From contig NZ_WASP01000010.1 in NCBI RefSeq assembly GCF_009712225.1, positions 193,586-257,585 on the forward strand: a DNA stretch of 64,000 nt. The letters are read 5' to 3'. The notes under the pieces were generated by a model that was not told where the DNA came from, ran no database searches, and saw nothing but the letters and a program-made list of their open reading frames with translations. The DNA is from Desulfovibrio sp. (GTDB lineage: Bacteria; Desulfobacterota; Desulfovibrionia; Desulfovibrionales; Desulfovibrionaceae). How positions within the stretch are numbered: the first letter of the stretch is position 1; each line of letters starts with the position of its first letter. The position numbers and the translations under genes are program-made. Below are positions 1-64,000 of this stretch, one piece after another.

Positions 1-57
1 AAAGGTGATGCCCCGCGGACCGGGCGGGGTATTCCCCCGGCCCTCTTCATTATGGCA

Positions 58-108
58 GGCTATTTTCTGATGAATAAGGACAAGCCTTCACCGATTGGCA
101 AGCACAAT
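58..108. repeat. ~50-bp imperfect direct repeat, copy 1
   Basis: This stretch recurs at 523-572 in the same orientation with a few substitutions and one single-base indel. Both copies begin GGCTATTTTCT and end CCGATTGGCAAGCACAAT. The pair brackets the solitary antitoxin gene. Its origin is unknown; it may be a duplicated intergenic segment that could support recombination. Confidence 0.8.
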
Positions 109-184
109 CCAGAGCAAGATGCCGCGAAGCCAGCTTGACCGATAGAACCAAATTCAGCACTTATTCGGCTAAAGGATCGTGAAT

Positions 185-514
185 ATGCAACTCAGCACAG
201 CAGTACGCCCAATTAGTGCGGTCAAGGCGCACCTTGAAGAAATCATTCGCACTTTCAGCGAAGAAGCTGCGCCACCCGTTGTGATCACCCAGAATGGCGA
301 GGCCAAGGCCGTACTCATGGGCATTCATGAATATGAACGCATGCAAAAAACTTTTGCCTTGCTCAAGGCCCTCAGCCTTTCAGGCAAAAGCTTTGAGGCG
401 GGCAAGGGACGCCCCCTCGAGAAATTTTCGCAGGGCTGCGTGCAAAGGGCGAACGATGCCCCCTTTCCCCAATGTGTCGCTCTTGAAGGCTCTCCTCTCT
501 CAGAGGAGGGTTAG
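185..514 (+). CDS. Phd/YefM-family antitoxin, toxin-less, C-terminus frameshifted
   Basis: The 109-residue product starts at ATG 185, eight bases after AAAGGA; an in-frame GTG at 179 is too close to that site. The N-terminal half has the Phd/YefM layout: a short beta-alpha region (RPISAVKAHLEEIIRTF), then VVITQNGEAKAVLMGIHEYE, which in this family binds DNA and represses its own promoter. From base 421 the alternative frame reads EIFAGLRAKGERCP, which resembles a normal antitoxin tail, whereas the open frame gives an unrelated tail. A single A lost from the run near 421-426 would explain this. No RelE/YoeB/Doc-like toxin follows; the next gene is hsdM. The antitoxin is therefore probably orphaned, and its toxin-binding tail is damaged. 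Confidence 0.7.
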   Translation: MQLSTAVRPISAVKAHLEEIIRTFSEEAAPPVVITQNGEAKAVLMGIHEYERMQKTFALLKALSLSGKSFEAGKGRPLEKFSQGCVQRANDAPFPQCVALEGSPLSEEG

Positions 515-522
515 GCCTTGCT

Positions 523-572
523 GGCTATTTTCTAATGAACAAGGACACCCCCCACCGATTGGCAAGCACAAT
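523..572. repeat. ~50-bp imperfect direct repeat, copy 2
   Basis: This is the second copy of the repeat at 58-108. It lies between the antitoxin stop codon and the hsdM start, so it sits in the promoter/leader region of the restriction operon just as copy 1 sits upstream of the antitoxin. Confidence 0.8.
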
Positions 573-669
573 TGTTGCTGCTATACCAAACCCTCACATT
601 GTCCATTGTCACTGCTGAGGGCAGCTTAGTGCCGCCGTCCCAATTTTCCGTATTGCTAGAGGAACGTCC

Positions 670-2913
670 ATGCTTACAGAACAGCACAGCAAACTTGTCG
701 AATTCATATGGAGCATTGCCGAGCGTCTGCGCGGCCCCTATCGCCCGCCGCAGTACCGCAAGGTTATGCTGCCACTGATTGTTCTGCGCCGTCTGGACAT
801 GATGCTGGAGGATAGCAAGGCGGAGGTATGCGCCGAATACCAGCGCCTCAAGGCAATACAGAAAGCCAATGAGGGCAATGAAAAGCAAAAAATGTCTGAC
901 GATACCATCGCCAAGACATTGAGCCACTTTGTGAACCAGAAGCACGGGGTGAGCTTTTATAATGTAAGCCCGTACACGTTTTCCACCCTGCTGCATGATC
1001 CCAATGGGCTGGCCGCCAATCTGAACGCATACATCAACGCTTTTTCGCCCAACGTGCGCATCATCTTCGACAAATTCAAGTTTGATGCGGAAATAGCCGT
1101 GCTGGACGACAAAAACCGCCTGTTCAGCATCATCAAAGAATTCGCCGACGAGAGGATAGACCTGCACCCTGACAGGGTGAGCAACTTGCAGATGGGCTAT
1201 ATTTTTGAACACCTCATCCGCCGATTCAACGAACAGGCCAATGAGGAAGCCGGGGACCACTTTACCCCGCGTGAAGTCATCACCCTCATGGCGCACCTTG
1301 TCTATACGGGCGACGACGACATCTACACCCCAGACATAGCCAAGACCATCTATGACCCCGCCTGCGGCACCGGCGGCATGCTGTCCGTTTCGGAAGATTA
1401 TATCCGCAGCCATAACCCACAGGCACACCTTGTGCTCTGTGGGCAGGATTATAACGACGAATCGTGGGCCATCTGTTGTTCCGACATGCTCATCAAGGGC
1501 GAGAACGTGGAAAATATCGCTCTGGGCGACACGCTGGGCGACGGCAAGAGCAAGGACCAGCACGAGGGCGAACAGTTTGACTACATGCTGGCCAATCCCC
1601 CCTTTGGTGTGGACTGGAAGGACCAGTTGCCAGTGGTGCAGAAGGAGCATGAGACCTTCGGCTTTAAGGGACGCTTCGGCCCAGGCCTGCCGCGCATCAA
1701 TGACGGCTCACTGCTCTTTCTTTTACACATGCTTTCCAAACGCCACCCTTCGGAGGCCGAAGGCGGTCAGCCGGGTGACGGCTCCAAGATCGCCATTGTG
1801 TTCAATGGCTCGCCCCTGTTCACCGGTGATGCGGGCGGCGGAGAAAGCAACATACGGCGCTGGATCATCGAAAACGACTGGCTGGATGCCGTGGTAGCAC
1901 TGCCGGATCAGCTTTTCTACAATACCGGCATCTATACCTACATTTGGCTGGTGAGCAATCGCAAACCTGCAGAACGCAAGGGCAAGGTGCAGCTCATCGA
2001 CGCCACGCGGCATTTCCGCAAAATGAAAAAAAGCCTGGGCAATAAGCGCAATGAGCTTTCAGAAGAGCATATTGCGGAGATTGCCCGCCTGTACGGCGAA
2101 TTTGCCCACAACGGTACGAGCATGGTCAACGGCACGGGCGAGCCCAAAGAGCGTGTGTGCTCCAAGGTGTTGCCCAATCAGGCCTTTGGCTACATCAAGC
2201 TGACGGTGGAGCGCCCCTTACGCGTCAATGTGCAGGTGAGCCCCGAGCGTATGGCACGCTTTACCGATAGTGGGCCTTTTGCCTCGCTGGTGGAGAGCAA
2301 AAAACGCAAAAACAAAGAAGCCATAGAAAAAGACGTGCAGGCCGGGCAGGCAATGCAGCAAAGCTTGCGCAACCTGCTCAGCATCTTTGACGCGGGCAAG
2401 CTGTACATGGACAGGGCTGAGTTTGAGGCAGACTTGAAGAAAGCATGCAAAAAAGCAGGCGTAAAGCTAGAAGCCCCCATGAAAAAGGCCCTGCTATCCG
2501 CCCTGAGCGAGCGCGACCCCAACGCCGCAATTGTGCGCGACGCCAAGGGCAATCCGGAGCCGGATAGCGACCTGCGCGACACGGAAAACGTCCCCCTGCC
2601 GGAAACTTTACCTCTCCCTCTGCCCCTGGGATACGGCGGCAAGGGCGACAAGGTGGACAACAGCAAGCTTGTTGCGCTGGTGCAAGCCCATTGCGACAGC
2701 TATTTTGAACGCGAAGTGAAGCCGCACTGGCCTGATGCCTGGATTGATTACGACAAGACCAAGGTGGGCTACGAAATTCCCCTGACCCGGCATTTTTATG
2801 TATATGAGCCGCCGCGCCCGCTGGAAGCCATTGAAGCGGAGATGGCGGCGCTGGAAGCTGAAATCGCCGCACAACAAAGCACCATGACGGGCCTTGCCGG
2901 GAGCCACGCATGA
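670..2913 (+). CDS. hsdM: Type I restriction-modification system, N6-adenine methyltransferase subunit M
   Basis: HsdM (747 aa) transfers methyl from S-adenosylmethionine to adenine N6 within the type I M2S or R2M2S complex. An N-terminal HsdM_N helical region (about 1-150) includes RPPQYRKVMLPLIVLRRLD. The SAM-binding motif I DPACGTGG begins at residue 229, and the catalytic N-P-P-F begins at residue 309. The C-terminal part is long and charged, with coiled-coil-like helices that usually contact HsdS. A purine-rich site (GAGGAAC) precedes ATG 670. The stop overlaps the hsdS start by four bases, so M and S are translationally coupled. No truncation is visible. Confidence 0.95.
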   Translation: MLTEQHSKLVEFIWSIAERLRGPYRPPQYRKVMLPLIVLRRLDMMLEDSKAEVCAEYQRLKAIQKANEGNEKQKMSDDTIAKTLSHFVNQKHGVSFYNVSPYTFSTLLHDPNGLAANLNAYINAFSPNVRIIFDKFKFDAEIAVLDDKNRLFSIIKEFADERIDLHPDRVSNLQMGYIFEHLIRRFNEQANEEAGDHFTPREVITLMAHLVYTGDDDIYTPDIAKTIYDPACGTGGMLSVSEDYIRSHNPQAHLVLCGQDYNDESWAICCSDMLIKGENVENIALGDTLGDGKSKDQHEGEQFDYMLANPPFGVDWKDQLPVVQKEHETFGFKGRFGPGLPRINDGSLLFLLHMLSKRHPSEAEGGQPGDGSKIAIVFNGSPLFTGDAGGGESNIRRWIIENDWLDAVVALPDQLFYNTGIYTYIWLVSNRKPAERKGKVQLIDATRHFRKMKKSLGNKRNELSEEHIAEIARLYGEFAHNGTSMVNGTGEPKERVCSKVLPNQAFGYIKLTVERPLRVNVQVSPERMARFTDSGPFASLVESKKRKNKEAIEKDVQAGQAMQQSLRNLLSIFDAGKLYMDRAEFEADLKKACKKAGVKLEAPMKKALLSALSERDPNAAIVRDAKGNPEPDSDLRDTENVPLPETLPLPLPLGYGGKGDKVDNSKLVALVQAHCDSYFEREVKPHWPDAWIDYDKTKVGYEIPLTRHFYVYEPPRPLEAIEAEMAALEAEIAAQQSTMTGLAGSHA

Positions 2914-4154
2914 GTGGCGCAGGAAAACGCTGGAAGCCCTACCCAACGTATAAGGATTCCGGCGCGGAATGGCTGGGAGAGGTCCCGGAGGGGTGGGCGG
3001 TAAAGAGGTTGAAGTTTGGAGTTGATGATATCAATCAAAAATGCCTTGAAGAAGCACCCCTCACCCCTTTTGTAGCGTTAGAGCACATTGAGCCATGGAC
3101 TGGCAAGCTCATGGTTGATGAAAGCTCTCAAAGTGACGGACAACCAAGCTGCTACCAATCTGATGATGTGCTTTTTTGTAAATTGCGTCCGTATCTGGCA
3201 AAAGTTCACTTGGCCAAAGTCAACGGAATTTGCACTTCTGAACTTTTAGTTTTACGTGCCCAGCATGGTATTTTCCCCAAATACCTGCACCGCTTTTTGC
3301 TTTCACGAGACACTATTGATTGCATAACTGCATCTACTTACGGTGCCAAAATGCCTCGCGCAAACTGGGAGTTCATTGGTAATCTACTACTGCCAATCCC
3401 CCCTCTCCCCGAACAACGCGCCATCGCCGCATTTCTTGATCAGCAATGCGCCCAGATAGATTCGCTCATCGAGAAAAAACAACGCATGCTCGACCTGCTG
3501 GACGAAAAGCGTCGCGCCGTCATTACACAGGCCGTCACACGTGGTCTTGATCCCACTGTGCCCATGAAGAATTCCGGCGTGGAGTGGCTGGGCATGGTGC
3601 CGGAAGGGTGGGAGATTTTTTCTTTGCGACGCTTATTTTGTGTAAAAAGTGGCGACATGACGACATCAACAGACCTTTTTGATGAGGGTTTTCAAGTATT
3701 TGGCGGGAATGGGTTTAGGGGATATTTTGATAAATGGAATACGAATAAGGGTGTAATTATTATTGGGCGTTATGGAGCTCTCTGCGGAAATATTAAAATC
3801 TCCCCAGATAGGATTTGGGCGACAGAGCATGCATTCCGCGTCGTTCCATTCATGGTTTTTAATGTGCACTTCATGGCATTTTTTCTCGAGCATCTTAATC
3901 TCAATCGTCTATCTACACGAGCAGCACAGCCGGGACTTAATTCTGAAATGGTGCGTAACCATCTTATAGCTCTCCCCCCCCTCCCCGAACAGCAGGCCAT
4001 CGCCGATTACCTTGACGCCCAGTGCGCCGCCATGGACAGCCAGCGGGAAAACCTGGAAAAATCCATTGAACTCTTGCGTGAGTATAGGGCATCCCTTATT
4101 ACTCATGCGGTGACCGGAAAGATTGACGTGCGCGATGTTGCGCCCCTTCAATAA
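2910..4154 (+). CDS. hsdS: Type I restriction-modification system, specificity subunit S
   Basis: HsdS (414 aa) recognises the bipartite DNA target and tethers HsdM and HsdR. It has the usual two-fold layout. Each half starts with a SG(A/V)EWLG(E/M)VPEGW block (near residues 16 and 220), continues with a variable target-recognition domain, and ends in a conserved helix beginning PLPEQ(R/Q)AIA (near 165 and 355). The second recognition domain (about 3615-3965) is clearly more AT-rich than the conserved helices and hsdM, as expected if it was exchanged by recombination. It overlaps hsdM by four bases; hsdR begins 27 bases downstream. Confidence 0.95.
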   Translation: MSGAGKRWKPYPTYKDSGAEWLGEVPEGWAVKRLKFGVDDINQKCLEEAPLTPFVALEHIEPWTGKLMVDESSQSDGQPSCYQSDDVLFCKLRPYLAKVHLAKVNGICTSELLVLRAQHGIFPKYLHRFLLSRDTIDCITASTYGAKMPRANWEFIGNLLLPIPPLPEQRAIAAFLDQQCAQIDSLIEKKQRMLDLLDEKRRAVITQAVTRGLDPTVPMKNSGVEWLGMVPEGWEIFSLRRLFCVKSGDMTTSTDLFDEGFQVFGGNGFRGYFDKWNTNKGVIIIGRYGALCGNIKISPDRIWATEHAFRVVPFMVFNVHFMAFFLEHLNLNRLSTRAAQPGLNSEMVRNHLIALPPLPEQQAIADYLDAQCAAMDSQRENLEKSIELLREYRASLITHAVTGKIDVRDVAPLQ

Positions 4155-4181
4155 CGTTTTCAAGCCAGCCGAGGAGCTGCC

Positions 4182-7100
4182 ATGCCCGCCATGCACACGG
4201 AGCGCCGTTTTGAGGAAGCCATTGAGCTCACACTTCTTGCTCTGGGCTATGTAAAACGTTCGGCGCGGGACTATGACGCGGACACGGCCCTATTTACGGC
4301 GGACGTGCTGACCTGGGTGCAGAATTCTCAGCCCAAGGTCTGGAACGCCCTGCAAAAAGCCTTGGGTACAGAAGACAACATTGCCGCCCATCTGCTCAAG
4401 GCGCTGAAGGACAATCTGGCGGATTCCGGCAGTCTGCATGTGCTGCGGCACGGCTTTACCTGCTATGGCAAAAAGGTGCGCATGGCCGCCTTTGCCCCGG
4501 CCTCCGGTCTCAACCCCGAAACCATAGCCCTGTACAACGCCAATATCTGCGCCGTGGCCCGCCAGATTCCCTGCAAGCCCGGTACACGAGACACCGTTGA
4601 TACGGTGCTGGCGATCAACGGCATACCCGTGGTGACGCTGGAACTTAAAAACCAGATGACGGGGCAAACAGCAGATAATGCCAAGATACAATACGAAAAC
4701 GACCGCGACCCCGGCGCACCGCTGTTCCGCTTCAATGAACGGCCAGAACGAACCTTGGCGCATTTTGCTGTTGATACGGACGTGGCGTGGCTGTGCACCC
4801 GCCTGAACAAAAAAGACACCTACTGGCTACCCTTCAATCAGGGGAATGGCTTCGGTAAGGGCAACCCGCCCTCACCTGCCGGGCAGTACCGCACCGCCTA
4901 TTTGTGGAACGAAACCCTGAGCCGTGAAAGTCTGCTCGACCTGCTGGCGCGCTTCATTCACCTTGAAGTGAAACGCAAAAAAATTGTGTCTGGCAAGGCC
5001 ATCAAGACCATCACCACTGAAAGCCTCATTTTTCCGCGCTATCATCAGCTTGCCGCAGTGCGCCAGCTCACGGGCCATGCCCGTGAGCATGGTTCGGGGC
5101 ACAACTATCTGGTGCAGCACTCGGCGGGTTCCGGCAAATCCAATACCATCGGCTGGCTGGCCCACCATCTGGCAAGCCTGCACAATGCCGCCAATGAAAA
5201 AGTATTCCACTCCATTGTCGTAGTGACAGACCGAGTGGTCATCGACAGGCAGTTGCAGGACACCATCTACCAGTTTGAGCACAAGCGCGGCGTGGTGGAA
5301 AAAATTGACCAGAATACCCGCCAGCTTGTAGAAGCCCTTGCCTCCGGCGTGCCCATCATCATCAGCACAATCCAGAAATTTCCCTTCATCGCCGCTTCTC
5401 TGGAGCGCCTGACCAAGGAAGGGCATGATATTTCGCTGGCGACCAAAGGCAAGCGATTTGCCGTCATCATCGACGAAGCGCACTCCTCCCAAAGTGGCGA
5501 AACCGCCACAGAGCTGCGGCGGGTGCTTAACAGAGACGGTATTGAAGCGGTGGTGGCGGAACAGGTGCTGGATACGCAAGATGACGAAAACCTGAGTGAA
5601 GACGCCCGCGCCAATCTTTACCGGGAACTTTCAGCCCGCACGCGACAGCCCAATTTGAGCTACTTCGCCTTTACGGCAACCCCCAAATACAAAACTCTGG
5701 CTGTGTTCAACGAGCCGGGGCCAAGCGGCCAGCCGCCCTTCCATCTCTATTCCATGCGCCAGGCCATTGAAGAAAATTTCATTCATGACGTGCTGGCCCA
5801 CTATGTGCCGTACAAAACATATTTTTCTCTAGTCAAGGCCGTGGAGAATGATCCGGAAGTGCCCAAGCGCAAAGCCGCCCGCGCGCTGGCCCGCTTTGTG
5901 GGGTTGCATCCTCACAATATCCGCCAGCATGTGGAAATCATGGTGGAGCACTTCCGCTCTTCCACCATGCACAAGATCGGCGGCAGGGCCAAGGCCATGG
6001 TGGTCACAGAATCGCGTCTGCATGCAGTGCGTTACAAGCTGGCCTTGGATGCCTATTTGCTTGAAAAAGGCTATACGGATGTGCGCACGCTGGTGGCCTT
6101 TTCCGGCGAAGTACATGACCCGGACAGCGGCAAATCATACACCGAACCCGGCATGAACAAAAATATCAAAGAAAAGGAACTGCCGGAACGCTTTGAAACG
6201 GACGAATTCAACGTGCTGCTGGTGGCCGACAAATACCAGACCGGCTTTGACCAGCCTTTGTTGCACACCATGTATGTGGATAAAAAGCTGGGCGGCGTGC
6301 AGGCCGTACAGACGCTCTCACGCCTGAACCGCCGGGCATCGGGCAAAAGTGATACCTTTGTGCTCGACTTCCGCGACCAGAGTGCCGACATTTACAAGGC
6401 TTTCAAGCCCTACTACGAACGCGCCGACATGGGCGATGCCCCTGACCCGCAGCGGCTCTATACGCTGCACCGTGAATTGCTGGAAAGCGGGGTCGTAAAC
6501 AGTGAAGAAGTGCAGGCCTTCTGCGCCATCTGGTTCAGTAAGCGCGGAGACGGCACGGCGAACCACCAAAAGCTCAATGCTCTCATTGATCTGGCAGTGG
6601 AACGCTTTACAGCTCTTGCGGAAAAAGAGCAGGATCTGTTTCGGGGTAAATTGGGAGCCTTTCGCAATCTCTACGCCTTCTTGTCGCAAATTATCCCCTA
6701 TGGCGACTCCGAGTTGGAAAAGGTCTATGCTTACAGCCGATTTCTGTTGACCAAACTTCCTTCAGAGGATGGCGGCGCGGCTTTTGCGCTGGATGATGAA
6801 GTAGCCCTGCGCTTTTATCGTTTGGAAAAGCTGGAAGAAGGCAAAATACGTCTGGACGAGGGCGAGGCTGCCCCCCTGAAAGGCCCCACGGAAACGGGCA
6901 GCAGCAAGGGAGATGAAACAGAAGTGCCGCTTTCCACTCTGGTGGACGCGCTCAATGAACGCTTTGGCACCGCCTTTACCCCGGCGGATCAGCTCTTTTT
7001 TGATCAGGTGGCCGAGGCCGCCGCTGAAGATGAAACCCTCAGGCGGGCATCAAAGGTTAACTCGCTGGAAGCCTTTGGCCTTGTGTTCGCCGACATTCTG

Positions 7101-7247
7101 GAGCGTTTGTTCATCGCCCGCATGGAGGGCAACGAAGGCATCTTTGACCGCGTTATGAGCGACAAGAGCTTCCGCAAAACTGTTGAAGAGCAACTTGTCA
7201 AAGACGTGTATGAACGCCTGCGCGGAGATACTGGAGCGGTTGCGTAA
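4182..7247 (+). CDS. hsdR: Type I restriction endonuclease subunit R
   Basis: HsdR (1021 aa) translocates and cuts unmethylated DNA. The N-terminal nuclease carries the PD-(D/E)XK signature as D140 and E154-x-K156 (TLELKNQ). The superfamily 2 motor follows, with Walker A SAGSGKSNT starting at residue 314 and DEAH starting at residue 431. A second RecA-like lobe covers about 590-780, including TGFDQPLLHTMYVD and QTLSRLNR. The C-terminal helical region binds the M2S core. Length and motif order are normal. The start at 4182 follows GAGGAG closely; an in-frame ATG three codons later is possible. The gene completes an intact M-S-R operon. Confidence 0.95.
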   Translation: MPAMHTERRFEEAIELTLLALGYVKRSARDYDADTALFTADVLTWVQNSQPKVWNALQKALGTEDNIAAHLLKALKDNLADSGSLHVLRHGFTCYGKKVRMAAFAPASGLNPETIALYNANICAVARQIPCKPGTRDTVDTVLAINGIPVVTLELKNQMTGQTADNAKIQYENDRDPGAPLFRFNERPERTLAHFAVDTDVAWLCTRLNKKDTYWLPFNQGNGFGKGNPPSPAGQYRTAYLWNETLSRESLLDLLARFIHLEVKRKKIVSGKAIKTITTESLIFPRYHQLAAVRQLTGHAREHGSGHNYLVQHSAGSGKSNTIGWLAHHLASLHNAANEKVFHSIVVVTDRVVIDRQLQDTIYQFEHKRGVVEKIDQNTRQLVEALASGVPIIISTIQKFPFIAASLERLTKEGHDISLATKGKRFAVIIDEAHSSQSGETATELRRVLNRDGIEAVVAEQVLDTQDDENLSEDARANLYRELSARTRQPNLSYFAFTATPKYKTLAVFNEPGPSGQPPFHLYSMRQAIEENFIHDVLAHYVPYKTYFSLVKAVENDPEVPKRKAARALARFVGLHPHNIRQHVEIMVEHFRSSTMHKIGGRAKAMVVTESRLHAVRYKLALDAYLLEKGYTDVRTLVAFSGEVHDPDSGKSYTEPGMNKNIKEKELPERFETDEFNVLLVADKYQTGFDQPLLHTMYVDKKLGGVQAVQTLSRLNRRASGKSDTFVLDFRDQSADIYKAFKPYYERADMGDAPDPQRLYTLHRELLESGVVNSEEVQAFCAIWFSKRGDGTANHQKLNALIDLAVERFTALAEKEQDLFRGKLGAFRNLYAFLSQIIPYGDSELEKVYAYSRFLLTKLPSEDGGAAFALDDEVALRFYRLEKLEEGKIRLDEGEAAPLKGPTETGSSKGDETEVPLSTLVDALNERFGTAFTPADQLFFDQVAEAAAEDETLRRASKVNSLEAFGLVFADILERLFIARMEGNEGIFDRVMSDKSFRKTVEEQLVKDVYERLRGDTGAVA

Positions 7248-7315
7248 TACAGTTTCATTGTTGCAGCATCCAAAACTTCGGTGGAATTCAATAGCTGGTA
7301 GAATGGAGTGATGAC

Positions 7316-8275
7316 ATGACACAGTTGGAACGTGTGCTGGCCTTTCTCAAGGCCCACCCCGGTGAGCAATTTACAGCCAAGGGAATTGCCGCCGCCATTA
7401 CCCAGCAGTTTGCGGATGACTACACTTCCAAGCGGAATAATCCAAGGTTTGCCGACGAGCGCAGTTTTACTGCGCAGGTGGCAGCGGAAATTGGTGCTCA
7501 CAAGAATGCGTTGCAACGCGCTGGCGTGGTCTGGCAGGACAGGCCAAAGCCGCGCCGATATTTCTGGGAAGTGGATGGCGATGCTTCCGGTTGTGGCAGG
7601 ACGGTCATCGACACACATGAAACGGAAGAAGACGAACAAGAGCGAGAAGTTGCATCTTTTTCCCAAGACATACGTAGTCTTAGTGAGCACGATCTGTATC
7701 CTGTGCTTATGGATTACCTTAAATCAGAACTACAATTATACTGCTTACGCATCAATGAATCTCGCTCGCGCAATACGCGCGGCGCTGGCGGCAACAAATG
7801 GTTGCACCCGGATATTGTAGCCATGCAGCCTCTGGACAGAGGATGGGATGGCCTTGTACGCAACTGTGTCCAAAAAAGTGGCAGCAATAGCGTTCGTTTG
7901 TGGTCTTTTGAAGTAAAGAAAGAACTGACCGCGTCCAATGTGCGTGAATGCTTTTTTCAGGCTGTCAGCAACTCCAGTTGGGCCAATGAGGGATATCTGG
8001 TAACCACCGCCATTGCATCTGACGGCGGTGTGGAGCAGGAACTCCGCATGCTGTCGGCTTTACACGGCATCGGTGTGATTATACTGGTGCCCGACAACCC
8101 TTCGGAAAGTGAAATTTTTTTGCCAGCCATCAGCCGTCCCGAGGCAGATTGGCAGTCCATCAATCGTTTGCTTGTGGAAAATGCCGACTTCAAAGAGTTT
8201 GTAGGCCAAGTGAGTGACTATTTTCAAACTGGTCGCCTGAGAGACCGAGACTGGGGTTGGCGTCACGAAGCGTGA
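7316..8275 (+). CDS. HrgA-like (COG2958-type) protein with HTH and PD-(D/E)XK nuclease signature
   Basis: This 319-aa product follows hsdR in the same direction after 68 bases. Residues 1-80 look like a HARE/winged-helix module (LERVLAFLKAHPGEQFTAKG). The C-terminal half has a nuclease-like pattern: H164-P165-D166 (LHPDIVAM), then E199-V-K201 (FEVKKEL) and a conserved Q-x-V-S-N-S-S-W helix. That is the spacing of PD-(D/E)XK enzymes. Related HrgA proteins occur beside restriction genes, for example in Helicobacter pylori, where hrgA replaces a type II system in some strains. I infer an accessory restriction nuclease or regulator in the hsd unit. Family assignment is from memory of sequence character; function is unproven. 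Confidence 0.7.
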   Translation: MTQLERVLAFLKAHPGEQFTAKGIAAAITQQFADDYTSKRNNPRFADERSFTAQVAAEIGAHKNALQRAGVVWQDRPKPRRYFWEVDGDASGCGRTVIDTHETEEDEQEREVASFSQDIRSLSEHDLYPVLMDYLKSELQLYCLRINESRSRNTRGAGGNKWLHPDIVAMQPLDRGWDGLVRNCVQKSGSNSVRLWSFEVKKELTASNVRECFFQAVSNSSWANEGYLVTTAIASDGGVEQELRMLSALHGIGVIILVPDNPSESEIFLPAISRPEADWQSINRLLVENADFKEFVGQVSDYFQTGRLRDRDWGWRHEA

Positions 8276-8313
8276 TGGCAAGTCTATTTCCAGCATTACA
8301 AAAATTTTCTGTG

Positions 8314-8340
8314 AAGGCCGGGATTGCTCCGGCCTTTCGT
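8314..8340. terminator. Hairpin between convergent hrgA-like gene and ietS
   Basis: An 8-bp stem (AAGGCCGG / CCGGCCTT, 8314-8321 with 8329-8336) with a 7-base loop lies just past the HrgA-like stop, followed by a short T-containing tail. The genes converge here. The U-tract is weak, so efficiency is uncertain. Confidence 0.55.
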
Positions 8341-8425
8341 GCTGCTGGAATCAAAGCATACGCACATGCAAGGAGCGTGGTTGGCACACTAGCACCTCCA
8401 AGCGTAAATGGGGTTCAGGTTGACG

Positions 8426-10915
8426 CTATACAGGGATGACAACAGGAATTTGAACTTGGTTGTCAATGGCCACCTTCACGGGGGTGTAGATATCCACGTC
8501 TTGCGCTTCTGTGTGTAGGGAAATGATAAGACTATAGCGAGCAAGGCTATCTGCCTTCTTGAGATGGGTACGTGTCTTCCACCAGCCCCCAACGGGAAAG
8601 ACCGCTACACGGTTGCAGGCCGCGATTTCAGCTCCAGTACCTTCCCAATAGTCAGAGTGGACAGAACCAGAATTTCGTCCGTTGCGACCAATGCCCCATC
8701 GCTCACTAAGAGCGGCATCGCGGGGTGGAGCGGGCACGTCCTCTTCTTCCTCTCTTGCAGCCCTATTTATGCGCTTTTCAAAATCTTGGAGCGACTCATG
8801 CGGGCCGCATACCTCAAAGCGCAACCCGTGCGAGGCATAGCGATACTTACTATCCCACCCCCGCTGTCCTGGGCTGGGTTCAATAAAATAGGACAAGGTA
8901 ATCCGCAGGGTGACTGGAGTTTCCGCCAGATCCTGCAAGGCTTCTTTTGGCCATGGCAAATCGAACATCTGAAGTTGCATGCCCTCAGCGAGTTTGCCTA
9001 CATTTTCATCAAAATACCTAAAGGGCATAAATTCACGTTCTGCCACTAATACCAGACTGTTATTCAAACAACGCGCGGCTCGTTGCAAAGAAGGGACACC
9101 GTGCCCACATATACGCTTTAGCTTTGCAATCTCGGTTTTACTGGCACCAGGTGCGAACTGTTCACGCATGGCAGGTGTCCATTCCGCAGAGTGCACCATA
9201 AGCGCACGGATGGTTTCTGGCCACGCTTCAGGATAGGCCAACTGCAACTGGGCAGCAAACCACGCGGCTTCGGCCGTTGCGGCACTAGTGGCGTCAAAGT
9301 TGGCGAATAGGCGATGCGGCATCTGGGATGAGGTCGTCAAAACACTGAGCGCATCATGCGTGCAGCAGAATCCGTCAGCAGAGCGCGCTATATTGCCTCC
9401 CTCAAAAACCACATCAGGCTTAGGAGGCCGCTGCGGAGCCCACTTGCAGGATGTGCGGCTGAGCGGAGACAATCCACCTTGTGGAGCCACAGCTACAGGA
9501 TCGTCTGCTTGATTCCCAAGTTGCGTAAAATTTGTAAATGCACCTACGGTAAGGGCATTCCACGATTGTGCGGGATCTTCAACACTCATAGCTAAGTTGG
9601 AGTCAGGATAGTTAGCCCAATCTTCGCGATTGCGGACGTTCCCCGCACTCAACAAAACGAGGTATTTTGTGTCATCGCCCACACCGGCCGCAAGACGATC
9701 AATGGCTGCAGACCACGATGTTGGTTCACCCTTGTTAGCAAAAGGTGAGGGTGCACTGACAGCCATGCACACCTGCCGCTTGCGTTCAGGGGCGGCGTCT
9801 CGAGCCTGCTGCACGGCTTTCACCGTGACAAAACCGTAGAGCTCTTTTGGCAAGTCATTTCGAGGGGGACAAATTTTACACGATTCCAAACAATGCGAAA
9901 TAGTTATCGAATCAGCACTGGCTAATGCCTCTGCAAGATTTCCGTAGGTTGCAATACCCGCCATGCCAGTTCCATGACCGGCATGATCATGAGCGCCCCA
10001 ATCAGGGCACACGGCATGCATGTCCTCATCACCCAAGACGGGTACAAGTAAGGGGTGCCCATTATTAACACCAGTATCCAAAATACAGACAGAGACGGGT
10101 TCTGCGCCAAAAAAGGAATTTCCCAAAAGCGCAGAGGCCCAATCAGCCTGTTCCCTGGGGGTAAGGTCGAGAAAAAATTCAGCGGGCTCACGTGCAAGAC
10201 GACATTCGGCTATATCACTGGAAATTTGCAATAGCTTATGGAAGGCTTCTCTGTTGAGTTTAGCCAAAATGATAGTCCGCTCGGGGAATGAAAGGCGAGA
10301 CGCTTTACTATATTCAATTTGAAGGTATTCAGCCTGATGCTCAAAGCGCCTCACAGCCTCAACGGTTTCGTCATCCTTCAACCATAATTCACACCACTGC
10401 GGCACTTCCCGTGGCATTTCGGCTGAATCTTCTGTCCAAAAGTCATCCAAAAGGGCGAGACGAATTCCCTCAATGCCACCGATAAGCTCGCCGTTCTTTG
10501 GGTTCCCTTTTATCGTCAGTTCCGTTGCATAAGACTGAATTTTTTTCGTGAAGTTTTCTTTTTTCTCGTTAGGAATGAATATGGTGGCAACCGTAGTCTT
10601 GGCATCATTTTCCACAAGCTGCTTCACGTTAAGCAACGTGTAATCGCCGCGGCTACTATCAAGACTCTTCGTCGCAAGATCTTTGCCTGCCGCTCCCTTC
10701 ACCTGAAGATATATTCCCTTCTTGACTGGCAATGGTAAAACATATTGCTCTACGGCCTGCTCATTAGCGGCCCATGCGGCGTCAAAAAGAGTTTGGATGC
10801 GGGCGGCATGATCGCTGGGGGTACGGAACGGGTATTGGGGATCACCCCCTCCATTGCCTTTATAGCGCCTTAACTCAGGTTCGGTGGGGATAAACAGAAG
10901 AGGATACTCTTGCAT
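8426..10915 (-). CDS. ietS: Subtilisin-like serine protease of an IetAS-type system
   Basis: The protein (829 aa) has a long N-terminal region of about 270 residues with no recognised motif. A subtilase S8 domain follows with the full catalytic triad: D280 (CILDTGV), H314 (HAGHGTG) and S544 (DATSAA), plus the oxyanion Asn in SAGN (N425). There is no signal peptide, so it acts in the cytoplasm. The C-terminal ~250 residues are unassigned. It starts three bases after the stop of an AAA ATPase gene. This ATPase-protease pairing defines IetAS, described first as a plasmid incompatibility/toxin-antitoxin pair in Agrobacterium and later as an anti-phage system. The location beside type I restriction genes supports a defence role. 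Confidence 0.85.
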   Translation of the reverse strand: MQEYPLLFIPTEPELRRYKGNGGGDPQYPFRTPSDHAARIQTLFDAAWAANEQAVEQYVLPLPVKKGIYLQVKGAAGKDLATKSLDSSRGDYTLLNVKQLVENDAKTTVATIFIPNEKKENFTKKIQSYATELTIKGNPKNGELIGGIEGIRLALLDDFWTEDSAEMPREVPQWCELWLKDDETVEAVRRFEHQAEYLQIEYSKASRLSFPERTIILAKLNREAFHKLLQISSDIAECRLAREPAEFFLDLTPREQADWASALLGNSFFGAEPVSVCILDTGVNNGHPLLVPVLGDEDMHAVCPDWGAHDHAGHGTGMAGIATYGNLAEALASADSITISHCLESCKICPPRNDLPKELYGFVTVKAVQQARDAAPERKRQVCMAVSAPSPFANKGEPTSWSAAIDRLAAGVGDDTKYLVLLSAGNVRNREDWANYPDSNLAMSVEDPAQSWNALTVGAFTNFTQLGNQADDPVAVAPQGGLSPLSRTSCKWAPQRPPKPDVVFEGGNIARSADGFCCTHDALSVLTTSSQMPHRLFANFDATSAATAEAAWFAAQLQLAYPEAWPETIRALMVHSAEWTPAMREQFAPGASKTEIAKLKRICGHGVPSLQRAARCLNNSLVLVAEREFMPFRYFDENVGKLAEGMQLQMFDLPWPKEALQDLAETPVTLRITLSYFIEPSPGQRGWDSKYRYASHGLRFEVCGPHESLQDFEKRINRAAREEEEDVPAPPRDAALSERWGIGRNGRNSGSVHSDYWEGTGAEIAACNRVAVFPVGGWWKTRTHLKKADSLARYSLIISLHTEAQDVDIYTPVKVAIDNQVQIPVVIPV

Positions 10916-10918
10916 GGG

Positions 10919-11893
10919 CTACCTTGCATATTTGGCTTTACGTGCAAGAAGGGCAGCAACGAGGTCGTCCTGCTGCACTTCTGTCTTATCCTGCAGGATA
11001 TTATTTTTCATTGCATCGGCACAGGCTTCGGAAATTTCAGCGTGGCTCAATCCCTCTGCTGCGTTGACGACACTGTCCATACACTCTGGGGCTCGCCAGA
11101 AAAGTCCCAGCTTATTCGGCAAAAGCTGTTCTATGGTTGCGCGGTCAGGGCTTGCATAGTACAGCACATCGTCAAAGCGCCTAAAAAGGGCCGCATCAAG
11201 GATGGTCGCCTCATTGGTGGCGGCAACGATAATACTTTCAGACGTATCTTGCTCTAAAAGCTGCAAAAATGTGTTCAGCACCCTACGCATTTCACCTACG
11301 TCATTGGCGCGCGTACGTTCTCCCCCGATAGCGTCAAATTCGTCAAAAAGATAAACACCCCGGTGTTGAGTCATATGGGAAAATATTTGCCGCAATTTGG
11401 CACTGGTTTCACCCATGAACTTCGTCACCAATTTATCCATAAGCACTGTATAAAGAGGCAGATGGAGTTCGCCAGCCAAAATTCGAGCGGTCATGGTTTT
11501 ACCCGTACCAGGAGGCCCAGCAAGCAAACTTTTACGGCGAGGTAACATGCCATGTGCGTGAAGTTTCGCCCGTTGTTTGTACTCCAGTAGCAACCGCTCT
11601 ATCTGAGAAAGTACTCTCGATGGAAGGATGGCCTCGGGCAAACGCTCCTCGGGGTGAGAAACGATAACAAGATCGCTTATCTCGGCATCGGCATTGTCTT
11701 TGAAGGATAAAACCTTGGCGTGAAGGGGCTGCCCTTTGATAGCGTCCACAAGCTGACGAATTTCAAGCGCAACAGTGCCATGCCCCAGCTTCGTTTCATG
11801 TGCTGCAAGCTGGATAGCCGTGGAAATAAACCTATCACGGTCATTTTCCTTGAAGGCGCGTATGAGCGTTGTAACTTGTGTTGCTGTGGCCAT
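10919..11893 (-). CDS. ietA: AAA+ ATPase of an IetAS-type system
   Basis: I place the start at ATG 11893 (324 aa), preceded by an AAGGGA-type site; an upstream in-frame extension to 12016 lacks such a site and reads as non-conserved. A helical N-terminal region (1-115) precedes a classic AAA module: Walker A GPPGTGKT (126-133), Walker B YLFDEFD with D184/E185, sensor-1 N227 (AATNE) and two arginines at 238-239 (FRRFDD). In the IetAS pair the ATPase is thought to control or partner the protease encoded by the next gene. The three-base gap indicates co-translation. The unit is transcribed divergently from the ERF gene. Confidence 0.85.
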   Translation of the reverse strand: MATATQVTTLIRAFKENDRDRFISTAIQLAAHETKLGHGTVALEIRQLVDAIKGQPLHAKVLSFKDNADAEISDLVIVSHPEERLPEAILPSRVLSQIERLLLEYKQRAKLHAHGMLPRRKSLLAGPPGTGKTMTARILAGELHLPLYTVLMDKLVTKFMGETSAKLRQIFSHMTQHRGVYLFDEFDAIGGERTRANDVGEMRRVLNTFLQLLEQDTSESIIVAATNEATILDAALFRRFDDVLYYASPDRATIEQLLPNKLGLFWRAPECMDSVVNAAEGLSHAEISEACADAMKNNILQDKTEVQQDDLVAALLARKAKYAR

Positions 11894-12137
11894 TGTTTTT
11901 CCCTTAATAAGGACAACACAAAAGTCTAGAAAAGTAAACGCCACCGGGGTCAGCAATGAGCCCTCCCCCGCTCGGTATGTCAGTGAAGAATTAGTATTTC
12001 TGATATCTAAGCCCAAAAATGAAACGAAGAAGATACACCTACGAAAGCATTCCCAGATAGCTAAAATTGTTATTCATCTAACCTTAAGAATATATTACTC
12101 TTTCAAGAACATCAGAGTAATGCTTCAAATCAACTTG

Positions 12138-12177
12138 AAAGCCCTGTCCAGCACTAAGCTGGACAGGGCTTTACCAT
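12138..12177 (+). terminator. Perfect 15-bp hairpin in the leader of the ERF gene
   Basis: A perfect stem (12138-12152 with 12158-12172; loop ACTAA) is followed by ACCATTTTTAG and ends 21 bases before the ERF start codon. The rest of the 300-base gap between the divergent ietA and ERF genes (11894-12137) is AT-rich with no other recognisable feature. The hairpin could be an old terminator left at a cassette boundary, or an attenuator/insulator for the ERF unit. Confidence 0.6.
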
Positions 12178-12192
12178 TTTTAGGGGGCAAAC

Positions 12193-12894
12193 ATGCACGA
12201 ATACCAATCAGAAAACATTACCGATTTGGCTAAGGCCCTGCTCAACGTACAGCGAACCGTGCAACCCGTTACAAAAGACGCTGAAAATCCGTTCACCAAA
12301 AGCTGGTACGCCAGCCTCAACAGTGTCATGGATGCCTGCCGTGATGCACTTATCGAAAACGGCATCTGGCTGTGCCAGTATCCTGTGCCTGTGGAGCAGC
12401 CCAACTCCTTAGGGCTGGTTACCAAGTTGACGCATGCAGAGTCTGGTCAGTGGCAAAGCTCTCTTGCCGTGGTTCCTCTGCCGAAGGCCGACCCGCAAGG
12501 GATGGGGTCGGCAATGACATACGCCCGGCGCTATGCTCTAACCGCCATGTTGGGCATGGTAACTGAAGATGACGATGGCGAAGGGGCCAAAAATGGTAAA
12601 AAATCGCCTGTACGGCCTAAATTGCCCGTAATTCCCCCTGAATCACAAAAAGCACGCCAACGCGACCCATCCACCACAAACAACATTTCAGCCCCCTCAA
12701 ATCGACCGCTAGCAAGCCTTGAAAATCTCCCACCGCTAGAAGGCATCACCTATCAGCAGGTTACCGCTCAGGACGGACGGCCTTGCATCATTGCCACTGG
12801 CAACACGCAGGCGAAAAAGGAATTGCTTACCGGTTCGGGCTTCCGCTGGAACCCGCAGAGAAAATTGTGGTGGAAGTATGTTGATGCCGCATAA
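12193..12894 (+). CDS. ERF-family single-strand annealing protein
   Basis: The 233-aa protein resembles phage ERF recombinases, which anneal complementary single strands. The N-terminal core (1-130) has the ERF pattern: PVTKDAENPFTKSWYASLN, a run ending WLCQYPV, and the diagnostic MGSAMTYARRYALTAMLGM followed by an acidic DDDGE stretch. After a Pro/Ser-rich linker (about 135-175) a small C-terminal module reads TGSGFRWNPQRKLWWKYVD, a tail seen in several phage or element ERF proteins that may bind DNA. A G-rich site (GGGGG) lies 5-10 bases upstream of ATG. The nuclease gene follows in the same direction, forming an annealase-exonuclease pair as in phage recombination modules. Confidence 0.8.
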   Translation: MHEYQSENITDLAKALLNVQRTVQPVTKDAENPFTKSWYASLNSVMDACRDALIENGIWLCQYPVPVEQPNSLGLVTKLTHAESGQWQSSLAVVPLPKADPQGMGSAMTYARRYALTAMLGMVTEDDDGEGAKNGKKSPVRPKLPVIPPESQKARQRDPSTTNNISAPSNRPLASLENLPPLEGITYQQVTAQDGRPCIIATGNTQAKKELLTGSGFRWNPQRKLWWKYVDAA

Positions 12895-12962
12895 TGTAAA
12901 TCAAAATACCAAGTAAGAGGGCTGCCTGATGGCGGCCCTCTTGCTTTTGTGGAGGCTAACCC

Positions 12963-14126
12963 ATGGAACAGATGAACCGCACGGAAGGATTGCGGGCTCT
13001 AATCAGACAGGGCCTACAAGCCGTTGCCCACAAAGATACTCTTGCCCATCTGGGCGACAGTTCCAGCTACATCGGTATGAGCGACATTGGCCAGCACTGG
13101 GAATGCCCACGGGCAGCACTGGCAAGAAAGGTGCTCCCCACCACTAACAGCCTGGAGCGTCTGCTTACTCTGCAGCGCGGGCACTGGTTTGAATCTGGGG
13201 TTGGACAAGCTCTGGTATCGCTCGGCCTGCATGTTTTGCCCCAGCTTGAGATCAATTGGCATCATCATGGCGTGCCCATCAAGGCTCATCTCGATTTTGT
13301 GCTGGTCTGGGGCGCACCGGTCAATGCCATACGCATTCTGAAAGTGAAAAGCACAGACAAGCTGCCAGCTTCGCCGCATGATTCTCATCTTCTGCAATTG
13401 CATTGCCAAATCGATCTTCTGACAAAAGCTTGGAACAAACCCGTCTTCAGCCTCCGAGCTGAGGACGGCACGCTTATGCATGACAAAATGACATTTCCAC
13501 AACTTTGCCATGCCCAACTTGGCCTTCAGCTGCACGCAACGGCTGCCGAGACAAGTATGGAGGCATGGTTGCTCTGCCTTTCCATGAAGGAGGTTAAAGC
13601 GTTCGGCCCCTACGGTTTCAATCAGGCCATGCTCGATACGGCCCTTGACCATGCGGCGCAGCTTTGGGGTGAGCTTGCAGCATTCCGCGCCGGGCACATA
13701 ACTCTGGCACATGTGGATTGCGCTCAAGGCTTTTACCCATTGTGCTCGTACTGCGAACACAACGGCGACTGCCCTAAATTTCCGCAGGGCGTGCAAATGC
13801 CACAATGGGAGCCAGCTCTTGAAAAGCTGGCGGCCATTAAGGCGCAGCGTACTGCTTTGGATGCTGAAATTAAAGAAATGGAAACGGTACTCAAGCTGGT
13901 TCACCGCCAGGCTGGCACACGGGATTGGGTAGACACGGGAAACTACCGCTTCCGCATGTCGGTGGCAGCGGGGCGCACCACTTTGGACAAGGATGCTCTG
14001 CGGGAGGAGTTGATCGAGATTTTTCACTCTGAGCATCGGGGTGACATTGACGTGGATACCTTGCTAGCTCGCTGTGAGCGCACAGGGTCACCGTTTGAGA
14101 AATTGAGTATTTCGCCCATAAACTGA
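12963..14126 (+). CDS. Cas4/RecB-like PD-(D/E)XK nuclease, catalytic acid replaced by Lys
   Basis: The protein (387 aa) looks like a phage-type RecB/Cas4-family exonuclease. The core reads AHLDFVLVW, then IRILKVKSTD, then LQLHCQIDLL, the usual order of Asp, (D/E)-x-K and the QxxxY-type helix. Cysteines near 270-285 (LCSYCEHNGDCP) resemble the C-terminal iron-sulfur cysteines of Cas4/AddB-like enzymes. In the central motif the expected E-V-K is K127-V-K129, so the metal-binding acid is missing, a change one base from GAA or GAG. A coiled-coil region (KLAAIKAQRTALDAEIKEME) follows. It pairs with the upstream ERF gene. Start could also be ATG 12972. Confidence 0.7.
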   Translation: MEQMNRTEGLRALIRQGLQAVAHKDTLAHLGDSSSYIGMSDIGQHWECPRAALARKVLPTTNSLERLLTLQRGHWFESGVGQALVSLGLHVLPQLEINWHHHGVPIKAHLDFVLVWGAPVNAIRILKVKSTDKLPASPHDSHLLQLHCQIDLLTKAWNKPVFSLRAEDGTLMHDKMTFPQLCHAQLGLQLHATAAETSMEAWLLCLSMKEVKAFGPYGFNQAMLDTALDHAAQLWGELAAFRAGHITLAHVDCAQGFYPLCSYCEHNGDCPKFPQGVQMPQWEPALEKLAAIKAQRTALDAEIKEMETVLKLVHRQAGTRDWVDTGNYRFRMSVAAGRTTLDKDALREELIEIFHSEHRGDIDVDTLLARCERTGSPFEKLSISPIN

Positions 14127-14142
14127 ACTTCGGGAGATTATC

Positions 14143-14505
14143 ATGGGGTATTATTCTGACGTGGCCCTGTGCCTGACAAAAAACGGCATGGATCAGTTAA
14201 AAACAGCTCTTGCTGAGGCAGAAAGGAACAATCCCGACAAGTTTGCAGCAATCAAAATGCTCATAGGTGGCGAACCCATCAAAATAGATGAAGGCTCAGG
14301 CTCCGCTGTCTTTCTTTGGGAGGGAGAAAAGTGGTACGCAGAATTTGATGAAGTGGCCTTTGTAGCAAAGCTAACGGACAGCTTGCCCGACCAAGACTTC
14401 CTGTTCATCCGTCTTGGCGAAGATTATGACGACATTGAAACTCGCGGTAGCTTCTGTGGCAAGCCGTTTGGGATGTATGTCGCAAGAAAGATTGCGTTTT
14501 TGTGA
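14143..14505 (+). CDS. Hypothetical protein of the recombination module
   Basis: A 120-residue acidic cytoplasmic protein starts at ATG 14143, preceded by GGGAG. It begins MGYYSDVALCLTKNGM, resembling small phage-element proteins whose conserved start is GYYSDV, and holds a central FLWEGEKWY segment. There is no signal peptide or membrane segment. It lies 16 bases after the nuclease gene, so it is probably the third gene of the same unit. Its stop abuts the stop of the convergent ParE-type toxin gene. No function can be assigned. Confidence 0.65.
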   Translation: MGYYSDVALCLTKNGMDQLKTALAEAERNNPDKFAAIKMLIGGEPIKIDEGSGSAVFLWEGEKWYAEFDEVAFVAKLTDSLPDQDFLFIRLGEDYDDIETRGSFCGKPFGMYVARKIAFL

Positions 14506-14793
14506 TTATTGCGGATAACGTCGGGCGGTATGTAGAACACGAAGGATATGTACTTCCGATTTCACAACGCGGTATGCAATAAAATACGGAAAATCTGCCA
14601 GCACAAGCTCACGAGTCCCAGCGACTCTTCCAGCCCTTCCCCGTGAAGAAAGAGAAGCAAGGCTTTGCCCAGCATTCCATACGCATTGGGCTATTTGTTC
14701 CCCTGCATTTGAGTCCTTTTCAGCCCAATACCCCGCAATTTCGTGCAAATCCTCAAGCGCTAGAGCGAGCCACCGCACAGGCCTATTTTGCAT
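14506..14793 (-). CDS. RelE/ParE-family toxin
   Basis: The 95-residue toxin-like protein starts at ATG 14793; a TTG six codons upstream is possible. The RelE/ParE pattern is visible: WLALALEDLHEIAGYWAEKD at the N-terminus, a central GRVAGTRELVLADFPYFIAY, and a terminal VHILRVLHTARRYP with the usual R/H residues. ParE-type members poison DNA gyrase and RelE types cut mRNA at the ribosome; the sequence does not decide between them. The start overlaps the antitoxin gene by 11 bases, the standard antitoxin-first arrangement. Confidence 0.85.
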   Translation of the reverse strand: MQNRPVRWLALALEDLHEIAGYWAEKDSNAGEQIAQCVWNAGQSLASLSSRGRAGRVAGTRELVLADFPYFIAYRVVKSEVHILRVLHTARRYPQ

Positions 14794-15022
14794 GGACGCC
14801 CCAACGAGCAAAGGCTCCCGTCACCTCTTGGTCAGAAGCAAACTTCCCCTCATCTGCCTGCCGAACACCTTCCTGAATGGCTTCGACCTGCCAGGACTGT
14901 TCGGCCACGTATTGCCTTACCGCCTCTGCCACCAGCCAGGAACGAGACCGTGAGGTAGCAGCGGCAAGCTTTTCAAGCTGCGCCTGCGTATCCGCATCCA
15001 ATCGCGCTGTTACCGTAGACAT
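14783..15022 (-). CDS. ParD/CopG-like ribbon-helix-helix antitoxin
   Basis: I set the start at ATG 15022, seven bases after GGAGAT, giving 79 residues. The first strand and helices STVTARLDADTQAQLEKLAA and RSRSWLVAEAVRQYV are a ribbon-helix-helix DNA-binding fold; the C-terminal acidic tail should wrap the toxin. The protein would repress the shared promoter and neutralise the toxin encoded 3' of it. The unit points opposite to the flanking element genes, as an inserted addiction cassette would. Confidence 0.85.
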   Translation of the reverse strand: MSTVTARLDADTQAQLEKLAAATSRSRSWLVAEAVRQYVAEQSWQVEAIQEGVRQADEGKFASDQEVTGAFARWGVHAK

Positions 15023-15090
15023 GGGAATCTCCTTTGTCATTATTGTGTACATTCAAGACAAACGTGTCAATAGAACACACAGGAGTAATA

Positions 15091-15621
15091 ATGCAAACTC
15101 CCCTTACTGATGAGCTTGATTCTCTTACCCCCATCGACCTCGATGCCGGTCATATTTTCAGCGGCAAGCCCTCCGGCACCACGGTCAGGGGCTACGCTGT
15201 TCCTTCGGCCTACACCCCGGCAATTAACCACGACTATATTTTCCATGAGTCCAGCCGCGATGTTGTGGTCTGGTTTCTCAACCCACAGGAACCACTGTAC
15301 GTCTTCGGCCCCACTGGTTGCGGCAAAACCAGCTGCATCAAGCAGCTGGCAGCCAGACTTAACTACCCTGTCTTTGAGGTTACCGGACACGGGCGGCTGG
15401 AATTTGCCGACCTGGTTGGTCACCTGACAGTCAAAAACAGCAACATGACCTTTGAATATGGCCCGCTTGCGCTTGCCATACGCTGCGGCGCACTTTTGCT
15501 GCTGAATGAGATCGACCTAACATCCCCTGAAATTGCGGCAGGCTTGAACAGCGTGCTGGACGGCTCCCCCCTGTGCATAGCGGAAAACGGCGGAGAACTG
15601 ATACAGATTTTAGTATGCTGA
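15091..15621 (+). CDS. MoxR/CobS-like AAA ATPase, C-terminally truncated by deletion
   Basis: The start at ATG 15091 follows AGGAG. The 176 residues cover only the first half of a CobS/MoxR-type ATPase: Walker A GPTGCGKT (73-80), a GRLEFADLVGHL loop, and Walker B LLLLNEID (N139/E140 where D/E is usual). Sequence continues to LCIAENGGELIQ, where the family normally runs into a sensor-1 ATAN motif and arginine-finger regions, but here it changes to ILVC and stops. The following VWA gene begins at the same place without its own N-terminus, so one deletion removed the end of this gene and the start of the next. ATP could bind, but hydrolysis and ring function are doubtful. Confidence 0.75.
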   Translation: MQTPLTDELDSLTPIDLDAGHIFSGKPSGTTVRGYAVPSAYTPAINHDYIFHESSRDVVVWFLNPQEPLYVFGPTGCGKTSCIKQLAARLNYPVFEVTGHGRLEFADLVGHLTVKNSNMTFEYGPLALAIRCGALLLLNEIDLTSPEIAAGLNSVLDGSPLCIAENGGELIQILVC

Positions 15622-17042
15622 AAGCTGCAAACCTTGATCCTGTGACCTTTAATTTGTTCAACTGCCTCGAAGATTGGCGTGTTGAAAAGAAGCTGTCGGG
15701 CATTTTCCCCGGCTGCTGGAGAAACCTGAACTGGCTCATACGACGATTCTTTGTAGAGCAAACACAACCAAGGGCCAGGGACGATTCCCCGGTCCTTGCT
15801 GTTTTGGACTATGTGCTGTTGACGGTGAGGGCTTGGGATGTGGACGAGGTGACCCCGGCGCGCCAAAACGCGGCGAGCATCATTGAGCATCACTTCCCCG
15901 GATTAAAAGAGGCCATGGATGCCATCCTGGTCAAGGTCTACATCTATTGCCCTGATACAAAGGCAGCAATTGAATACGCGAAACAGATCGCCCTGTGCAT
16001 CCGGCAGTGGAAACCGCCTCAGCCAACTGCAACCAGCAACTGCTCGAACGCAAACGATAAAAGCGCCGTGCGTCAAACTACAGGGGAAACCAACGATTCT
16101 ACCTCACAAATCGACCAACAACCTGAATCGGCTTGTGACTCTGCGCCGGTTCAACAGTCGAGGGCTTTGAGTGCCTTACCACTCAAGGCCCTGTTTCATG
16201 CTGAGGTCCAGGACCTACCCCAACACATTGGGGAAATTATGGCGATTGAGCTTACCAGTTGCAGCACAGAATCCGCTGGTGACGCGCTGACCATCGCTGT
16301 GGCAGGCACCCGACAAGCAGCCCCCTTGTCAGCAGGGCAGAAGATGCAAGCGCTTCAGGCCAGCATTGCCCTGCGCACTCGCCTTCAGGGCTTTCTGCAG
16401 GCGCAAACGCAAAGGCGATGCAGTATTGGGCGCAGGGGCACACTGCACGCCAATTCGTTATACCGTCTGCAGGTTGGCAATGCTCGTGTTTTCCAAAAAG
16501 AGTCTGTGCAACTGGGCCTCAATACGGCTGTCCATATCCTGCTGGACGTAAGCGGCAGCATGGCTGGCGCACCAATTAACCTTGCCAAGCGAGCCTGCTT
16601 TGCCGTGACAACGGCACTGAGCCGTATCCGTGGCGTGAACCCGGCGGTTACGGCCTTCCCTGCTGCCACGGCGACCAATTCCGTATTCCCCATCATGCGA
16701 CACGGGCAGGCGGTGCCAGACCTGTTTGATATTCGAACTTCTGGCGGGACACCCTTGGCTGGGGCTTTGTGGTGGATTTTGCAAACCATGTTGCCCCTCA
16801 AAGAGCAACGCAAGATGATCTTGGTTATCACTGACGGCATGCCGGACAACCCGCTGGCCGCAAACAATGCCATCGGGGTGGCCCAAAAACTCGGCTTTGA
16901 AATTTATGGCCTTGGCATTCGGGATGAACACATAACACGCCTGCTGCCGCATACCAGCAAGGTGGTCAACGATCTGCCTGATCTGGTGCCTGCCATGTTT
17001 GCCATGTTGCAGGTAGCCTTGCTCAAAAGCGGTGCAGTATGA
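15615..17042 (+). CDS. CobT-like VWA-domain protein, N-terminally truncated
   Basis: Translation could begin at ATG 15615, overlapping the ATPase stop by seven bases (475 aa). The sequence opens inside a helical domain (NLFNCLEDWRVEKKLSG). A Gln/Ser-rich linker follows, then a C-terminal von Willebrand A domain with a full metal-binding MIDAS: DVSGSMAG, the Thr in SGGTPLAGAL and the Asp in VITDGMPDN. VWA proteins of this sort act with MoxR/CobS-like ATPases as metal-insertion or remodelling chaperones. The usual N-terminal segment is missing because of the deletion at about 15605-15620. A 234-bp degraded copy of its MIDAS region lies at 27338-27571. It is unlikely to be the partner of CobN, which has its own ChlI/ChlD. 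Confidence 0.75.
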   Translation: MLKAANLDPVTFNLFNCLEDWRVEKKLSGIFPGCWRNLNWLIRRFFVEQTQPRARDDSPVLAVLDYVLLTVRAWDVDEVTPARQNAASIIEHHFPGLKEAMDAILVKVYIYCPDTKAAIEYAKQIALCIRQWKPPQPTATSNCSNANDKSAVRQTTGETNDSTSQIDQQPESACDSAPVQQSRALSALPLKALFHAEVQDLPQHIGEIMAIELTSCSTESAGDALTIAVAGTRQAAPLSAGQKMQALQASIALRTRLQGFLQAQTQRRCSIGRRGTLHANSLYRLQVGNARVFQKESVQLGLNTAVHILLDVSGSMAGAPINLAKRACFAVTTALSRIRGVNPAVTAFPAATATNSVFPIMRHGQAVPDLFDIRTSGGTPLAGALWWILQTMLPLKEQRKMILVITDGMPDNPLAANNAIGVAQKLGFEIYGLGIRDEHITRLLPHTSKVVNDLPDLVPAMFAMLQVALLKSGAV

Positions 17043-17147
17043 TGGTACCGCTTGATTTCAGCCATCGGTATCGGTCGGGGGCATTTCGTTTCTTTACGCT
17101 TAACAAAAAGCGGCGCATCCCGCGCTGCTGAAAACAATGGAGGTCAT

Positions 17148-17219
17148 ATGAACCCACTGGCTTGGATACCAGTAGCCATCGCCGTATTGCAGGTTATCAA
17201 GGACAACTGGGACGACTAG
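17148..17219 (+). CDS. 23-residue hydrophobic microprotein
   Basis: The tiny frame encodes MNPLAWIPVAIAVLQVIKDN followed by WDD. A strong GGAGG site sits five bases before the ATG. The product is one short hydrophobic helix with a charged C-terminus, typical of small membrane proteins. It lies between the VWA gene and a second small membrane protein. No homologue is recognised; the ribosome-binding site is the main evidence that it is translated. Confidence 0.5.
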   Translation: MNPLAWIPVAIAVLQVIKDNWDD

Positions 17220-17296
17220 CTAACAATCGTGCTGGTATGCAGAAGGTGGGAAATACCCGCCTTCTGTCATTTCGTGAACACAAAAGGAGCAGGAAT

Positions 17297-17455
17297 ATGA
17301 GCAAGACTTGGGTATTTATCGGTGGCATGGTGGCGGGAATTGCAGGGGTATTTGCTGCGGCTTTTGCGGCTGAAGAGTTTGATGCTCGCAAACAGCCCGG
17401 CAGGGATGGCACAATTGAAAACAAAAACATACTTGCTCTGCCTGAGGCAGAGTAG
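17297..17455 (+). CDS. 52-residue single-pass membrane protein
   Basis: The start follows AAGGAG at good spacing. The product has one Gly/Ala-rich hydrophobic helix (WVFIGGMVAGIAGVFAAAFA) followed by an acidic and polar tail ending LPEAE. It might be a membrane-anchored small protein or holin-like peptide, but no family is recognised. A strong hairpin follows the stop, suggesting this is the last gene of the AAA-VWA unit. Confidence 0.6.
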   Translation: MSKTWVFIGGMVAGIAGVFAAAFAAEEFDARKQPGRDGTIENKNILALPEAE

Positions 17456-17484
17456 CCTTAACGATGGATAAGCTGTGACTAGAA

Positions 17485-17518
17485 ATTCGGGTCCCAAACC
17501 GGGACCCGAATACATTTC
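17485..17518 (+). terminator. Terminator-like hairpin after the small membrane protein
   Basis: A perfect 11-bp stem (ATTCGGGTCCC with GGGACCCGAAT; loop AAACC) lies 30 bases past the stop at 17455, with a short T-containing tail. The following ~300 bases to 17818 hold no gene; a weaker dyad near 17552-17594 is the only other feature seen. Confidence 0.7.
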
Positions 17519-17818
17519 TCTATCAAGCGAACTTTCTCACAGACAGACCAACAACGGCGGTGAGTTATGCTCATTATCTCCACCGTTGAGCTTATTTTAG
17601 CACTAGTTTCAGGCATAGTTCCAGCATCTCCTCCTTAGTTAGAGGGGTGTCCGGTAGAAATGGAGGGTACTCTACAGATGCTCCTAAAGGTATTTAGCTG
17701 TCTATAAGGAATTTGCTGCAGGAATGATGAAATACACTAGTGCTCGCAAGATATTTGACATAAAATATCGCCATGTTGGGTAGTTCTTTTGGCCTTTTTA
17801 AAATAGGAGGTGTCGGAT

Positions 17819-18457
17819 ATGAACAAGGTGACAGCGGCAGTTACCCGTTATATTCAAAATGCATTTTCAGAATTAGATCCAAAGAGTTTTTCGCAAGAAC
17901 CCGCGTATGTGGCTGCATTGATGGGAAGACTGAGGGGGGTTGCTTGGGAAGATGATGACGGTACCTTGGTAAAATTTAAAACTACTGTTATTGATGACCG
18001 AGGGCCAAAATCCGCGGAAAGTCGCTTCGGCGCAGATTTTGCGATAAGCCTCGAAATGACGGGGCGGGATTACAATGTATCTAAGGCGGTGTTTGGCCAA
18101 GGTAAGCGCGGAAAAATCGAAAAACTCCGCACCAGCGAAAAACGACGCCTTGATGAGCAGTGTAGCAAAATGTCGAAGCACACAAAGGAGTACTTGATTC
18201 TAGAAACGCCGATGATAAGCGGAGCATCTCCCATGGTTCGACTGCGAAGTGACTCTGAAATTACTCCATCGGGACAGCAGATTTCTTTACAAAATTATAT
18301 CGTTGAGATGTTCATTGCTTGTAAGCACGGTGACAAACGACCGAGCTTCGTGTCTGCTGTCCAAGAAAGCAATTTGAGTCAGTTATCGATCATTGTAGAA
18401 GGCCTTGATCCGAATTTGATTCCAGATTCTAAGCCACGCCACAAGCCTCGCTTCTAG
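17819..18457 (+). CDS. Orphan PD-(D/E)XK-like protein
   Basis: The start at ATG 17819 has AGGAGG eight bases upstream; an in-frame GTG at 17810 overlaps that site and is unlikely. The 212-residue soluble protein has a pattern typical of some restriction-type nucleases: E67, then GADF with D73, then Q94-G-K96 (FGQGKRG), with a cysteine-containing helix (DEQCSKMSK) and EYLILETP afterwards. Families with Asp...Q-x-K in place of E-x-K exist in this superfamily. It stands alone with its own leader, between the AAA/VWA unit and the island junction. It could be a single-gene defence effector; this is inferred from motif spacing only. Confidence 0.5.
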   Translation: MNKVTAAVTRYIQNAFSELDPKSFSQEPAYVAALMGRLRGVAWEDDDGTLVKFKTTVIDDRGPKSAESRFGADFAISLEMTGRDYNVSKAVFGQGKRGKIEKLRTSEKRRLDEQCSKMSKHTKEYLILETPMISGASPMVRLRSDSEITPSGQQISLQNYIVEMFIACKHGDKRPSFVSAVQESNLSQLSIIVEGLDPNLIPDSKPRHKPRF

Positions 18458-18741
18458 TGATCTGTTCATGGGTATATAGAGTAATGCGCCGCTGCGTTGA
18501 AAACTACGCAGTTGGCAAAGCATATTGGTGATATTGAAAAGCAAGGAAGAAATTCAAAATCGAAGAGCTAGAAAACGAAAGGCTTTTTCAGGTGCAATGC
18601 AATTTTCAGCAATTGATCGAAAAAATGTAGCTACGTCAACAAACGCCTTCTCTTTAAAACAATGCTATCGTGCTACAATGGTTGGCAAAGAACACTTAGC
18701 CTTAAGTTCACTTTCACCTAAGTGGGGTCAAAGCATGGGGT

Positions 18742-18838
18742 CAAAGTGCGGGGGCATAGACAAAATCACTGAAAAATTTTATCAACAATATCAGGTTGTT
18801 TTGGACTCGATGGTGTCGCGGTGCCTATTCTCCGCTTC
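18742..18838. repeat. 97-bp island-end repeat, left copy (candidate attachment site)
   Basis: This stretch matches 26371-26467 over its whole length with about seven mismatches, five of them clustered. Just before it the 11-mer TGGGGTCAAAG occurs twice at a 13-base period (18723, 18736), like integrase arm-site repeats. The copy ends CTCCGCTTC and loses the tRNA-like tail present in the right copy. An open frame across it (18525-18851) has no supporting signal. Confidence 0.75.
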
Positions 18839-19322
18839 ATCATATTTTTAGATTCTTTACAGACAACAACATCCTGTAACAACTCATTTTTTATATATAA
18901 AAAAGGGGGGGGGAGAGCCTTTCAAGAACCACAGCAAAAAGTAGTTGCCCCACTGCTTAGTTTTCTGACGATTCACATAATTCGATTGAATTTTATTTTT
19001 TTCATTCCAAGAATAACGTCACGATTTTTAACTCGCATTGGCTTATTTTTTCCCAATCTGGACATACCCCAGCCAGAATGATGGAAAATTTTAACTGTGT
19101 CTCCTGATATTCACTTTCAAGATCAGAACCATGCACCAGGCAGCAACCAACAAAAAGGGTGGAGCTTTCCCGTTGATAACGCCAGCCCTCGGTGAAACCA
19201 TAGTCTCGCCTTTTCCCAAGGCAACAAGCTAGCCCATAGGCCTTACGCACAAACCCGACATGAGACAGAAAGCTTGACACAAATTATTTTTTAATGAACG
19301 ATAAATAAAAAAGGAGGGCACC
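18839..19322. other. AT-rich intergenic segment without a supported gene
   Basis: These 484 bases contain a nine-G homopolymer (18905-18913) and several A/T tracts but no frame with a credible start site or protein character. The last bases hold the ribosome-binding site (GGAGGG) of the rhodanese gene. Confidence 0.5.
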
Positions 19323-19742
19323 TTGAACACGTATAACCATTCCCTGAAATACACCGCGACAGCCATTCTTCTGGTGTGTTTTTTTGCATTTCAGGCATTG
19401 CCAGCAGGGGCACAGATGCCCGAAGCCGGAAGAGTAGACGCATCCGTGGGGAAAAGCCTCATTGACGATTTTGGAAAGCACCTTCTGGTTATTGATGTGA
19501 GGACGCCAGAAGAATTTGGTCAAGGGCATATCCCTGAAGCAGTCAATATTCCCATAGAAGAACTTGCCCAACGGTCTGCGGAGATCCCCCCGAATGTTCC
19601 AACACTTCTGGTTTGCCGCACAGGAAGACGAGCCGAAGCTGCATACTTGACGCTGCAAAAATCCGGGCAGCAGCATGCTCAACTTTGGTACCTCGCCGCA
19701 ACTCCTGTTTACGAAAAAAATGGAACATTTACCTTTAAATAG
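19323..19742 (+). CDS. Exported rhodanese-like sulfurtransferase
   Basis: Translation starts at a TTG placed just after GGAGGG. Residues 1-30 form a Sec signal peptide ending AGAQ, so the 139-aa protein is periplasmic or lipid-free secreted. The rest is one rhodanese domain with LLVIDVRTPEEFGQGHIPEAVNI cut by family-typical features and an active-site loop C98-R-T-G-R-R-A. Rhodaneses carry persulfide on that cysteine and are common in sulfur-metabolising anaerobes and in thiol-stress loci. It opens the presumed oxidant-stress cluster; the DUF417 gene follows after about 70 bases. The short loop favours thiosulfate or small thiols as substrate, but this is inference. Confidence 0.85.
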   Translation: MNTYNHSLKYTATAILLVCFFAFQALPAGAQMPEAGRVDASVGKSLIDDFGKHLLVIDVRTPEEFGQGHIPEAVNIPIEELAQRSAEIPPNVPTLLVCRTGRRAEAAYLTLQKSGQQHAQLWYLAATPVYEKNGTFTFK

Positions 19743-19811
19743 GTGGGATCATCCCCATCCGCGTGTGTACATTTAACATCTCAATAAAACTGCTTTTCTG
19801 GAGAGTATACT

Positions 19812-20375
19812 GTGCAAAAAATATTTGAAGCCATGTCACGAATGGATTCCGTTGCTGTCACCATGGCAAGAGTTGGCATGATCATTGTTTTATTATGGAT
19901 TGGCGGGCTAAAGATTGCTCCCTATGAAGCCGATGGCATTGTTCCATTTGTTGCAAACAGCCCGTTCATGAGCTTCCTGATGGATGCTCCTGACGAATAT
20001 AAAAGTCATATGAATCCCGAAGGCAAGCTGGTTCCGGAAAACAGAGCATGGCACACGCAACATGGAACCTACACAGCCTCCTACATTATCGGCGCAGTAA
20101 TCGTTACCTTGGGGTTAATGCTGTGCCTTCATCCGCTACTGCCACAGGTGGCCGCCATCGGCAGCGCACTGATTGTGGGCATGTCCTTTGTAACCTTGTC
20201 CTTTTTGATTACCACCCCGGAATCATGGGTACCAGCTTTGGGTGATATTGAGCACGGATTTCCATATTTGAGCGGAAGAGGCAGACTTGTTATCAAGGAC
20301 GTGATCATGATGGGGGCGGCAGCCGTTACAATGGTGGACTCCGCAAAGGCATATCTCAAGAAACAACACGCCTGA
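19812..20375 (+). CDS. rclC: DUF417/YkgB (RclC-like) inner-membrane protein
   Basis: The start is a GTG at 19812 preceded by GGAG. The 187-aa protein has about four membrane segments: MARVGMIIVLLWIGGLKI, SYIIGAVIVTLGLMLCL, IGSALIVGMSFVTLSFLI and a weaker C-terminal one. The DUF417 hallmarks WIGGLKIAPYEADGIVPFVANSP (given here in parts) and GRGRLVIKDVIM are present. In Escherichia coli the homologue RclC (YkgB) belongs to the hypochlorous-acid-induced rclABC operon. Its biochemical role is unknown. Neighbours here are a rhodanese, a DUF302 protein and a TetR regulator, supporting a role in reactive-chlorine or thiol stress. The symbol is given by family, not by demonstrated orthology. Confidence 0.75.
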   Translation: MQKIFEAMSRMDSVAVTMARVGMIIVLLWIGGLKIAPYEADGIVPFVANSPFMSFLMDAPDEYKSHMNPEGKLVPENRAWHTQHGTYTASYIIGAVIVTLGLMLCLHPLLPQVAAIGSALIVGMSFVTLSFLITTPESWVPALGDIEHGFPYLSGRGRLVIKDVIMMGAAAVTMVDSAKAYLKKQHA

Positions 20376-20535
20376 AAGAATACGTAACACTATGCCCTGG
20401 CTGCTCATCCAGATTCTGCTGAACAACCAGGGCGTAGATACAAGAGAGGGCCATACCCTTTCGAAAAAGAATTTGACCGCGGTTAAACACGCATCCTGCC
20501 AGGCAGGGCAACCCAATATTGCAAAGGAACAGAAC

Positions 20536-20985
20536 ATGAATACCGAAAACCAACCCTCCCCCCAACCTGCTTCGCAAGAGGTCGATATGAGCAATGTTGT
20601 CGGCCTGCACGCCGTGAGAGCGATGTCGGATGCCCCCACCGTACAACAGCGCCTGGAGAACTGGCTTGCAGAAAAAAATATCCAGATTTTCTACGTTGTG
20701 GACCATGCGGCCAACGCCAAAGCGTACGATCTTTTCCAGCTTCCTGCATGGGTAACCTTCTTTGGAAATCCTGCCGTCGGCACCCCCCTCATGGTGGAAA
20801 ACCCCTTGATGTCTTTGAACCTGCCTCTCAAGGTACTGGTGTATGAAGATGCCTCAGGGGCGACATGGTTGGCCTACCATAATCCTGCACAACAGGCTGC
20901 GGCACTGGGGATAAAGCCAGATCACCCCAGCCTGAAAAAAATGGAAACCCTGCTGAAAACCCTGGCACAGGCTGTAACGGCATAA
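20536..20985 (+). CDS. DUF302-family protein
   Basis: ATG 20536 follows AAAGGAAC; upstream in-frame codons look non-coding. The 149-aa cytoplasmic protein has the DUF302 core: RLENWLAEKNIQIFYVVDHA near 38-57, then FGNPAVGTPLMVENPLMSL, PLKVLVYEDASG and WLAYHNPA. DUF302 proteins form a compact alpha/beta fold and often sit next to redox, DoxX/DUF417 or sulfur-transfer genes; the activity is unknown. The N-terminal ~18 residues are Pro/Ser/Gln-rich. It probably shares the transcript of the DUF417 gene despite the 160-base gap. Confidence 0.8.
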   Translation: MNTENQPSPQPASQEVDMSNVVGLHAVRAMSDAPTVQQRLENWLAEKNIQIFYVVDHAANAKAYDLFQLPAWVTFFGNPAVGTPLMVENPLMSLNLPLKVLVYEDASGATWLAYHNPAQQAAALGIKPDHPSLKKMETLLKTLAQAVTA

Positions 20986-21027
20986 CCCCGTAAATCATGC
21001 AACTATGCCGGAATCAAGAGGTATTAC

Positions 21028-21663
21028 ATGGGTAGAGCACCTAGTTACGATAAAGAAGTTTTGCTGAAAAAGCTCACCGACTGCTTTTGGGAATATGGGC
21101 ATTCTGCCCCTGTGAGTTTTTTGGTTGAGCAGGCTGGTGTTAATGCGGCCAGCCTGTACGCCGCTTTTGGAAGTAAAAAGGGCATGATCCATGCCACCAT
21201 AAAAGATTACGCCCGTGAAGCATGCACTGAAGTAACCGAGCTTCTGGGAAAAAACAGTCCTGGCCGCGAGCAGATACGATATTTTCTTCAAACCTTGCTG
21301 GATACAGGGCTGGCTGATCCCAAGTCCAGGGGATGTTTTCTTGTTAACAGCATACTTGAAGCACATTTCGATGACCCGGAGATCAGGGCAATTCTTAATA
21401 CGTGCATGGATGACCTGCGGGCAATTTTTCAAAAGCACCTTGCGCTTGCAAAAGATTTGCGCCCCGGCATCACTGCGGCAGAGGCGGCGCTATTCCTTCA
21501 GGTTCAGGTATGGGGCATCAAGATGATGGTCAAAATGGGATTACCTGCGGAATCAGGGCAAACCCTTATTGAACAGACTCTTTGCAGGCTATTTGCGGAT
21601 AAACCCGAAATTCAGGAAAAAGCCGCCCCCAATCGGCAATGTGGGGGCAGACAACATGCTTAA
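21028..21663 (+). CDS. TetR-family transcriptional regulator
   Basis: The 211-aa protein begins with an N-terminal TetR helix-turn-helix (LLKKLTDCFWEYGHSAPVSF, then VNAASLYAAFGSKKGMI, about 12-55). The C-terminal ligand or dimer domain includes SRGCFLVNSILEAHFDDPEI. Four cysteines are spread through it; TetR members such as NemR sense hypochlorite and electrophiles through cysteine, so thiol sensing is a reasonable but unproven idea. It overlaps the transporter gene by eight bases and probably controls this cluster. Confidence 0.9.
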   Translation: MGRAPSYDKEVLLKKLTDCFWEYGHSAPVSFLVEQAGVNAASLYAAFGSKKGMIHATIKDYAREACTEVTELLGKNSPGREQIRYFLQTLLDTGLADPKSRGCFLVNSILEAHFDDPEIRAILNTCMDDLRAIFQKHLALAKDLRPGITAAEAALFLQVQVWGIKMMVKMGLPAESGQTLIEQTLCRLFADKPEIQEKAAPNRQCGGRQHA

Positions 21664-22624
21664 ACGTATTTCCCCTGTCCCGGTTAATTACTTTGCCATT
21701 GTTCTTGGCTTGTTGGGATTGGGTCTGTCCTGGCGCTATGGTTCCAACGCCGGGCTTCTACCGGCTTGGCCGGGGCATGCCCTGCTTCTGACTGGCGCAA
21801 TTTTGTGGTTATTTTTGCTCTGCACATATATTTATAAATGGGTATGCCAAAAAAATGCAGCTCTTGAAGAACTGCATCATGTCATCCAATGCTGCTTCAT
21901 AAGCCTGATCCCCATAACTACGCTGTTGATGGGCATTACCGTCTTGCCATATTCCAGAGTTTTCTCATGGATACTGCTTGCAGCTGGAATAATCGGACAG
22001 CTGGGTTTTGCCGCTTATCGTGGAGGAGGACTGTGGCGCGGCACGCATGTGGCTGAGGCAACAACGCCCATCATCTATTTACCAGCTGTTGCCGCCAACT
22101 TTGTTTGCGCATCAGCAATGGGTGCCACAGGGCATCTGCTATGGGGAACATTGTTTTTTGGCGCTGGCATGCTTTCCTGGCTGAGCCTCGAGGCCGCAAT
22201 ACTGCACAGATTAAGAACCATGCAAGCGCTTGCAGCGGCTGCGCGCCCGGTGATTGGCATCCAGCTGGCCCCAGCTTTTGTCGGTTGCGCTGCCTACCTA
22301 TCGATAAACGGAGGGGAAATTGACGCAATTGCCCTGGCGCTGATCGGCTATGGCATTTTGCAGGCCATTTTTTTACTCAGGCTTTTGCCTTGGGCGCTGG
22401 AGGGAGGCTTCACACCCTCATTTTGGGCTTTTTCATTTGGCCTGGCTTCAATGGCTGGCTGCGGTCTTCGGATGATAACATTCTACAGCAAAACCGGTGA
22501 GAATGATTTGCTAGCCCTCGGCTGGGGCCTTTTTGGCATGGGAACATTCTGCATAGTGGCTCTCATAGCATTTACCCTGTTGTTTTTTATAAAAAAGTTA
22601 CAAAACCATACGGTTGATGCGTAG
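21656..22624 (+). CDS. TDT/SLAC1 (TehA-like) family membrane transporter
   Basis: Starting at ATG 21656 inside the TetR gene end, the 322-aa protein has about ten hydrophobic helices, from NYFAIVLGLLGLGLSWRYG to FGMGTFCIVALIAFTLLFFI. The PVPVNYFAIVLGLLGLGL start and the helix pattern fit the tellurite-resistance/dicarboxylate transporter (TDT) family related to plant SLAC1 anion channels. Substrate could be a small anion; sulfite, C4-dicarboxylate and tellurite-linked exporters are known members. The overlap shows translational coupling with the regulator, so the transporter is probably induced by the signal that the TetR protein senses. Confidence 0.75.
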   Translation: MLKRISPVPVNYFAIVLGLLGLGLSWRYGSNAGLLPAWPGHALLLTGAILWLFLLCTYIYKWVCQKNAALEELHHVIQCCFISLIPITTLLMGITVLPYSRVFSWILLAAGIIGQLGFAAYRGGGLWRGTHVAEATTPIIYLPAVAANFVCASAMGATGHLLWGTLFFGAGMLSWLSLEAAILHRLRTMQALAAAARPVIGIQLAPAFVGCAAYLSINGGEIDAIALALIGYGILQAIFLLRLLPWALEGGFTPSFWAFSFGLASMAGCGLRMITFYSKTGENDLLALGWGLFGMGTFCIVALIAFTLLFFIKKLQNHTVDA

Positions 22625-22707
22625 TAATACTTCCCTCTAGGATTCACCCGACAAGTACGTGGGAGATACAAGAGAACAGATGTAATCAACTGTAGCAAAA
22701 AATATTG

Positions 22708-22724
22708 ATAATAAATACTATTAT
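22708..22724. promoter_or_regulatory. AT-rich dyad upstream of catalase, PerR/Fur-box-like
   Basis: ATAATA-N5-TATTAT lies about 200 bases before the catalase start in a 299-base non-coding gap (22625-22923). Its A/T dyad resembles PerR or Fur operators, which often control catalases, but the half-site spacing is not exact. The remaining gap shows no other feature. Confidence 0.25.
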
Positions 22725-22923
22725 TATTTACACGGACAACTATTCTAGCTATCATAAGCCAGTTGAGTTGAAAACAACGCGCCATGACAGTTGTAATATT
22801 TGTAAGACATCTCAACAAAATAGCTACCGTTAGCGTGGCGCTTTGATCGTGCGACAGCAGCACTTCTTTGCCCGCATGTGAGATGGCTGCAGTTTTACTA
22901 ACCTATATTAAAAGGGGAACAGC

Positions 22924-24384
22924 ATGAAAAATGATCACAGTAACAAACTTACCAACAACGCCGGAGCCCCTGTTGCCGATAACAATCGTGTAATGACCGC
23001 CGGGCCCCAAGGGCCAATGCTTCTTCAGAACGTTTGGTTTCTTGAAAAACTGGCTCATTTTGATCGGGAGGTGATCCCGGAACGTCGCATGCATGCTAAG
23101 GGATCCGGCGCTTATGGCACGTTCACTGTCACACATGACATCACGAATTACACAAAGGCTTCTGTCTTTTCTGAAATTGGTAAAAAAACAGACCTGTTCG
23201 TTCGATTCTCGACCGTTGCTGGTGAGCGAGGGGCAGCCGATGCAGAGCGGGACATTCGCGGTTTTGCCATCAAATTTTATACAGATCAGGGCAACTGGGA
23301 CCTTGTTGGCAACAACACCCCTGTGTTTTTTTTGAGAGACCCACTAAAGTTTCCTGACCTCAACCATGTGGTCAAACGCAATCCCCGCACCAACATGCAC
23401 AGTGCGGCGGATAACTGGGACTTTTGGTCGCTTCTGCCAGAAGCGTTGCATCAGGTTACCGTCGTCATGAGTGATCGCGGCATTCCTGCTTCATATCGGC
23501 ACATGCACGGTTTCGGCAGCCACACATTCAGCTTTATCAATGCACAGAATGAGCGCTATTGGGTGAAGTTCCATTTTCGCACGCAGCAAGGCATTAAAAA
23601 CCTCACTGACGCCGAAGCGCAGGAACTAGTTGGTAAGGATCGCGACAGCCACCAAAGGGACCTTTTCGAACATATTGAAAAAGGTGATTTCCCACGTTGG
23701 ACGCTATTTGTTCAGGTCATGCCAGAAGCTGCAGCAGAAAAACTTCCCTACCATCCTTTTGACCTGACAAAGGTGTGGTACCATAAGGATTGCCCTCTCA
23801 TTGAGGTTGGCGTTCTGGAGCTCAATCGTAACCCGGAAAACTATTTTGCAGAAGTTGAACAAGCCGCTTTTAACCCCACCAATATTGTACCGGGCATAGG
23901 CTTGTCTCCTGACAAAATGTTACAGGGAAGGCTGTTCTCTTATGGGGACGCCCAACGCTACCGGCTGGGCGTTAACCACCACCTCATTCCTGTAAACAAA
24001 TCGCGCTGCCCCTTCCACAGTTACCACCGTGATGGTCAGATGCGTGTAGACGGCAACTATGGGGGGCTCACCAATTATGAGCCTAACAGCCATGGGATAT
24101 GGCAGGAACAAGCAGAATTTATCGAACCGCCTTTAAAAATCAGCGGAGATGCTGACCATTGGTCATATCCGTGCGATGATGCGGACTATTTCGAGCAACC
24201 AGGAAAATTGTTCAGAATAATGAGTCCTGAGCAGCAAGAGGTATTGTTTGGCAATACCGCCCGCGCCCTTGGAGATGCCCCCGAAGAAATAAAGCTGCGA
24301 CACATTAGGAATTGCGCAAAAGCTGATCCGGCATATGGAGCGGGAGTGGCACGAGCTTGCGATATTCCGGCAGAAAAAATCTAG
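22924..24384 (+). CDS. katA: Monofunctional haem catalase (KatA-type)
   Basis: The 486-aa length is that of small-subunit clade-3 catalases, which turn two hydrogen peroxide molecules into water and oxygen in the cytoplasm. The distal catalytic His57 ([12 protein letters not shown]) and Asn130 ([10 protein letters not shown]) are present, and the proximal haem ligand is Tyr340 ([14 protein letters not shown]). The NADPH-binding region typical of this clade follows. A GGGGAAC site precedes ATG 22924. The gene has its own leader and terminator, so it is a separate transcription unit within the oxidant-stress island. No lesion is seen. Catalases are sporadic in Desulfovibrio and often acquired. 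Confidence 0.95.
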
Positions 24385-24445
24385 TTCCATCCCATTACGG
24401 AAATTATTCGACAGAATCGCAATCTTTCTGCAACAGTCCATAACA

Positions 24446-24480
24446 CTTTAGGGTAGTGCCTTGCGCACTACCCTAAAGAT
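24446..24480 (+). terminator. Terminator hairpin after katA
   Basis: A perfect 14-bp stem (24446-24459 with 24465-24478, loop CTTGC) lies 60 bases past the katA stop. The T-tract is poor (ATATA), but the stem is the strongest in the interval between katA and the chemoreceptor gene. Confidence 0.7.
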
Positions 24481-24558
24481 ATACAGCTATAAGCCGATTA
24501 TAGGATAATAAAAAATTTATTGAGGCACATTGTTTTCGCTTTGAATGAGGAGAGAGTC

Positions 24559-26307
24559 ATGCATAACGTACCTAGGAGTTACAGTAAGTTCTATCTCACG
24601 CTTGTTAGTCTTCTTATTATTAATTGTGTCCTAACTATCTATGCTGTGTTTTCCTCTAATTTTTCGTTAATGCCAACACTTGCTGCGGGATGGACAGTAT
24701 TCACTGCATTGTGCATATGGTTCGGATTTTCTTGTTTGCGCCCAATGGCACACCAGCTTAGTATACATCGAAACGCAATAGACCGACTGACGACTGGTAA
24801 TTTGAGCGGCTGCCATAGTTCCAGTGAAAGTTGTTCCGCGATTATGCGGATGCGTACTTACGCCATTAAAGATAGAAATGCTATCTCGACTATCTCCGCT
24901 TACAGCTTTGATTTTGAAAAGAACTCTGACCAAGCCAGCACTAAAGCCCAGACAGCTCTACGTGACACTTCCGCCATTAATGATGAAACTCTGCTTCTTT
25001 TGGGTGAGATGGAATCTGTGGATTTGTCCGCCAGGGAAGTTGCTAGCCATGTCGCCGGGATTGCTACAGGCGTAAGCCAAATGTGTCAATCAAGCCAATC
25101 CATTGCCAGTAATATGGAAAGCGCTCTGGAAGCTGCGGAGCAGGTATCACATACCGCCCGTGAAAACTCTCTTCGCATTGAATCACTTGGAGAACAGGCC
25201 GCACAAGGCATTGTTGGCTTACGCAACCTCAACGATTCAATCGCAGGTGTACGGGAACAGGCAGTATCTCTCAGAACGGATATGGAAGCATTAGGCCAGG
25301 ACAGTCAGTCTATTGGTGCGATTTTGGGTGTTATTGCTGACATCGCAGACCAAACGAATCTCCTCGCGTTAAATGCAGCCATTGAAGCCGCCAGGGCTGG
25401 AGAATCAGGCAGGGGATTCGCAGTTGTTGCCGATGAAGTACGCAAGCTTGCAGAAAAGACTATGAATGCAACCAAAGATGTGGAAACGGCAATAAGATCT
25501 ATCCAAACAATGGCCAGCAGCAATCTTGCTTCAACGGAACATGCCGTGACTGCAATCGAAAAAAGTATGAGTGTGGCCGAAGAGCAGATTCGTGAAACTG
25601 ACAGCCTTATGGAAGCTATGCACATTGTGAGTCAAGAAGTCGGAAGCATTAATTCTGACGTTAATGCCCTCAAAGACATGATATTTAGTTCTTCAAAAGC
25701 CACAGGTGAACATTCACAAGCATCTGTAGACATTTCAAAAATGATGACAACTATAACTGAAACAACGGACAACATGCGCGACAGAGCCCACAAAGGGCAT
25801 CTCTCAGTTCAAAATATATCTCAAAATGTAAATTCTGTTAATTCTACAATTGCAGAGATGGCGACCAGCACCATTCAGGTCAATTCTTCGGCCAGGGAAC
25901 TAACCAGTTTGACCAAAGGGATGAACAAATCCATTTGCGAATTTAATCTTGGCGATGAACCTTTTGATGTAGGTGCCATCAAAACTGCGCATTTGGCATG
26001 GCGATCACGCTTGGAAGCGGTACTGCAAGGACATATGTTCCTGAAGTCAGCAGAGATGATCGATCACCACCAGTGCGCCTTCGGTAAATGGTATGACGGT
26101 GAAGGACAACGCAATTGGGGTAACAACCCAATCTTTCAGGAAATAGGAAAACTCCACGAACAGGTACATGCTTTGGCTATCCGCATAGCAGCCTTGGTCG
26201 AACAAGGTAACAAGAGAGAAGCACAAGACATTATGCCTGAATTTGAAGAAGTTCGCCAAAAGTTGTTTGACGAGCTTGATCACCTTTATCTTGCCATGTC
26301 GGCGTAA
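24559..26307 (+). CDS. Methyl-accepting chemotaxis protein with C-terminal CZB zinc-binding domain
   Basis: ATG 24559 follows GAGGAGAG, giving 582 residues. Two closely spaced membrane helices near 12-35 and 42-62 leave almost no periplasmic loop, so sensing must be cytoplasmic. The signalling hairpin tip [19 protein letters not shown] is typical. The last 120 residues form a chemoreceptor zinc-binding (CZB) domain: H478 in the HLAW motif, then H504-x-C506-x-F-G-K-W-Y and a final LHEQVHAL. In Helicobacter TlpD, E. coli DgcZ and relatives, the zinc-thiolate cysteine of CZB domains senses hypochlorous acid or zinc. Lying beside katA and an RclC homologue, it probably guides movement with respect to neutrophil-type oxidants. 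Confidence 0.9.
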
Positions 26308-26370
26308 GCGGTTCTCGTCCCGGCTACCTTTTGTGCTGAATTTTCACGTAAGTCACAGCTACTATGGGGG

Positions 26371-26475
26371 CAAAGTGCGGGGGCATAGACAAAAATCTCG
26401 AAAAATTTTATCAATAATATCAGGTTGTTTTGGACTCGATGGTGTCGCGGTGCCTATTCTCCCCTTCGGCACCAT
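26371..26475. repeat. 97-bp island-end repeat, right copy, running into a tRNA 3'-end-like sequence (candidate attR)
   Basis: Bases 26371-26467 repeat 18742-18838. The copy continues into TTCTCCCCTTCGGCACCA (26458-26475), which reads as the last bases of a tRNA: a 3' acceptor strand CTTCGGC, discriminator A and CCA. Many bacterial tRNA-Leu genes begin GCCGAAG and would pair with it. No 5' part of the tRNA is present here. This is what an attR site left by integration at a tRNA 3' end looks like, with the intact tRNA expected left of the window. Confidence 0.6.
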
Positions 26476-26476
26476 C

Positions 26477-26540
26477 TTGAACTCCAAGAGAGTTCAAAGA
26501 AGCCCGCTAAGCTAACAGCTTGGCGGGTTTTCTGCTTTTT
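26477..26540 (+). terminator. Double hairpin with T-tract, probable original tRNA terminator
   Basis: An 8-bp perfect stem (TTGAACTC with GAGTTCAA, 26477-26497) is followed at once by a 14-bp stem (26500-26513 with 26517-26530, two G-U pairs) and TCTGCTTTTT. This immediately follows the tRNA-like CCA, where a tRNA gene's terminator would be. Confidence 0.75.
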
Positions 26541-26799
26541 AAGGCTCCAACCAAGTTCAGCTACGTCTTTTGACATACCCCAATATTGGCTGGGGGTACG
26601 AAGACTAAAAAGCCGGTTGGAAGCCATTTCAATACCCCCAGAGCGCAAAGCATTGCTGGCCGCCTGTTTCTCAACATTTCCCGTCTTCCACCTCTCCGCA
26701 CCTCACCGATACCCCCACGGGGGGAGCGCAATGCTTTGATATTGAATGCTTTGAGAAGGCATACGCCGCGATAGCCAGAATCAATTTTCTGAAACTGTA
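26541..26799. other. Non-coding segment with an inverted repeat
   Basis: No gene is supported. The only structure seen is an 11-bp inverted repeat, CAAAGCATTGC at 26646-26656 and GCAATGCTTTG at 26728-26738, each preceded by GAGCG-like bases and runs of C or G. Confidence 0.4.
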
Positions 26800-27030
26800 A
26801 TGGACTTATCGAGCACAGTTGGGAATGCAGAAAAGTTACGAATTAAGCTCGATCATGCACAAAAGCGCATCGCTGAACTTGAGTCAAAAATTGCAAAGTG
26901 TGCACATAATTTGCACACAAAAAATAGCGATCAAGAGTTACAAGTAATGGTTAATGCCCCAATGTGGGAAAACACATTATCCGCAATCTTTTTTAAATCA
27001 GGAAAGGGAAGACCTCCTAAAAGACAATAG
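26800..27030 (+). CDS. Short coiled-coil hypothetical protein
   Basis: The 76-residue frame has a heptad-like helix (AEKLRIKLDHAQKRIAELES) in its first half and a basic GKGRPPKRQ tail. No convincing ribosome-binding site precedes ATG 26800, and no homologue is recognised. It could be a remnant of a regulator with a basic tail. The surrounding DNA is degraded. Confidence 0.3.
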   Translation: MDLSSTVGNAEKLRIKLDHAQKRIAELESKIAKCAHNLHTKNSDQELQVMVNAPMWENTLSAIFFKSGKGRPPKRQ

Positions 27031-27150
27031 TGGCAAGCCGTGACCATAAAAAACAAAAAAATGCTAATTAGTTATGTGCGTTTTTGTCCTTTACACGTAA
27101 AGAAAATTTCATGGTTTTAGCTCTGCCCAATTTTTTATTTTGCTCAAAAC

Positions 27151-27188
27151 GTAGAATCTCAAAAAAAGCCAAGGAGATTCTACTTTTG
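27151..27188 (+). terminator. Terminator-like hairpin
   Basis: A perfect 10-bp stem (GTAGAATCTC with GAGATTCTAC, 27151-27160 and 27174-27183) is followed by TTTT. It lies in a gene-free stretch (27031-27337) and may be the terminator of the short frame before it. Confidence 0.6.
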
Positions 27189-27292
27189 ATACCAAAGCCA
27201 ATCTGCCCCAACAAACGCCATCGATGGGGTTTCTTCGCCTAGATCAAGTTCTTCAACTTATCCCCATCAGCCAAAACATGTGGTATTCTGGA

Positions 27293-27325
27293 ATAAAAAA
27301 CGGGCAGATTCCCTCAGCCCGTTAA
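27293..27325 (-). terminator. Minus-strand terminator-like hairpin
   Basis: On the minus strand a 7-bp stem (AACGGGC with GCCCGTT) ends in six T residues. No intact minus-strand gene lies just upstream, so it is probably left over from rearrangement. Confidence 0.45.
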
Positions 27326-27337
27326 AATCGGGCCACG

Positions 27338-27571
27338 TAACCTCGCCAATCGAACCTGCTTTGCCGTGGCAACTGCGCGGGGCCATGTCCATGGCGAGAA
27401 TCCGGCAGTGATGGCCTTCCCTGATACCGCGGGCACGAACTCTGTATTTCCCATCATGCGGCACGGACAAGCGGTGCCAGATTTGTTCGATATTCGGACT
27501 CCAGGCGGGACATCGTTGGCTTCGGCTTTATGGTGGGTTGCAACCTATGCTGACCCGCAAAGAGCAGCGAA
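27338..27571 (+). pseudogene. Fragment of a second CobT-like VWA gene
   Basis: This segment aligns with 16577-16815 of the intact-frame VWA gene. Shared stretches include TNSVFPIMRHGQAVPDLFDI at protein level and a GG(T)xLA MIDAS-Thr region. The MIDAS DxSxS strand upstream is absent, and the reading frame leaves the family sequence after the AGAGCAGCGAA bases. There the DNA changes abruptly into an ABC-transporter ATPase. The copy has diverged by many substitutions, so the duplication is not recent. Confidence 0.85.
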
Positions 27572-27895
27572 GGGGTGGCGCTTGCCCGTGCTCTTGCGGA
27601 GGAGCCGGAACAGCTGTTTGACGAACAGACTGCCGCGCTGGATTGGCGGGTGCAGAGGGACATCTGCAATGCAGTTGCCACACTGCGAGAAACATTCAAC
27701 CTCTTCGCCATCATGGTAACGCATGACCCCAACGCAGTGTTTGCACTGGCTCAAAAGGTTGCCATGCTACGGGCTGGCGGCCTGTTCTGGCAGGGTGATG
27801 CTCAGGATGCCATTAATGCTGACCTGCTGAGTAATCCGTATGCCGTGCCTATTCAGATAGAATACAGTGGCGAGCGCATGGCGGCCTTGTTTTGA
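27572..27895 (+). pseudogene. C-terminal fragment of a metal ABC transporter ATPase
   Basis: The frame starts inside the family at VALARALAEEPEQ, the helix after the ABC signature, and continues through a damaged Walker B. Here LFDEQTAALD replaces the usual LLLDEPTAALD, with a residue missing and Pro changed to Gln. It then reads MVTHDPNAVFALAQKVAMLR and ends at TGA 27895. Walker A and the signature are lost at the junction with the VWA fragment. It precedes a ZnuB-like permease remnant, so the original was a zinc/manganese-type importer. Confidence 0.8.
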
Positions 27896-27934
27896 ACAGG
27901 ACGGCCCTACGTAGCAAATACCCACGGGTGGAAT

Positions 27935-28763
27935 ATGGAAGACTTTTTTCAGTATGCCTTTTTGCAGCGCACACTGTTTATGGCCCTGTTTGGCGGTTCG
28001 GTCTGCGGGGCCATGGGTGTAGTTGTGGTGCTGTGGCGCATGAGCCTGGTGGGCATGTGCGTTTCGCACGCCGCCTTTGCAGGTGCGCTGCTTGCCTTAT
28101 AGTTTGGTGTCCACCATTAGCCTGGGGGCTTGCGGCCAGCCTAGGGGCTGCTTCTGCTGTGGGGCCGCTTGCCGAGAAGCCAGGCTTCAGCCTTGATACT
28201 GCCATGGGTGTTGTTTTTTCGGTGGTGATGAGTCTGGCCATGCTGCGGACAGAAGGACTCAGCCTCATACGGGGCAGCCTGCTCACGGTCACACGCTTTG
28301 ACTTGCAACTTGTGGCCGTAACGGCCTTGCTTCTGTTTGGCTTTGACTTTCTGTTCTTTAAGGAAATAGAGGCAATCATGGGGCAAAGCCATGCGGCGGT
28401 GGCTGCGGGGATTCCCGTTAAGGACATATACTATGCCTGCCTTGTCTTGATGGGGCTGGTGGTGGCTTTTGCCCTTAAGGCCATCGACGGATTATTGATC
28501 TATGCGCTCATTGTTACACCCGCAGCCACGGCATTGCAGAACACCTATCGCCTGAGCCGCATGTTTCTGCTGGCTGCCCTGTTCGGCCGCCGGCTTCAGT
28601 AGCGGGCCTGTGGCTTTCATTCTACTGGGCTGTACCGCCGGGGGCGGTTATTGTGCTGGGTTCTTCCACCATACTGGTTGCCGCCATGATCCTTTCGCCA
28701 AAGAAAATTCACCGAATTAAACAGGACTCCCCTGTGGAGCAGAGCAATCAGATTAATCATTAA
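27935..28763 (+). pseudogene. ZnuB/MntB-like permease pseudogene with two frame disruptions
   Basis: The N-terminal part (from ATG 27935, MEDFFQYAFLQRTLFMALFG) runs through the family's SHAAFAGALLAL motif and stops at TAG 28100. The family sequence resumes in another frame (LAASLGAASAVGPLAEKPGF to YALIVTPAATALQNTY) and shifts again near 28600 into AGLWLSFYWAVPPGAVIVLG, ending at TAA 28761-28763. About nine hydrophobic segments can be pieced together, as in metal ABC-3 permeases. Its stop codon overlaps that of the convergent tonB gene. The transporter is dead. Confidence 0.85.
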
Positions 28764-29617
28764 ATCCCCTTAAGTACAAAAAACATGGGAATACGCACCA
28801 CACAGGGAATGGCCTTGCCTTCTCGCTGGGCAGGCTTGAACGATGACGACTGCACACAAGCCAGTGCCGCATAGGCGAAATCTTCGTGATCAGCCTGCAA
28901 CACGCGGACGCGGAGTAATTTGCCTTGCATATCGAGATACGCCTCCACAACCGCCTTTCCTTCAAGGTTACGGCGTTGGGCTGAGCGGGGATAACGCAGG
29001 GGGGCCTGATGCAAAAACCGGGGGCCTCCGGTGCTGTTCCAGGGCACAAGCTGTGGCTGGGTATCTCCACTGCCAGCCGCTCCTTCTCGTGCAGCATTTA
29101 CTGTGTCTGCTCCACCGTTTGCAGCCCCCTGATCATCGCTCGTTCCAGAAGCAGAAGGCCTACCTGCTGCCATTGTGGAATTTGCAGGCGGCGCGGTACC
29201 AGATTGCTGTACGTGTGGCCTCAGCACAGCGGCATTCTGCTTGTCACCAGGCTCTTTTTCTACAGGTCTTGGTTTGGCGGCCTGCTTTTTTATGGGAACA
29301 GCCTGTTCGCGTTGCGGCGCATCTCTGGTTGGGGGATCGGGCTTTGCATTTTCCACTAAGGTTGATTTCACCTGAGCAGCAACCGTTTTTTCCAGCATGG
29401 CAGAGTCTTGTGCAATGTCGCCTCCAGAAAAAGCGCCCCCCAGACTGGCCAGACTGACCATCACCGCTCCCCCAGCCTGAACCGGTAAATACTCCGGCAA
29501 ATACCTGGCGGCCGCGATCACTCCAAAGACAAGAAGACCGTGCAGCACGGCAGAAAGTCCAACCCAACGGACTGGATGCCGATGGCCGCGGCGTGGCGGC
29601 GGGTCAAGGGGCAACAA
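28760..29617 (-). CDS. tonB: TonB-family energy-transducing protein
   Basis: I favour TTG 29617 as start (285 aa): GGAGG lies a few bases upstream, and the frame before it overlaps the binding-protein gene without TonB character. One N-terminal helix (VGLSAVLHGLLVFGVIAAA) anchors it in the inner membrane. A long polar region rich in Pro, Lys, Ala and Gly spans the periplasm. The C-terminal TonB domain has FLHQAPLRYPRSAQRRNLEG and GKLLRVRVLQAD, with the final IPMFFVLKG strand. It should energise the TonB-dependent receptor of the same operon. It is the last gene of the eight-gene unit; its start overlaps the end of the binding-protein gene. Confidence 0.85.
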   Translation of the reverse strand: MLPLDPPPRRGHRHPVRWVGLSAVLHGLLVFGVIAAARYLPEYLPVQAGGAVMVSLASLGGAFSGGDIAQDSAMLEKTVAAQVKSTLVENAKPDPPTRDAPQREQAVPIKKQAAKPRPVEKEPGDKQNAAVLRPHVQQSGTAPPANSTMAAGRPSASGTSDDQGAANGGADTVNAAREGAAGSGDTQPQLVPWNSTGGPRFLHQAPLRYPRSAQRRNLEGKAVVEAYLDMQGKLLRVRVLQADHEDFAYAALACVQSSSFKPAQREGKAIPCVVRIPMFFVLKGI

Positions 29618-30566
29618 TGGCGCCTCCAGCTTTCCCCGCCTGAAACAGACGCAGATATTCATCGTGCAACTGCACAGCACTGGGGGTGCACTGGGCATCG
29701 GGATACAGGGCCTCAATCATGGCCGCCAAGCCTACTACCCAGCGAGGCCCGCCCAGTATATCAGACGCCAGAGCGTACACCCGCCCGGTGTGCACTGCCG
29801 CCATGCCCTGCCAGTCTGTCTGGCCCATGAGCCGGTTTCTGGCCTGTGCCAGCTGTTCCTGGCCCTTATCAGTATCAAGCGTGCAGAGCGAAACGCTTTG
29901 TATGATCACAGCTGGGTTCTGCTCTGCAACCCATTCCATATTGATGATTGAAGAAGCCGCATGCAGCACCTTGGCGGGATTGTTTCCCCCGGCCCCTACG
30001 GTGAGATCAAACAGTGCAGACCCCGGCCCGGCCACACGCTCGGCAACAAAGTGCCGGCCCAATACGGTGGGCGGTTTGTCGTTGACAGGAATGCAACCCT
30101 TGAGGTTTCTCTCTGCCTGACGCACCCACCGCAGAAAAACTTCGCCCTTGTTATGCGCATGGCCGCCCAAAAGATCTGCCAACACATGCACGCATTGCTC
30201 CAGATTTTCCGGCAGGTGCATGTCCAAGCGCACAACCCGGATACCAAAAGGTTTGAGCCGCTGCTCCAGTTCCATACCGGGGTACTCGCGCCAGGCAATG
30301 ACCACATCGGGCGAAAGGGCCGCGATGCTTTCAAAATTGGGCGAAAACCCGCTCCCCACGCTGGGCAGGGCCGCAACCTCGGGCATCAGGGCACGGCGGT
30401 CAACCGCATGGTGTGACACTCCCACAACCTGTGGCATGCCACCCAGCAGGCGTACCACTTCCAACACGTCCTGCGGCAAGACAACTATTCGGTGTTCCGC
30501 CAGAATCGGCCTTGCGCCAAGCGCCAAGACCAGCAGAAAGCAAAACAGCGCAGAAAGCAGCTTCAC
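29604..30566 (-). CDS. Periplasmic binding protein of a FecB/BtuF-type ABC importer
   Basis: The 320-aa protein begins with a Sec signal peptide (LLSALFCFLLVLALGARP, cleavage near ILA-E). The mature part has the two-lobed helical-backbone pattern of iron-siderophore, haem and cobalamin binding proteins: RIVVLPQDVLEVVRLLGG, LPSVGSGFSPNFESIAAL, SPDVVIAW and a C-terminal DWQGMAAVHTGRVYAL. No lipobox cysteine is seen. It overlaps chlD by four bases upstream and tonB downstream. It would hand substrate to the FecCD-type permease encoded at the other end of the operon. Confidence 0.85.
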   Translation of the reverse strand: MKLLSALFCFLLVLALGARPILAEHRIVVLPQDVLEVVRLLGGMPQVVGVSHHAVDRRALMPEVAALPSVGSGFSPNFESIAALSPDVVIAWREYPGMELEQRLKPFGIRVVRLDMHLPENLEQCVHVLADLLGGHAHNKGEVFLRWVRQAERNLKGCIPVNDKPPTVLGRHFVAERVAGPGSALFDLTVGAGGNNPAKVLHAASSIINMEWVAEQNPAVIIQSVSLCTLDTDKGQEQLAQARNRLMGQTDWQGMAAVHTGRVYALASDILGGPRWVVGLAAMIEALYPDAQCTPSAVQLHDEYLRLFQAGKAGGAIVAP

Positions 30567-32599
30567 GCCGTCATCTCCCGCACAAGCCCCACCAGGGTGG
30601 ACGCCCGCAGATTTTGTACCGGCAGATACTCGGCCCGCAGGGCCTTTGCCAGCTGACGCGCCTGCCCAAATTGCAGCAAACCGGCCTGCTCCACATCAAT
30701 CACAAACGAATGCACGCGCGCATCCTGCGCAATACGGCCAGCTTCAGCCAACGCGGCATCCAGAGCGGAACCTTCCTCCAAACGGGGCGTCAAGTTGGCC
30801 CTGCCGTCTGAAACCACAATCAGAATGGGGCGAGTATCGGGCTTTTTGCGCAGGGCAGTGCCAATAACGCGAAACGATTCTTTCAGGCCATCTGCCAAAG
30901 GTGTGCGCCCGCCTGTGGGCAGTATTTCCAGTTCGCGTGATGCGCGCTCCACACTGCCGGTGGGCGGCAGCAAAACCTTGCCCTGCTGCCCACGAAAAGC
31001 CACCAGCGAGACCTGGTCGCGCTTTTGATACGCGTGCAGCAGCAAAGACAGAATTGCGCTTTTGACCTCGCACATGCGTCCGGCAGCCCCCATGGAACCA
31101 GAGGCATCCACAGCAAATACCACAAGATTGCCAATCTTTCGTTCGCGGCGTTTATAGCGCCAGTCCTGCCTCTGCACCTGAAGCGGATAGCCCGCGCCTC
31201 CTCTCATGCTTGCAGCCATGCGCAAGACCGCAGCCATAATTGTGGGTTCCAGCGCGATATCAGGAGAGGCATTGCCCTGCAGGGGGCGGTGTGAATAGCC
31301 CACGCACCGGCCGCATTTTTGTGCCGTACGCGAGCGGCTGTGCCGCCCACTGCCGCTGCGCTGGCGTTTGTCGGCAGCGGTTTGCAGCGGCTTGACCCGA
31401 TACGGATCGCCAGCCGAAAAAACTTCTTCCCTGTCCATGCCGGAAGAATCGGCTGTCGCCTCCGCATTGTCCTGATCCTGCGGGGCAACTTCCATCTGGC
31501 TGGCATCCAGAGGCTCCTGCGACGCAAAAGGTGTCTGCCCCGGCGCTGAGGGTTGGGGCGTCTGCTCTTCATGTTCGTGCTGCGACTGAGCGGCCCCGGC
31601 AGTATTTTGCTCTGGCAGCTGCGGTGCCTGCATGCGTCGCCGATGTACAAGAGCCAAGGCCGCCGCCTCCTGCACATGCTCATCACGCACAGCCGGGCAG
31701 CCATCAAGAGCAGCAAGGGCGCGGGCGGCATGCAACAGCGCAAGTTCACCGCGATGGCCAGCGCACAGAGCCTCTGCGCACAGCGTAGCCATGTCTTTCA
31801 GCAAGGTTTCGGAAACGCGCACCTCTGGCAACAATGCCTTGGCTTTCATAAGCATGTCGGCCACGGCCTGCTGCCGCTCCTGCCATGTAGCCAAAAAGGT
31901 TGCGATATCCCCATCAAAAGCCATGCGCCGCCGCAAAACCTCCATACGGGTTGCAACGTCCTGTGGGGCCAGCACGTCGACGCAAAGGCCAAAACGGTCT
32001 AGTAGCTGTGGTCGTAGCGGCCCTTCTTCGGGGTTCATGCTGCCAATAAGTGCAAAGCTTGATGCGTGTACAAAGGCGCAGCCGTCACGCTCAACCCTGT
32101 TCACCCCGCTGGCGCACACGTCCAGCAACAGGTCAACCATGTGGTCGGGCAGCAGATTGACCTCGTCCACATACAGCATGCCCCTGTGGGCAAGTGCCAG
32201 TAGCCCCGGCTGCATGCGTCTTTTGCCCCTGCCTATGGCTGATTCCATGTCCATGCTGCCAACCAGCCGGTCTTCTGTGGATGAAAGCGGCAGCGTCACA
32301 AGAGGAGTTTGCACCTGCGCCACGGGCAAGGGGCCATTCTTTGCGGCGGCGGCGCAACTCGGGCACAGCGGCCCTGTGGGAGAACAATGCCATGCACACC
32401 CGCGCACCACGGAAACATACGGCAACAACCCCACCAATGCGCGCACTGCTGTAGATTTGGCTGTACCCTTTTGCCCGCGCAAAAGCACACCGCCGATTTC
32501 GGGGCACAGCGCATTGGCAAGCAGGGCCCGCGTCATAAGCGGTTGCCCGGTCAGTGCCGCAAAAGGAAATACAGGCCGGGTCGGCCCGTTTACTTTCAT
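30563..32599 (-). CDS. chlD: ChlD/BchD-like chelatase subunit (AAA plus VWA)
   Basis: The 678-aa protein joins an N-terminal ChlI-like AAA module to a C-terminal VWA domain through a Gln/Pro/Glu-rich linker (about 325-420). The Walker A loop RGQKGTAKST (41-50) is intact, unlike many BchD proteins. Cysteines C68, C72, C79 and C82 form a cluster like that in the neighbouring ChlI. The VWA MIDAS begins DASGSMGA, with the Thr in GGRTPLADGL. With ChlI it should form the ATP-driven ring that powers metal insertion or removal by CobN. It overlaps chlI and the binding-protein gene by four bases each. Confidence 0.9.
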   Translation of the reverse strand: MKVNGPTRPVFPFAALTGQPLMTRALLANALCPEIGGVLLRGQKGTAKSTAVRALVGLLPYVSVVRGCAWHCSPTGPLCPSCAAAAKNGPLPVAQVQTPLVTLPLSSTEDRLVGSMDMESAIGRGKRRMQPGLLALAHRGMLYVDEVNLLPDHMVDLLLDVCASGVNRVERDGCAFVHASSFALIGSMNPEEGPLRPQLLDRFGLCVDVLAPQDVATRMEVLRRRMAFDGDIATFLATWQERQQAVADMLMKAKALLPEVRVSETLLKDMATLCAEALCAGHRGELALLHAARALAALDGCPAVRDEHVQEAAALALVHRRRMQAPQLPEQNTAGAAQSQHEHEEQTPQPSAPGQTPFASQEPLDASQMEVAPQDQDNAEATADSSGMDREEVFSAGDPYRVKPLQTAADKRQRSGSGRHSRSRTAQKCGRCVGYSHRPLQGNASPDIALEPTIMAAVLRMAASMRGGAGYPLQVQRQDWRYKRRERKIGNLVVFAVDASGSMGAAGRMCEVKSAILSLLLHAYQKRDQVSLVAFRGQQGKVLLPPTGSVERASRELEILPTGGRTPLADGLKESFRVIGTALRKKPDTRPILIVVSDGRANLTPRLEEGSALDAALAEAGRIAQDARVHSFVIDVEQAGLLQFGQARQLAKALRAEYLPVQNLRASTLVGLVREMTA

Positions 32600-33603
32600 G
32601 CAGACTGCCCGCCCACAGATTCAAAAGGATTACGCCGCATGCGGTGCGGCAAGGCCAGACTTGCAGCTTTATCCACATCCTCGCAGGCAACATCGGCGCG
32701 CCCGTTCAGGGCGGCCAAGGTGCTGGCTGTTTTGAGCATCACAATATCCGCGCGGTGACCGTCTACCTGAGCGGCGATGGCGTGCTCCACAACCCTGTGC
32801 ATGCAGACATCGTCTGCCTGTACCATGGGCAGCAGGCGGCGTGCCTGCATGATCCTGTCTGCCAGCTTGCGATCCTGCTCCTGCCATGTTGCGCAAAATT
32901 CTGCCGGATCACGTTCAAAATCCATGCGGCGCTTCATGACCGTCATGCGCTGCTCTGGCTCGGCCATGCCGCGCACGTGCACGCAAAGACCGAACCTGTC
33001 CAGCAGCTGGGGGCGCAGCTCGCCTTCCTCCGGGTTCATGGTTCCCACCAGGGTAAACCTGGCAGGATGCGACCACGAAAGCCCCTCACGTTCAACAGTG
33101 TTGACGCCCATGGCCGCAGCGTCCAGCAGCACATCAACAATGTGGTCTTCCAGCAGGTTGACCTCGTCCACATAAAGTATGCCCCGGTTGGCCGACGCCA
33201 GAAGGCCGTGTTCAAAACGGCGACGACCAGAGGCAAGGGCAACCTCCATATCAAGCGAACCAACAACCCGGTCTTCGCTTGCGCACACGGGCAGTTCCGT
33301 AACGCGCACACGGCGTTTTTCCTTTGTCAGCTCGCCCTTGTCGATAAGCTCGTCGCGGCACAGAGGGCAAAGGGTGTCGGCGGCCTCAGGGTTGCAGTTG
33401 CACGGACAGCCTTTTACCACGTTCATTTCTGGCAAAATGGCCGCCAGTGCCCGTACAGCGGTGGATTTTGCCGTGCCTTTTTCACCCCGCACAAGCACCC
33501 CGCCGATGCCCGGATTGACCACATTGAGCAGCAGGGCTTCCTTCAAGGTTTCCTGCCCTGCAATTGCTGAAAATGGATAGAAATACTGCTGTGACCTGCT
33601 CAT
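32596..33603 (-). CDS. chlI: ChlI/BchI-like AAA chelatase subunit
   Basis: The 335-aa AAA+ protein has Walker A RGEKGTAKST (39-48), Walker B ILYVDEVNLL and the sensor-1 TMNPEEGELRPQLLDRFGL segment with the arginine finger, all typical of magnesium-chelatase I subunits. A five-cysteine cluster (C66-P-C68-N-C70 and C79-P-L-C82) interrupts the usual loop after Walker A and could bind zinc or an iron-sulfur cluster. Such ChlI/ChlD proteins serve CobN-type large subunits in organisms without CobS and CobT. It overlaps cobN and chlD by four bases. Confidence 0.92.
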   Translation of the reverse strand: MSRSQQYFYPFSAIAGQETLKEALLLNVVNPGIGGVLVRGEKGTAKSTAVRALAAILPEMNVVKGCPCNCNPEAADTLCPLCRDELIDKGELTKEKRRVRVTELPVCASEDRVVGSLDMEVALASGRRRFEHGLLASANRGILYVDEVNLLEDHIVDVLLDAAAMGVNTVEREGLSWSHPARFTLVGTMNPEEGELRPQLLDRFGLCVHVRGMAEPEQRMTVMKRRMDFERDPAEFCATWQEQDRKLADRIMQARRLLPMVQADDVCMHRVVEHAIAAQVDGHRADIVMLKTASTLAALNGRADVACEDVDKAASLALPHRMRRNPFESVGGQSA

Positions 33604-36600
33604 TGTTTGCCCTCATTGCCCGCCAAACCGGAATTCGGGGTGACAAAAATATCAATGCTGCCGCCCTGAAAACTGCCGCCGTGCGCCTCGGTGCGTTCCT
33701 CAAGCCAGCCTTCCATATCCAGATACTGTTGGCGCAAGGCTTTCAAAACATCCTTGTCGGCCTGCCACACCCCTCTGGCTTGTGCCTCAAGCAGTCTGCG
33801 GGACATTTCCTCCAGCGCCCAAGGGTTGTTTTCTTCAAAAAAGGCACGGTTTTCTTTATCCAGCACAAAGGTACGGACAATGTCGTCAAAGATGCCGTCA
33901 TCCACCAGACCAGTGGTGGCATCCCAGCCGTACAGGCGCACGGCCCGTTTGGACATATCGCCAGCGCCTTTGTAGCCGTGACGCTTCATTCCCTCGATCC
34001 AGAGGGGATTAAGCAGCTTGCCGCGTGCCACCCGCCGTATTTCGTCTGCCATGTCGCGCACCTGCACATGCTGCGGATCGCGCGTGTCACCATAATATAC
34101 GCGCACGTCGTGGCCGCTCAGATGCTTGGCAGCGGCTGTCATACCGCCGTGGATACCGTAAATGGCACAGCAGTTGAGCATGTCGTGCTCATCACTCACA
34201 ACCTTGTTGTAGGTGATGTCCACGTTGGAAAGGCTTGCCGTGAGCGCAGAGACTTCTTCCTGCCCCCACACGCCCTCACCGTAGGCATAGCTGTTCCAGC
34301 GAACAAAAACGTCAGAAAGGTCAGCCTCTGTACGCCAGGCCGATGCGTGCACGGCAAGGTCTACGCCGCCCTGATACACGCCGGGCTGTGACGAAAATAT
34401 CCGCAGTGTCGCCCTGCGCCACGCACTTTGCCCTTCTTCCTGCTGCCAGAGCTTAAGCCGCTGGCAACTGTGCATGCGCACGTAGTTGTCTGATTCCTGC
34501 TCGTCCAGCTCGGCCACCGCCAGCACAGCAGCATCAAGATAGCGCACGGCTTCGGGAAACGAATCGCGCAGCAGGCCAGAAACTCGAACCGTTATGTCCA
34601 CACGCGGTCTACCAAGCTCTTCCAGCGGAATAACCTCGTGGCCGGTTACAACGCCTCCCTGCCAAACTGGCCGCACCCCAAGCAGGGCAAGCAACTGCCC
34701 CAGGCCTTCGCCGTCGCTCCACATGAGATCGTTGCACATCCAGAACATGGCCACATTTTCGGGATACCGGCCTTCTTCGGTAAGGTGCTTGTCGAGTATG
34801 CCCCGTGCAAGGTTGCAGCCCACGCGCCAGGCCGCTTCGGTAGGCAGGCGGCGCGGATCAAGCGTGTACGAGTTGCGTCCGGTGGGCAGAATATCGTCGC
34901 GCCCACGGGCAAGCAGCCCTGAAGGCCCTGGGGTAATGTAACTACCAGTAAGAGCGTGCAAAAATGCCGCGCGTTCCTGTGAGGCATCCAGTCGCTCGGC
35001 CAGATTGCACACCCGCGCCAGCAGCGCATACAGATCGGGCAGACGGTTGGCGGGCAAACCGGGCAAAAGCGCTGCCAGATGTTCGTCATCAGGGTTGCCG
35101 CCATCAGTTGCCATGAGCAGCAGGGCCTCCGCAACGCTTGCCCCAAGGGCGTCAATGCGCTGCAAAATTTGACCATTGTTGGCGTTGGCCTGTTCTTCTG
35201 CTTGAGGGGTATTTTCCAGCAGTGCATCCAGATCAAGCTTTTTTGCTGCGCAGATCAGACGGCGCAGGTCTGCAGCTGCGCCAGTATCGTGCCTCAAAAG
35301 CGCATAGATAAAATCCGCCCGGCTCTTGCCCTGCGGCAACTGACCAAGCACATGCAGGCCATCGTCCACGCGGGTATTGCGCAGCAGGTTGAGCACCTCG
35401 TGCAGTTTGGCCGCAAGGGTTGAAAACGGTGCATCTGGATTTTTTTGCAGCAGGTCATTTTCCACATCCGCCAGACCTGCGCTTGCCATGGCCTCGCGTA
35501 TCAAATGCTCAAGCTGGTGGGCACGCGCGGGGTCGCGCCTGCGCGCCTCGCCCCACTGACCAAGGTGATTGTCCAGCGCCTCCAGCTTGTCATGCAGCCC
35601 GCCAGAAACCTGAGGGGGGCGCATGTGGTTGACCAAGGCCGCATAACTGCGGCGCTTGGCCATGACGGCCTCTGCCGGGTTGTCGGCATTATATATGTAG
35701 AGGTGTGGCACCTCATGCAGGGCCACGTCGGGCAGGCAGGCGGCAGAGAGTCCACAGGCCTTGCCGGGCAAAAATTCCAGCGTGCCGTGCGTGCCAACAT
35801 GCACGATGGCGTCGGCCCCAAAACCATCCTGTAGCCAGCGGTACGTTGCAATATACTGGTGCGGCGGAGGGATATCGGGATCATGCAAAATACGGCAAAC
35901 CTGCCCGTCGCAACGCGAACCAGCGCACCCGCGTTTGGGCTGCACGCACACCACTGCATTGCCAAGCGAAATACCCGTCACAAGCAGATGACCGTCGAGG
36001 GTCATGGCTGGGGGAAGCCCGTCCTTGCCCTGACCCGGCCTGCCCCATGCGGCGTCAATGCGCTCGTGCGCTTCTGCTGGCCAGGCGGCAGCCCATCGCT
36101 CGTACTGAGCCAGCGGAATCCGCGCCAGCACGCCGCCCTTGGCGGAAATTTCCTGCACGGATGTCCAGCGAAATTCGCTCACGGCCTTGCGGTCAAGAAT
36201 CATGCGCATGAGGGCGTTGCTGTTTTCAGGAACCTGCACATCGTACCCGGCCTCGCGCATATCGCGCAGCAGGGCGCACAGCGATGCCGGGGTATCCAGC
36301 CCCGCAGCCCCACCAACTGTGGCCTCGGCAGAGGAACAGGGATCGTTGTGCAAGATGAACGCAACGCGGCGCTGCGCCACAGGTTTGGCTTGCAAGGCAA
36401 GCCACCGGTCAACCCGTGCGGCGAGCCTTTGCACGCGCTCGGCCACTGGCGCGCGGTAGGCCACGGAATCCAGGCTTTTTTCCGGCGCAGTACCACCAAG
36501 AAAAAACGGCTCCACAACGCCTTCAAATTCCGGCAAGGCCACAGCCCACGCTACTTCTGATCCCAGGCCCTGTGGGTCTGCCTGCCAGGCCTCCACCGTT

Positions 36601-37517
36601 TTTGCAGATGTAAAAACTGGCTGAAAAACAGGCACGTCCATTGTTCTGAACAGGCGCACATTGTCTCTGGCCGGGGAATCGTCGCCCACAAAAGCGGCGG
36701 GGTCGTCTTCCATACATTTTTCACGAGAAAAATAGGGCAACAGCTTTATGAGTGCCTGAACCCTGCACTGCTGGCTTGCGTCCAAAAAAACTTCCCGCGC
36801 CCAGCGTACCCCGCCCTTGTTACCCAGTGCGGCATCATGAAGCGAATTGCTAAATGCGGGCAACACTCGCAGCCCTCTTGCTTCGAGAGCTTGAACCAGA
36901 GCTGTTTCGGCCTGCGTCATGGAGTTTACCCAGTAGTGCCTGCCAAACAGCAACCCGACACTGTGCCCGCGCAAGCCCTTGCGCTGTGCGAAATCGTTGT
37001 ACCACGCGCTGTAGGTATTCACGTTTTCAAAAAATGGCTCCGGCGCTTCGGGATGCCACAGGCCCTCCCACGGCATAAGCAGAGGATCTGCCACAGATTC
37101 CACAGGCTGACCGTACGCCAGCATAAGCATGAACTGCATGAGCCGGGCAGCATTTTCCGCCCCGCCGTATGAAAGATACCGATAGGCCCGTTCCGCTGTC
37201 TGCGGCACTACGGAAGAAAGCGCCCAAGCCCCCGGATCTGACGCCACACAAACGACAGGTACATTCGCACCCGCCAGTTTAAGTCTGTCGTCCAGCAGGT
37301 TCCATGCTGCGTCTGCCCCCCGAAAAACAAAAACAGCCCTGGCCGCGTCAATGGCATCCAGACATGCTTCGGGCTGCTCTTCTACATCACGCGAGCACAA
37401 AATTCGCACGCATACATCGCCGGGCAGACAGGCAGCAGCCTCTTGCAAGGCGGCCATGTGACTGGACCAGACAATAAATGTCAGTACTGTTTGCTGTTTC
37501 ATAAGGATGCCCCTCAA
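33600..37517 (-). CDS. cobN: CobN-like large chelatase subunit
   Basis: This 1305-aa protein is full length for the CobN/ChlH/HmuS family, whose members hold the tetrapyrrole during metal insertion or, for HmuS-type proteins of Bacteroidetes haem-uptake loci, are linked to metal removal. Conserved family stretches include DAIVHVGTHGTLEFLPGKAC, YTLDPRRLPTEAAWRVG and DITVRVSGLLRDSFPEAVR. No signal peptide is present, so it acts in the cytoplasm. It follows the receptor gene by 97 bases and overlaps chlI by four. Because anaerobes such as Desulfovibrio insert cobalt with CbiK, and because every neighbour is for import, a role in processing an imported metallotetrapyrrole is at least as likely as cobalamin synthesis. 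Confidence 0.9.
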   Translation of the reverse strand: MRGILMKQQTVLTFIVWSSHMAALQEAAACLPGDVCVRILCSRDVEEQPEACLDAIDAARAVFVFRGADAAWNLLDDRLKLAGANVPVVCVASDPGAWALSSVVPQTAERAYRYLSYGGAENAARLMQFMLMLAYGQPVESVADPLLMPWEGLWHPEAPEPFFENVNTYSAWYNDFAQRKGLRGHSVGLLFGRHYWVNSMTQAETALVQALEARGLRVLPAFSNSLHDAALGNKGGVRWAREVFLDASQQCRVQALIKLLPYFSREKCMEDDPAAFVGDDSPARDNVRLFRTMDVPVFQPVFTSAKTVEAWQADPQGLGSEVAWAVALPEFEGVVEPFFLGGTAPEKSLDSVAYRAPVAERVQRLAARVDRWLALQAKPVAQRRVAFILHNDPCSSAEATVGGAAGLDTPASLCALLRDMREAGYDVQVPENSNALMRMILDRKAVSEFRWTSVQEISAKGGVLARIPLAQYERWAAAWPAEAHERIDAAWGRPGQGKDGLPPAMTLDGHLLVTGISLGNAVVCVQPKRGCAGSRCDGQVCRILHDPDIPPPHQYIATYRWLQDGFGADAIVHVGTHGTLEFLPGKACGLSAACLPDVALHEVPHLYIYNADNPAEAVMAKRRSYAALVNHMRPPQVSGGLHDKLEALDNHLGQWGEARRRDPARAHQLEHLIREAMASAGLADVENDLLQKNPDAPFSTLAAKLHEVLNLLRNTRVDDGLHVLGQLPQGKSRADFIYALLRHDTGAAADLRRLICAAKKLDLDALLENTPQAEEQANANNGQILQRIDALGASVAEALLLMATDGGNPDDEHLAALLPGLPANRLPDLYALLARVCNLAERLDASQERAAFLHALTGSYITPGPSGLLARGRDDILPTGRNSYTLDPRRLPTEAAWRVGCNLARGILDKHLTEEGRYPENVAMFWMCNDLMWSDGEGLGQLLALLGVRPVWQGGVVTGHEVIPLEELGRPRVDITVRVSGLLRDSFPEAVRYLDAAVLAVAELDEQESDNYVRMHSCQRLKLWQQEEGQSAWRRATLRIFSSQPGVYQGGVDLAVHASAWRTEADLSDVFVRWNSYAYGEGVWGQEEVSALTASLSNVDITYNKVVSDEHDMLNCCAIYGIHGGMTAAAKHLSGHDVRVYYGDTRDPQHVQVRDMADEIRRVARGKLLNPLWIEGMKRHGYKGAGDMSKRAVRLYGWDATTGLVDDGIFDDIVRTFVLDKENRAFFEENNPWALEEMSRRLLEAQARGVWQADKDVLKALRQQYLDMEGWLEERTEAHGGSFQGGSIDIFVTPNSGLAGNEGKQ

Positions 37518-37614
37518 AAGCCCGGTCCGGCATCAGCCTGCACGCCTGGCAATCACAATGAACAAGTTCTGGCAGTCAGCTGCCCAAGTACAGCAGACTG
37601 CCAGAATCCTTAGT

Positions 37615-39705
37615 TTAGAATCCGGCCTTTACACCCACAAAGACCAGGTTGGTGGGCACGCGAGAGGTGGTGGTGTAGCGCACCTCCTCCTTGGTGGTAG
37701 CCGCCTGAAGTTCTGCGTAGGGTTCAACCCAGTAATCCTTGAAGGTAAAGCGTTTGGATATGCGAACCTCAGTCAGCCAGAAATTACCTTCCTGAAAGGC
37801 CTCGGTATTATCCTGATCTGTCCAGATGGGGCCGGTCCAGGTTTCGCCCACGCGCAGGGTAAACCAGTCGGGGTGATCAAAGGTAAAGCCCAGAGTGGCC
37901 TTTGACGTTGGCGTAAAGGGAATCTGGTTGCCCTGATACTTGCCCGAGGTCATCTGTGGATTAAGGATGGTGCCGTTGGCAAAGAGAGTCAGATAATCCA
38001 TTGCCTTCCAGCTGGCTTCGCCCTCAAGACCGGCAATCTGCACGCTGTCCAGATTCTGCTTTTGCGAAACGTAATACCCTTGGGCGTTTTTTGTCGAACT
38101 TTGCACCGAAGCAATATAGTTGTCGGCCCAGGTGACATAGCCAGTAATGCCGAATGTAAGGTCTTTGACAGGCGTAAAATCAAACCCGGCATCAATGGTA
38201 CGCGAGGTTTCCGGCTTGAGATCCGGGCTGCCCCGATACAGGGTGGAGCCATAAATATATTCACCAAAACGCTCATCCAGGCTGGCAGAACGAAATGCCT
38301 CGCCATAATTTGCCCTGAATACAAGCATACCATCCCATGGATTCACACGCACGCCCAGCTTGGGCGAAAGGCGGCTGTCGGTTTCCATGCCGTATTCTTT
38401 ACGCCCGGGACGACTTTTGTTGGACGAATCCTTGTCGTAACCGTTGGTGCCGATAACGTCGTAGCGTAGACCGGGAATGATCAGCAGCTTGTTGTCAAAA
38501 AAGCTGATCTCGTCTTGCAGGTATCCGGCCATGGTGTACTGCTTGCCGCCGGTTTCGCGCACGCGGTTTTTGCCCGTGGACGAAGGGGAATAATCGTAAT
38601 GCTTGTCCGACTGGCCGTAAGACGCATTTATACCAGCCGTTACCAGTTGGTTATCGCCAAGGGCATAGGTGTTTTGCTGATCAAGAGTGTACTGCTCCTG
38701 CTTTGTGGGGTTGACATAATCGACCCTGTAACCCTTTGCCATTGTACCGCCGATGTTATCGAAATCGGTATTGAGCAGGTCGGCTCTAAAAGCCAGCGAA
38801 CTGTCTACTGCGCCAAAATCTTTGTGCAGGCGTGTGCCAAAACCTGTTTTGTGGTACTCGTACAGGCGGTAATCACTGTCAAAATTATACTGCCCCGTTC
38901 GCAGGTTAGAGGCCACGTCGGCTGTGAACGTGACATCGGCTGTTTTATCAAACTTGTAGCCTACGCGAGCAGCGCCGGTGGCGTTGCGTATACCGGTGCC
39001 ATCGTCGTTATAGCCCGCCTTCTGGTTGCTGGAAGCTTTTGAACTGTGCTCGGGAATACCGTTGAAGCCGTACGATGTAAGGTAGCTGCCAGAAAGTGAA
39101 TAGCTGAATTTCCCTGCTGTTCCGGCGTGGAACAGGCTGGAATCCCAGGTATTGTAGCTGCCATATTTTGTATCGACTGTAGTTGTAAAGCCATCCTTGG
39201 GGGGTGTGCGCGTAATGATGTTGATAACGCCGCCCATGGCGTTTGATCCGTACAGGGCGGATGAAGGGCCGCGCACAACTTCAACACGTTCAACAGCATC
39301 AAGGTTGATGCTGTTCCATTCGAAAATATTAGAGCCGGGGGGCATGGCCGGCATGCCGTCTATCAGCACCTGCACGCGCCCCTGTGAATCGCCGCCCATA
39401 CCGCGAATGATGACCTTGTTGTAGGTACTGCTGCCAAACATGCTGCGGTCGGCATCAACCGTCACGCCGGGCATGGTGCGCAGTACGTCCAGCACGTTTT
39501 GCGCTGGCATCTGGTCAATCTCTTTACGGGTAACTACAGAAACAGCAGCGGGAACATCCCCGAGGCTGTGCTTTGTTCTGGTTGCAGTAACAACAACTGG
39601 GGCCATATCGGCCTCTGCCGCGCTGTCGGAATCAGCAAAGGCAGAGCATGGCAAAAGGCTACAGCAAGCAAGGCAGGCAAGGTGCAATGACCGGCTAAAC
39701 TTCAC
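37615..39705 (-). CDS. TonB-dependent outer-membrane receptor
   Basis: The 696-aa protein starts with a signal peptide (LHLACLACCSLLPCSAFA). A TonB box (APVVVTATR, about 35-43) is followed by the plug domain with RMPGV-like RTMPGVTVDADR, RGMGGDSQGRVQVLIDGMP and VEVVRGPSSALYGSNAMGGV. A 22-strand barrel ends with the C-terminal aromatic signature KAGF. The barrel segment AFRSASLDERF plus RGSPDLKPETS resembles the FRAP...NPDL block of haem and BtuB-type receptors but lacks a clear haem-ligand histidine, so the substrate is open: cobinamide, cobalamin, haem or a metal chelate. It lies between the ATPase gene (12 bases) and cobN. Confidence 0.9.
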   Translation of the reverse strand: MKFSRSLHLACLACCSLLPCSAFADSDSAAEADMAPVVVTATRTKHSLGDVPAAVSVVTRKEIDQMPAQNVLDVLRTMPGVTVDADRSMFGSSTYNKVIIRGMGGDSQGRVQVLIDGMPAMPPGSNIFEWNSINLDAVERVEVVRGPSSALYGSNAMGGVINIITRTPPKDGFTTTVDTKYGSYNTWDSSLFHAGTAGKFSYSLSGSYLTSYGFNGIPEHSSKASSNQKAGYNDDGTGIRNATGAARVGYKFDKTADVTFTADVASNLRTGQYNFDSDYRLYEYHKTGFGTRLHKDFGAVDSSLAFRADLLNTDFDNIGGTMAKGYRVDYVNPTKQEQYTLDQQNTYALGDNQLVTAGINASYGQSDKHYDYSPSSTGKNRVRETGGKQYTMAGYLQDEISFFDNKLLIIPGLRYDVIGTNGYDKDSSNKSRPGRKEYGMETDSRLSPKLGVRVNPWDGMLVFRANYGEAFRSASLDERFGEYIYGSTLYRGSPDLKPETSRTIDAGFDFTPVKDLTFGITGYVTWADNYIASVQSSTKNAQGYYVSQKQNLDSVQIAGLEGEASWKAMDYLTLFANGTILNPQMTSGKYQGNQIPFTPTSKATLGFTFDHPDWFTLRVGETWTGPIWTDQDNTEAFQEGNFWLTEVRISKRFTFKDYWVEPYAELQAATTKEEVRYTTTSRVPTNLVFVGVKAGF

Positions 39706-39717
39706 AGAACCACTCCA

Positions 39718-40512
39718 CTAGGCTTGAAGGGATGAAGGAAACCACAACGGACTTTTTGAACATGTGCTGTGGTATGTTTGCATAACAACACCGTATGTAT
39801 GACTTATGCGCTCAGCAGTAAGCACTTCATACGGCTTGCCGTGTGCGACAATACAACCACCCTGCTCTGACCTGCGCAGCAATGCCACCTTATGCGCGTA
39901 TCTAGCAGCTAAATTTATGTCGTGCAGCGACAGTAATACACCCATGTTATTCTCTGCCGCGTCGCGCACCAGTTGCAGCACTTCAAGCTGGTGTCGCAAA
40001 TCAAGATTACTTACAGGCTCGTCCAGCACTATCCAGTCTGTTTCCTGTACAAAAGCCCGGGCCAGCGCCACTTTTTGCCGCTGCCCGCCAGAAAGGTTCG
40101 CCACCGGCTTTTGCGCCAGAGCTTCAAGCCCCATGCGCTCCAGCACACAGGCCGTGCGGGCAACGTCATTCTTGCCAGGGCCCCAGCGCATATGTGGCTT
40201 GCGGCCTAGCAACACGGCTTCAAAAACTGTCATGGGAAAGCGCGGCATCGCTTCCTGTGGCACATAGGCAATACGCAGGGCGCGCTCGCGTATTGGCATG
40301 CCCGCCAAGCGCCTGCCCTCCAACACAATTTCGCCAGATGTAGGGCGCAGCAAACCAAGCAAAATCCGCAATAACGTGGTTTTTCCCACGCCGTTTGGCC
40401 CAAGCAGGGCGCACACTTCACCGCGATGTAGTTTTAGATCAACCCCGCTCAGCACCGCAGCTTCTGCCGCATATGCAAACGACACGGCATTTGCTTCCAG
40501 ACAGGCAGACAT
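39718..40512 (-). CDS. FecE/BtuD-type ABC transporter ATPase
   Basis: With ATG 40512 as start (264 aa) the gene overlaps the permease stop by one base (TAATG). All ATPase motifs are intact: Walker A GPNGVGKTT, Q-loop YVPQEAMP, signature LSGGQRQK, Walker B WIVLDEP and the switch His in LSLHDINLA. It belongs to the iron-siderophore/haem/cobalamin importer group. The last ~20 residues (MQTYHSTCSKSPLWFPSSLQ) replace the usual nucleotide-domain tail. It energises the adjacent FecCD permease. Confidence 0.92.
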   Translation of the reverse strand: MSACLEANAVSFAYAAEAAVLSGVDLKLHRGEVCALLGPNGVGKTTLLRILLGLLRPTSGEIVLEGRRLAGMPIRERALRIAYVPQEAMPRFPMTVFEAVLLGRKPHMRWGPGKNDVARTACVLERMGLEALAQKPVANLSGGQRQKVALARAFVQETDWIVLDEPVSNLDLRHQLEVLQLVRDAAENNMGVLLSLHDINLAARYAHKVALLRRSEQGGCIVAHGKPYEVLTAERISHTYGVVMQTYHSTCSKSPLWFPSSLQA

Positions 40513-41534
40513 TAAAAAATGCCATCCTTTCCACGCCCCTTGCGCAGCAAAAGCCAAAAAAAGAATGGCACACCAAGAAATGCCGTAACAATGCCAACGG
40601 GTAATACCTGCGGATGCAAAAGCAGCCGGGCAAGAGCGTCTGCAAGAGTAACCAGCCCAGCGCCAAACAGGGCAGCCCCCGGCAACAGCAGACGGTGATC
40701 GCTGCCAAGGCAAAACCGCACCACATGAGGGGCCACCAGCCCCACAAAACCGATCACGCCCGTAAAGCAGATAGCTCCTGCGGTCATGGCCGAAGCGGCC
40801 ACTATACCAATGGTGCGCAAGCTGCGCACAGACACTCCCAGAGCCGCCGCGCTTTCCTCGCCGCAGGCCAGCGCGTTAAAATCCCAGGCCAGACGCAGCG
40901 CAAAAGGCGCGGGCAGCAAAATCATACAGGCGGCCACCGTTATTTCCGCCCATCCGGCCCGGCCTAGGTTGCCAAAACTCCAAAAAACGATGGCCGAAAC
41001 CTGCTGCTCTGTGCCTAAAAACTGCACAAAAGATGTTGCCGCAGAAAACAGAAACATCACGGCCACACCAGCAAGAATGAGAGTTTCAGGGCGGCTGTCC
41101 CGCAGGGTCGCCACCCCCAGAATAACCATGGCGGTAAGCGCTGCAAAAACAAAGGCGCAGCCAGCCATGTGCCAAAGCCCAAACGAACCTCCGGCCAGAA
41201 TGACCAGAGATGCGCCAAAGGCAGCACCAGATGAAATACCCAACGTAAATGGTGACGCCAGCGGATTACGCAAAACGGCCTGAGTGAGCAGCCCCCCCAT
41301 GGCAAGGCCAGCGCCCACCAGCATGCCCATTATCACGCGCGGCAAACGCAGATTCAAAAAAATTTTGTTCTGCATCTCAGAGCCATGACTCAAAGGCCAC
41401 TGCCATCCATGCGGGCCAAGCCCCACGGCCAACACAAACACGCAACCAACAAAACCCAACAACAAGAACAAAATCATACAACTGCGCACACGGTGCGCTA
41501 AAAACATTGCTGAGCATGGCAAGCAGGACTGCAT
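40512..41534 (-). CDS. FecCD/BtuC-family ABC transporter permease
   Basis: The 340-aa protein has nine or ten membrane helices and the family motif LRLPRVIMGMLVGAGLAMGG followed by LTQAVLRNPLASPFTLGISS. The cytoplasmic coupling region lies near EESAAALGVSVRSLRTIGI. It is the first gene of the eight-gene import/chelatase operon. A GGAAG site precedes ATG 41534. The upstream ~200 bases are strongly AT-rich and include TATAAT-like boxes on the minus strand; no cobalamin-riboswitch-like structure was recognised there. Confidence 0.92.
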   Translation of the reverse strand: MQSCLPCSAMFLAHRVRSCMILFLLLGFVGCVFVLAVGLGPHGWQWPLSHGSEMQNKIFLNLRLPRVIMGMLVGAGLAMGGLLTQAVLRNPLASPFTLGISSGAAFGASLVILAGGSFGLWHMAGCAFVFAALTAMVILGVATLRDSRPETLILAGVAVMFLFSAATSFVQFLGTEQQVSAIVFWSFGNLGRAGWAEITVAACMILLPAPFALRLAWDFNALACGEESAAALGVSVRSLRTIGIVAASAMTAGAICFTGVIGFVGLVAPHVVRFCLGSDHRLLLPGAALFGAGLVTLADALARLLLHPQVLPVGIVTAFLGVPFFFWLLLRKGRGKDGIF

Positions 41535-41750
41535 GGAACTTCCGTCAATGGGTGAAAATTACTTTTTAACAAATCGTGCTACGACTTAGTAGTACAAAAT
41601 TTAAATTAGTGCCACAGTTTTATGCCGTAATTTTTTCCTTATTTTATATATACAGCTAGTTATACTAAAAAGAACGGTTAAATTATAATTCTGAATCACA
41701 CATTTGGCTGATATAAATAGGTCTCATGGCTCGCATTATTTTAAATCAAC

Positions 41751-41790
41751 AAAAAACGCCTGCCCAACGCATGTTGGACAGGCGGAAAAA
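41751..41790 (-). terminator. Terminator downstream of the dead MetE-family genes
   Basis: A 12-bp stem (41757-41768 with 41773-41784, one mismatch, loop GCAT) is followed on the minus strand by six T residues. It ends transcription from the metE side and separates it from the import operon. The remaining bases from 41535 to 41989 are AT-rich leader without a gene. Confidence 0.75.
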
Positions 41791-41989
41791 GGCCTTAAGT
41801 ATGTTTATTAACTTTTCTTCAGCGAAATTATTTTTATAAATTGCCGATTAATAATACTTTTGCATCTTATTTATATCTTGTTGTAATTATATTCCGCCGC
41901 ATAATACAATTCATAGTTACATTTAAATACATCCATCATACCTCATAAATCAATGTATTACTTCTAGATATTTTTTCAACATCAACACC

Positions 41990-42767
41990 TAGGACGAACG
42001 TTACCCCTGCAGATGTGCATGGTTACCAGCATTTCTGCAGGCCGGTCTGCAATGGCAGCGTTCACAACGTCCACGTATTTTTCCGCCAGTGACGCAGAAT
42101 CAATATCTTTTTTTCAGCCCGTCACGCTATTCGGCAGAGCACAGCCCCCCCAAAAAAATGGTGTCATCCAGCTGAAGATAGCGTTAGCCAGCATAATGAA
42201 AGCCTTCAGGGGATTCTATGTATGTATTTGCAATGTGTTCCGGCAACGCGTTTTCGGAACGATAGAAACCGGGCAGCGTAAACTACTCTTTGCAGATAGC
42301 CAGAACAAAGTGGAGCATGGCGGGCGATGGAATAGTCATTTTAGCAGTATTGTCGCCAGCGCAGGACTTGAGAAAGGCAAAATCACGCAGTATGGGGTGG
42401 TTGGAAAAGCCCACGAGGGCAGCCAACTCAACACTTTCGTCCTTGGCATGCACGCCATAAAAGACAAATCCCTCGCAGGTGGTTGTTTTTTTTGAATACC
42501 ATCAAGCCCGGCAAAAAAGTCCAGATGCCACAAGCTGCAGAGGAATTCCCCATCGGTAACAGCCTCCAGCCCGCACTGCTTCTGATTTTCAACCAGAAGC
42601 CTGATGGCTTTGTCTTCCACACTGCGCAGATCATCAAGTGTAATTTCTTCGTCTTGCAGCTGCTTTCTGGCCTTTTTTATGGTTTCTGAACGCAGGAAAC
42701 TGTCCACATGGTCAGCACGAAAAGGTGGTTTGTTCCCAAAGTCTGCGTTGGTTTTATCAGTCTTCAT
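41990..42767 (-). pseudogene. MetE-family (YxjG-like) methyltransferase pseudogene
   Basis: The start at ATG 42767 reads KPPFRADHVDSFLRSETIKK and AVTDGEFLCSLWHLDFFAGL, the N-terminus of the short MetE-C-domain family of homocysteine methyltransferase-like enzymes. Near the run of eight T/A at 42486-42493 the frame shifts. The family sequence resumes in another frame (LAALVGFSNHPILRDFAFLK), then carries stop codons, and can be followed to MLVTMHICRGN. After that it ends without the C-terminal third. It lies 21 bases downstream of metE, so the two formed an operon. Confidence 0.85.
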
Positions 42768-42788
42768 TTGATTGTACCTTCCATGCTG

Positions 42789-44781
42789 TTACTCCACTGA
42801 GGCGCGGACGATTGCGGCAGCCACAACCATATTTTTCAACGACGGGTATGCTTCATCCCATTGCCTTGTTTTCAGGCCACAATCCGGGTTAACCCACAGT
42901 CTCTCCGCTGGAATGTGCCTAAGTGCGCGTGCAGCAGTTCGGCCATTTCTTCCGTTGCGGGCACTCGCGGGCTGTGGATGTCGTACACGCCCGGGCCGAC
43001 CTCGTTGGCGTAGTTAAACCTCTCGAAAGCATCCAGAAGCTCCATACCGCTGCGGCTGGATTCAATGCTGATGACATCGGCGTCCATTTGGGCAATCCAC
43101 GGCAGAATGGCATTGAACTCGCTGTAGCACATGTGCGTGTGTATCTGCGTGCTGTCGGCAACGCCCGAGGTAGCCAATCTGAAAGCATCCACAGCCCAGT
43201 GAAAATAGTCTTCTGCTGCCGCACGAGTCAGGGGCATGCCCTCGCGCAGGGCGGCTTCGTCTATCTGGATGATGCGCACTCCGGCCTTTTCCAGATCAAG
43301 AACCTCGTCACGGATTGCAAGGGCAATCTGTTTGCACACATCTGCCCGGCGAAGATCCTTTCGCACAAAGCTCCAGCACAGGATAGTCACCGGGCCGGTG
43401 AGCTTGCCCTTGACCGGCTTTTGCGTGAGCGACTGTGCATATCGTATCCAGTCTATGGTCATGGGCTGTTTGCGGTACACATCACCGTAGATTACGGGTG
43501 GTTTGACGCAGCGGCTGCCGTAGCTCTGCACCCAGCCGTTCTGCGTAAAACAGAAGCCGCCCAGTTGTTGACCAAAGTATTCAACCATGTCGTTGCGTTC
43601 CGCTTCGCCATGCACCAGCACGTCCAGCCCCAGCTGTTCCTGCTTTTCTATGCACTGACAAATCTCACGTTGCATGGCTGCCATGTATACGGCTTCGCTT
43701 ATGCTACCGTTTTTGCAGTCGCGCCGGATTGTGCGTATTTCTGCAGTTTGAGGGAATGAACCAATGGTCGTAGTGGGCAAATGAGGCAAGGCAAGCCAGC
43801 CTTGCGCTTCTTTGCGGGAGGGATAGCTGGATTGGCGGGACAATTGCGCCGAAGTGACAGCAGCCCGCTGCCGCACCGCTCCAATATGCAGATCAGGGTG
43901 AGTAGCGACTTCTTGCCGATCTGCGATTCTGTTCAGGATTTTTTGCGAGGTCGCTTGCTCGGCAATTCTGCCAAGGGCTGCAACTTCCGCGCATTTTTGC
44001 ACTGCAAAGGCCATGCGCCCGCGTATGTGCACTGGGAGGGCTGTTTCCGCATCTATATCTACGGGCGAGTGCAGCAAAGAGCAACTTGAACCGAGCAAAA
44101 CCCGTTCGCTGCCCAAAGCTGCTGTAGCCTGCTCAATGCACGGCAATATCCGGGAAAAATCCGCCTTCCAGATATTGCGCCCGTTCACGACTCCAAGCGA
44201 AAGCGCCATATTGTCAGGGATGGCGGCCAGGATATTGCCCAGTTCATCCCTGCCTCGTACCATATCCACATGCAGCACCGCACAGCCGGATTCCAACGCC
44301 AGAGGGAAATTTTTTTCAAGCGATCCAAAGTATGTTGTGACCATCAGCCTGTTACTGCTGGCGGCGTTGAGACCAGCGTATGTTTCGGTTAAGCGCCTGA
44401 CCGCAGCCGGGGGCAGCAACTCTGTACTCAGCACGGGTTCTTCTATCTGGATACTGTCGCAGAGAGGGGCGAGCGAGGCCAACAGATCGGCGTACGCCAT
44501 GGCAATGCCCTCAAGCTGCGCCCATTTGAGAGTTTCATCCTGAGATTTTGCCAGTAGCAGCCAGGTAAACGGACCGATCAGGGTTGGCTTGGGCGAAAAA
44601 ACCAGATCATGTGCAAGTAGGGTGTCCGCAAGTACAGGGTGCTCACCCGGATGCCATGGTGTACTGTCTGTAATTTCTGGTACGAGGTAGCAGAACGGGA
44701 TCCGTTCCAGAAAGACTCGAGGGCCTGCTTCAGCTCTCTTTGCCTGCCGATTGAGGGAAACCCGAGGATGTGGGTTTTTAT
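42789..44781 (-). pseudogene. metE: Cobalamin-independent methionine synthase, multiply broken
   Basis: MetE transfers methyl from 5-methyltetrahydropteroyl-triglutamate to homocysteine. The N-terminus is recognisable (KTHILGFPSIGRQRELKQAL), but its start codon is ATA (44781-44779), seven bases after a perfect AGGAG. At about 44655-44680 the frame shifts and roughly 90-100 codons of the N-terminal domain are missing. A long intact frame (to 42872) then covers most of the protein, including GSFPQTAEIRTIRRD, HGEAERNDMVEYFG and the zinc-ligand HTHMCY. Near 42925 a one-base loss moves the end, with NPDCGL and its zinc-ligand cysteine, into another frame that closes at 42789. A functional enzyme cannot be made. 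Confidence 0.9.
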
Positions 44782-45078
44782 AGGGATGCTCCTTTCAATA
44801 AATGTTGAAAGAGCAGTCCATTTCACGTTCATCCAGAACCGGATGCGTGAAATCCGATAGGCCGGGCATTTGCCTGCACGCGAGACAGTACTGCCACGCT
44901 GCGCCAGTCGCAGCAATTGTGACAAGTCGTCTCCTAGCTTCCGGCCTGTGTCAGTCAGGCCTACCCATCTGCTGCAAACCGTGACCATGACTCAGGTAAT
45001 GCCGATTACAGTTGCGCGCCCGCGGCAGGTTTTCACGGCCTTCCGTTTTTTATCACAATATCTAAATAAATTGATATT

Positions 45079-45378
45079 GATGTCCAGCCATTCTGTCAAT
45101 GCAACTATTCTGTTGAGTCAGGAGATTTTGGCGGAGAAAATAGGAATCACACAACAGGCTCTGGCTCGGATGGAACAGGGGGAAATTGCCCCCAAGCTTA
45201 TCAAGCTACCCGAATTGGCTGGAGCCCTGCAATGTACGGTTGCGAATTTGTACCATCTCCTAAAGGAGACGTGCTTGGGGCCAGTAGCCGACTACAGGCC
45301 ACGTTAGAAGGAGTTCCTGCTCATAAACAAGAAGCCTTTATTCAGCAAATTTGGCTGACGGTTGAACTGATGCGATGA
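45079..45378 (+). pseudogene. XRE-family regulator pseudogene
   Basis: The middle part reads LSQEILAEKIGITQQALARM followed by EQGEIAPKLIKLPELAGALQ, a Cro/C1-type helix-turn-helix. The first helix is missing or scrambled before 45110. Near 45255 the frame changes: the continuation SPKGDVLGASSRLQATLEGV is in another frame and ends at TGA 45376-45378. At least one frameshift is therefore present. It is divergent from the dead metE gene. Confidence 0.75.
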
Positions 45379-45834
45379 GTGGATCATTCTCACCGCATAC
45401 AGTTTGGATTGGTGCCAACTCAATTACCGGAAAGGAGTACATGCCGTTTCCGGTTTATTTATGTAACCTTCGTCAAACAGCTATCTTTCTATGAACTAGC
45501 TGAATTACTTACCGAACATTGAAAGAAAGCATTGATCAACTTGGTGGCAGCGACTGCCGGAGTAATGAATTTGATGAATAAAAAATGAAGGTGAGTATTG
45601 CTCGTGAAGCCAACACTCACCTTTTCTATACTTATAACGGAGCGATAGAGTATTCTAATAGGGCGCTCAACCTACATAAACCCTTGATAATTTTTCTTAT
45701 GATCTAGCTATCCATGAAGTTGGGCATATCAACCTCAGCGAGATCAGTGATTGTTAGTTGTCATGCTTTTTTTATCCTTGATGAAGATGGCACCATTGAC
45801 CCCTAGGGGCTATATTCTATGGTTCTAGTTTTAG
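45379..45834. other. Intergenic segment without a supported gene
   Basis: Apart from the terminator-like hairpin at 45588 no gene or clear signal is visible. Short frames here have no ribosome-binding site or protein character. Confidence 0.5.
45588..45627 (+). terminator. Terminator-like hairpin
   Basis: AAGGTGAGTATTG pairs with CAACACTCACCTT over 13 positions with one mismatch and is followed by TTCT. It lies in a gene-free stretch downstream of the broken XRE gene. Confidence 0.6.
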
Positions 45835-46041
45835 TCAGGTAACTGCCAGCATAGACTGCGTTGTTCTTCTGCTGTTCAAGTCATCTGAGTTTCTGTCGAT
45901 CATGATACCCTTTTGTCCGTTACTCTCTGAAAAATGAACAAGTCCATCATTGTCGGTGTCAATCTTGTTTTTTACTTGCTTGTTAAGGTCAGAGAAAATC
46001 AAATAACCACTCTGGATGGCATTGCCATTAGCTAGTGGCAT
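45835..46041 (-). pseudogene. Fragment of a Ca-binding repeat protein (EF-hand loop)
   Basis: The 68-residue frame contains DTDNDGLVHFSE, a textbook 12-residue EF-hand/dockerin-type calcium loop, preceded by NGNAIQSGYLIFSDLNKQ. The minus-strand DNA just upstream (46042-46110) continues the same character in another frame with stops. It looks like a leftover of a large extracellular repeat or RTX-like protein; no complete gene is present. Confidence 0.35.
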
Positions 46042-46181
46042 GAGATGGTAATGAGATTTTGGCCTCTGGAGAGGCTCGCTCTGTTGTTACAATGGCTTCA
46101 AGGGGCACAAAAATTCCAAAATCAGCAACATCCGAGCCTGCTGTCAAATCCCGCTCGCACGACTACTGAGCCTGCCGCCTG

Positions 46182-48116
46182 TCAATCCGCACAGACTGCA
46201 TGCGCTGAGCTCTGCAAAAAACCTTCAAGCATCAGCACATTCCAGATGGGATAGGCAAAATTTTCGCCTGCGAGGTGCCGCTGCCAAGAAGGCAGAATGG
46301 CTTCTGGCCGCAAAAGGCCCTGCCCTTTCATTGTGTGCGGGTCAAGCAGGCTTTGCGCCCAGTCTTTCAGCGGGCCGCGCAACCAATGGTCGATGGGCAC
46401 CCCAAAGCCCATCTTGGGGCGCTCAAAGAGCTGGCGTGGCACGTATTGCGACAATACTTCACGCAGCACTATTTTGCCGAGTCCATTGCGAACCTTCATA
46501 TCTGCGGGCAACCGCCACGCATGTTCAAACAGGCGGTGATCCAGTAATGGCACGCGCACTTCCAGGGAAACGGCCATGCTGGCTCTATCCACCTTGACGA
46601 GGATATCATCTGGCAAATAGCAAAGGGTATCTGCAGCCTGCATCTGGCTCACCTTACCGGCGAGCGCGTCGAGAAATCCTCTGTCGTCAAGCACGTCATG
46701 GGGTTCGCTTCCGCCAACCACAAGGTCTCCCGGCGCAGGCCAGTGCGTGAGGCACACCTGCCGATAACGCGACAAATAGTCAACGTAATGGCGCTCTACC
46801 ATGCGTGTAAGCCTGCCGACAAAGTCTTGCTTATACCGGGCAGGAGCACACCTCGCAATGAGTTGCAGCAGGGATGCGGGCGTGCGCTGCAAAATGTCCG
46901 AAGCCAGCTTCCAAAACTTTTTTTCAATGGAGCTTGTATCCTCAAAGAGGAAATAGCGGGCATATCCAGCAAAAACCTCATCCCCTCCATCACCAGACAG
47001 GGCCACAGTCACATGCTTGCGCGTCATGGCTGAAAGCAGGTAGGTGGGCAACTGGGATGAGTCACCAAAAGGCTCGTCATACATGCTTGCCAGCTGTGGA
47101 ATGACATCCCATGCATCCTTGGGTTCCATGTAAAGTTCGGTATGATCTGCGCCCAAATGCGTTGCAATGGCTTTAGCGTAGGGGGCTTCATCGTATTCCG
47201 ACTCGGAAAAACCTATGGAAAAGGTACGCACGCGTTGTGATGTTTGCGCCTGCATGAGCGCAACCACGAGTGAGGAGTCAATGCCGCCGGAAAGAAAAGC
47301 CCCCAGCGATACATCCGCCACCATACGCCTTTTTACCGCATCTCTGAGCATCCGGTGTGTAGATTCCACCAGCTCGTTATGGCTAGCTCGATACAGAGTG
47401 CGCTGCCCTTCCCGCATCTTTTCACGCGCGTCCCAATAGACGTGCTCCTGAGTGGTTCCGCTGGCATCGATTTGCAGCAGGCTGCCCGGCAACAATTTGT
47501 ATACCTGTGAAAAAATTGAAATAGGCCCATGAATGTAACCATAGCGCAAAAATTGTGTTACTGCCTGACGGTTGATATCCGCCTTCCAATGGGGGTGCTT
47601 GTAAAGTGCTTTCAGCTCCGAGGCAAAGCCCCACACACCTTGAAAACATGCATAGTAAAGAGGTTTTACTCCCAATCGGTCGCGCACAAGGCTTAGCTGC
47701 CGCTTTTCTGCATCCCAAAAGGCAAAAGCAAACATGCCGATCATGCGTGGAACAAAGGCCTCCACACCATGCAAGGCGCAGCCCTTAAGCACCACCTCGG
47801 TGTCGGAAGTTCCATCAAAAGAAACACCCTGCTGGTGTAATTCACTACGTAGTTCTTCTGCGTTGTAGATTTCGCCATTGTAGGCGATGACATGGCGGCC
47901 ATGCCCAGTCTGCATGGGTTGCGCACCAGTGGGTGAAAGATCACGGATGGACAGGCGCTTGTGCCCAAGCCCTATACCGTGAACGGGATCGGCCCATAAG
48001 CCTTCAGCATCTGGTCCACGATGGGCCAGCGTTTTAGTCATTCCTTCCAACGAAACCTGCAAACGTTCTGCATTAATATTCGCAGAAGGTGAGAACAACC
48101 CTGCAATGCCGCACAT
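46182..48116 (-). CDS. asnB: AsnB-type glutamine amidotransferase of the polysaccharide cluster (1)
   Basis: The 644-aa protein has the glutaminase nucleophile Cys2 directly after the start (MCGIAGLF), the LAHRGPDAEG and YNGEIYN motifs, and a synthetase domain with the pyrophosphate loop LSGGIDSSL near 255 and LSGDGGDEVFAGY. Such enzymes convert aspartate to asparagine, but in O-antigen or capsule clusters relatives amidate uronic-acid sugars. A second AsnB gene at 54303 in the same cluster makes the sugar role more likely. It is the most downstream gene of the minus-strand unit; the next gene upstream ends nine bases before its start. Confidence 0.9.
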   Translation of the reverse strand: MCGIAGLFSPSANINAERLQVSLEGMTKTLAHRGPDAEGLWADPVHGIGLGHKRLSIRDLSPTGAQPMQTGHGRHVIAYNGEIYNAEELRSELHQQGVSFDGTSDTEVVLKGCALHGVEAFVPRMIGMFAFAFWDAEKRQLSLVRDRLGVKPLYYACFQGVWGFASELKALYKHPHWKADINRQAVTQFLRYGYIHGPISIFSQVYKLLPGSLLQIDASGTTQEHVYWDAREKMREGQRTLYRASHNELVESTHRMLRDAVKRRMVADVSLGAFLSGGIDSSLVVALMQAQTSQRVRTFSIGFSESEYDEAPYAKAIATHLGADHTELYMEPKDAWDVIPQLASMYDEPFGDSSQLPTYLLSAMTRKHVTVALSGDGGDEVFAGYARYFLFEDTSSIEKKFWKLASDILQRTPASLLQLIARCAPARYKQDFVGRLTRMVERHYVDYLSRYRQVCLTHWPAPGDLVVGGSEPHDVLDDRGFLDALAGKVSQMQAADTLCYLPDDILVKVDRASMAVSLEVRVPLLDHRLFEHAWRLPADMKVRNGLGKIVLREVLSQYVPRQLFERPKMGFGVPIDHWLRGPLKDWAQSLLDPHTMKGQGLLRPEAILPSWQRHLAGENFAYPIWNVLMLEGFLQSSAHAVCAD

Positions 48117-48125
48117 ACATCACCC

Positions 48126-49037
48126 TTATGTTGTTAACCAGCGCATTCCCGGTTTGCCAAAGCCAGAGCGCCAGCATCGCCATAAACGATGTATGCGCGG
48201 GGCATAGGGCATCTGTGCCCAACCTTGAACAATTTCCCGTTGCGCCGTGTCCATCCTGTCCGCATATCGTTTAAAAAATTCCGCAGCCTGTTCTTGCGTG
48301 CGCTGTGCATTTTTCTGGCTGTCCAGCAGCATTTGCCGCAGACCTCGTTTTTTTGGGATGCCAAGCACATTGGCGCTGTGCTGTCGGTAAGCCACAAGCG
48401 GCTCTGGCATGCAGCGAGCCACGCCAAAACAGCAGGCGACAAGCAGCAGCCACCAGTCATGCATAAAAATGTTTTCGCCTTGCGGCAGGGGAAGGGCTAG
48501 GCGGCGTAATGCCGCGTTGCCCATACATGTGCAGCCCAAAGCGGGTGACATGACTAGTGATTGCCGCAATGTTTGCCCCCATCCACGCGGGATGCCCATT
48601 TGATGCAAAAAAGATGGAGTAACCGTTCGTCCATTTTCATCTATGCAGTGCGCGTCAGAATACAGCAGTATGGGGCATTCCTTTCCGTGTTGCTGTTCAA
48701 GGCGACACATGAGGCAGTATTGCTGCTCAAGCTTGTTTGCAAACCAGATGTCATCCTGATCCGCCAAGGCAAAATATGCGCTTTCGCCTTGGCTGGAATG
48801 CGTCATGAGGGCGTTAACATTGCCCACAACACCTAGTCGTGGCCCGCACTGCGTTTGTATGCGAGCATGTTGACGCGCGTACCGCTCTAGAATCATTGGG
48901 GTTGCGTCGGAAGAGCCATCATCTCTCACGTGCAGTCGAACAGCAGCCCCCTTTTGTTCCAGTATTGAATCCAGCATAGAGGCCAAAAAGCGCGCGCCAT
49001 TGTATGCTGGCATGAGCACGTCAATGATGGGTTCCAT
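48126..49037 (-). CDS. Family 2 glycosyltransferase
   Basis: Starting at ATG 49037, which overlaps the upstream stop by four bases, the 303-aa protein is a GT-A enzyme. It has DVLMPAYNGARFLASMLDSI, the first Asp pair in RDDGSSDATP, the ALADQDDIW (DXD) motif and a WLLLVACCFG hydrophobic patch. The rhamnosyltransferase-like LADQDDIW pattern is typical of O-antigen enzymes. It would add one sugar to the lipid-linked repeat on the cytoplasmic face. Donor sugar cannot be read from sequence. Confidence 0.88.
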   Translation of the reverse strand: MEPIIDVLMPAYNGARFLASMLDSILEQKGAAVRLHVRDDGSSDATPMILERYARQHARIQTQCGPRLGVVGNVNALMTHSSQGESAYFALADQDDIWFANKLEQQYCLMCRLEQQHGKECPILLYSDAHCIDENGRTVTPSFLHQMGIPRGWGQTLRQSLVMSPALGCTCMGNAALRRLALPLPQGENIFMHDWWLLLVACCFGVARCMPEPLVAYRQHSANVLGIPKKRGLRQMLLDSQKNAQRTQEQAAEFFKRYADRMDTAQREIVQGWAQMPYAPRIHRLWRCWRSGFGKPGMRWLTT

Positions 49038-50854
49038 CAGGCTCTCCGTCGAAATGACGAACGCGCCAACATCCACAACCGGCGAAACAGGGAAGGGTGC
49101 ACTGTTGGTATGAGGTATAAATTCCCTTGGTCATGAAACAGAATGTGTTCAAAGCCACACTGATTGAGACCGTTGCGGATTTTTGCTTCGCAGCACGCGT
49201 TGTCAAGAAAAACTGCTGTGCGACAGTGCGGAATGCTGTTTTTTAACGAGGTCCAATCACTGGCAATGTGCCAATCAAAGTTGATAGTGTTCTTGTCTGC
49301 ATCTGCAATTTGTTGGGGGCATACCCTCACCGAGCCGTCAGGGAGAATGGAGTTTTCTTTTGAAGAAAAATGTCTTGAAAAACAAACGACAGGCTCATGG
49401 TGCTCTGAAAAATATTTTTTCAGGCCAACCCAGGCAATTGCTTCTGCAATGGGAAGTTCGGCAGCCAGAGAGGACAGGTCGTGCGTTGCTGGGTTTTCGG
49501 ATTTGTGTGGCAGGCCTATGAGGTCCAACATCTTGTCACCCATAGCTGCATGGCTGAATTTTTTTTGGATAAATTCTCGTCCGGCTTGTCCCATGCTCTG
49601 GCGCAGCGCAGCGTTATCCAACAATTCTGCACAGTGGGCCATCAGGGTCTCCTTGTCTCCTCTGGGAGCAAGCAAGGCTGTTTTACCATCCTGAACGGCT
49701 TCTGGAATTCCGCCAACCCTGGTGGCCACCACGGGCAGCGCGGCGGCTTGCGCCTCCAGCACAACATTGGGCAGGCCTTCGTTATTTGAGGTAAGCAAGA
49801 GTAAGTCTGCACAATGCATCAGATCCACCACGTCTTCCCGCCGCCCCAGAAGGCGCACGACATTTTGAAGGCCATGGCGTTTCAGAGCATGGCGAACTTC
49901 ATGCTCATATGGTCCCTGCCCTGCGTGTAGCACTAGTAAATCTGGAAATCTGGCGTGCAGGTCGCGTACTATTTCCAGAAACAGATGGAAATTTTTTTCC
50001 TTGGTCCAGCGAAAAACTCCAAGAATAATCTTTTTCCCTGGCTCAATGCCCAGACTTTGGCGTATGGCCTGTCTGCGTTGTGGAAGTGGTACTTCAGGAA
50101 TACTGACTGCGTTGCGGATAGTAGTAACGCGACTGCTGTCAATGCCAAGCCATTGTGCATAATCGTCGCAACCAGCCCTGGAGTTGCCGGTCAAAACCAC
50201 ACGGGGTGAGGCAATGAGTTCCTTATACTGCGGAAGCAACCATTCTGAATAGATATAGGGAAAATGTGATGGATTTACGCTTCTGAAGGACATCAGTACC
50301 TTTTGCGTCCCTGTCAGGAGTGCAGCAGTGGTTCCAATGATATTTGTTTGATCCAGTTGGCAGAGCACATGGGTTGGGCGCAGATATAGAATAGCTAGGA
50401 GAGTTGCACACAAAGGATAGGGAAACTCTTGCGCGGTGCAAGTTAAGGCGGTGTTTAAAGATACCTTCATGGTATCCAGGCCCATCAGTTGCACGTTGTC
50501 ATGTATCAGCGGCACATAATGCCCGCACTCTCCAGTGATTACGTCCACCAGAAGGGTTACTCTATATCCTCGCGAAGCCAATTCATTGGCAAGATAACAC
50601 CATTGACGTTCAGCGCCCCCACTGCAGAGAGTTCCCGTATATAGTAAGAGATGCGTTGAGGTTTGCTCTGGAGCATGTCTTGCCGTATTTATGATGTCAC
50701 GCAATTTTTCGGCATAGCTCTTACTGTTTATAGCTGGAACGCCTTGCACCTTGAATGGTGCAAGGCGCGCAGCATTCAAGAGGAAATGTGCCAGTGGGAG
50801 TAAACACGGAGCGTATTGCGTCAGAAAAAAACGAATACGGTGCAATGGCTTCAT
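49037..50854 (-). CDS. Family 4 glycosyltransferase with an unassigned C-terminal domain
   Basis: ATG 50854 overlaps the upstream stop by four bases (605 aa). Residues 60-430 form a GT-B fold: TGTLCSGGAERQWCYLANEL, then GVFRWTKEKNFHLFLEIVRD and the donor-site NNEGLPNVVLEAQAAALPVV. About 170 further residues follow, with a cysteine- and histidine-containing segment (FSRHFSSKENSILPDG, FLDNACCEAKIRNGLN) of no recognised family. The extension suggests a bifunctional or partner-binding enzyme. Its GT part resembles N-acetylgalactosamine-type GT4 enzymes. Confidence 0.85.
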   Translation of the reverse strand: MKPLHRIRFFLTQYAPCLLPLAHFLLNAARLAPFKVQGVPAINSKSYAEKLRDIINTARHAPEQTSTHLLLYTGTLCSGGAERQWCYLANELASRGYRVTLLVDVITGECGHYVPLIHDNVQLMGLDTMKVSLNTALTCTAQEFPYPLCATLLAILYLRPTHVLCQLDQTNIIGTTAALLTGTQKVLMSFRSVNPSHFPYIYSEWLLPQYKELIASPRVVLTGNSRAGCDDYAQWLGIDSSRVTTIRNAVSIPEVPLPQRRQAIRQSLGIEPGKKIILGVFRWTKEKNFHLFLEIVRDLHARFPDLLVLHAGQGPYEHEVRHALKRHGLQNVVRLLGRREDVVDLMHCADLLLLTSNNEGLPNVVLEAQAAALPVVATRVGGIPEAVQDGKTALLAPRGDKETLMAHCAELLDNAALRQSMGQAGREFIQKKFSHAAMGDKMLDLIGLPHKSENPATHDLSSLAAELPIAEAIAWVGLKKYFSEHHEPVVCFSRHFSSKENSILPDGSVRVCPQQIADADKNTINFDWHIASDWTSLKNSIPHCRTAVFLDNACCEAKIRNGLNQCGFEHILFHDQGNLYLIPTVHPSLFRRLWMLARSSFRRRA

Positions 50855-51624
50855 CGCTGTACCTTGTAGCCTATGGTGTGGTATATACAATTTCGCAAAA
50901 CTATGGCCAGAAGCTTTGCAAGCTGCAACGGGTGTTGCATGTATAGTTTTTTATGGTTGAGCATCAGTCTTGTATAGCTATAAAGAGAATGCGACAGCTT
51001 CGCGCGCAGCTGTGTTGTCATGGAGACTTCTGCAATACGATAAAAATAAACAAGTCCGTCAAGGCGCGTTACTGCCCCCCCCTGCTCAAGCAAGGAAACC
51101 CAGAAATCCCAGTCTTCAAGGCCATAACGCATGTTGGTTTTATACCCGCCAACCATTTCCCAGTGCATTTTCCGAAAGAATGCCGCATGAAAAATCACAT
51201 TGCGCGTCAACATGCGTCGCAAAGAAGCAGGCGGTAAGTTCCAACGTCCGCTTGCCGCTCCCATAAATTCAGCTTCCCCATAGACAATGCCTACTTGCGG
51301 ATTTGCGTCAAGCTCTGCAACCGCCCGCCGTACATAATCTTTTGCAATGGCATCATCGGCGTCGAGGGGCAGTATGTATTGTCCCCGCGCCATGGCGATG
51401 CCGTTATTGCGTGCGCTGCTCAGGCCCTGATTGTCGGTATGCAGCACATGAATGTGGGGCAAGGTATATGTCTGTAACACCTCGAGAGTTGCGATGTCTG
51501 TGGAACCATCATTGACTATGATGATCTCCATGTCATCATAGTCCTGATTCAATACAGATTGTATCGCCTCTTGAAGATAGTGCCCTTGATTATAGCACGG
51601 GATGACAACGCTGACGCGTGGCAT
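50851..51624 (-). CDS. Family 2 glycosyltransferase
   Basis: I choose ATG 51624 (257 aa) because GGAG lies ten bases upstream and MPRVSVVIPCYNQGHYLQEA is the usual family start; an ATG at 51663 has no such site. The GT-A motifs are VNDGSTD, QGLSSARNNGI and LPLDADDAI (DXD). C-terminal residues LEDWDFWVSLL are also typical. It starts four bases after the methyltransferase stop and overlaps the next gene by four bases. Confidence 0.88.
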   Translation of the reverse strand: MPRVSVVIPCYNQGHYLQEAIQSVLNQDYDDMEIIIVNDGSTDIATLEVLQTYTLPHIHVLHTDNQGLSSARNNGIAMARGQYILPLDADDAIAKDYVRRAVAELDANPQVGIVYGEAEFMGAASGRWNLPPASLRRMLTRNVIFHAAFFRKMHWEMVGGYKTNMRYGLEDWDFWVSLLEQGGAVTRLDGLVYFYRIAEVSMTTQLRAKLSHSLYSYTRLMLNHKKLYMQHPLQLAKLLAIVLRNCIYHTIGYKVQR

Positions 51625-51628
51625 ATGG

Positions 51629-52792
51629 CTATGGCTCCAAGCAATAGGTATACTTTCGGCCATTATGACGAGGGTCGCTCAAGTCTGAGCTGGAAAAATA
51701 CACGGCATCTTCCCAATGCAGGTATCTTCCCGATCCACTCTTTTCGATGCCAATTTGTTGCGCATGGCGATACCCAAGAGGGACGCCATCTTCGAATAGT
51801 GTTAACGTTGAACCTCGAGCTGCCTGCTCGTTGTTGCTTTTGTTCTTCAGGTGGAAAAGCTTACTGCTATACATTTGCCCGGCCTCATGGTTGAAAGGCT
51901 CGGGAAGGGGGAAAAACTGTCGGCCTGAGAGTATGACATCCCAATAATTATGGGCGCCTTTGGGCCGAAAGAGAAATTCTGTGTTACCTTCGCCAGAGTT
52001 GATCCACAAAGGCTCAAGCCCGAGCTCCTCGGTGCATAGACGAACATAATCCTGCTCTTTGACAAATTCCATTGGCCATCCGCCCATCCAATCCCGGATA
52101 TCTGTCCAGAATTCCATACCCCTAGCTTGCTTGTAGGAGAGGATATCGCGCGCAAGGCGTATTCCTGCTTTCGCTAATTTAAGTGGGTTGCGGCGCATAG
52201 GTGCTAAAAACGTACGCCATACATACCCATATTCCATATACCGTTTGCGTGCGGGGGAAGCCGCATTATAGATTTGCTTGATATGAAGCCACTGTTCTGG
52301 GGTTGGGGCATTATGCCAAGAAGCGTCTCGGTAGCTGGTATCGCTATACAAGGCCACAAAAAAAACGCCATTATCAGCGAGTGGCAATGCTGCATTGCGT
52401 ATCGCTGTCCACATGTCGCCGGTGTGGTGAAGTACTCCCCAAGAATAGACAATATCGAATTTTTCAAGTCCGCGCATAAAGTCAGTGTCCAGCACCGACC
52501 CCTGCCTCACTATCCAGTTTTCTGGCTGGCCGGCCATTTGCCATAGAGCCTTTGTGGTTTCCACCGAGTTTGTATCATAGTCAAAACTGTAAACGCTGCG
52601 GGCACCTGCTCGCCATGCAGCCAAAGAGTGCAAGCCACTACCGCACCCAATGTCCAGAAAGCTCATGCCGTGCAGTTGTTGTAGTTGTAGCGAATGTAAT
52701 AAATTTTTAGAGGCAGCTGTCGCACGCTCTTCAGAAAAATGTTTTTCGACAAAATTTTTCCAGTTTTTACCAAATCCAAAACGTTCAGACAT
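51629..52792 (-). CDS. SAM-dependent methyltransferase, long form
   Basis: ATG 52792 has GGGAG seven bases before it, supporting this start over ATG 52807 (387 aa). The N-terminal class I methyltransferase domain has motif I LDIGCGSGLHSLAAWRAGAR and post-motif FDYDTNSVE, then YSWGVLHHTG. The C-terminal ~180 residues are a separate domain with LFRPKGAHNYWDVIL, of unknown role. It probably methylates a sugar or lipid-linked glycan. Bases 52793-52911 upstream are AT-rich and hold no gene. Confidence 0.82.
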   Translation of the reverse strand: MSERFGFGKNWKNFVEKHFSEERATAASKNLLHSLQLQQLHGMSFLDIGCGSGLHSLAAWRAGARSVYSFDYDTNSVETTKALWQMAGQPENWIVRQGSVLDTDFMRGLEKFDIVYSWGVLHHTGDMWTAIRNAALPLADNGVFFVALYSDTSYRDASWHNAPTPEQWLHIKQIYNAASPARKRYMEYGYVWRTFLAPMRRNPLKLAKAGIRLARDILSYKQARGMEFWTDIRDWMGGWPMEFVKEQDYVRLCTEELGLEPLWINSGEGNTEFLFRPKGAHNYWDVILSGRQFFPLPEPFNHEAGQMYSSKLFHLKNKSNNEQAARGSTLTLFEDGVPLGYRHAQQIGIEKSGSGRYLHWEDAVYFSSSDLSDPRHNGRKYTYCLEP

Positions 52793-52911
52793 TGCATTCT
52801 CCCACATTTCGATATTAGCCTTTAAAAACAGCTAACTAAATTAGAAAATTTAAATTAATTATATAACTAATAAGATAGCAAGAAACGAAATGTTACAGCG
52901 CACAGGTATTG

Positions 52912-54306
52912 CTAACTTTCATTTTTTATATAAGCAGCATAGATACGAAGTAATTTTTTGAACACTCTGGAAATAAATGAATTTTCGCGAAGCGCTGCCA
53001 AGCATTCGCTTGGCAAATCAGCTACCATTTCTCGGTAGCTTGCAACACTGGAACGCAGATGAACAAGTTCCTCCTCAAGTGTCACCATCGTTTCGTGCAA
53101 TTTGCTGCAATAGTGCGGCAATGAAGACGCAGGCTGAGCTGTGGTATTGCAAAGAATGGCATTCATACTACTGGCCGCATTTGTGATGGAGTATTTTAGT
53201 GCTGCGGCTTCGCGTGGGGCAAGGCTATGCAGCGTTCCCGTTTTTGCATGCTCGTTGCAAGATCGAAGCACGCTAGCTATAGCCGATGCATCATCTGGAG
53301 GAGCTATTATTCCACCGACTTCCCTAAGGAAATCTGCAGATGAGCCGTTTTCGGGGGTGAGTGCTAGAATGGGTAGCCCCAATGTCATGTAGTCCAGAAG
53401 TTTACTGGGCAAAAAAACACTTTCCGAAGCTGGGGCATCGCAAGCAAGCAGAATGTCTGCATCGTTATAATATGCCGTCAACTGATTGGAAGACACCGTG
53501 GTGGCACACTGCACCAGGTTTTCAAGGCGCAGATCTTGAATATGTTGAAAGAAGGATTTCTGCGCCTCCCCCACAAAACGTGCCCGGCAGCATATTCCTT
53601 CACTGCGCAATTGTGCCAGCGCATCCAGCAGGGCAAAAGGAATGCGCCTCCCGTACAGATTGCCTGTATGCACCAGAAGCATATCCTGTTTGGGGGGACG
53701 TATCCTTGCAGGAGTGCATTCCCCTTCAAACCCATGCGGCAGTACATGGCATTTACTGCGCCATGACTCAGGGTATTTTTTCATCACAAGGCGTAGAGTT
53801 CTGTCCGTGGTAAAAATAACCGCATCTGCAAGTGCTATCGTCAGGTGTTCCGCAACAAAATCCTGACACAAGGGTTCTAAATAGGGGTTGTCCACCCACG
53901 GGTCGCTAAAGTGCGCAACCCAGGGTAGGCCTGGAAACCTCTTTTTAAGGTTGATGCCTACAAGATGGTCTGAGAAGGGCTGCGCAAACGTGATAAAAGC
54001 GTCAAACGTGCGCTCTCCCATTGTCTTGATAGCGGCGTTTGTTGCCCTTTGCACCCAGCGGTCTTCAAGGCATGTGCTTGTGCTGGAGTATGATACTTTT
54101 TGCAATGCATAATGCTTGGCATAACGCGCAGCAAAAGACTCGTCCATTTTGTAAAATAGAGTGTCGCTTTCAGGGGGATCTGCACAGACAAAAGAAGTGT
54201 CCCAGTCATATTTTTGCAGGGATGCGACAAGACGGGCAACCTGTATTGATCTTGGTGACAGAATGGGTGGCATAGCCCAACTTATGGCTAACAAATGTTT
54301 GTTCAT
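52912..54306 (-). CDS. Family 4-like glycosyltransferase
   Basis: ATG 54306 overlaps the upstream asnB stop by four bases; in-frame codons before it belong to the asnB end. The 464-aa protein opens MNKHLLAISWAMPPILSPRS, a sialyl/fucosamine-type GT4 pattern (PP-x-x-x-P-R-S). It continues with LLVHTGNLYGRRIPFALLDA and ends its GT-B core at FLPSKLLDYMTLGLPILALT. The C-terminal ~90 residues form helical segments (EELVHLRSSVASYREMVADL). It adds an amino or deoxy sugar by family analogy only. Confidence 0.82.
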   Translation of the reverse strand: MNKHLLAISWAMPPILSPRSIQVARLVASLQKYDWDTSFVCADPPESDTLFYKMDESFAARYAKHYALQKVSYSSTSTCLEDRWVQRATNAAIKTMGERTFDAFITFAQPFSDHLVGINLKKRFPGLPWVAHFSDPWVDNPYLEPLCQDFVAEHLTIALADAVIFTTDRTLRLVMKKYPESWRSKCHVLPHGFEGECTPARIRPPKQDMLLVHTGNLYGRRIPFALLDALAQLRSEGICCRARFVGEAQKSFFQHIQDLRLENLVQCATTVSSNQLTAYYNDADILLACDAPASESVFLPSKLLDYMTLGLPILALTPENGSSADFLREVGGIIAPPDDASAIASVLRSCNEHAKTGTLHSLAPREAAALKYSITNAASSMNAILCNTTAQPASSLPHYCSKLHETMVTLEEELVHLRSSVASYREMVADLPSECLAALRENSFISRVFKKLLRIYAAYIKNES

Positions 54307-56153
54307 ATGCCCCATCTCCGCGCCCAAAGCTCCAGAATGATGCAATTCCAAAGGCGGTGCTGCTCCAGCCATGATGCTCCGTTTTGCGTGGCCGCGCGCA
54401 GCAGGTTAGAGAGAGCCTCTGGCGTAAACCATTGCCGCAAGCGCGTGGCCTCTCCAGCCAGCATATCGTGAGCAAAGTTTTTTAGGGGGCCTGCCAGCCA
54501 TTCATATACAGGCACTGGGAAACCTTGCTTGGGGCGCGTGATAATGGATGCAGGCAAAAGATGTTCTGCCATTTTTCTCAGGACGAGTTTGCTGGTCCAC
54601 ACCCCATTGCAGTCTTGCCCTGCTTTGAAGTGTGGGGGGATTTGCGCGGCCCACTCCACAAAACGGTAATCAAGGAAGGGAGTACGCAGCTCCAGAGAGT
54701 GCAGCATGCTCATCCGATCTGCTTTCATCAGCAGGTCTTCTGTGAGCCACCCCTGGCAATAGAGATACAGAGCCTGATCCAGCGTGTGCTGATCGCCCAG
54801 GCGCTGTAAATCATGTTTTGAAGGATCAAAACTGTCTGGCCATGTTGCTTTTTTGTGAAACATGGCGGCCTTGTCCGCAGAGGTATAGTAGTTGGTCATG
54901 GAAAGTGGGGTATCCCAGGTGCGCATGTCAGGCGCCGGTCGCGGCCAAAGCCTGTCTAAAATTTGTCCAATCCCGGTGCGTTTACGCGAGAGTTCCCACT
55001 GGCGCACATTTTCTTCAAAGTTGTACCCGGCCAGCACCTCATCACTTCCTTCTCCCGAAAGCACTACTGTGACATGGTCTCGCGCCAGAGCGCACACATG
55101 CTGAAGGGGGATGGAAGCGAGATCTGCCAGTGGTTCGTCCGTAGCGTAGACAAACGAGTCCAGAGCTTCCAAAAACTGCTGCTGACTCAAGACTATTTCA
55201 TGGTGATCTGTGCCAAGGTGTGCGGCCACTTCCCTGGCGAAAGGCCGCTCGTCGATGGCCTGCGGATCAGCAAACGCAACTGAAAAGGTTTTTATGCCTT
55301 TTCCCCAACGACGGGCCGCCAGCGCGGCGGTTACAGAACTGTCCAAGCCCCCGCTGAGCATAATGCCAACAGGGACGTCGGCTAACATTCGCAAATTAAC
55401 AGCATCCTCCAGCAATGCTTCTCCTTCCAAGGCAGCCTGCTGCAATGAAAGGGATCGGGGCGGGTTGGTATAAGGAATATCCCACCAACGTTGTACCAAT
55501 GGCTCTGCCATTCCCTGCTTAAAAACAAGATAATGTGCCGGTGGGAGTTTATATACATTTTTCCAAATAGTATGAGGTCCAGGAACATACCGAAATGTCA
55601 TATAGTCCCAAATGGCTCGTTCATTGACCTCGGGGGTAAATGCCTGCGATGCAAGAATTGCCTTTATTTCAGAAGCAAATATCAGCTGCTTGCCATCATA
55701 ATAATAGTATAAGGGCTTTACGCCAAGGCGGTCACGGACCAGATGCAGGCTTTCATTTTGCGCATTCCAGATGGCGGCCGCAAACATGCCATTGCACTGT
55801 TTAAGCGCGCTGGTTCCGTATTGCCGCCACATGGCGAGCAACACTTCCGTATCAGAGTGGGTGCTGGAAAATGAGTGCCCAAGGGTGATCAGTTGTTGGC
55901 GCAATTCCTGATGATTATAAATTTCGCCATTACAAACGAGCACGTGCATGTTGTCATGGCTGGCCATGGGCTGACGCCCGCCTTCTCTGTCGAGAATTGT
56001 CAGCCGCCGCATCCCCAGCCCGACATGATCATGCACAAAATAACCACTGTCATCTGGACCGCGATGGTGCAAAGTATTGCACATCTTTTGCAGTCGGCTG
56101 TGTCGCTCATCGGGCGAGATTGTCCAGCCATACCAGCCCGCTATGCCGCACAT
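54303..56153 (-). CDS. asnB: AsnB-type glutamine amidotransferase of the polysaccharide cluster (2)
   Basis: The start must be ATG 56153 because Cys2 (MCGIAGWYGW) is the glutaminase nucleophile; the in-frame extension to 56189 would abolish it. The 616-aa enzyme has LHHRGPDDSGYF, CNGEIYNHQELR, the pyrophosphate loop MLSGGLDSSV and VLSGEGSDEVLAGYN. It shares the plan of the first AsnB (46182) but differs throughout, so the two are old paralogues or separate acquisitions. It overlaps the deacetylase gene by 13 bases. A sugar-amidating role is likely. Confidence 0.9.
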   Translation of the reverse strand: MCGIAGWYGWTISPDERHSRLQKMCNTLHHRGPDDSGYFVHDHVGLGMRRLTILDREGGRQPMASHDNMHVLVCNGEIYNHQELRQQLITLGHSFSSTHSDTEVLLAMWRQYGTSALKQCNGMFAAAIWNAQNESLHLVRDRLGVKPLYYYYDGKQLIFASEIKAILASQAFTPEVNERAIWDYMTFRYVPGPHTIWKNVYKLPPAHYLVFKQGMAEPLVQRWWDIPYTNPPRSLSLQQAALEGEALLEDAVNLRMLADVPVGIMLSGGLDSSVTAALAARRWGKGIKTFSVAFADPQAIDERPFAREVAAHLGTDHHEIVLSQQQFLEALDSFVYATDEPLADLASIPLQHVCALARDHVTVVLSGEGSDEVLAGYNFEENVRQWELSRKRTGIGQILDRLWPRPAPDMRTWDTPLSMTNYYTSADKAAMFHKKATWPDSFDPSKHDLQRLGDQHTLDQALYLYCQGWLTEDLLMKADRMSMLHSLELRTPFLDYRFVEWAAQIPPHFKAGQDCNGVWTSKLVLRKMAEHLLPASIITRPKQGFPVPVYEWLAGPLKNFAHDMLAGEATRLRQWFTPEALSNLLRAATQNGASWLEQHRLWNCIILELWARRWGI

Positions 56154-57025
56154 GTCCCTTCCAGCCTGCCACGAAAGAATTGTGCGCACTCTTTGCCTGT
56201 GTAACTCGGAATACGCAATTCACGAACCATATCAAGCATGCGCATAAAGGGGGCCTGCCCCAATACATGGGCAGGGTCAACATACAATGAAAGCAACAAT
56301 GGTACGCGGTGCTTTGTGGATGCAGCTATCGTTTCATTGAAAAGGGTAAAGTATTCTTCCGACAGTCGGTAGTGAACGCGATCTGCAAGATAGGTCCACG
56401 AATCCAGTATGGATGTTGGATTATTCCATGAGCCCAGTAAGGGGAGTTCCACAATGTTTTGCGAAATAAAGGCTGGGCCGTGCTCCAACGCGTACGCTGG
56501 GATCGTAGTTGATGCGTATGTATAGCCAAGATCAGCGCATACGGCATGCATAAATGCAACCTGATCCGGCTCACGGTAACAGCCAAAATGTGGAGCGCGA
56601 AACCCGTGGGGTGTAATGCCAAGCACCTCCCGCAATGTGGTATCTGCCTCGCGAATATCGTTTTCTACTTCTTGGGGTGTCAGTTCGTTATAAAAGGTAC
56701 GGCCAACATACTTTTGACCATCCCATTCGGTGTGGGGCCGCAACCCATGATTGAAGAATTCATACCCTCGTGAAGCAACTTCTGTGTACGCTTGTTTTTG
56801 GCGTAAAAGTTGTGTGCCAGGCACGGCAAAAGATGCCTTGATCCCACGTTGCTCTAACAACGGCAGCAAAGATAAAGTCGCTTCAGCATCCAGGTCTGTA
56901 TCGCAGTCGAATGAGAGAAATAGGGAAGTTTGAGTAATACCAAGCCGTTTCATATGTTCCGCATACCCCTGCCAGGGATGACTTTCTGCGGGCTTGCGAA
57001 AGAAATTTAAAAAAGACTGTAGCAT
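56141..57025 (-). CDS. Polysaccharide deacetylase family protein
   Basis: The 294-aa protein has the NodB/CE4-type layout: the metal and base pair FDCDTDLDAEA (D-x-D), the later NHGLRPH with His ligands, and RAPHFGCYREPD in place of the usual R-(A/P)-P-(Y/F). There is no signal peptide, so the substrate is probably a cytoplasmic nucleotide- or lipid-linked sugar. It removes an N- or O-acetyl group. It is the most upstream gene of the 46182-57025 block; about 920 bases of degraded DNA lie upstream of it. Confidence 0.85.
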   Translation of the reverse strand: MLQSFLNFFRKPAESHPWQGYAEHMKRLGITQTSLFLSFDCDTDLDAEATLSLLPLLEQRGIKASFAVPGTQLLRQKQAYTEVASRGYEFFNHGLRPHTEWDGQKYVGRTFYNELTPQEVENDIREADTTLREVLGITPHGFRAPHFGCYREPDQVAFMHAVCADLGYTYASTTIPAYALEHGPAFISQNIVELPLLGSWNNPTSILDSWTYLADRVHYRLSEEYFTLFNETIAASTKHRVPLLLSLYVDPAHVLGQAPFMRMLDMVRELRIPSYTGKECAQFFRGRLEGTCAA

Positions 57026-57149
57026 GATTCCCCCGGCTTATGGGCAGTAATTTAAAAGCACCAAACCCAGCGCTTGGCAAGAACGTTTAAAAGCGGTTGC
57101 GGCAAGGTAAGGAGTGCTGGTGGTAAAAAGTATCCCAACAGTCCAGGCT

Positions 57150-57640
57150 CGTCAGTTCCAAACGTTTCTATGCTGATGTGTTCAACACTCTACGATTCTT
57201 TACAAAAAAACGAAAATCTGCTGAAGCGTGACTCAAGTTCTAGCGCCTGGCTTTAGAATTCGCAACAACTCTCCTCCCGAGGTTTGGATACAGGACGAAT
57301 GATGCAATAGTCCTCATCAATAAACACAATCAAAACCCGAGCCTGCAAAAGACAACGGCTCGCCGCCTGCCGCTTGTACGCAACCTGCTAGCCGATAATT
57401 TAAAACACTGCTTTTTGCGGCAACGGCAACGGAATTAAAATCAACAGCAGTAATGTTTGTCCCGTGCTGTGCCCACAGGTTGGCTATAAACACACCGCAA
57501 CTAACCCATAAAATCGATTTGTTTTGTAGTTCAACTAAGGGAAAGATGTATAAAAAATAATCATCACTGTCACGGTGTGAATATTTCATAAAATAAAGTT
57601 TTAATCTGCCTGTCTAAAAATGTTGTCAAAAGGAGCTACC
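57150..57640 (-). pseudogene. SAM-dependent methyltransferase pseudogene
   Basis: The minus strand encodes DDYFLYIFPLVELQNKSILW and a degenerate motif I VSCGVFIANLWAQHG (usual EVGCGxGxxS). It continues ITAVDFNSVAVAAKSSVLNY and GEPLSFAGSGFDCVY. Two adjacent TGA codons follow, and the same frame resumes as GLLHHSSCIQTSGGELLRILKPG, again stopping. These are ordered methyltransferase motifs, so the gene was real but is dead. The rest of the gap (57026-57149, 57641-57949) holds no supported gene. Confidence 0.75.
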
Positions 57641-57949
57641 TCAACATGATATTCTCTTAAAAAGGCTGCGGCGCATGCAAGCTGCATACAAATGAAATGC
57701 AAATAAAATTTTCTTCTGTAATATCATGTAGCCATGTTAGAAGGTTGAGATGTTTGAAAACGTCTCTTGTGGACAGATGGTTTGTATCAGAACTCATAGA
57801 CGTCACAAAGTACAGTTCAAGCAATCTGTACATGATCCGCATAGATTTTTAAGCCGTACGTCTGCGTGATTACTATATTTTTTTGTTTGTCCATGGCATG
57901 GTCGTGTTCTCCGTCTATCGATCCGCCTGTGAACACAAAGGTCGTTAAC

Positions 57950-59029
57950 TTACAACAAAGATTGAATGGTTTTTAGTGCTCGCTGTGCTGCACAACCATC
58001 CCATAGAGGAATTGAGGGGGCAACCGGGGGGCGCCGGGTGCTTGCAAGCACTTCTGGCAGTAAGGCCGCGTTCAATAGCTGGTTTGTGCCAGAGGTAATC
58101 GTTATGGGCCGTTCAGTATTCTCACGTAATGTAAGGCAGGGTATCCCCAAAAAGCTGGTTTCCTCCTGAACGCCGCCAGAATCGGTAACTACGGCATCAG
58201 CTCCAAACAGTAGCCGCATGAACGTGCAATACGGCAGAGGCGCAGTTACTTTAATGGAGGGACAGGAAAGAATTTTTGAAAATAAGCCGAACTGCTCCAG
58301 TCGATTGCGCGTTCTGGGGTGCAATGGAAAGACAAGATTTTTTTGCGTGGCGCATTTAAGCAGGGCATCACAAAGCTCTTTCAACGTTGTTTGGCTATCG
58401 ACATTGGAGGGGCGGTGCAGTGTAACAAGAGCATATGGCTTGTTTGCTATATCCAAGTCAGCAGGCAAGGATGTTTTTTCTATGCAGGGGCGCAGCAATG
58501 TTAGGGTGTCAATCATTATATTGCCAATTTTATGTATCTTATCCTTTGCAACTCCCTCATTAAGAAGGTTTTTGTCTGCGTCAGATGATGGAGTCCAAAG
58601 AATGTCGCAGATACTGTCTGTGACAATACGATTAATTTCTTCAGGCATGGAGCGGTCAAAAGATCGTAGACCAGCCTCCAGGTGTGCGGTGCGGATGCCA
58701 AGCTTAACTGCGGCCAAGGCCGCTGCCGGGGTTGCATTAACATCGCCGCAAACGATTACCAGGTCTGGCCGTTCTGAGAGCAATACGCGTTCATACGCCT
58801 CGAGCACGCGTCCCGTCTGCTGTCCATGTGTTGTGCCAGCTATGCCCAAATTGATGTGCGGAGTGGGGAGCCCCAACTCTGCAAAGAAGACATCAGACAT
58901 GGCATAATCATAGTGTTGCCCGGTATGAATGAGCGATATATCAGCCCAGCTCTGTTTGCTAAGTGCGCGCCATAATGGGGCGGCCTTCATAAAGTTTGGG
59001 CGAGCAGCAACAACAATATGGATATGCAT
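57950..59029 (-). CDS. wecB: UDP-N-acetylglucosamine 2-epimerase, non-hydrolysing
   Basis: The 359-aa enzyme interconverts UDP-GlcNAc and UDP-ManNAc in the cytoplasm. Family motifs are complete: RPNFMKAAPLWRAL, TGQHYDYAMSDVFFAELGLP, CGDVNATPAAALAAVKLGI, AHLEAGLRSFDRSMPEEINR with catalytic acids, and VTDSGGVQEETSFLGIPCLT near the C-terminus. Length is normal. It supplies ManNAc-type donor for this cluster. It starts five bases downstream of the methyltransferase stop. Confidence 0.93.
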   Translation of the reverse strand: MHIHIVVAARPNFMKAAPLWRALSKQSWADISLIHTGQHYDYAMSDVFFAELGLPTPHINLGIAGTTHGQQTGRVLEAYERVLLSERPDLVIVCGDVNATPAAALAAVKLGIRTAHLEAGLRSFDRSMPEEINRIVTDSICDILWTPSSDADKNLLNEGVAKDKIHKIGNIMIDTLTLLRPCIEKTSLPADLDIANKPYALVTLHRPSNVDSQTTLKELCDALLKCATQKNLVFPLHPRTRNRLEQFGLFSKILSCPSIKVTAPLPYCTFMRLLFGADAVVTDSGGVQEETSFLGIPCLTLRENTERPITITSGTNQLLNAALLPEVLASTRRPPVAPSIPLWDGCAAQRALKTIQSLL

Positions 59030-59034
59030 AAAAA

Positions 59035-59925
59035 CTACCTTAAGGCATGTGCAATAACGTATAGAGACGAAGCCTGGCCGGGAATAAAAATCTTGCCAAC
59101 ACGCTCAAACAAGTCATCTACCCATTTGTATTGTCGAATTCTACCATCAAGTGACCAATCTGGTGGCCCCCAGCCCATATGGTGCACAGATGTGATTGTA
59201 AAACCCGTTTCAGCAAGTCTTTCTGTGATGATCTTGGATGTATAAAAATGTACATGATCTGTGGTGCGCAATGATTCTGGATCCCGCTTGTATGCCAGTT
59301 GCCACCACCAGCATCCCTCATTGGGGACGCCCAGTATCAGCAACCCTCCAGGCTTCAGCACCCTGCGCACTTCGTGGAGTGCTGCGATGTCGTCCGGGAT
59401 ATGTTCCAAAACATGGTTAAAAAAAATACAGTCCATACTGGCATCGGCAACTGGATACTGTAAAATATTTCCTAAAAAACAACGGGCTGATGGAACGCGA
59501 TGCTTTGTTCTTGCTAGCCTGACCATATTATAATCACTGGCACACAGTTGAGAGGCAAATTCCTGTAGCCAGAGAGTATTATTGCCGTCTCCGCATCCTA
59601 AATCAAGCAACATTGAAAATCGTTCTCTTTTAGCATTGCATTCTGAGCGCAACACCGATTGAACGTATTCTCGCCGTTTGCGCAGGTGGTGGCGCCATGG
59701 GCTACCTTGCTCCGGGGGCTGTTCGTCTTGATACCATATGGGTTTTACCAGGCGGGCAGTTTCCATGTCCGCTTCATGTCTACTCGCATCAGGTACGCAC
59801 AGTGGCATGCCATTGATTATAGGGTAATGCCCTTTGCAAGATGAACACACAAGCGCACCGGAGGATTCCGTGAGCTGGTTCTTACAGATGGGACAGCGCA
59901 GCCAAGGCCATGTTTTAGTGAACAT
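59035..59925 (-). CDS. SAM-dependent methyltransferase with N-terminal zinc ribbon
   Basis: I choose ATG 59925 (296 aa); a GTG three codons upstream is also possible. The N-terminus has four cysteines in CPICKNQLT...CSSCKGHYP, a Trm112-like zinc ribbon. The methyltransferase core follows: LLDLGCGDGNNTLWLQ, DASMDCIFFNHVLEHIPDD and VLKPGGLLILGVPNEG. Such ribbon-fused enzymes are common in O-antigen clusters, often methylating a terminal sugar. It overlaps the upstream glycosyltransferase gene by eleven bases. Confidence 0.82.
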   Translation of the reverse strand: MFTKTWPWLRCPICKNQLTESSGALVCSSCKGHYPIINGMPLCVPDASRHEADMETARLVKPIWYQDEQPPEQGSPWRHHLRKRREYVQSVLRSECNAKRERFSMLLDLGCGDGNNTLWLQEFASQLCASDYNMVRLARTKHRVPSARCFLGNILQYPVADASMDCIFFNHVLEHIPDDIAALHEVRRVLKPGGLLILGVPNEGCWWWQLAYKRDPESLRTTDHVHFYTSKIITERLAETGFTITSVHHMGWGPPDWSLDGRIRQYKWVDDLFERVGKIFIPGQASSLYVIAHALR

Positions 59926-61096
59926 GTTCTTCACTCAGCATTTGCTTATAAACGTTTACGTATGCCGCTTCTGCAACAGCTGGATCCCAATGTTTGCGGG
60001 CATGGGAGAACGCTCGTTTTCCCAGTGCCTCTCTGGCAACATCGTTTTCTATTATCTGTTGCATGGCGCTGCGGTAGCTTTCCGGGGTATTATCCACAAA
60101 CTGTACAAAATCTGCATCGACAAGCTCAGGCACGGGCAATCCTTTGCGCCGGTTTATGATCAGCGGCAGCCCCGTTAATAAAGCCTCCAGCACAGATTTA
60201 TTGAGTTCATAGTATTCTGTATGCACAACAAATGCGTCCTGTTGTGGCAGCATTTTGCAGAGATCGTCATTATGGATAGCAGGACAAAAAACAACACGAT
60301 CTGAAATGGATAGCTGATTTGCCAGTGATTCCAGTCTATTTCTGGCTGGCCCATCTCCAACAATTGTCAGTTTGGCGTCTGGCAGGTCCACCATAGCTTT
60401 AAGAATGTTTGTTGGGTCTTTTTCAGTAAAGAGGCGCCCCACGCAAATAAAATGGAATGTTTTACCTGCCGAGTAGTTTTCTTTTTTTTGCAAATTATAA
60501 CAATTCAGTATGTTATAGCACACCTTGATTCGATTTTCAGAAATTTTATGGCGCTGCAAGTAGGAAAGGACAGGCTTATACACGGGCAAAATGTAGCTTG
60601 CATGTGATAGTGCCTGATGCTCTAGGTATTCATAAAAAGCATTGTGCCGCTGTTCCTGTGGTGATTGGGGGGCTGCATACCGCGCCACGGTATTCACATC
60701 TGGATTAATATGCAAAGATATGCAGTAGGGCACGCCAAGTTCTTTCTTGATGCGCGATGCCAAATAGGCATTCCAGTCCGCACTGTGACAACGGATCATG
60801 TCCGGTTGAATGCGGCGGGCAATTTCAACCCCTCCCCGTGCCCAGCGGCGCAAACGCCACGAGTCAAGCACGGGAAGACGCGCAGCAGGAAGGGAATAAT
60901 CACAAGGGTAATTGTGCAGAAAAAGTTTGGCCTTGCCGACTGTTCGTTGCATGGCCTCTTTATCTGGTGCGTCGTCATTGGTCATGAGGATGTGCACTTC
61001 ATCCGCAATTTCGCCAGGATTATAGTAAAGTGGCTGGTACTCACCCTTAGTAAGTATGTCTGAAAGCCTATCTGGCACAATAACAAGCAGGCGCAT
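59915..61096 (-). CDS. Family 4 glycosyltransferase
   Basis: ATG 61096 (MRLLVIVPDRLSDILTKGEY) is one base after the upstream stop; an in-frame TTG extension to 61159 lies inside the previous gene. The 393-aa GT-B enzyme has KTFHFICVGRLFTEKDPTNI, GDGPARNRLESLANQLSISD and a donor site VVHTEYYELNKSVLEALLTG. It resembles GT4 capsule or O-antigen enzymes. The donor is unknown. Confidence 0.88.
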   Translation of the reverse strand: MRLLVIVPDRLSDILTKGEYQPLYYNPGEIADEVHILMTNDDAPDKEAMQRTVGKAKLFLHNYPCDYSLPAARLPVLDSWRLRRWARGGVEIARRIQPDMIRCHSADWNAYLASRIKKELGVPYCISLHINPDVNTVARYAAPQSPQEQRHNAFYEYLEHQALSHASYILPVYKPVLSYLQRHKISENRIKVCYNILNCYNLQKKENYSAGKTFHFICVGRLFTEKDPTNILKAMVDLPDAKLTIVGDGPARNRLESLANQLSISDRVVFCPAIHNDDLCKMLPQQDAFVVHTEYYELNKSVLEALLTGLPLIINRRKGLPVPELVDADFVQFVDNTPESYRSAMQQIIENDVAREALGKRAFSHARKHWDPAVAEAAYVNVYKQMLSEEHVH

Positions 61097-61097
61097 G

Positions 61098-61922
61098 CTA
61101 AGAATCCTTTGTAGCGATAAGACAGATAGATTGTTTGAATGGGAAATAAAATCTTGCAAAATTACAGATAGACGAAACTGATAATCTGGGTGCCACAGAG
61201 TAATTTAACCCAGAAAAATCCATGAAGGAAAATTTCAATCTGTGCAGCATTTGCAAAACGCCCCAATTTGTCACAGTGACGATTCCGTTCAAGAAATATT
61301 CTGGGTTTCTACCAAGTTTCACGCATTTATTCACGAAACGACTTGCAAAGCAGAAGTCAACCGGGGACCAAGGCAGGTGATAATGAGCCTCATCTCGCCA
61401 TGCAAAATAATTGGGGCAAATGATAAAAAGTTTTCCGCCAGGTTTAAGCAGGCTGTGGCATTTTTGAAACAGTTTTGAAGTGTCAGGAATGTGTTCAACC
61501 ACATTCCACAGTGTTATGGCATCAAATGTAGGAACGTCATCATTTATCTCATCTGCAGATGCAATACGAAAAACTGCTTCTGCCGGGGCGGTGGGGCAAA
61601 GGCGACCAAGCCGTTTTCTGGCGATCTCTACTTCAAAAGCCGCAGGTTCTATCCCAAAAGCATCATAACTATGTGCACGTGCAGCCAGAACAAATGTTCC
61701 AAAGCCGCACCCGATATCCAGTATTTTAGATTTTTCCGGTACCTGCTGTAACAAAAGCTCAATCAACGATTCTGAAGATTCAAACCCCACATAACTTATA
61801 AAATGGTTTTCGATTGATTGAGGAGAAAATACACCATCGTACAAGTCAGTAAGATATCGAATTATCGTGTCACGTTCATCGACTGTAAGTGTATTCAGGT
61901 AGGGATCTTGATCAAACATCAA
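61098..61922 (-). CDS. SAM-dependent methyltransferase
   Basis: The 274-aa protein has motif I ILDIGCGFGTFVLAARAHSY, an acidic motif II region and NVVEHIPDTSKLFQKCHSLL followed by KPGGKLFIICPNYF. It is a ubiquinone/O-antigen-type class I methyltransferase without extra domains. It is coupled to the neighbouring glycosyltransferase by a one-base gap and follows the acyltransferase gene after 12 bases, so all three are in one transcript. The substrate is probably a sugar hydroxyl. Confidence 0.85.
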   Translation of the reverse strand: MMFDQDPYLNTLTVDERDTIIRYLTDLYDGVFSPQSIENHFISYVGFESSESLIELLLQQVPEKSKILDIGCGFGTFVLAARAHSYDAFGIEPAAFEVEIARKRLGRLCPTAPAEAVFRIASADEINDDVPTFDAITLWNVVEHIPDTSKLFQKCHSLLKPGGKLFIICPNYFAWRDEAHYHLPWSPVDFCFASRFVNKCVKLGRNPEYFLNGIVTVTNWGVLQMLHRLKFSFMDFSGLNYSVAPRLSVSSICNFARFYFPFKQSICLIATKDS

Positions 61923-61934
61923 TACTCCAGCATG

Positions 61935-62954
61935 TTAGCGGCCTTGAGACGCAGAAAATGCCTTCCGTCCTCGTACCAAGTCGCGTAACCGATTAATTCG
62001 ATCTTCAAAATATTTTACCATCAGAGCTGATATGCCAATAGAAGTAAGCAATGAACTTAGAAAAAATGGGATGGTAAAAGGAGGAATACCCACTGCAGCC
62101 AATAGCTGGCCTATGAAGTAATGAACAAGAAAGAGGGGGTATGCAATGTCCCCCAAAAACTTATCAGCCTTTACTAAAGCCTGTCTGCCTAGGGGGGCTG
62201 AGAAATTTTCAAAAGAAAACGATCTTAATACTATAATCATAGCCCCGCTAGCGAATGCCCCTATATACATTATTGAAGGATATATCTTCAAGCTGAAATA
62301 GCTTAAAATATACCATGAAAATATAAGTAGTGATAAAATTACTATAGAATATACCAGTTTGTATTTGCGAATCTGACGCGAAGAATAGTTGACAAAAGCC
62401 CCAAGAGAAAAGCAAAGCTGGCCTTGTGCAAGGCGAGTTATGTGTTCGTTTGTATCAAATCCTAAGAAATACACGGCTGCTAACAACGGCACACTTAAAA
62501 TAAAACCCAGGCGAGCCATCTTAAAATCTAGCGGAATAAGACCAATGACTATGTAAAACAACAATTCGATTGTCAAAGACCACGCTGGTGGAACAAATAT
62601 ATTATCGTAACTATACAGGTTAAAAAGGGTAATATTGGCAAATACAGCTGACAGATCTGACGTCAGCACCATTTGTGATATTAATACTTTTGAAGGAAAA
62701 AACATTAAAAAAAGACATGACGACAACAACACAAGCCAATACGTCGGATAGATGCGTAATACTCTGTTTGTTATATATTTAAAAAAGCCACTCCATGTTC
62801 TTCCATATGTTGCATCAATGCTCTTAGCCATTAGATACCCGCTTAAAACAAAGAAACATGACACAGCTTGAGCGCCTGTTTTGTACATTGTAGGCTCCAA
62901 CAAGTGAGATGCGACTACAAGCAAAGAAAGGAAAAAGCGGTAGATGCCAAACAT
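61935..62954 (-). CDS. Acyltransferase-3 family membrane protein
   Basis: The 339-aa protein has about ten membrane helices and the family start MFGIYRFFLSLLVVASHLLE, with the key His (SHLL) in helix 1. Later motifs include FFVLSGYLMAKSID and YWLVLLSSCLFLMFF. Members O-acetylate or otherwise acylate surface polysaccharides, moving acyl groups across the inner membrane. The gene is more AT-rich than its neighbours, as often seen for exchanged O-antigen genes. Bases 62955-63163 upstream are AT-rich and empty, probably a promoter region. Confidence 0.9.
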   Translation of the reverse strand: MFGIYRFFLSLLVVASHLLEPTMYKTGAQAVSCFFVLSGYLMAKSIDATYGRTWSGFFKYITNRVLRIYPTYWLVLLSSCLFLMFFPSKVLISQMVLTSDLSAVFANITLFNLYSYDNIFVPPAWSLTIELLFYIVIGLIPLDFKMARLGFILSVPLLAAVYFLGFDTNEHITRLAQGQLCFSLGAFVNYSSRQIRKYKLVYSIVILSLLIFSWYILSYFSLKIYPSIMYIGAFASGAMIIVLRSFSFENFSAPLGRQALVKADKFLGDIAYPLFLVHYFIGQLLAAVGIPPFTIPFFLSSLLTSIGISALMVKYFEDRINRLRDLVRGRKAFSASQGR

Positions 62955-63163
62955 TTGTGCTAGCTTTGATATATAAGCTGTTTGTATTGTATTTCTATCA
63001 TTTATTCTTCTCGCAGTTTCATACTATTTTTTTGCTTTGTTATGAAAATTAACATCTCTTTGAATATCAATTAATTTGAGTCAAAATATCTAGAATGGAC
63101 GACAATACATAACTAATTAAAGAAACGAGATTTTTCCTTATTGTTACTTGCAACTACATAGCG

Positions 63164-63937
63164 TCAATTGCCTCTCTTTTGGCATACCACCAGATGCCTA
63201 AAGGCCAATCTCCATAGCATGGGGGCCGAACTCAACCACTCGTCAAGCATCCTCCCCCGCCACCGAACTTTTAGCCAATCATTCCATTTGGGGTGTAATA
63301 ATGGCCATAAAAATTTTGGCTTACCTGCCCATAGGGGAAGAAATTGAAAACTTCTGTGTTCCAAAACATCAAAACCTGCATCATGTAGTATGGCCATCTG
63401 CTTTTCAATCTTATCTGCTGTATTTTGTGCATATCCGTCTTCACGTTCATAATACCTACAGCAGAAAGTATTGAGTGAACGCTTATTGCCCAAGTCTAAA
63501 ATAGCTATACCATTAGGCCTAATATGGTTTGACAGACTTGTGCAAAACCCCGAAAAATCTGTTATATAGTATAGACATGAAAAGGAGTATGCACAGTCCA
63601 CCAGAGATGGCAGCTCAAAGCTGTTACATATATCCGAGGTGAAGAATTGTATATTCGAGTAGCCTTGCGCAAATTGTGCATTGGCAAACTCCACAAACCT
63701 TTCAGAAAAATCTACTCCCAACAAAGTTCCAGCCTTGCCTTGAAAGTATGCCAATGTGGCTCCATTCCCGCATCCAAGGTCTAATAATGTGGATGTGGGA
63801 TTGATATATTTTGCAACGAGATTTACTTTCTCAAGTAGTTGCTTGTGGGCATAGAGATTCGAATCAATAATATCATGTATATTTGCAGAAATAGTTTTTG
63901 GCTGATATAATTCTGATTTTTTGTATGGCGATTCCAT
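63164..63937 (-). CDS. SAM-dependent methyltransferase
   Basis: The 257-aa protein has motif I TLLDLGCGNGATLAYFQGKA, the post-motif VDFSERFVEFA and YSFSCLYYITDF with RPNGIAILDLGNKRSL. The C-terminal part is hydrophobic and tryptophan-rich (FLWPLLHPKWNDWLKVRWRG), perhaps membrane-associated. AGGAG lies 12 bases upstream of ATG 63937. It follows the partial gene at the window end by four bases. Confidence 0.82.
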   Translation of the reverse strand: MESPYKKSELYQPKTISANIHDIIDSNLYAHKQLLEKVNLVAKYINPTSTLLDLGCGNGATLAYFQGKAGTLLGVDFSERFVEFANAQFAQGYSNIQFFTSDICNSFELPSLVDCAYSFSCLYYITDFSGFCTSLSNHIRPNGIAILDLGNKRSLNTFCCRYYEREDGYAQNTADKIEKQMAILHDAGFDVLEHRSFQFLPLWAGKPKFLWPLLHPKWNDWLKVRWRGRMLDEWLSSAPMLWRLAFRHLVVCQKRGN

Positions 63938-63941
63938 TGTG

Positions 63942-64000
63942 TTAGCTGTCTCCTGCCAATTGTAAGGATTTCAAGACATGTTTTATGCGCTCAATTTCCC
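63942..64000 (-). CDS. 3' end of a gene continuing past the window
   Basis: Only the last 18 or so codons are visible (EIERIKHVLKSLQLAGDS, then TAA at 63944-63942). The spacing to the next methyltransferase gene and the shared strand show it is part of the polysaccharide cluster. No family can be named. Confidence 0.6.
   Translation of the reverse strand, partial: EIERIKHVLKSLQLAGDS

Follow-up and report, generated by a model that had tools for sequence, protein, structure and literature searches.

Two apparently separately controlled oxidant-related modules, one of them resembling a TetR-switched Rcl system, on a tRNA-Leu island of Desulfovibrio

Introduction

The closest described counterparts of the locus analysed here are chlorine-response systems of Escherichia coli and zinc-binding chemoreceptors. 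RclA of the E. coli Rcl (bleach-resistance) genes is described as a reductase linked to chlorine and HOSCN (PMC7527725, PMC12096828), and the role of the DUF417 proteins RclC and RcrB is given as unknown in recent E. coli work (PMC12096828, PMC9600549). The regulator NemR employs a Cys106-Lys175 pair (PMC7464077), and CZB domains share the motif CX(L/F)GXW(Y/L) and respond to zinc and other cues as well (PMC8262984). In the open-licence literature, no description of a TetR-switched Rcl regulon of the kind reported below was found, nor any paper connecting Desulfovibrio with hypochlorous acid and a chemoreceptor.

Within the window, a stretch of 64,000 nt from a Desulfovibrio sp. genome, seven neighbouring genes apparently constitute two separately controlled oxidant-related modules and not a single defence unit. 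Module A is the rhodanese-rclC-DUF302-tetR-tehA series, served by one promoter and similar to the E. coli Rcl genes but with another type of switch, and module B consists of katA and a CZB receptor gene.

Results

Gene content of the two modules

The inventory given by the sequence-only reading (rhodanese, RclC-like DUF417 protein, DUF302 protein, TetR, TehA, catalase and CZB chemoreceptor) was borne out, with all seven genes lying on the forward strand between 104-nt repeats, approximately where that reading had placed them, and all matching Pfam or NCBIfam models in profile searches (Table 1).

Table 1. Positions of features within the window
Feature	Position	Strand	Remarks
Type I restriction-modification genes (hsdM, hsdS, hsdR types)	670-7247	+	In island
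Erf-like annealing protein (PF04404) and gene with weak RecE-like match (3.3e-4)	12193-14126	+	Island backbone
CobS-like AAA and CobT-like vWA genes	15034-17042	+	Island backbone; joined by ~1.8 kb deletion relative to C6 island
Left direct repeat	18735-18838	+	Degenerate second copy of attR-side island end, without intact tRNA core
-35 element TTGACA of module A	19274-19279	+	Identical in second copy L042
Predicted TetR operator TTTAATGAACGATAAATAA	19290-19308	+	10 nt 3' of -35 box; overlaps -10 region
Rhodanese	19323-19742	+	PF00581, 1.4e-14; single-domain
RclC-like DUF417 membrane protein	19812-20375	+	PF04224, 2.6e-58
DUF302 protein	20536-20985	+	DUF302 match, 1e-17
TetR-family regulator	21028-21663	+	TetR_N, 1.1e-5
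TehA/SLAC1-type (SLAC1/TDT) anion channel or transporter	21656-22624	+	NCBIfam TehA, 379 bits (cut-off 342); overlaps tetR
Candidate PerR/Fur-like palindrome	22704-22722	+	220 nt upstream of katA
katA, monofunctional catalase	22924-24384	+	Catalase match, 1e-191; resembles genus catalases
Hairpin between katA and receptor gene	24447-24477	+	13-nt arms; without T-run
Membrane MCP with C-terminal CZB	24559-26307	+	ORF opens at TTG 24520; CZB, 3.1e-15
Right direct repeat	26364-26467	+	104 nt; element arm adjoining attR
attR core TCTCCCCTTCGGCACCATCTT	26458-26478	+	Common to 3' end of intact tRNA-Leu(CAG), C10:180501-180587

Read by eye, the rhodanese has a TTG start, a CRTGRR loop and a signal peptide; it is probably exported, and a paralogue in the same genome is 85% identical. 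That the DUF417 gene is RclC-like was supported by 49% identity of its product to K-12 RclC over 185 residues, and RclC was the sole NCBIfam model matched by this protein (255.7 bits, under the cut-off of 275). Its near relatives include many from environmental Planctomycetes and Flavobacteria, DUF417 was present on 318 plasmid records (each below 60% identity), and in one scan of IMG/VR no viral contig carrying a close RclC relative was confirmed. A Foldseek search with the RclC fold gave no match at E ≤ 0.001. With VIA-align the best match of the RclC model was NACHO/TMEM35A, presumably a DoxX-like protein, at a Z of 10.7 that falls under the caution level for helical bundles (rmsd 3.1, 125 aligned), and profile comparison with the DoxX clan yielded very weak MauE matches only, for 6 of 32 members. 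The tehA gene is frameshifted in the second copy of module A, and in the other four rclC-positive species tblastn detected no tehA homologue in the vicinity of rclC or of tetR.

In the TetR protein, Cys103 aligns with NemR Cys106 and with RcrR Cys95, both described as HOCl-sensing, and Lys169 aligns with NemR Lys175. Both residues are present in both copies of the genome, and the TetR of locus L007 has Arg in place of Lys169. The earlier suggestion that this regulator responds to HOCl is favoured by the aligned cysteine; however, the same cysteine occurs in CifR, which senses epoxides, and its conservation is therefore not proof of chlorine sensing. For the block, sensing of HOCl or HOSCN is a putative function.

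The KatA paralogue in the same genome is a 99% identical protein. For the receptor gene a better start is ATG 24559, behind GAGGAGAG. Its motif CAFGKWY (Cys519) fits the core CX(L/F)GXW(Y/L), His491, 505, 516, 517, 546, 550 and 588 are candidates for a site of three His and one Cys binding zinc, and two N-terminal membrane helices were recognised by eye. The suggestion that this receptor may sense HOCl is supported as regards the core motif, the ligand being putative.

A predicted TetR operator precedes module A and its counterparts

A palindrome-like pattern, TTTAAYnAnCGnTAnnTAA, covers the -10 region of module A, the copy in the window being an imperfect palindrome (70%). The pattern was derived from three promoters (that of module A itself, that of L007 and the tetR/rhodanese promoter of genome G144) and was then present at all five further Desulfovibrionaceae promoters inspected, with exact matches at G144 rclC, G170 rclC and G170 tetR/rhodanese and one mismatch at both the rclC and tetR/rhodanese promoters of G073. 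A TTGAC(A/G) box was located 10-20 nt upstream of each of nine operator sites, counting the second copy in the same genome. Across the five rclC-positive Desulfovibrionaceae species, the promoter of tetR/rhodanese has this same site, and a separately located rclC is preceded by it too.

Exact sites in 79 genus genomes numbered seven, consisting of two in each of the three rclC-positive genomes and one in G148; a reversed control pattern likewise gave seven matches in these 79 genomes, none of them in the three rclC-positive ones. When a longer pattern was used with one mismatch, the reversed control also matched once, in G073. None of 33 RclC loci from beyond the Desulfovibrionaceae (620,751 bases) contained the pattern with up to one mismatch allowed. 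In G148, the exact site (L121:1501) falls at the 3' terminus of a distant TetR gene (27% identity), and no rhodanese, rclC or RclA was detected by tblastn in that 2.4-kb locus.

RclA belongs to the predicted regulon in three relatives

In all five rclC-positive Desulfovibrionaceae species found, this TetR was linked to a rhodanese, and among 297 phylum genomes the TetR was recovered at E ≤ 1e-15 only in the source genome and G144, both rclC-positive. An RclA orthologue is encoded in the TetR-linked operon of three of the five species (G144, G170 and G073), directly 3' of the rhodanese gene; these orthologues are 48-53% identical to E. coli K-12 RclA, with a CxxxxC centre in both of those checked. 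The source genome yielded no RclA orthologue, its best matches scoring 213.4 and 207.6 bits versus 548-596 in the relatives, and the reductase of the known Rcl system is therefore missing here. A DUF302 gene 3' of rclC was also seen in G144 and G170. The five-gene order of module A was found in none of 35 RclC loci from genome contigs, in searches with the window proteins that distant DUF302 or TetR neighbours could escape, and L007 was the only one of these loci with tetR and rhodanese adjoining rclC. A rhodanese ~5.9 kb from rclC in L035 and a catalase ~5.1 kb from rclC in L039 were both taken as unrelated. Given the shared operator, the TetR-rhodanese linkage in all five species and the RclA orthologue in three relatives, module A has the appearance of an Rcl-type regulon switched by TetR; the chlorine (Rcl) link proposed from the sequence alone is strengthened in that the same operator precedes the RclA-encoding operon in those three relatives.

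Module A might, on the other hand, answer sulfur stress (sulfite, thiosulfate, polysulfide or cyanide), with TetR sensing reactive sulfur, the rhodanese moving sulfane sulfur, TehA (SLAC1/Ssu1-like) exporting sulfite and RclC and DUF302 as accessories. No gene is tied to tetR more constantly than the rhodanese, the TDT/SLAC1 family includes sulfite exporters, the Desulfovibrionaceae consist largely of sulfidogens, and the structural match of the RclC model to NACHO/TMEM35A would fit. DoxX domains are linked to sulfur oxidation proteins of archaea in PMC6930017. Since three relatives have an RclA orthologue behind this operator and TehA was not detected alongside the regulon in relatives, the sulfur explanation was judged unlikely, if still worth weighing, and an Rcl-type role of module A was preferred.

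Module B has a different candidate control element

In 18 of 20 distinct promoters from relatives, the katA box departs from AATAGTAATAATTACTATT, a consensus drawn from the same set, by three mismatches at most. The box in the window differs from this consensus at four positions, lies ~100 nt further upstream, and has scores that shuffled sequences reach 4-7 times in 100. Copy 3 retains the hairpin between katA and the receptor gene, differing by a single change in the loop over the part compared. At up to one mismatch, the genome contains two TetR operator sites, each preceding a rhodanese, and none at katA or the receptor gene. A TetR site near katA had been considered from matches of a draft pattern at 22681 and 22892 (three mismatches each); the refined pattern gave none at one mismatch, and the stretch at 22681, read by eye, is not preserved in the C6 copy.

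Elsewhere in the genome, each module is also found on its own (C10:263471-266858 and C6:48419-52396), and both katA copies precede a CZB receptor gene. Before katA at C6 lies a decayed tehA 3' end, with 67% DNA identity over the tehA end and spacer; a 61-residue stretch alone is still recognisable (44% identical). Because of this scar, the adjacency of A and B must be older than the C6 copy. Modules A and B, once joined in an ancestor, move with islands and probably do not form a single regulon. Comparison between copies of the seven genes gave dN/dS values of 0.04-0.38 (for tehA, from the 5' part alone), which indicates purifying selection.

Among 61 genus genomes, katA was present in 29 and CZB proteins in 20. 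Both occurred in 14 genomes besides the source genome and were close together on one contig in none of them, although fragmented assemblies could hide some pairs. With no near pair in these 14, katA and CZB genes are scattered in relatives, an outcome that the sequence-only reading had itself named as counting against it. The seven genes had been read as one coordinated unit for sensing, avoiding and detoxifying neutrophil oxidants, as would suit their shared strand, their compact arrangement between repeats, the older adjacency recorded by the tehA remnant and the receptor gene following both katA copies. This was considered highly unlikely, since the operator, at up to one mismatch, stands only before the rhodanese, katA has a different, Fur/PerR-like palindrome that is clearest in relatives, each module persists alone, and katA and CZB were not close together in the 14 other sampled genus genomes with both.

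The block is cargo of a tRNA-Leu island

The genes of the block are carried as cargo next to attR on a mobile island of ~39.5 kb in tRNA-Leu(CAG), for which the tRNA target, an integrase, matching att cores and an empty site in the relative G133 are all present. The two direct repeats (92% identical) are the only copies found in a search of the genome, and the left one ends 484 nt upstream of the first gene. In G166, a single sequence matches both repeats and continues into the right flank. The right repeat stops where the attachment core of the island integrated in tRNA-Leu lies, and so has the look of an element end and not of a transposon repeat. A tRNA or another described RNA had also been considered for the repeats; ARAGORN detected no tRNA anywhere in the window and Rfam no known RNA at 14-30 kb (E ≤ 0.5), and it was a relative with an intact tRNA-Leu that explained them.

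The stretch from the island backbone to the end repeat varies between islands, and katA (29/61) and CZB proteins (20/61) are individually common in the genus, as would be expected had unrelated cargo merely collected where an integrative island is variable, at its end. Such passive accumulation is very improbable in view of the shared operator of module A, its co-occurrence in five species and the purifying selection on the genes, though it may apply to the pairing of A with B.

Discussion

It is considered probable, with some reserve, that the block comprises two separately controlled oxidant modules forming the cargo end of the tRNA-Leu(CAG) island, with A switched by TetR and B by a PerR/Fur-type regulator. 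Module A would be an autoregulated operon in which TetR, bound to the conserved palindrome over the -10 region, blocks transcription. Oxidation of TetR by HOCl, chloramines or HOSCN, most likely at Cys103, would release it from DNA, and, once induced, the rhodanese, the membrane protein of RclC type and the DUF302 protein would ease envelope stress of the hypohalous or pseudo-hypohalous kind, with TehA perhaps moving an anion. In three relatives the same predicted regulon would include an RclA-type reductase, of which none was found in the source genome. KatA would remove H2O2 under a PerR/Fur-type regulator, and the CZB receptor may steer swimming by oxidant or zinc state.

A more tentative proposal, offered as a possibility that may well prove wrong, is that Desulfovibrionaceae possess a TetR-switched Rcl regulon with an exported rhodanese and an RclC-type protein (often with DUF302) as its constant core and RclA as an option. 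Here the core is without RclA, has gained TehA, is duplicated and resides on an island; an RclA-independent detoxification route may therefore exist, by which HOCl/HOSCN or their sulfur products might be handled through membrane quinone and sulfane sulfur. If true, RclC, whose function is undefined in E. coli, would acquire a biochemical partner. The shared operator, which links RclC with a rhodanese in all five species of the family and, in three of these, with RclA as well, is an independent guilt-by-regulation clue that points to sulfur transfer. One TetR, one site and few genes also offer an experimental handle. A chlorine/HOSCN response is also suggested for some sulfidogens, which would bear on gut inflammation should their hosts be gut species, and the single-island interpretation is corrected by separating katA and the receptor from rhodanese-rclC.

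Comparison with known systems

The Mycobacterium tuberculosis DoxX-Sse-SodA complex similarly defends against oxidants by joining a sulfurtransferase/thiol-oxidoreductase partner to a membrane protein of small size (PMC6930017), an analogy only, as the DoxX likeness of DUF417 consists of the weak structural match and the very weak MauE hits. TlpD/DgcZ-type CZB sensors are matched by the CAFGKWY motif and several nearby His residues, and are unlike the block receptor in respect of its two apparent N-terminal membrane helices. With NemR/NemA-GloA, the aligned Cys and Lys are shared (C106-K175 versus C103-K169); the block TetR is not, however, a NemR orthologue (27% over 79 residues, E 0.003), the other NemR cysteines are not conserved, and the targets differ.

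The rcrARB cluster of uropathogenic E. coli also combines a TetR-family repressor with an RclC-homologous DUF417 protein, its RcrR Cys95 aligns with Cys103, and in CFT073 it lies ~36 kb from tRNA-Phe with an integrase, the block likewise being in a tRNA island. Unlike this three-gene cluster, in which rcrA encodes DUF1471 and rhodanese, DUF302 and tehA are absent, the block has a TetR that is not an RcrR orthologue (22% over 89 residues, E 0.034) and carries Ile58 at the equivalent of RcrR Cys54, and its RclC is 25% identical to RcrB over 106 residues. Compared with E. coli RclR-RclABC, the block has a TetR-type regulator in place of the AraC-type activator RclR, adds rhodanese and DUF302, gives no match to RclB (DUF1471) among its seven proteins and stands in a genome without an RclA orthologue; what it shares with that system is RclC, 49% identical to the K-12 protein, and, in three relatives, an RclA orthologue within the regulon.

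Two separately copied modules in the gene block

All seven genes named in the sequence-only reading, for rhodanese, RclC (DUF417), DUF302, TetR, TehA, the catalase KatA and a CZB chemoreceptor, were present and matched Pfam and NCBIfam models. Their proposed arrangement as a single hypochlorous acid (HOCl) island was not supported, however, as each of two modules has a copy without the other. Module A (rhodanese, rclC, DUF302, tetR and tehA) recurs at 92% DNA identity on the same contig (C10) with a frameshifted tehA and neither katA nor the receptor gene; similarity begins 25 nt before the -35 box and stops just past tehA. The frameshift falls at a run of seven G; the gene may truly be a pseudogene, the tract may be phase-variable or the assembly may be at fault. 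Module B (katA and the receptor gene) recurs on contig C6 of the same genome, with protein identities of 99% for KatA and 95% for the receptor. The C6 katA is preceded by the decayed remnant of a tehA 3' end, with 67% DNA identity across the tehA end and spacer and a single 61-residue stretch still recognisable at 44% identity, and it was therefore concluded that the modules were adjacent before the C6 copy arose. Pairwise dN/dS between copies was 0.04 for katA and 0.15-0.38 for the other genes (tehA, 5' part only), indicating that the block's proteins are kept.

A 104-nt repeat lies on either side of the block (92% identity between copies) and was found only in these two copies in a search of the genome. 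A single sequence in a relative, G166, matches both copies and then continues into the right flank; the left copy appears to be a degenerate second copy of the element's end.

Coordinates of the features (window positions unless a contig or locus is named; L042, second module A copy; L077, C6 island; L089, window island; L114, G144; L121, G148)
Feature	Location	Strand
Whole window	C10:193586-257585	
Seven-gene block	19323-26307	+
Module A	19249-22635	
Module A, second copy	C10:263471-266858	
tehA frameshift, second copy	L042:9530-9550	
Module B, second copy	C6:48419-52396	
Left repeat	18735	
katA palindrome	22704-22722	
Intact tRNA-Leu(CAG)	C10:180501-180587	
Right copy of tRNA core	26458-26478	
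Match to G133	26458-26727	
Subtilase and AAA ATPase	8426-12016	-
Deletion point	15602-15607	
Stretch kept in C6 island	L077:15601-17377	
vWA piece beyond attR	27333-27895	
Its counterpart	16572-16810	
Neighbouring similar stretches	31842-32567; 32843-33577	
Autotransporter-domain protein	L089:11087-14512	
Fused rhodanese oxidoreductase	L114:9894-11600	
Operator match in G148	L121:1501-1519 (G148:C151:5263-5281)	

A tRNA-Leu island carries the block

The genome (3.67 Mb, 21 contigs) holds an intact tRNA-Leu(CAG) immediately followed by a tyrosine-recombinase-type integrase (PF00589, 8.8e-8), and the core TCTCCCCTTCGGCACCATCTT is common to the tRNA 3' end and the window. In the relative G133, the stretch matching the window lies directly 3' of an intact tRNA-Leu(CAG), and matches to the left flank (138 nt, 91%) and right flank (279 nt, 92%) join at this core, as would an empty site. 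Together, these features define an island that starts at the tRNA and ends at 26478, a length of about 39.5 kb. Among its genes are those for type I restriction-modification, CobS/CobT-like proteins, an annealing protein of Erf-like type and a product with weak likeness to RecE. Its backbone is also found on C6, where 2.6 kb share 97% DNA identity with it, and in the relatives G137 and G166.

About 1.8 kb kept in the C6 island is deleted from the window island, joining a truncated CobS-like AAA gene to a CobT-like vWA gene. A 239-nt vWA gene piece just beyond attR is 79% identical to its counterpart on the island and is followed by an ABC ATPase C-terminal piece (by eye) and an ABC-3 permease; G169, G137, G166 and G040 also have vWA pieces of this kind. 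Near the restriction-modification genes, a subtilase and adjoining AAA ATPase form a possible defence pair, and the island also encodes an autotransporter beta-domain protein of 1141 residues. Further right, two neighbouring stretches are 60% alike, perhaps through tandem duplication, the first falling in a gene resembling a magnesium-chelatase-type ATPase (by eye).

A predicted TetR operator accompanies rclC

DUF417 was rare, occurring in 3/79 genus genomes and 3/119 drawn from the larger family (the studied genome being in both samples), or five species across both, and further family members may have more. All five carry the TetR (41-46% identical in the relatives), with its gene close to that of rhodanese; the two genes sit side by side in divergent orientation in the four relatives. 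The predicted TetR site, TTTAAYnAnCGnTAnnTAA, was derived from the module A promoter and the tetR/rhodanese gaps of G026 and G144. The best ungapped 22-nt match between the module A and G026 promoters scored 17, a value reached by 2/300 one-side and 0/300 both-side shuffles. Outside the fitting set, exact matches to the pattern lay upstream of rclC in G144 and G170 and in the tetR/rhodanese gap of G170, and G073 had a match with one mismatch at each of these two places. Of the seven exact matches among the 79 genus genomes, the three rclC-positive genomes contributed two apiece and G148 the remaining one; a reversed control pattern also matched seven times, never in an rclC-positive genome. 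With a longer pattern and one mismatch allowed, the reversed control matched once, in G073. All nine sites lie 10-20 nt past a TTGAC(A/G) box, as expected of a putative repressor site over a promoter. With up to one mismatch allowed, the pattern had no match in the 620,751 bases of 33 RclC loci from beyond the family, and a search of eight genomes with such loci gave no TetR at E <= 1e-8; the TetR switch therefore looks peculiar to this family's version.

The TetR gene whose 3' end holds the G148 match is a distant one (27% identity), and the match precedes a gene resembling a radical-SAM protein (by eye); DUF417 had no match in that genome.

In G073, G144 and G170, rhodanese is followed by an FAD oxidoreductase that, among NCBIfam models, scored best against RclA (597, 549 and 568 bits, all under the 740 cut-off, which 1/14 control genomes passed). 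Identity to K-12 RclA was 53%, 48% and 50%, respectively, and the CINIAC centre was seen in G073 and G144. RclA thus linked appears to join the TetR regulon in these three relatives. No RclA orthologue was found in the studied genome (best 213 bits) or G026 (best 218 bits). DUF302 follows rclC in G144 and G170 and was not found beside it in G073 or G026, and tblastn found no TehA near the module A-type genes of the other four species. Near the rhodanese-RclA operon of G144, about 2.2 kb from tetR, is the gene of an oxidoreductase that carries a rhodanese domain fused at its C-terminus, and G170 has a second rhodanese match at a similar place.

Module B appears independently controlled

Of 20 distinct katA promoters from relatives, the same set from which the consensus AATAGTAATAATTACTATT was built, 18 contained a 19-nt palindrome within three mismatches of it, some 100-140 nt ahead of the gene start. 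The window palindrome has four mismatches and lies 220 nt ahead of the start; the C6 katA has GATAATGAATATCATTATC at almost that position, matching 17/19 positions of what we take to be the Fur box consensus. Among shuffles of the window palindrome, 7/100 reached its Fur score and 4/100 its palindrome score, so that it is not strongly distinct. It looks like a candidate site of the Fur/PerR type. A genome-wide scan at one mismatch placed no TetR site at katA. Module A is most likely island cargo next to an independently controlled catalase-receptor pair.

KatA occurred in 29/61 and CZB proteins in 20/61 sampled genus genomes. The proposed grouping of katA with a CZB gene did not extend to the sampled relatives: none of the 14 other genus genomes with both genes had them close together on one contig, many of these assemblies being fragmented, and in the two with both on one contig they were >600 kb apart. 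In the studied genome a CZB receptor gene comes directly after each katA copy. In the window receptor, CAFGKWY at Cys519 (numbering from the TTG-started ORF) fits the CZB motif CX(L/F)GXW(Y/L), as given in PMC8262984. The same paper describes responses of CZB proteins to zinc as well as to other signals, which makes HOCl one candidate signal for this receptor and any link to chlorine putative.

Comparison with known chlorine-response systems

RclC is 49% identical to E. coli K-12 RclC and 25% identical to RcrB over 106 residues. Its AlphaFold2 model (32 sequences; mean pLDDT 86, pTM 0.80) is helical and had no significant match in a Foldseek search of the PDB. A second structure comparison ranked NACHO/TMEM35A first (Z 10.7, rmsd 3.1, 125 residues), a Z that helical bundles reach by chance; we take this protein to be DoxX-like. 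Such a likeness in the model would agree with a review (PMC7464077) that labels RclC as quinone-binding.

Cys103 of the TetR is invariant in an alignment with the second copy, the G026 protein, NemR and RcrR, corresponding to NemR Cys106 and RcrR Cys95, and Lys169 aligns with NemR Lys175. HOCl is reported to join NemR Cys106 to Lys175 (PMC7464077), and RcrR works through Cys54 and Cys95 (PMC9600549); the Cys54 position is Ile in the window TetR. Because CifR, another TetR of the group, has the same Cys, chlorine sensing through Cys103 is compatible with the alignment, not proven.

The chief rival reading makes module A a reactive-sulfur operon. In a chlorine response, the TetR would repress module A and release it upon oxidant, and rhodanese, RclC, DUF302 and TehA may then act against the oxidant. 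Module A is most likely a TetR-switched variant of the Rcl/Rcr-type response to chlorine or HOSCN, with rhodanese as its constant partner.
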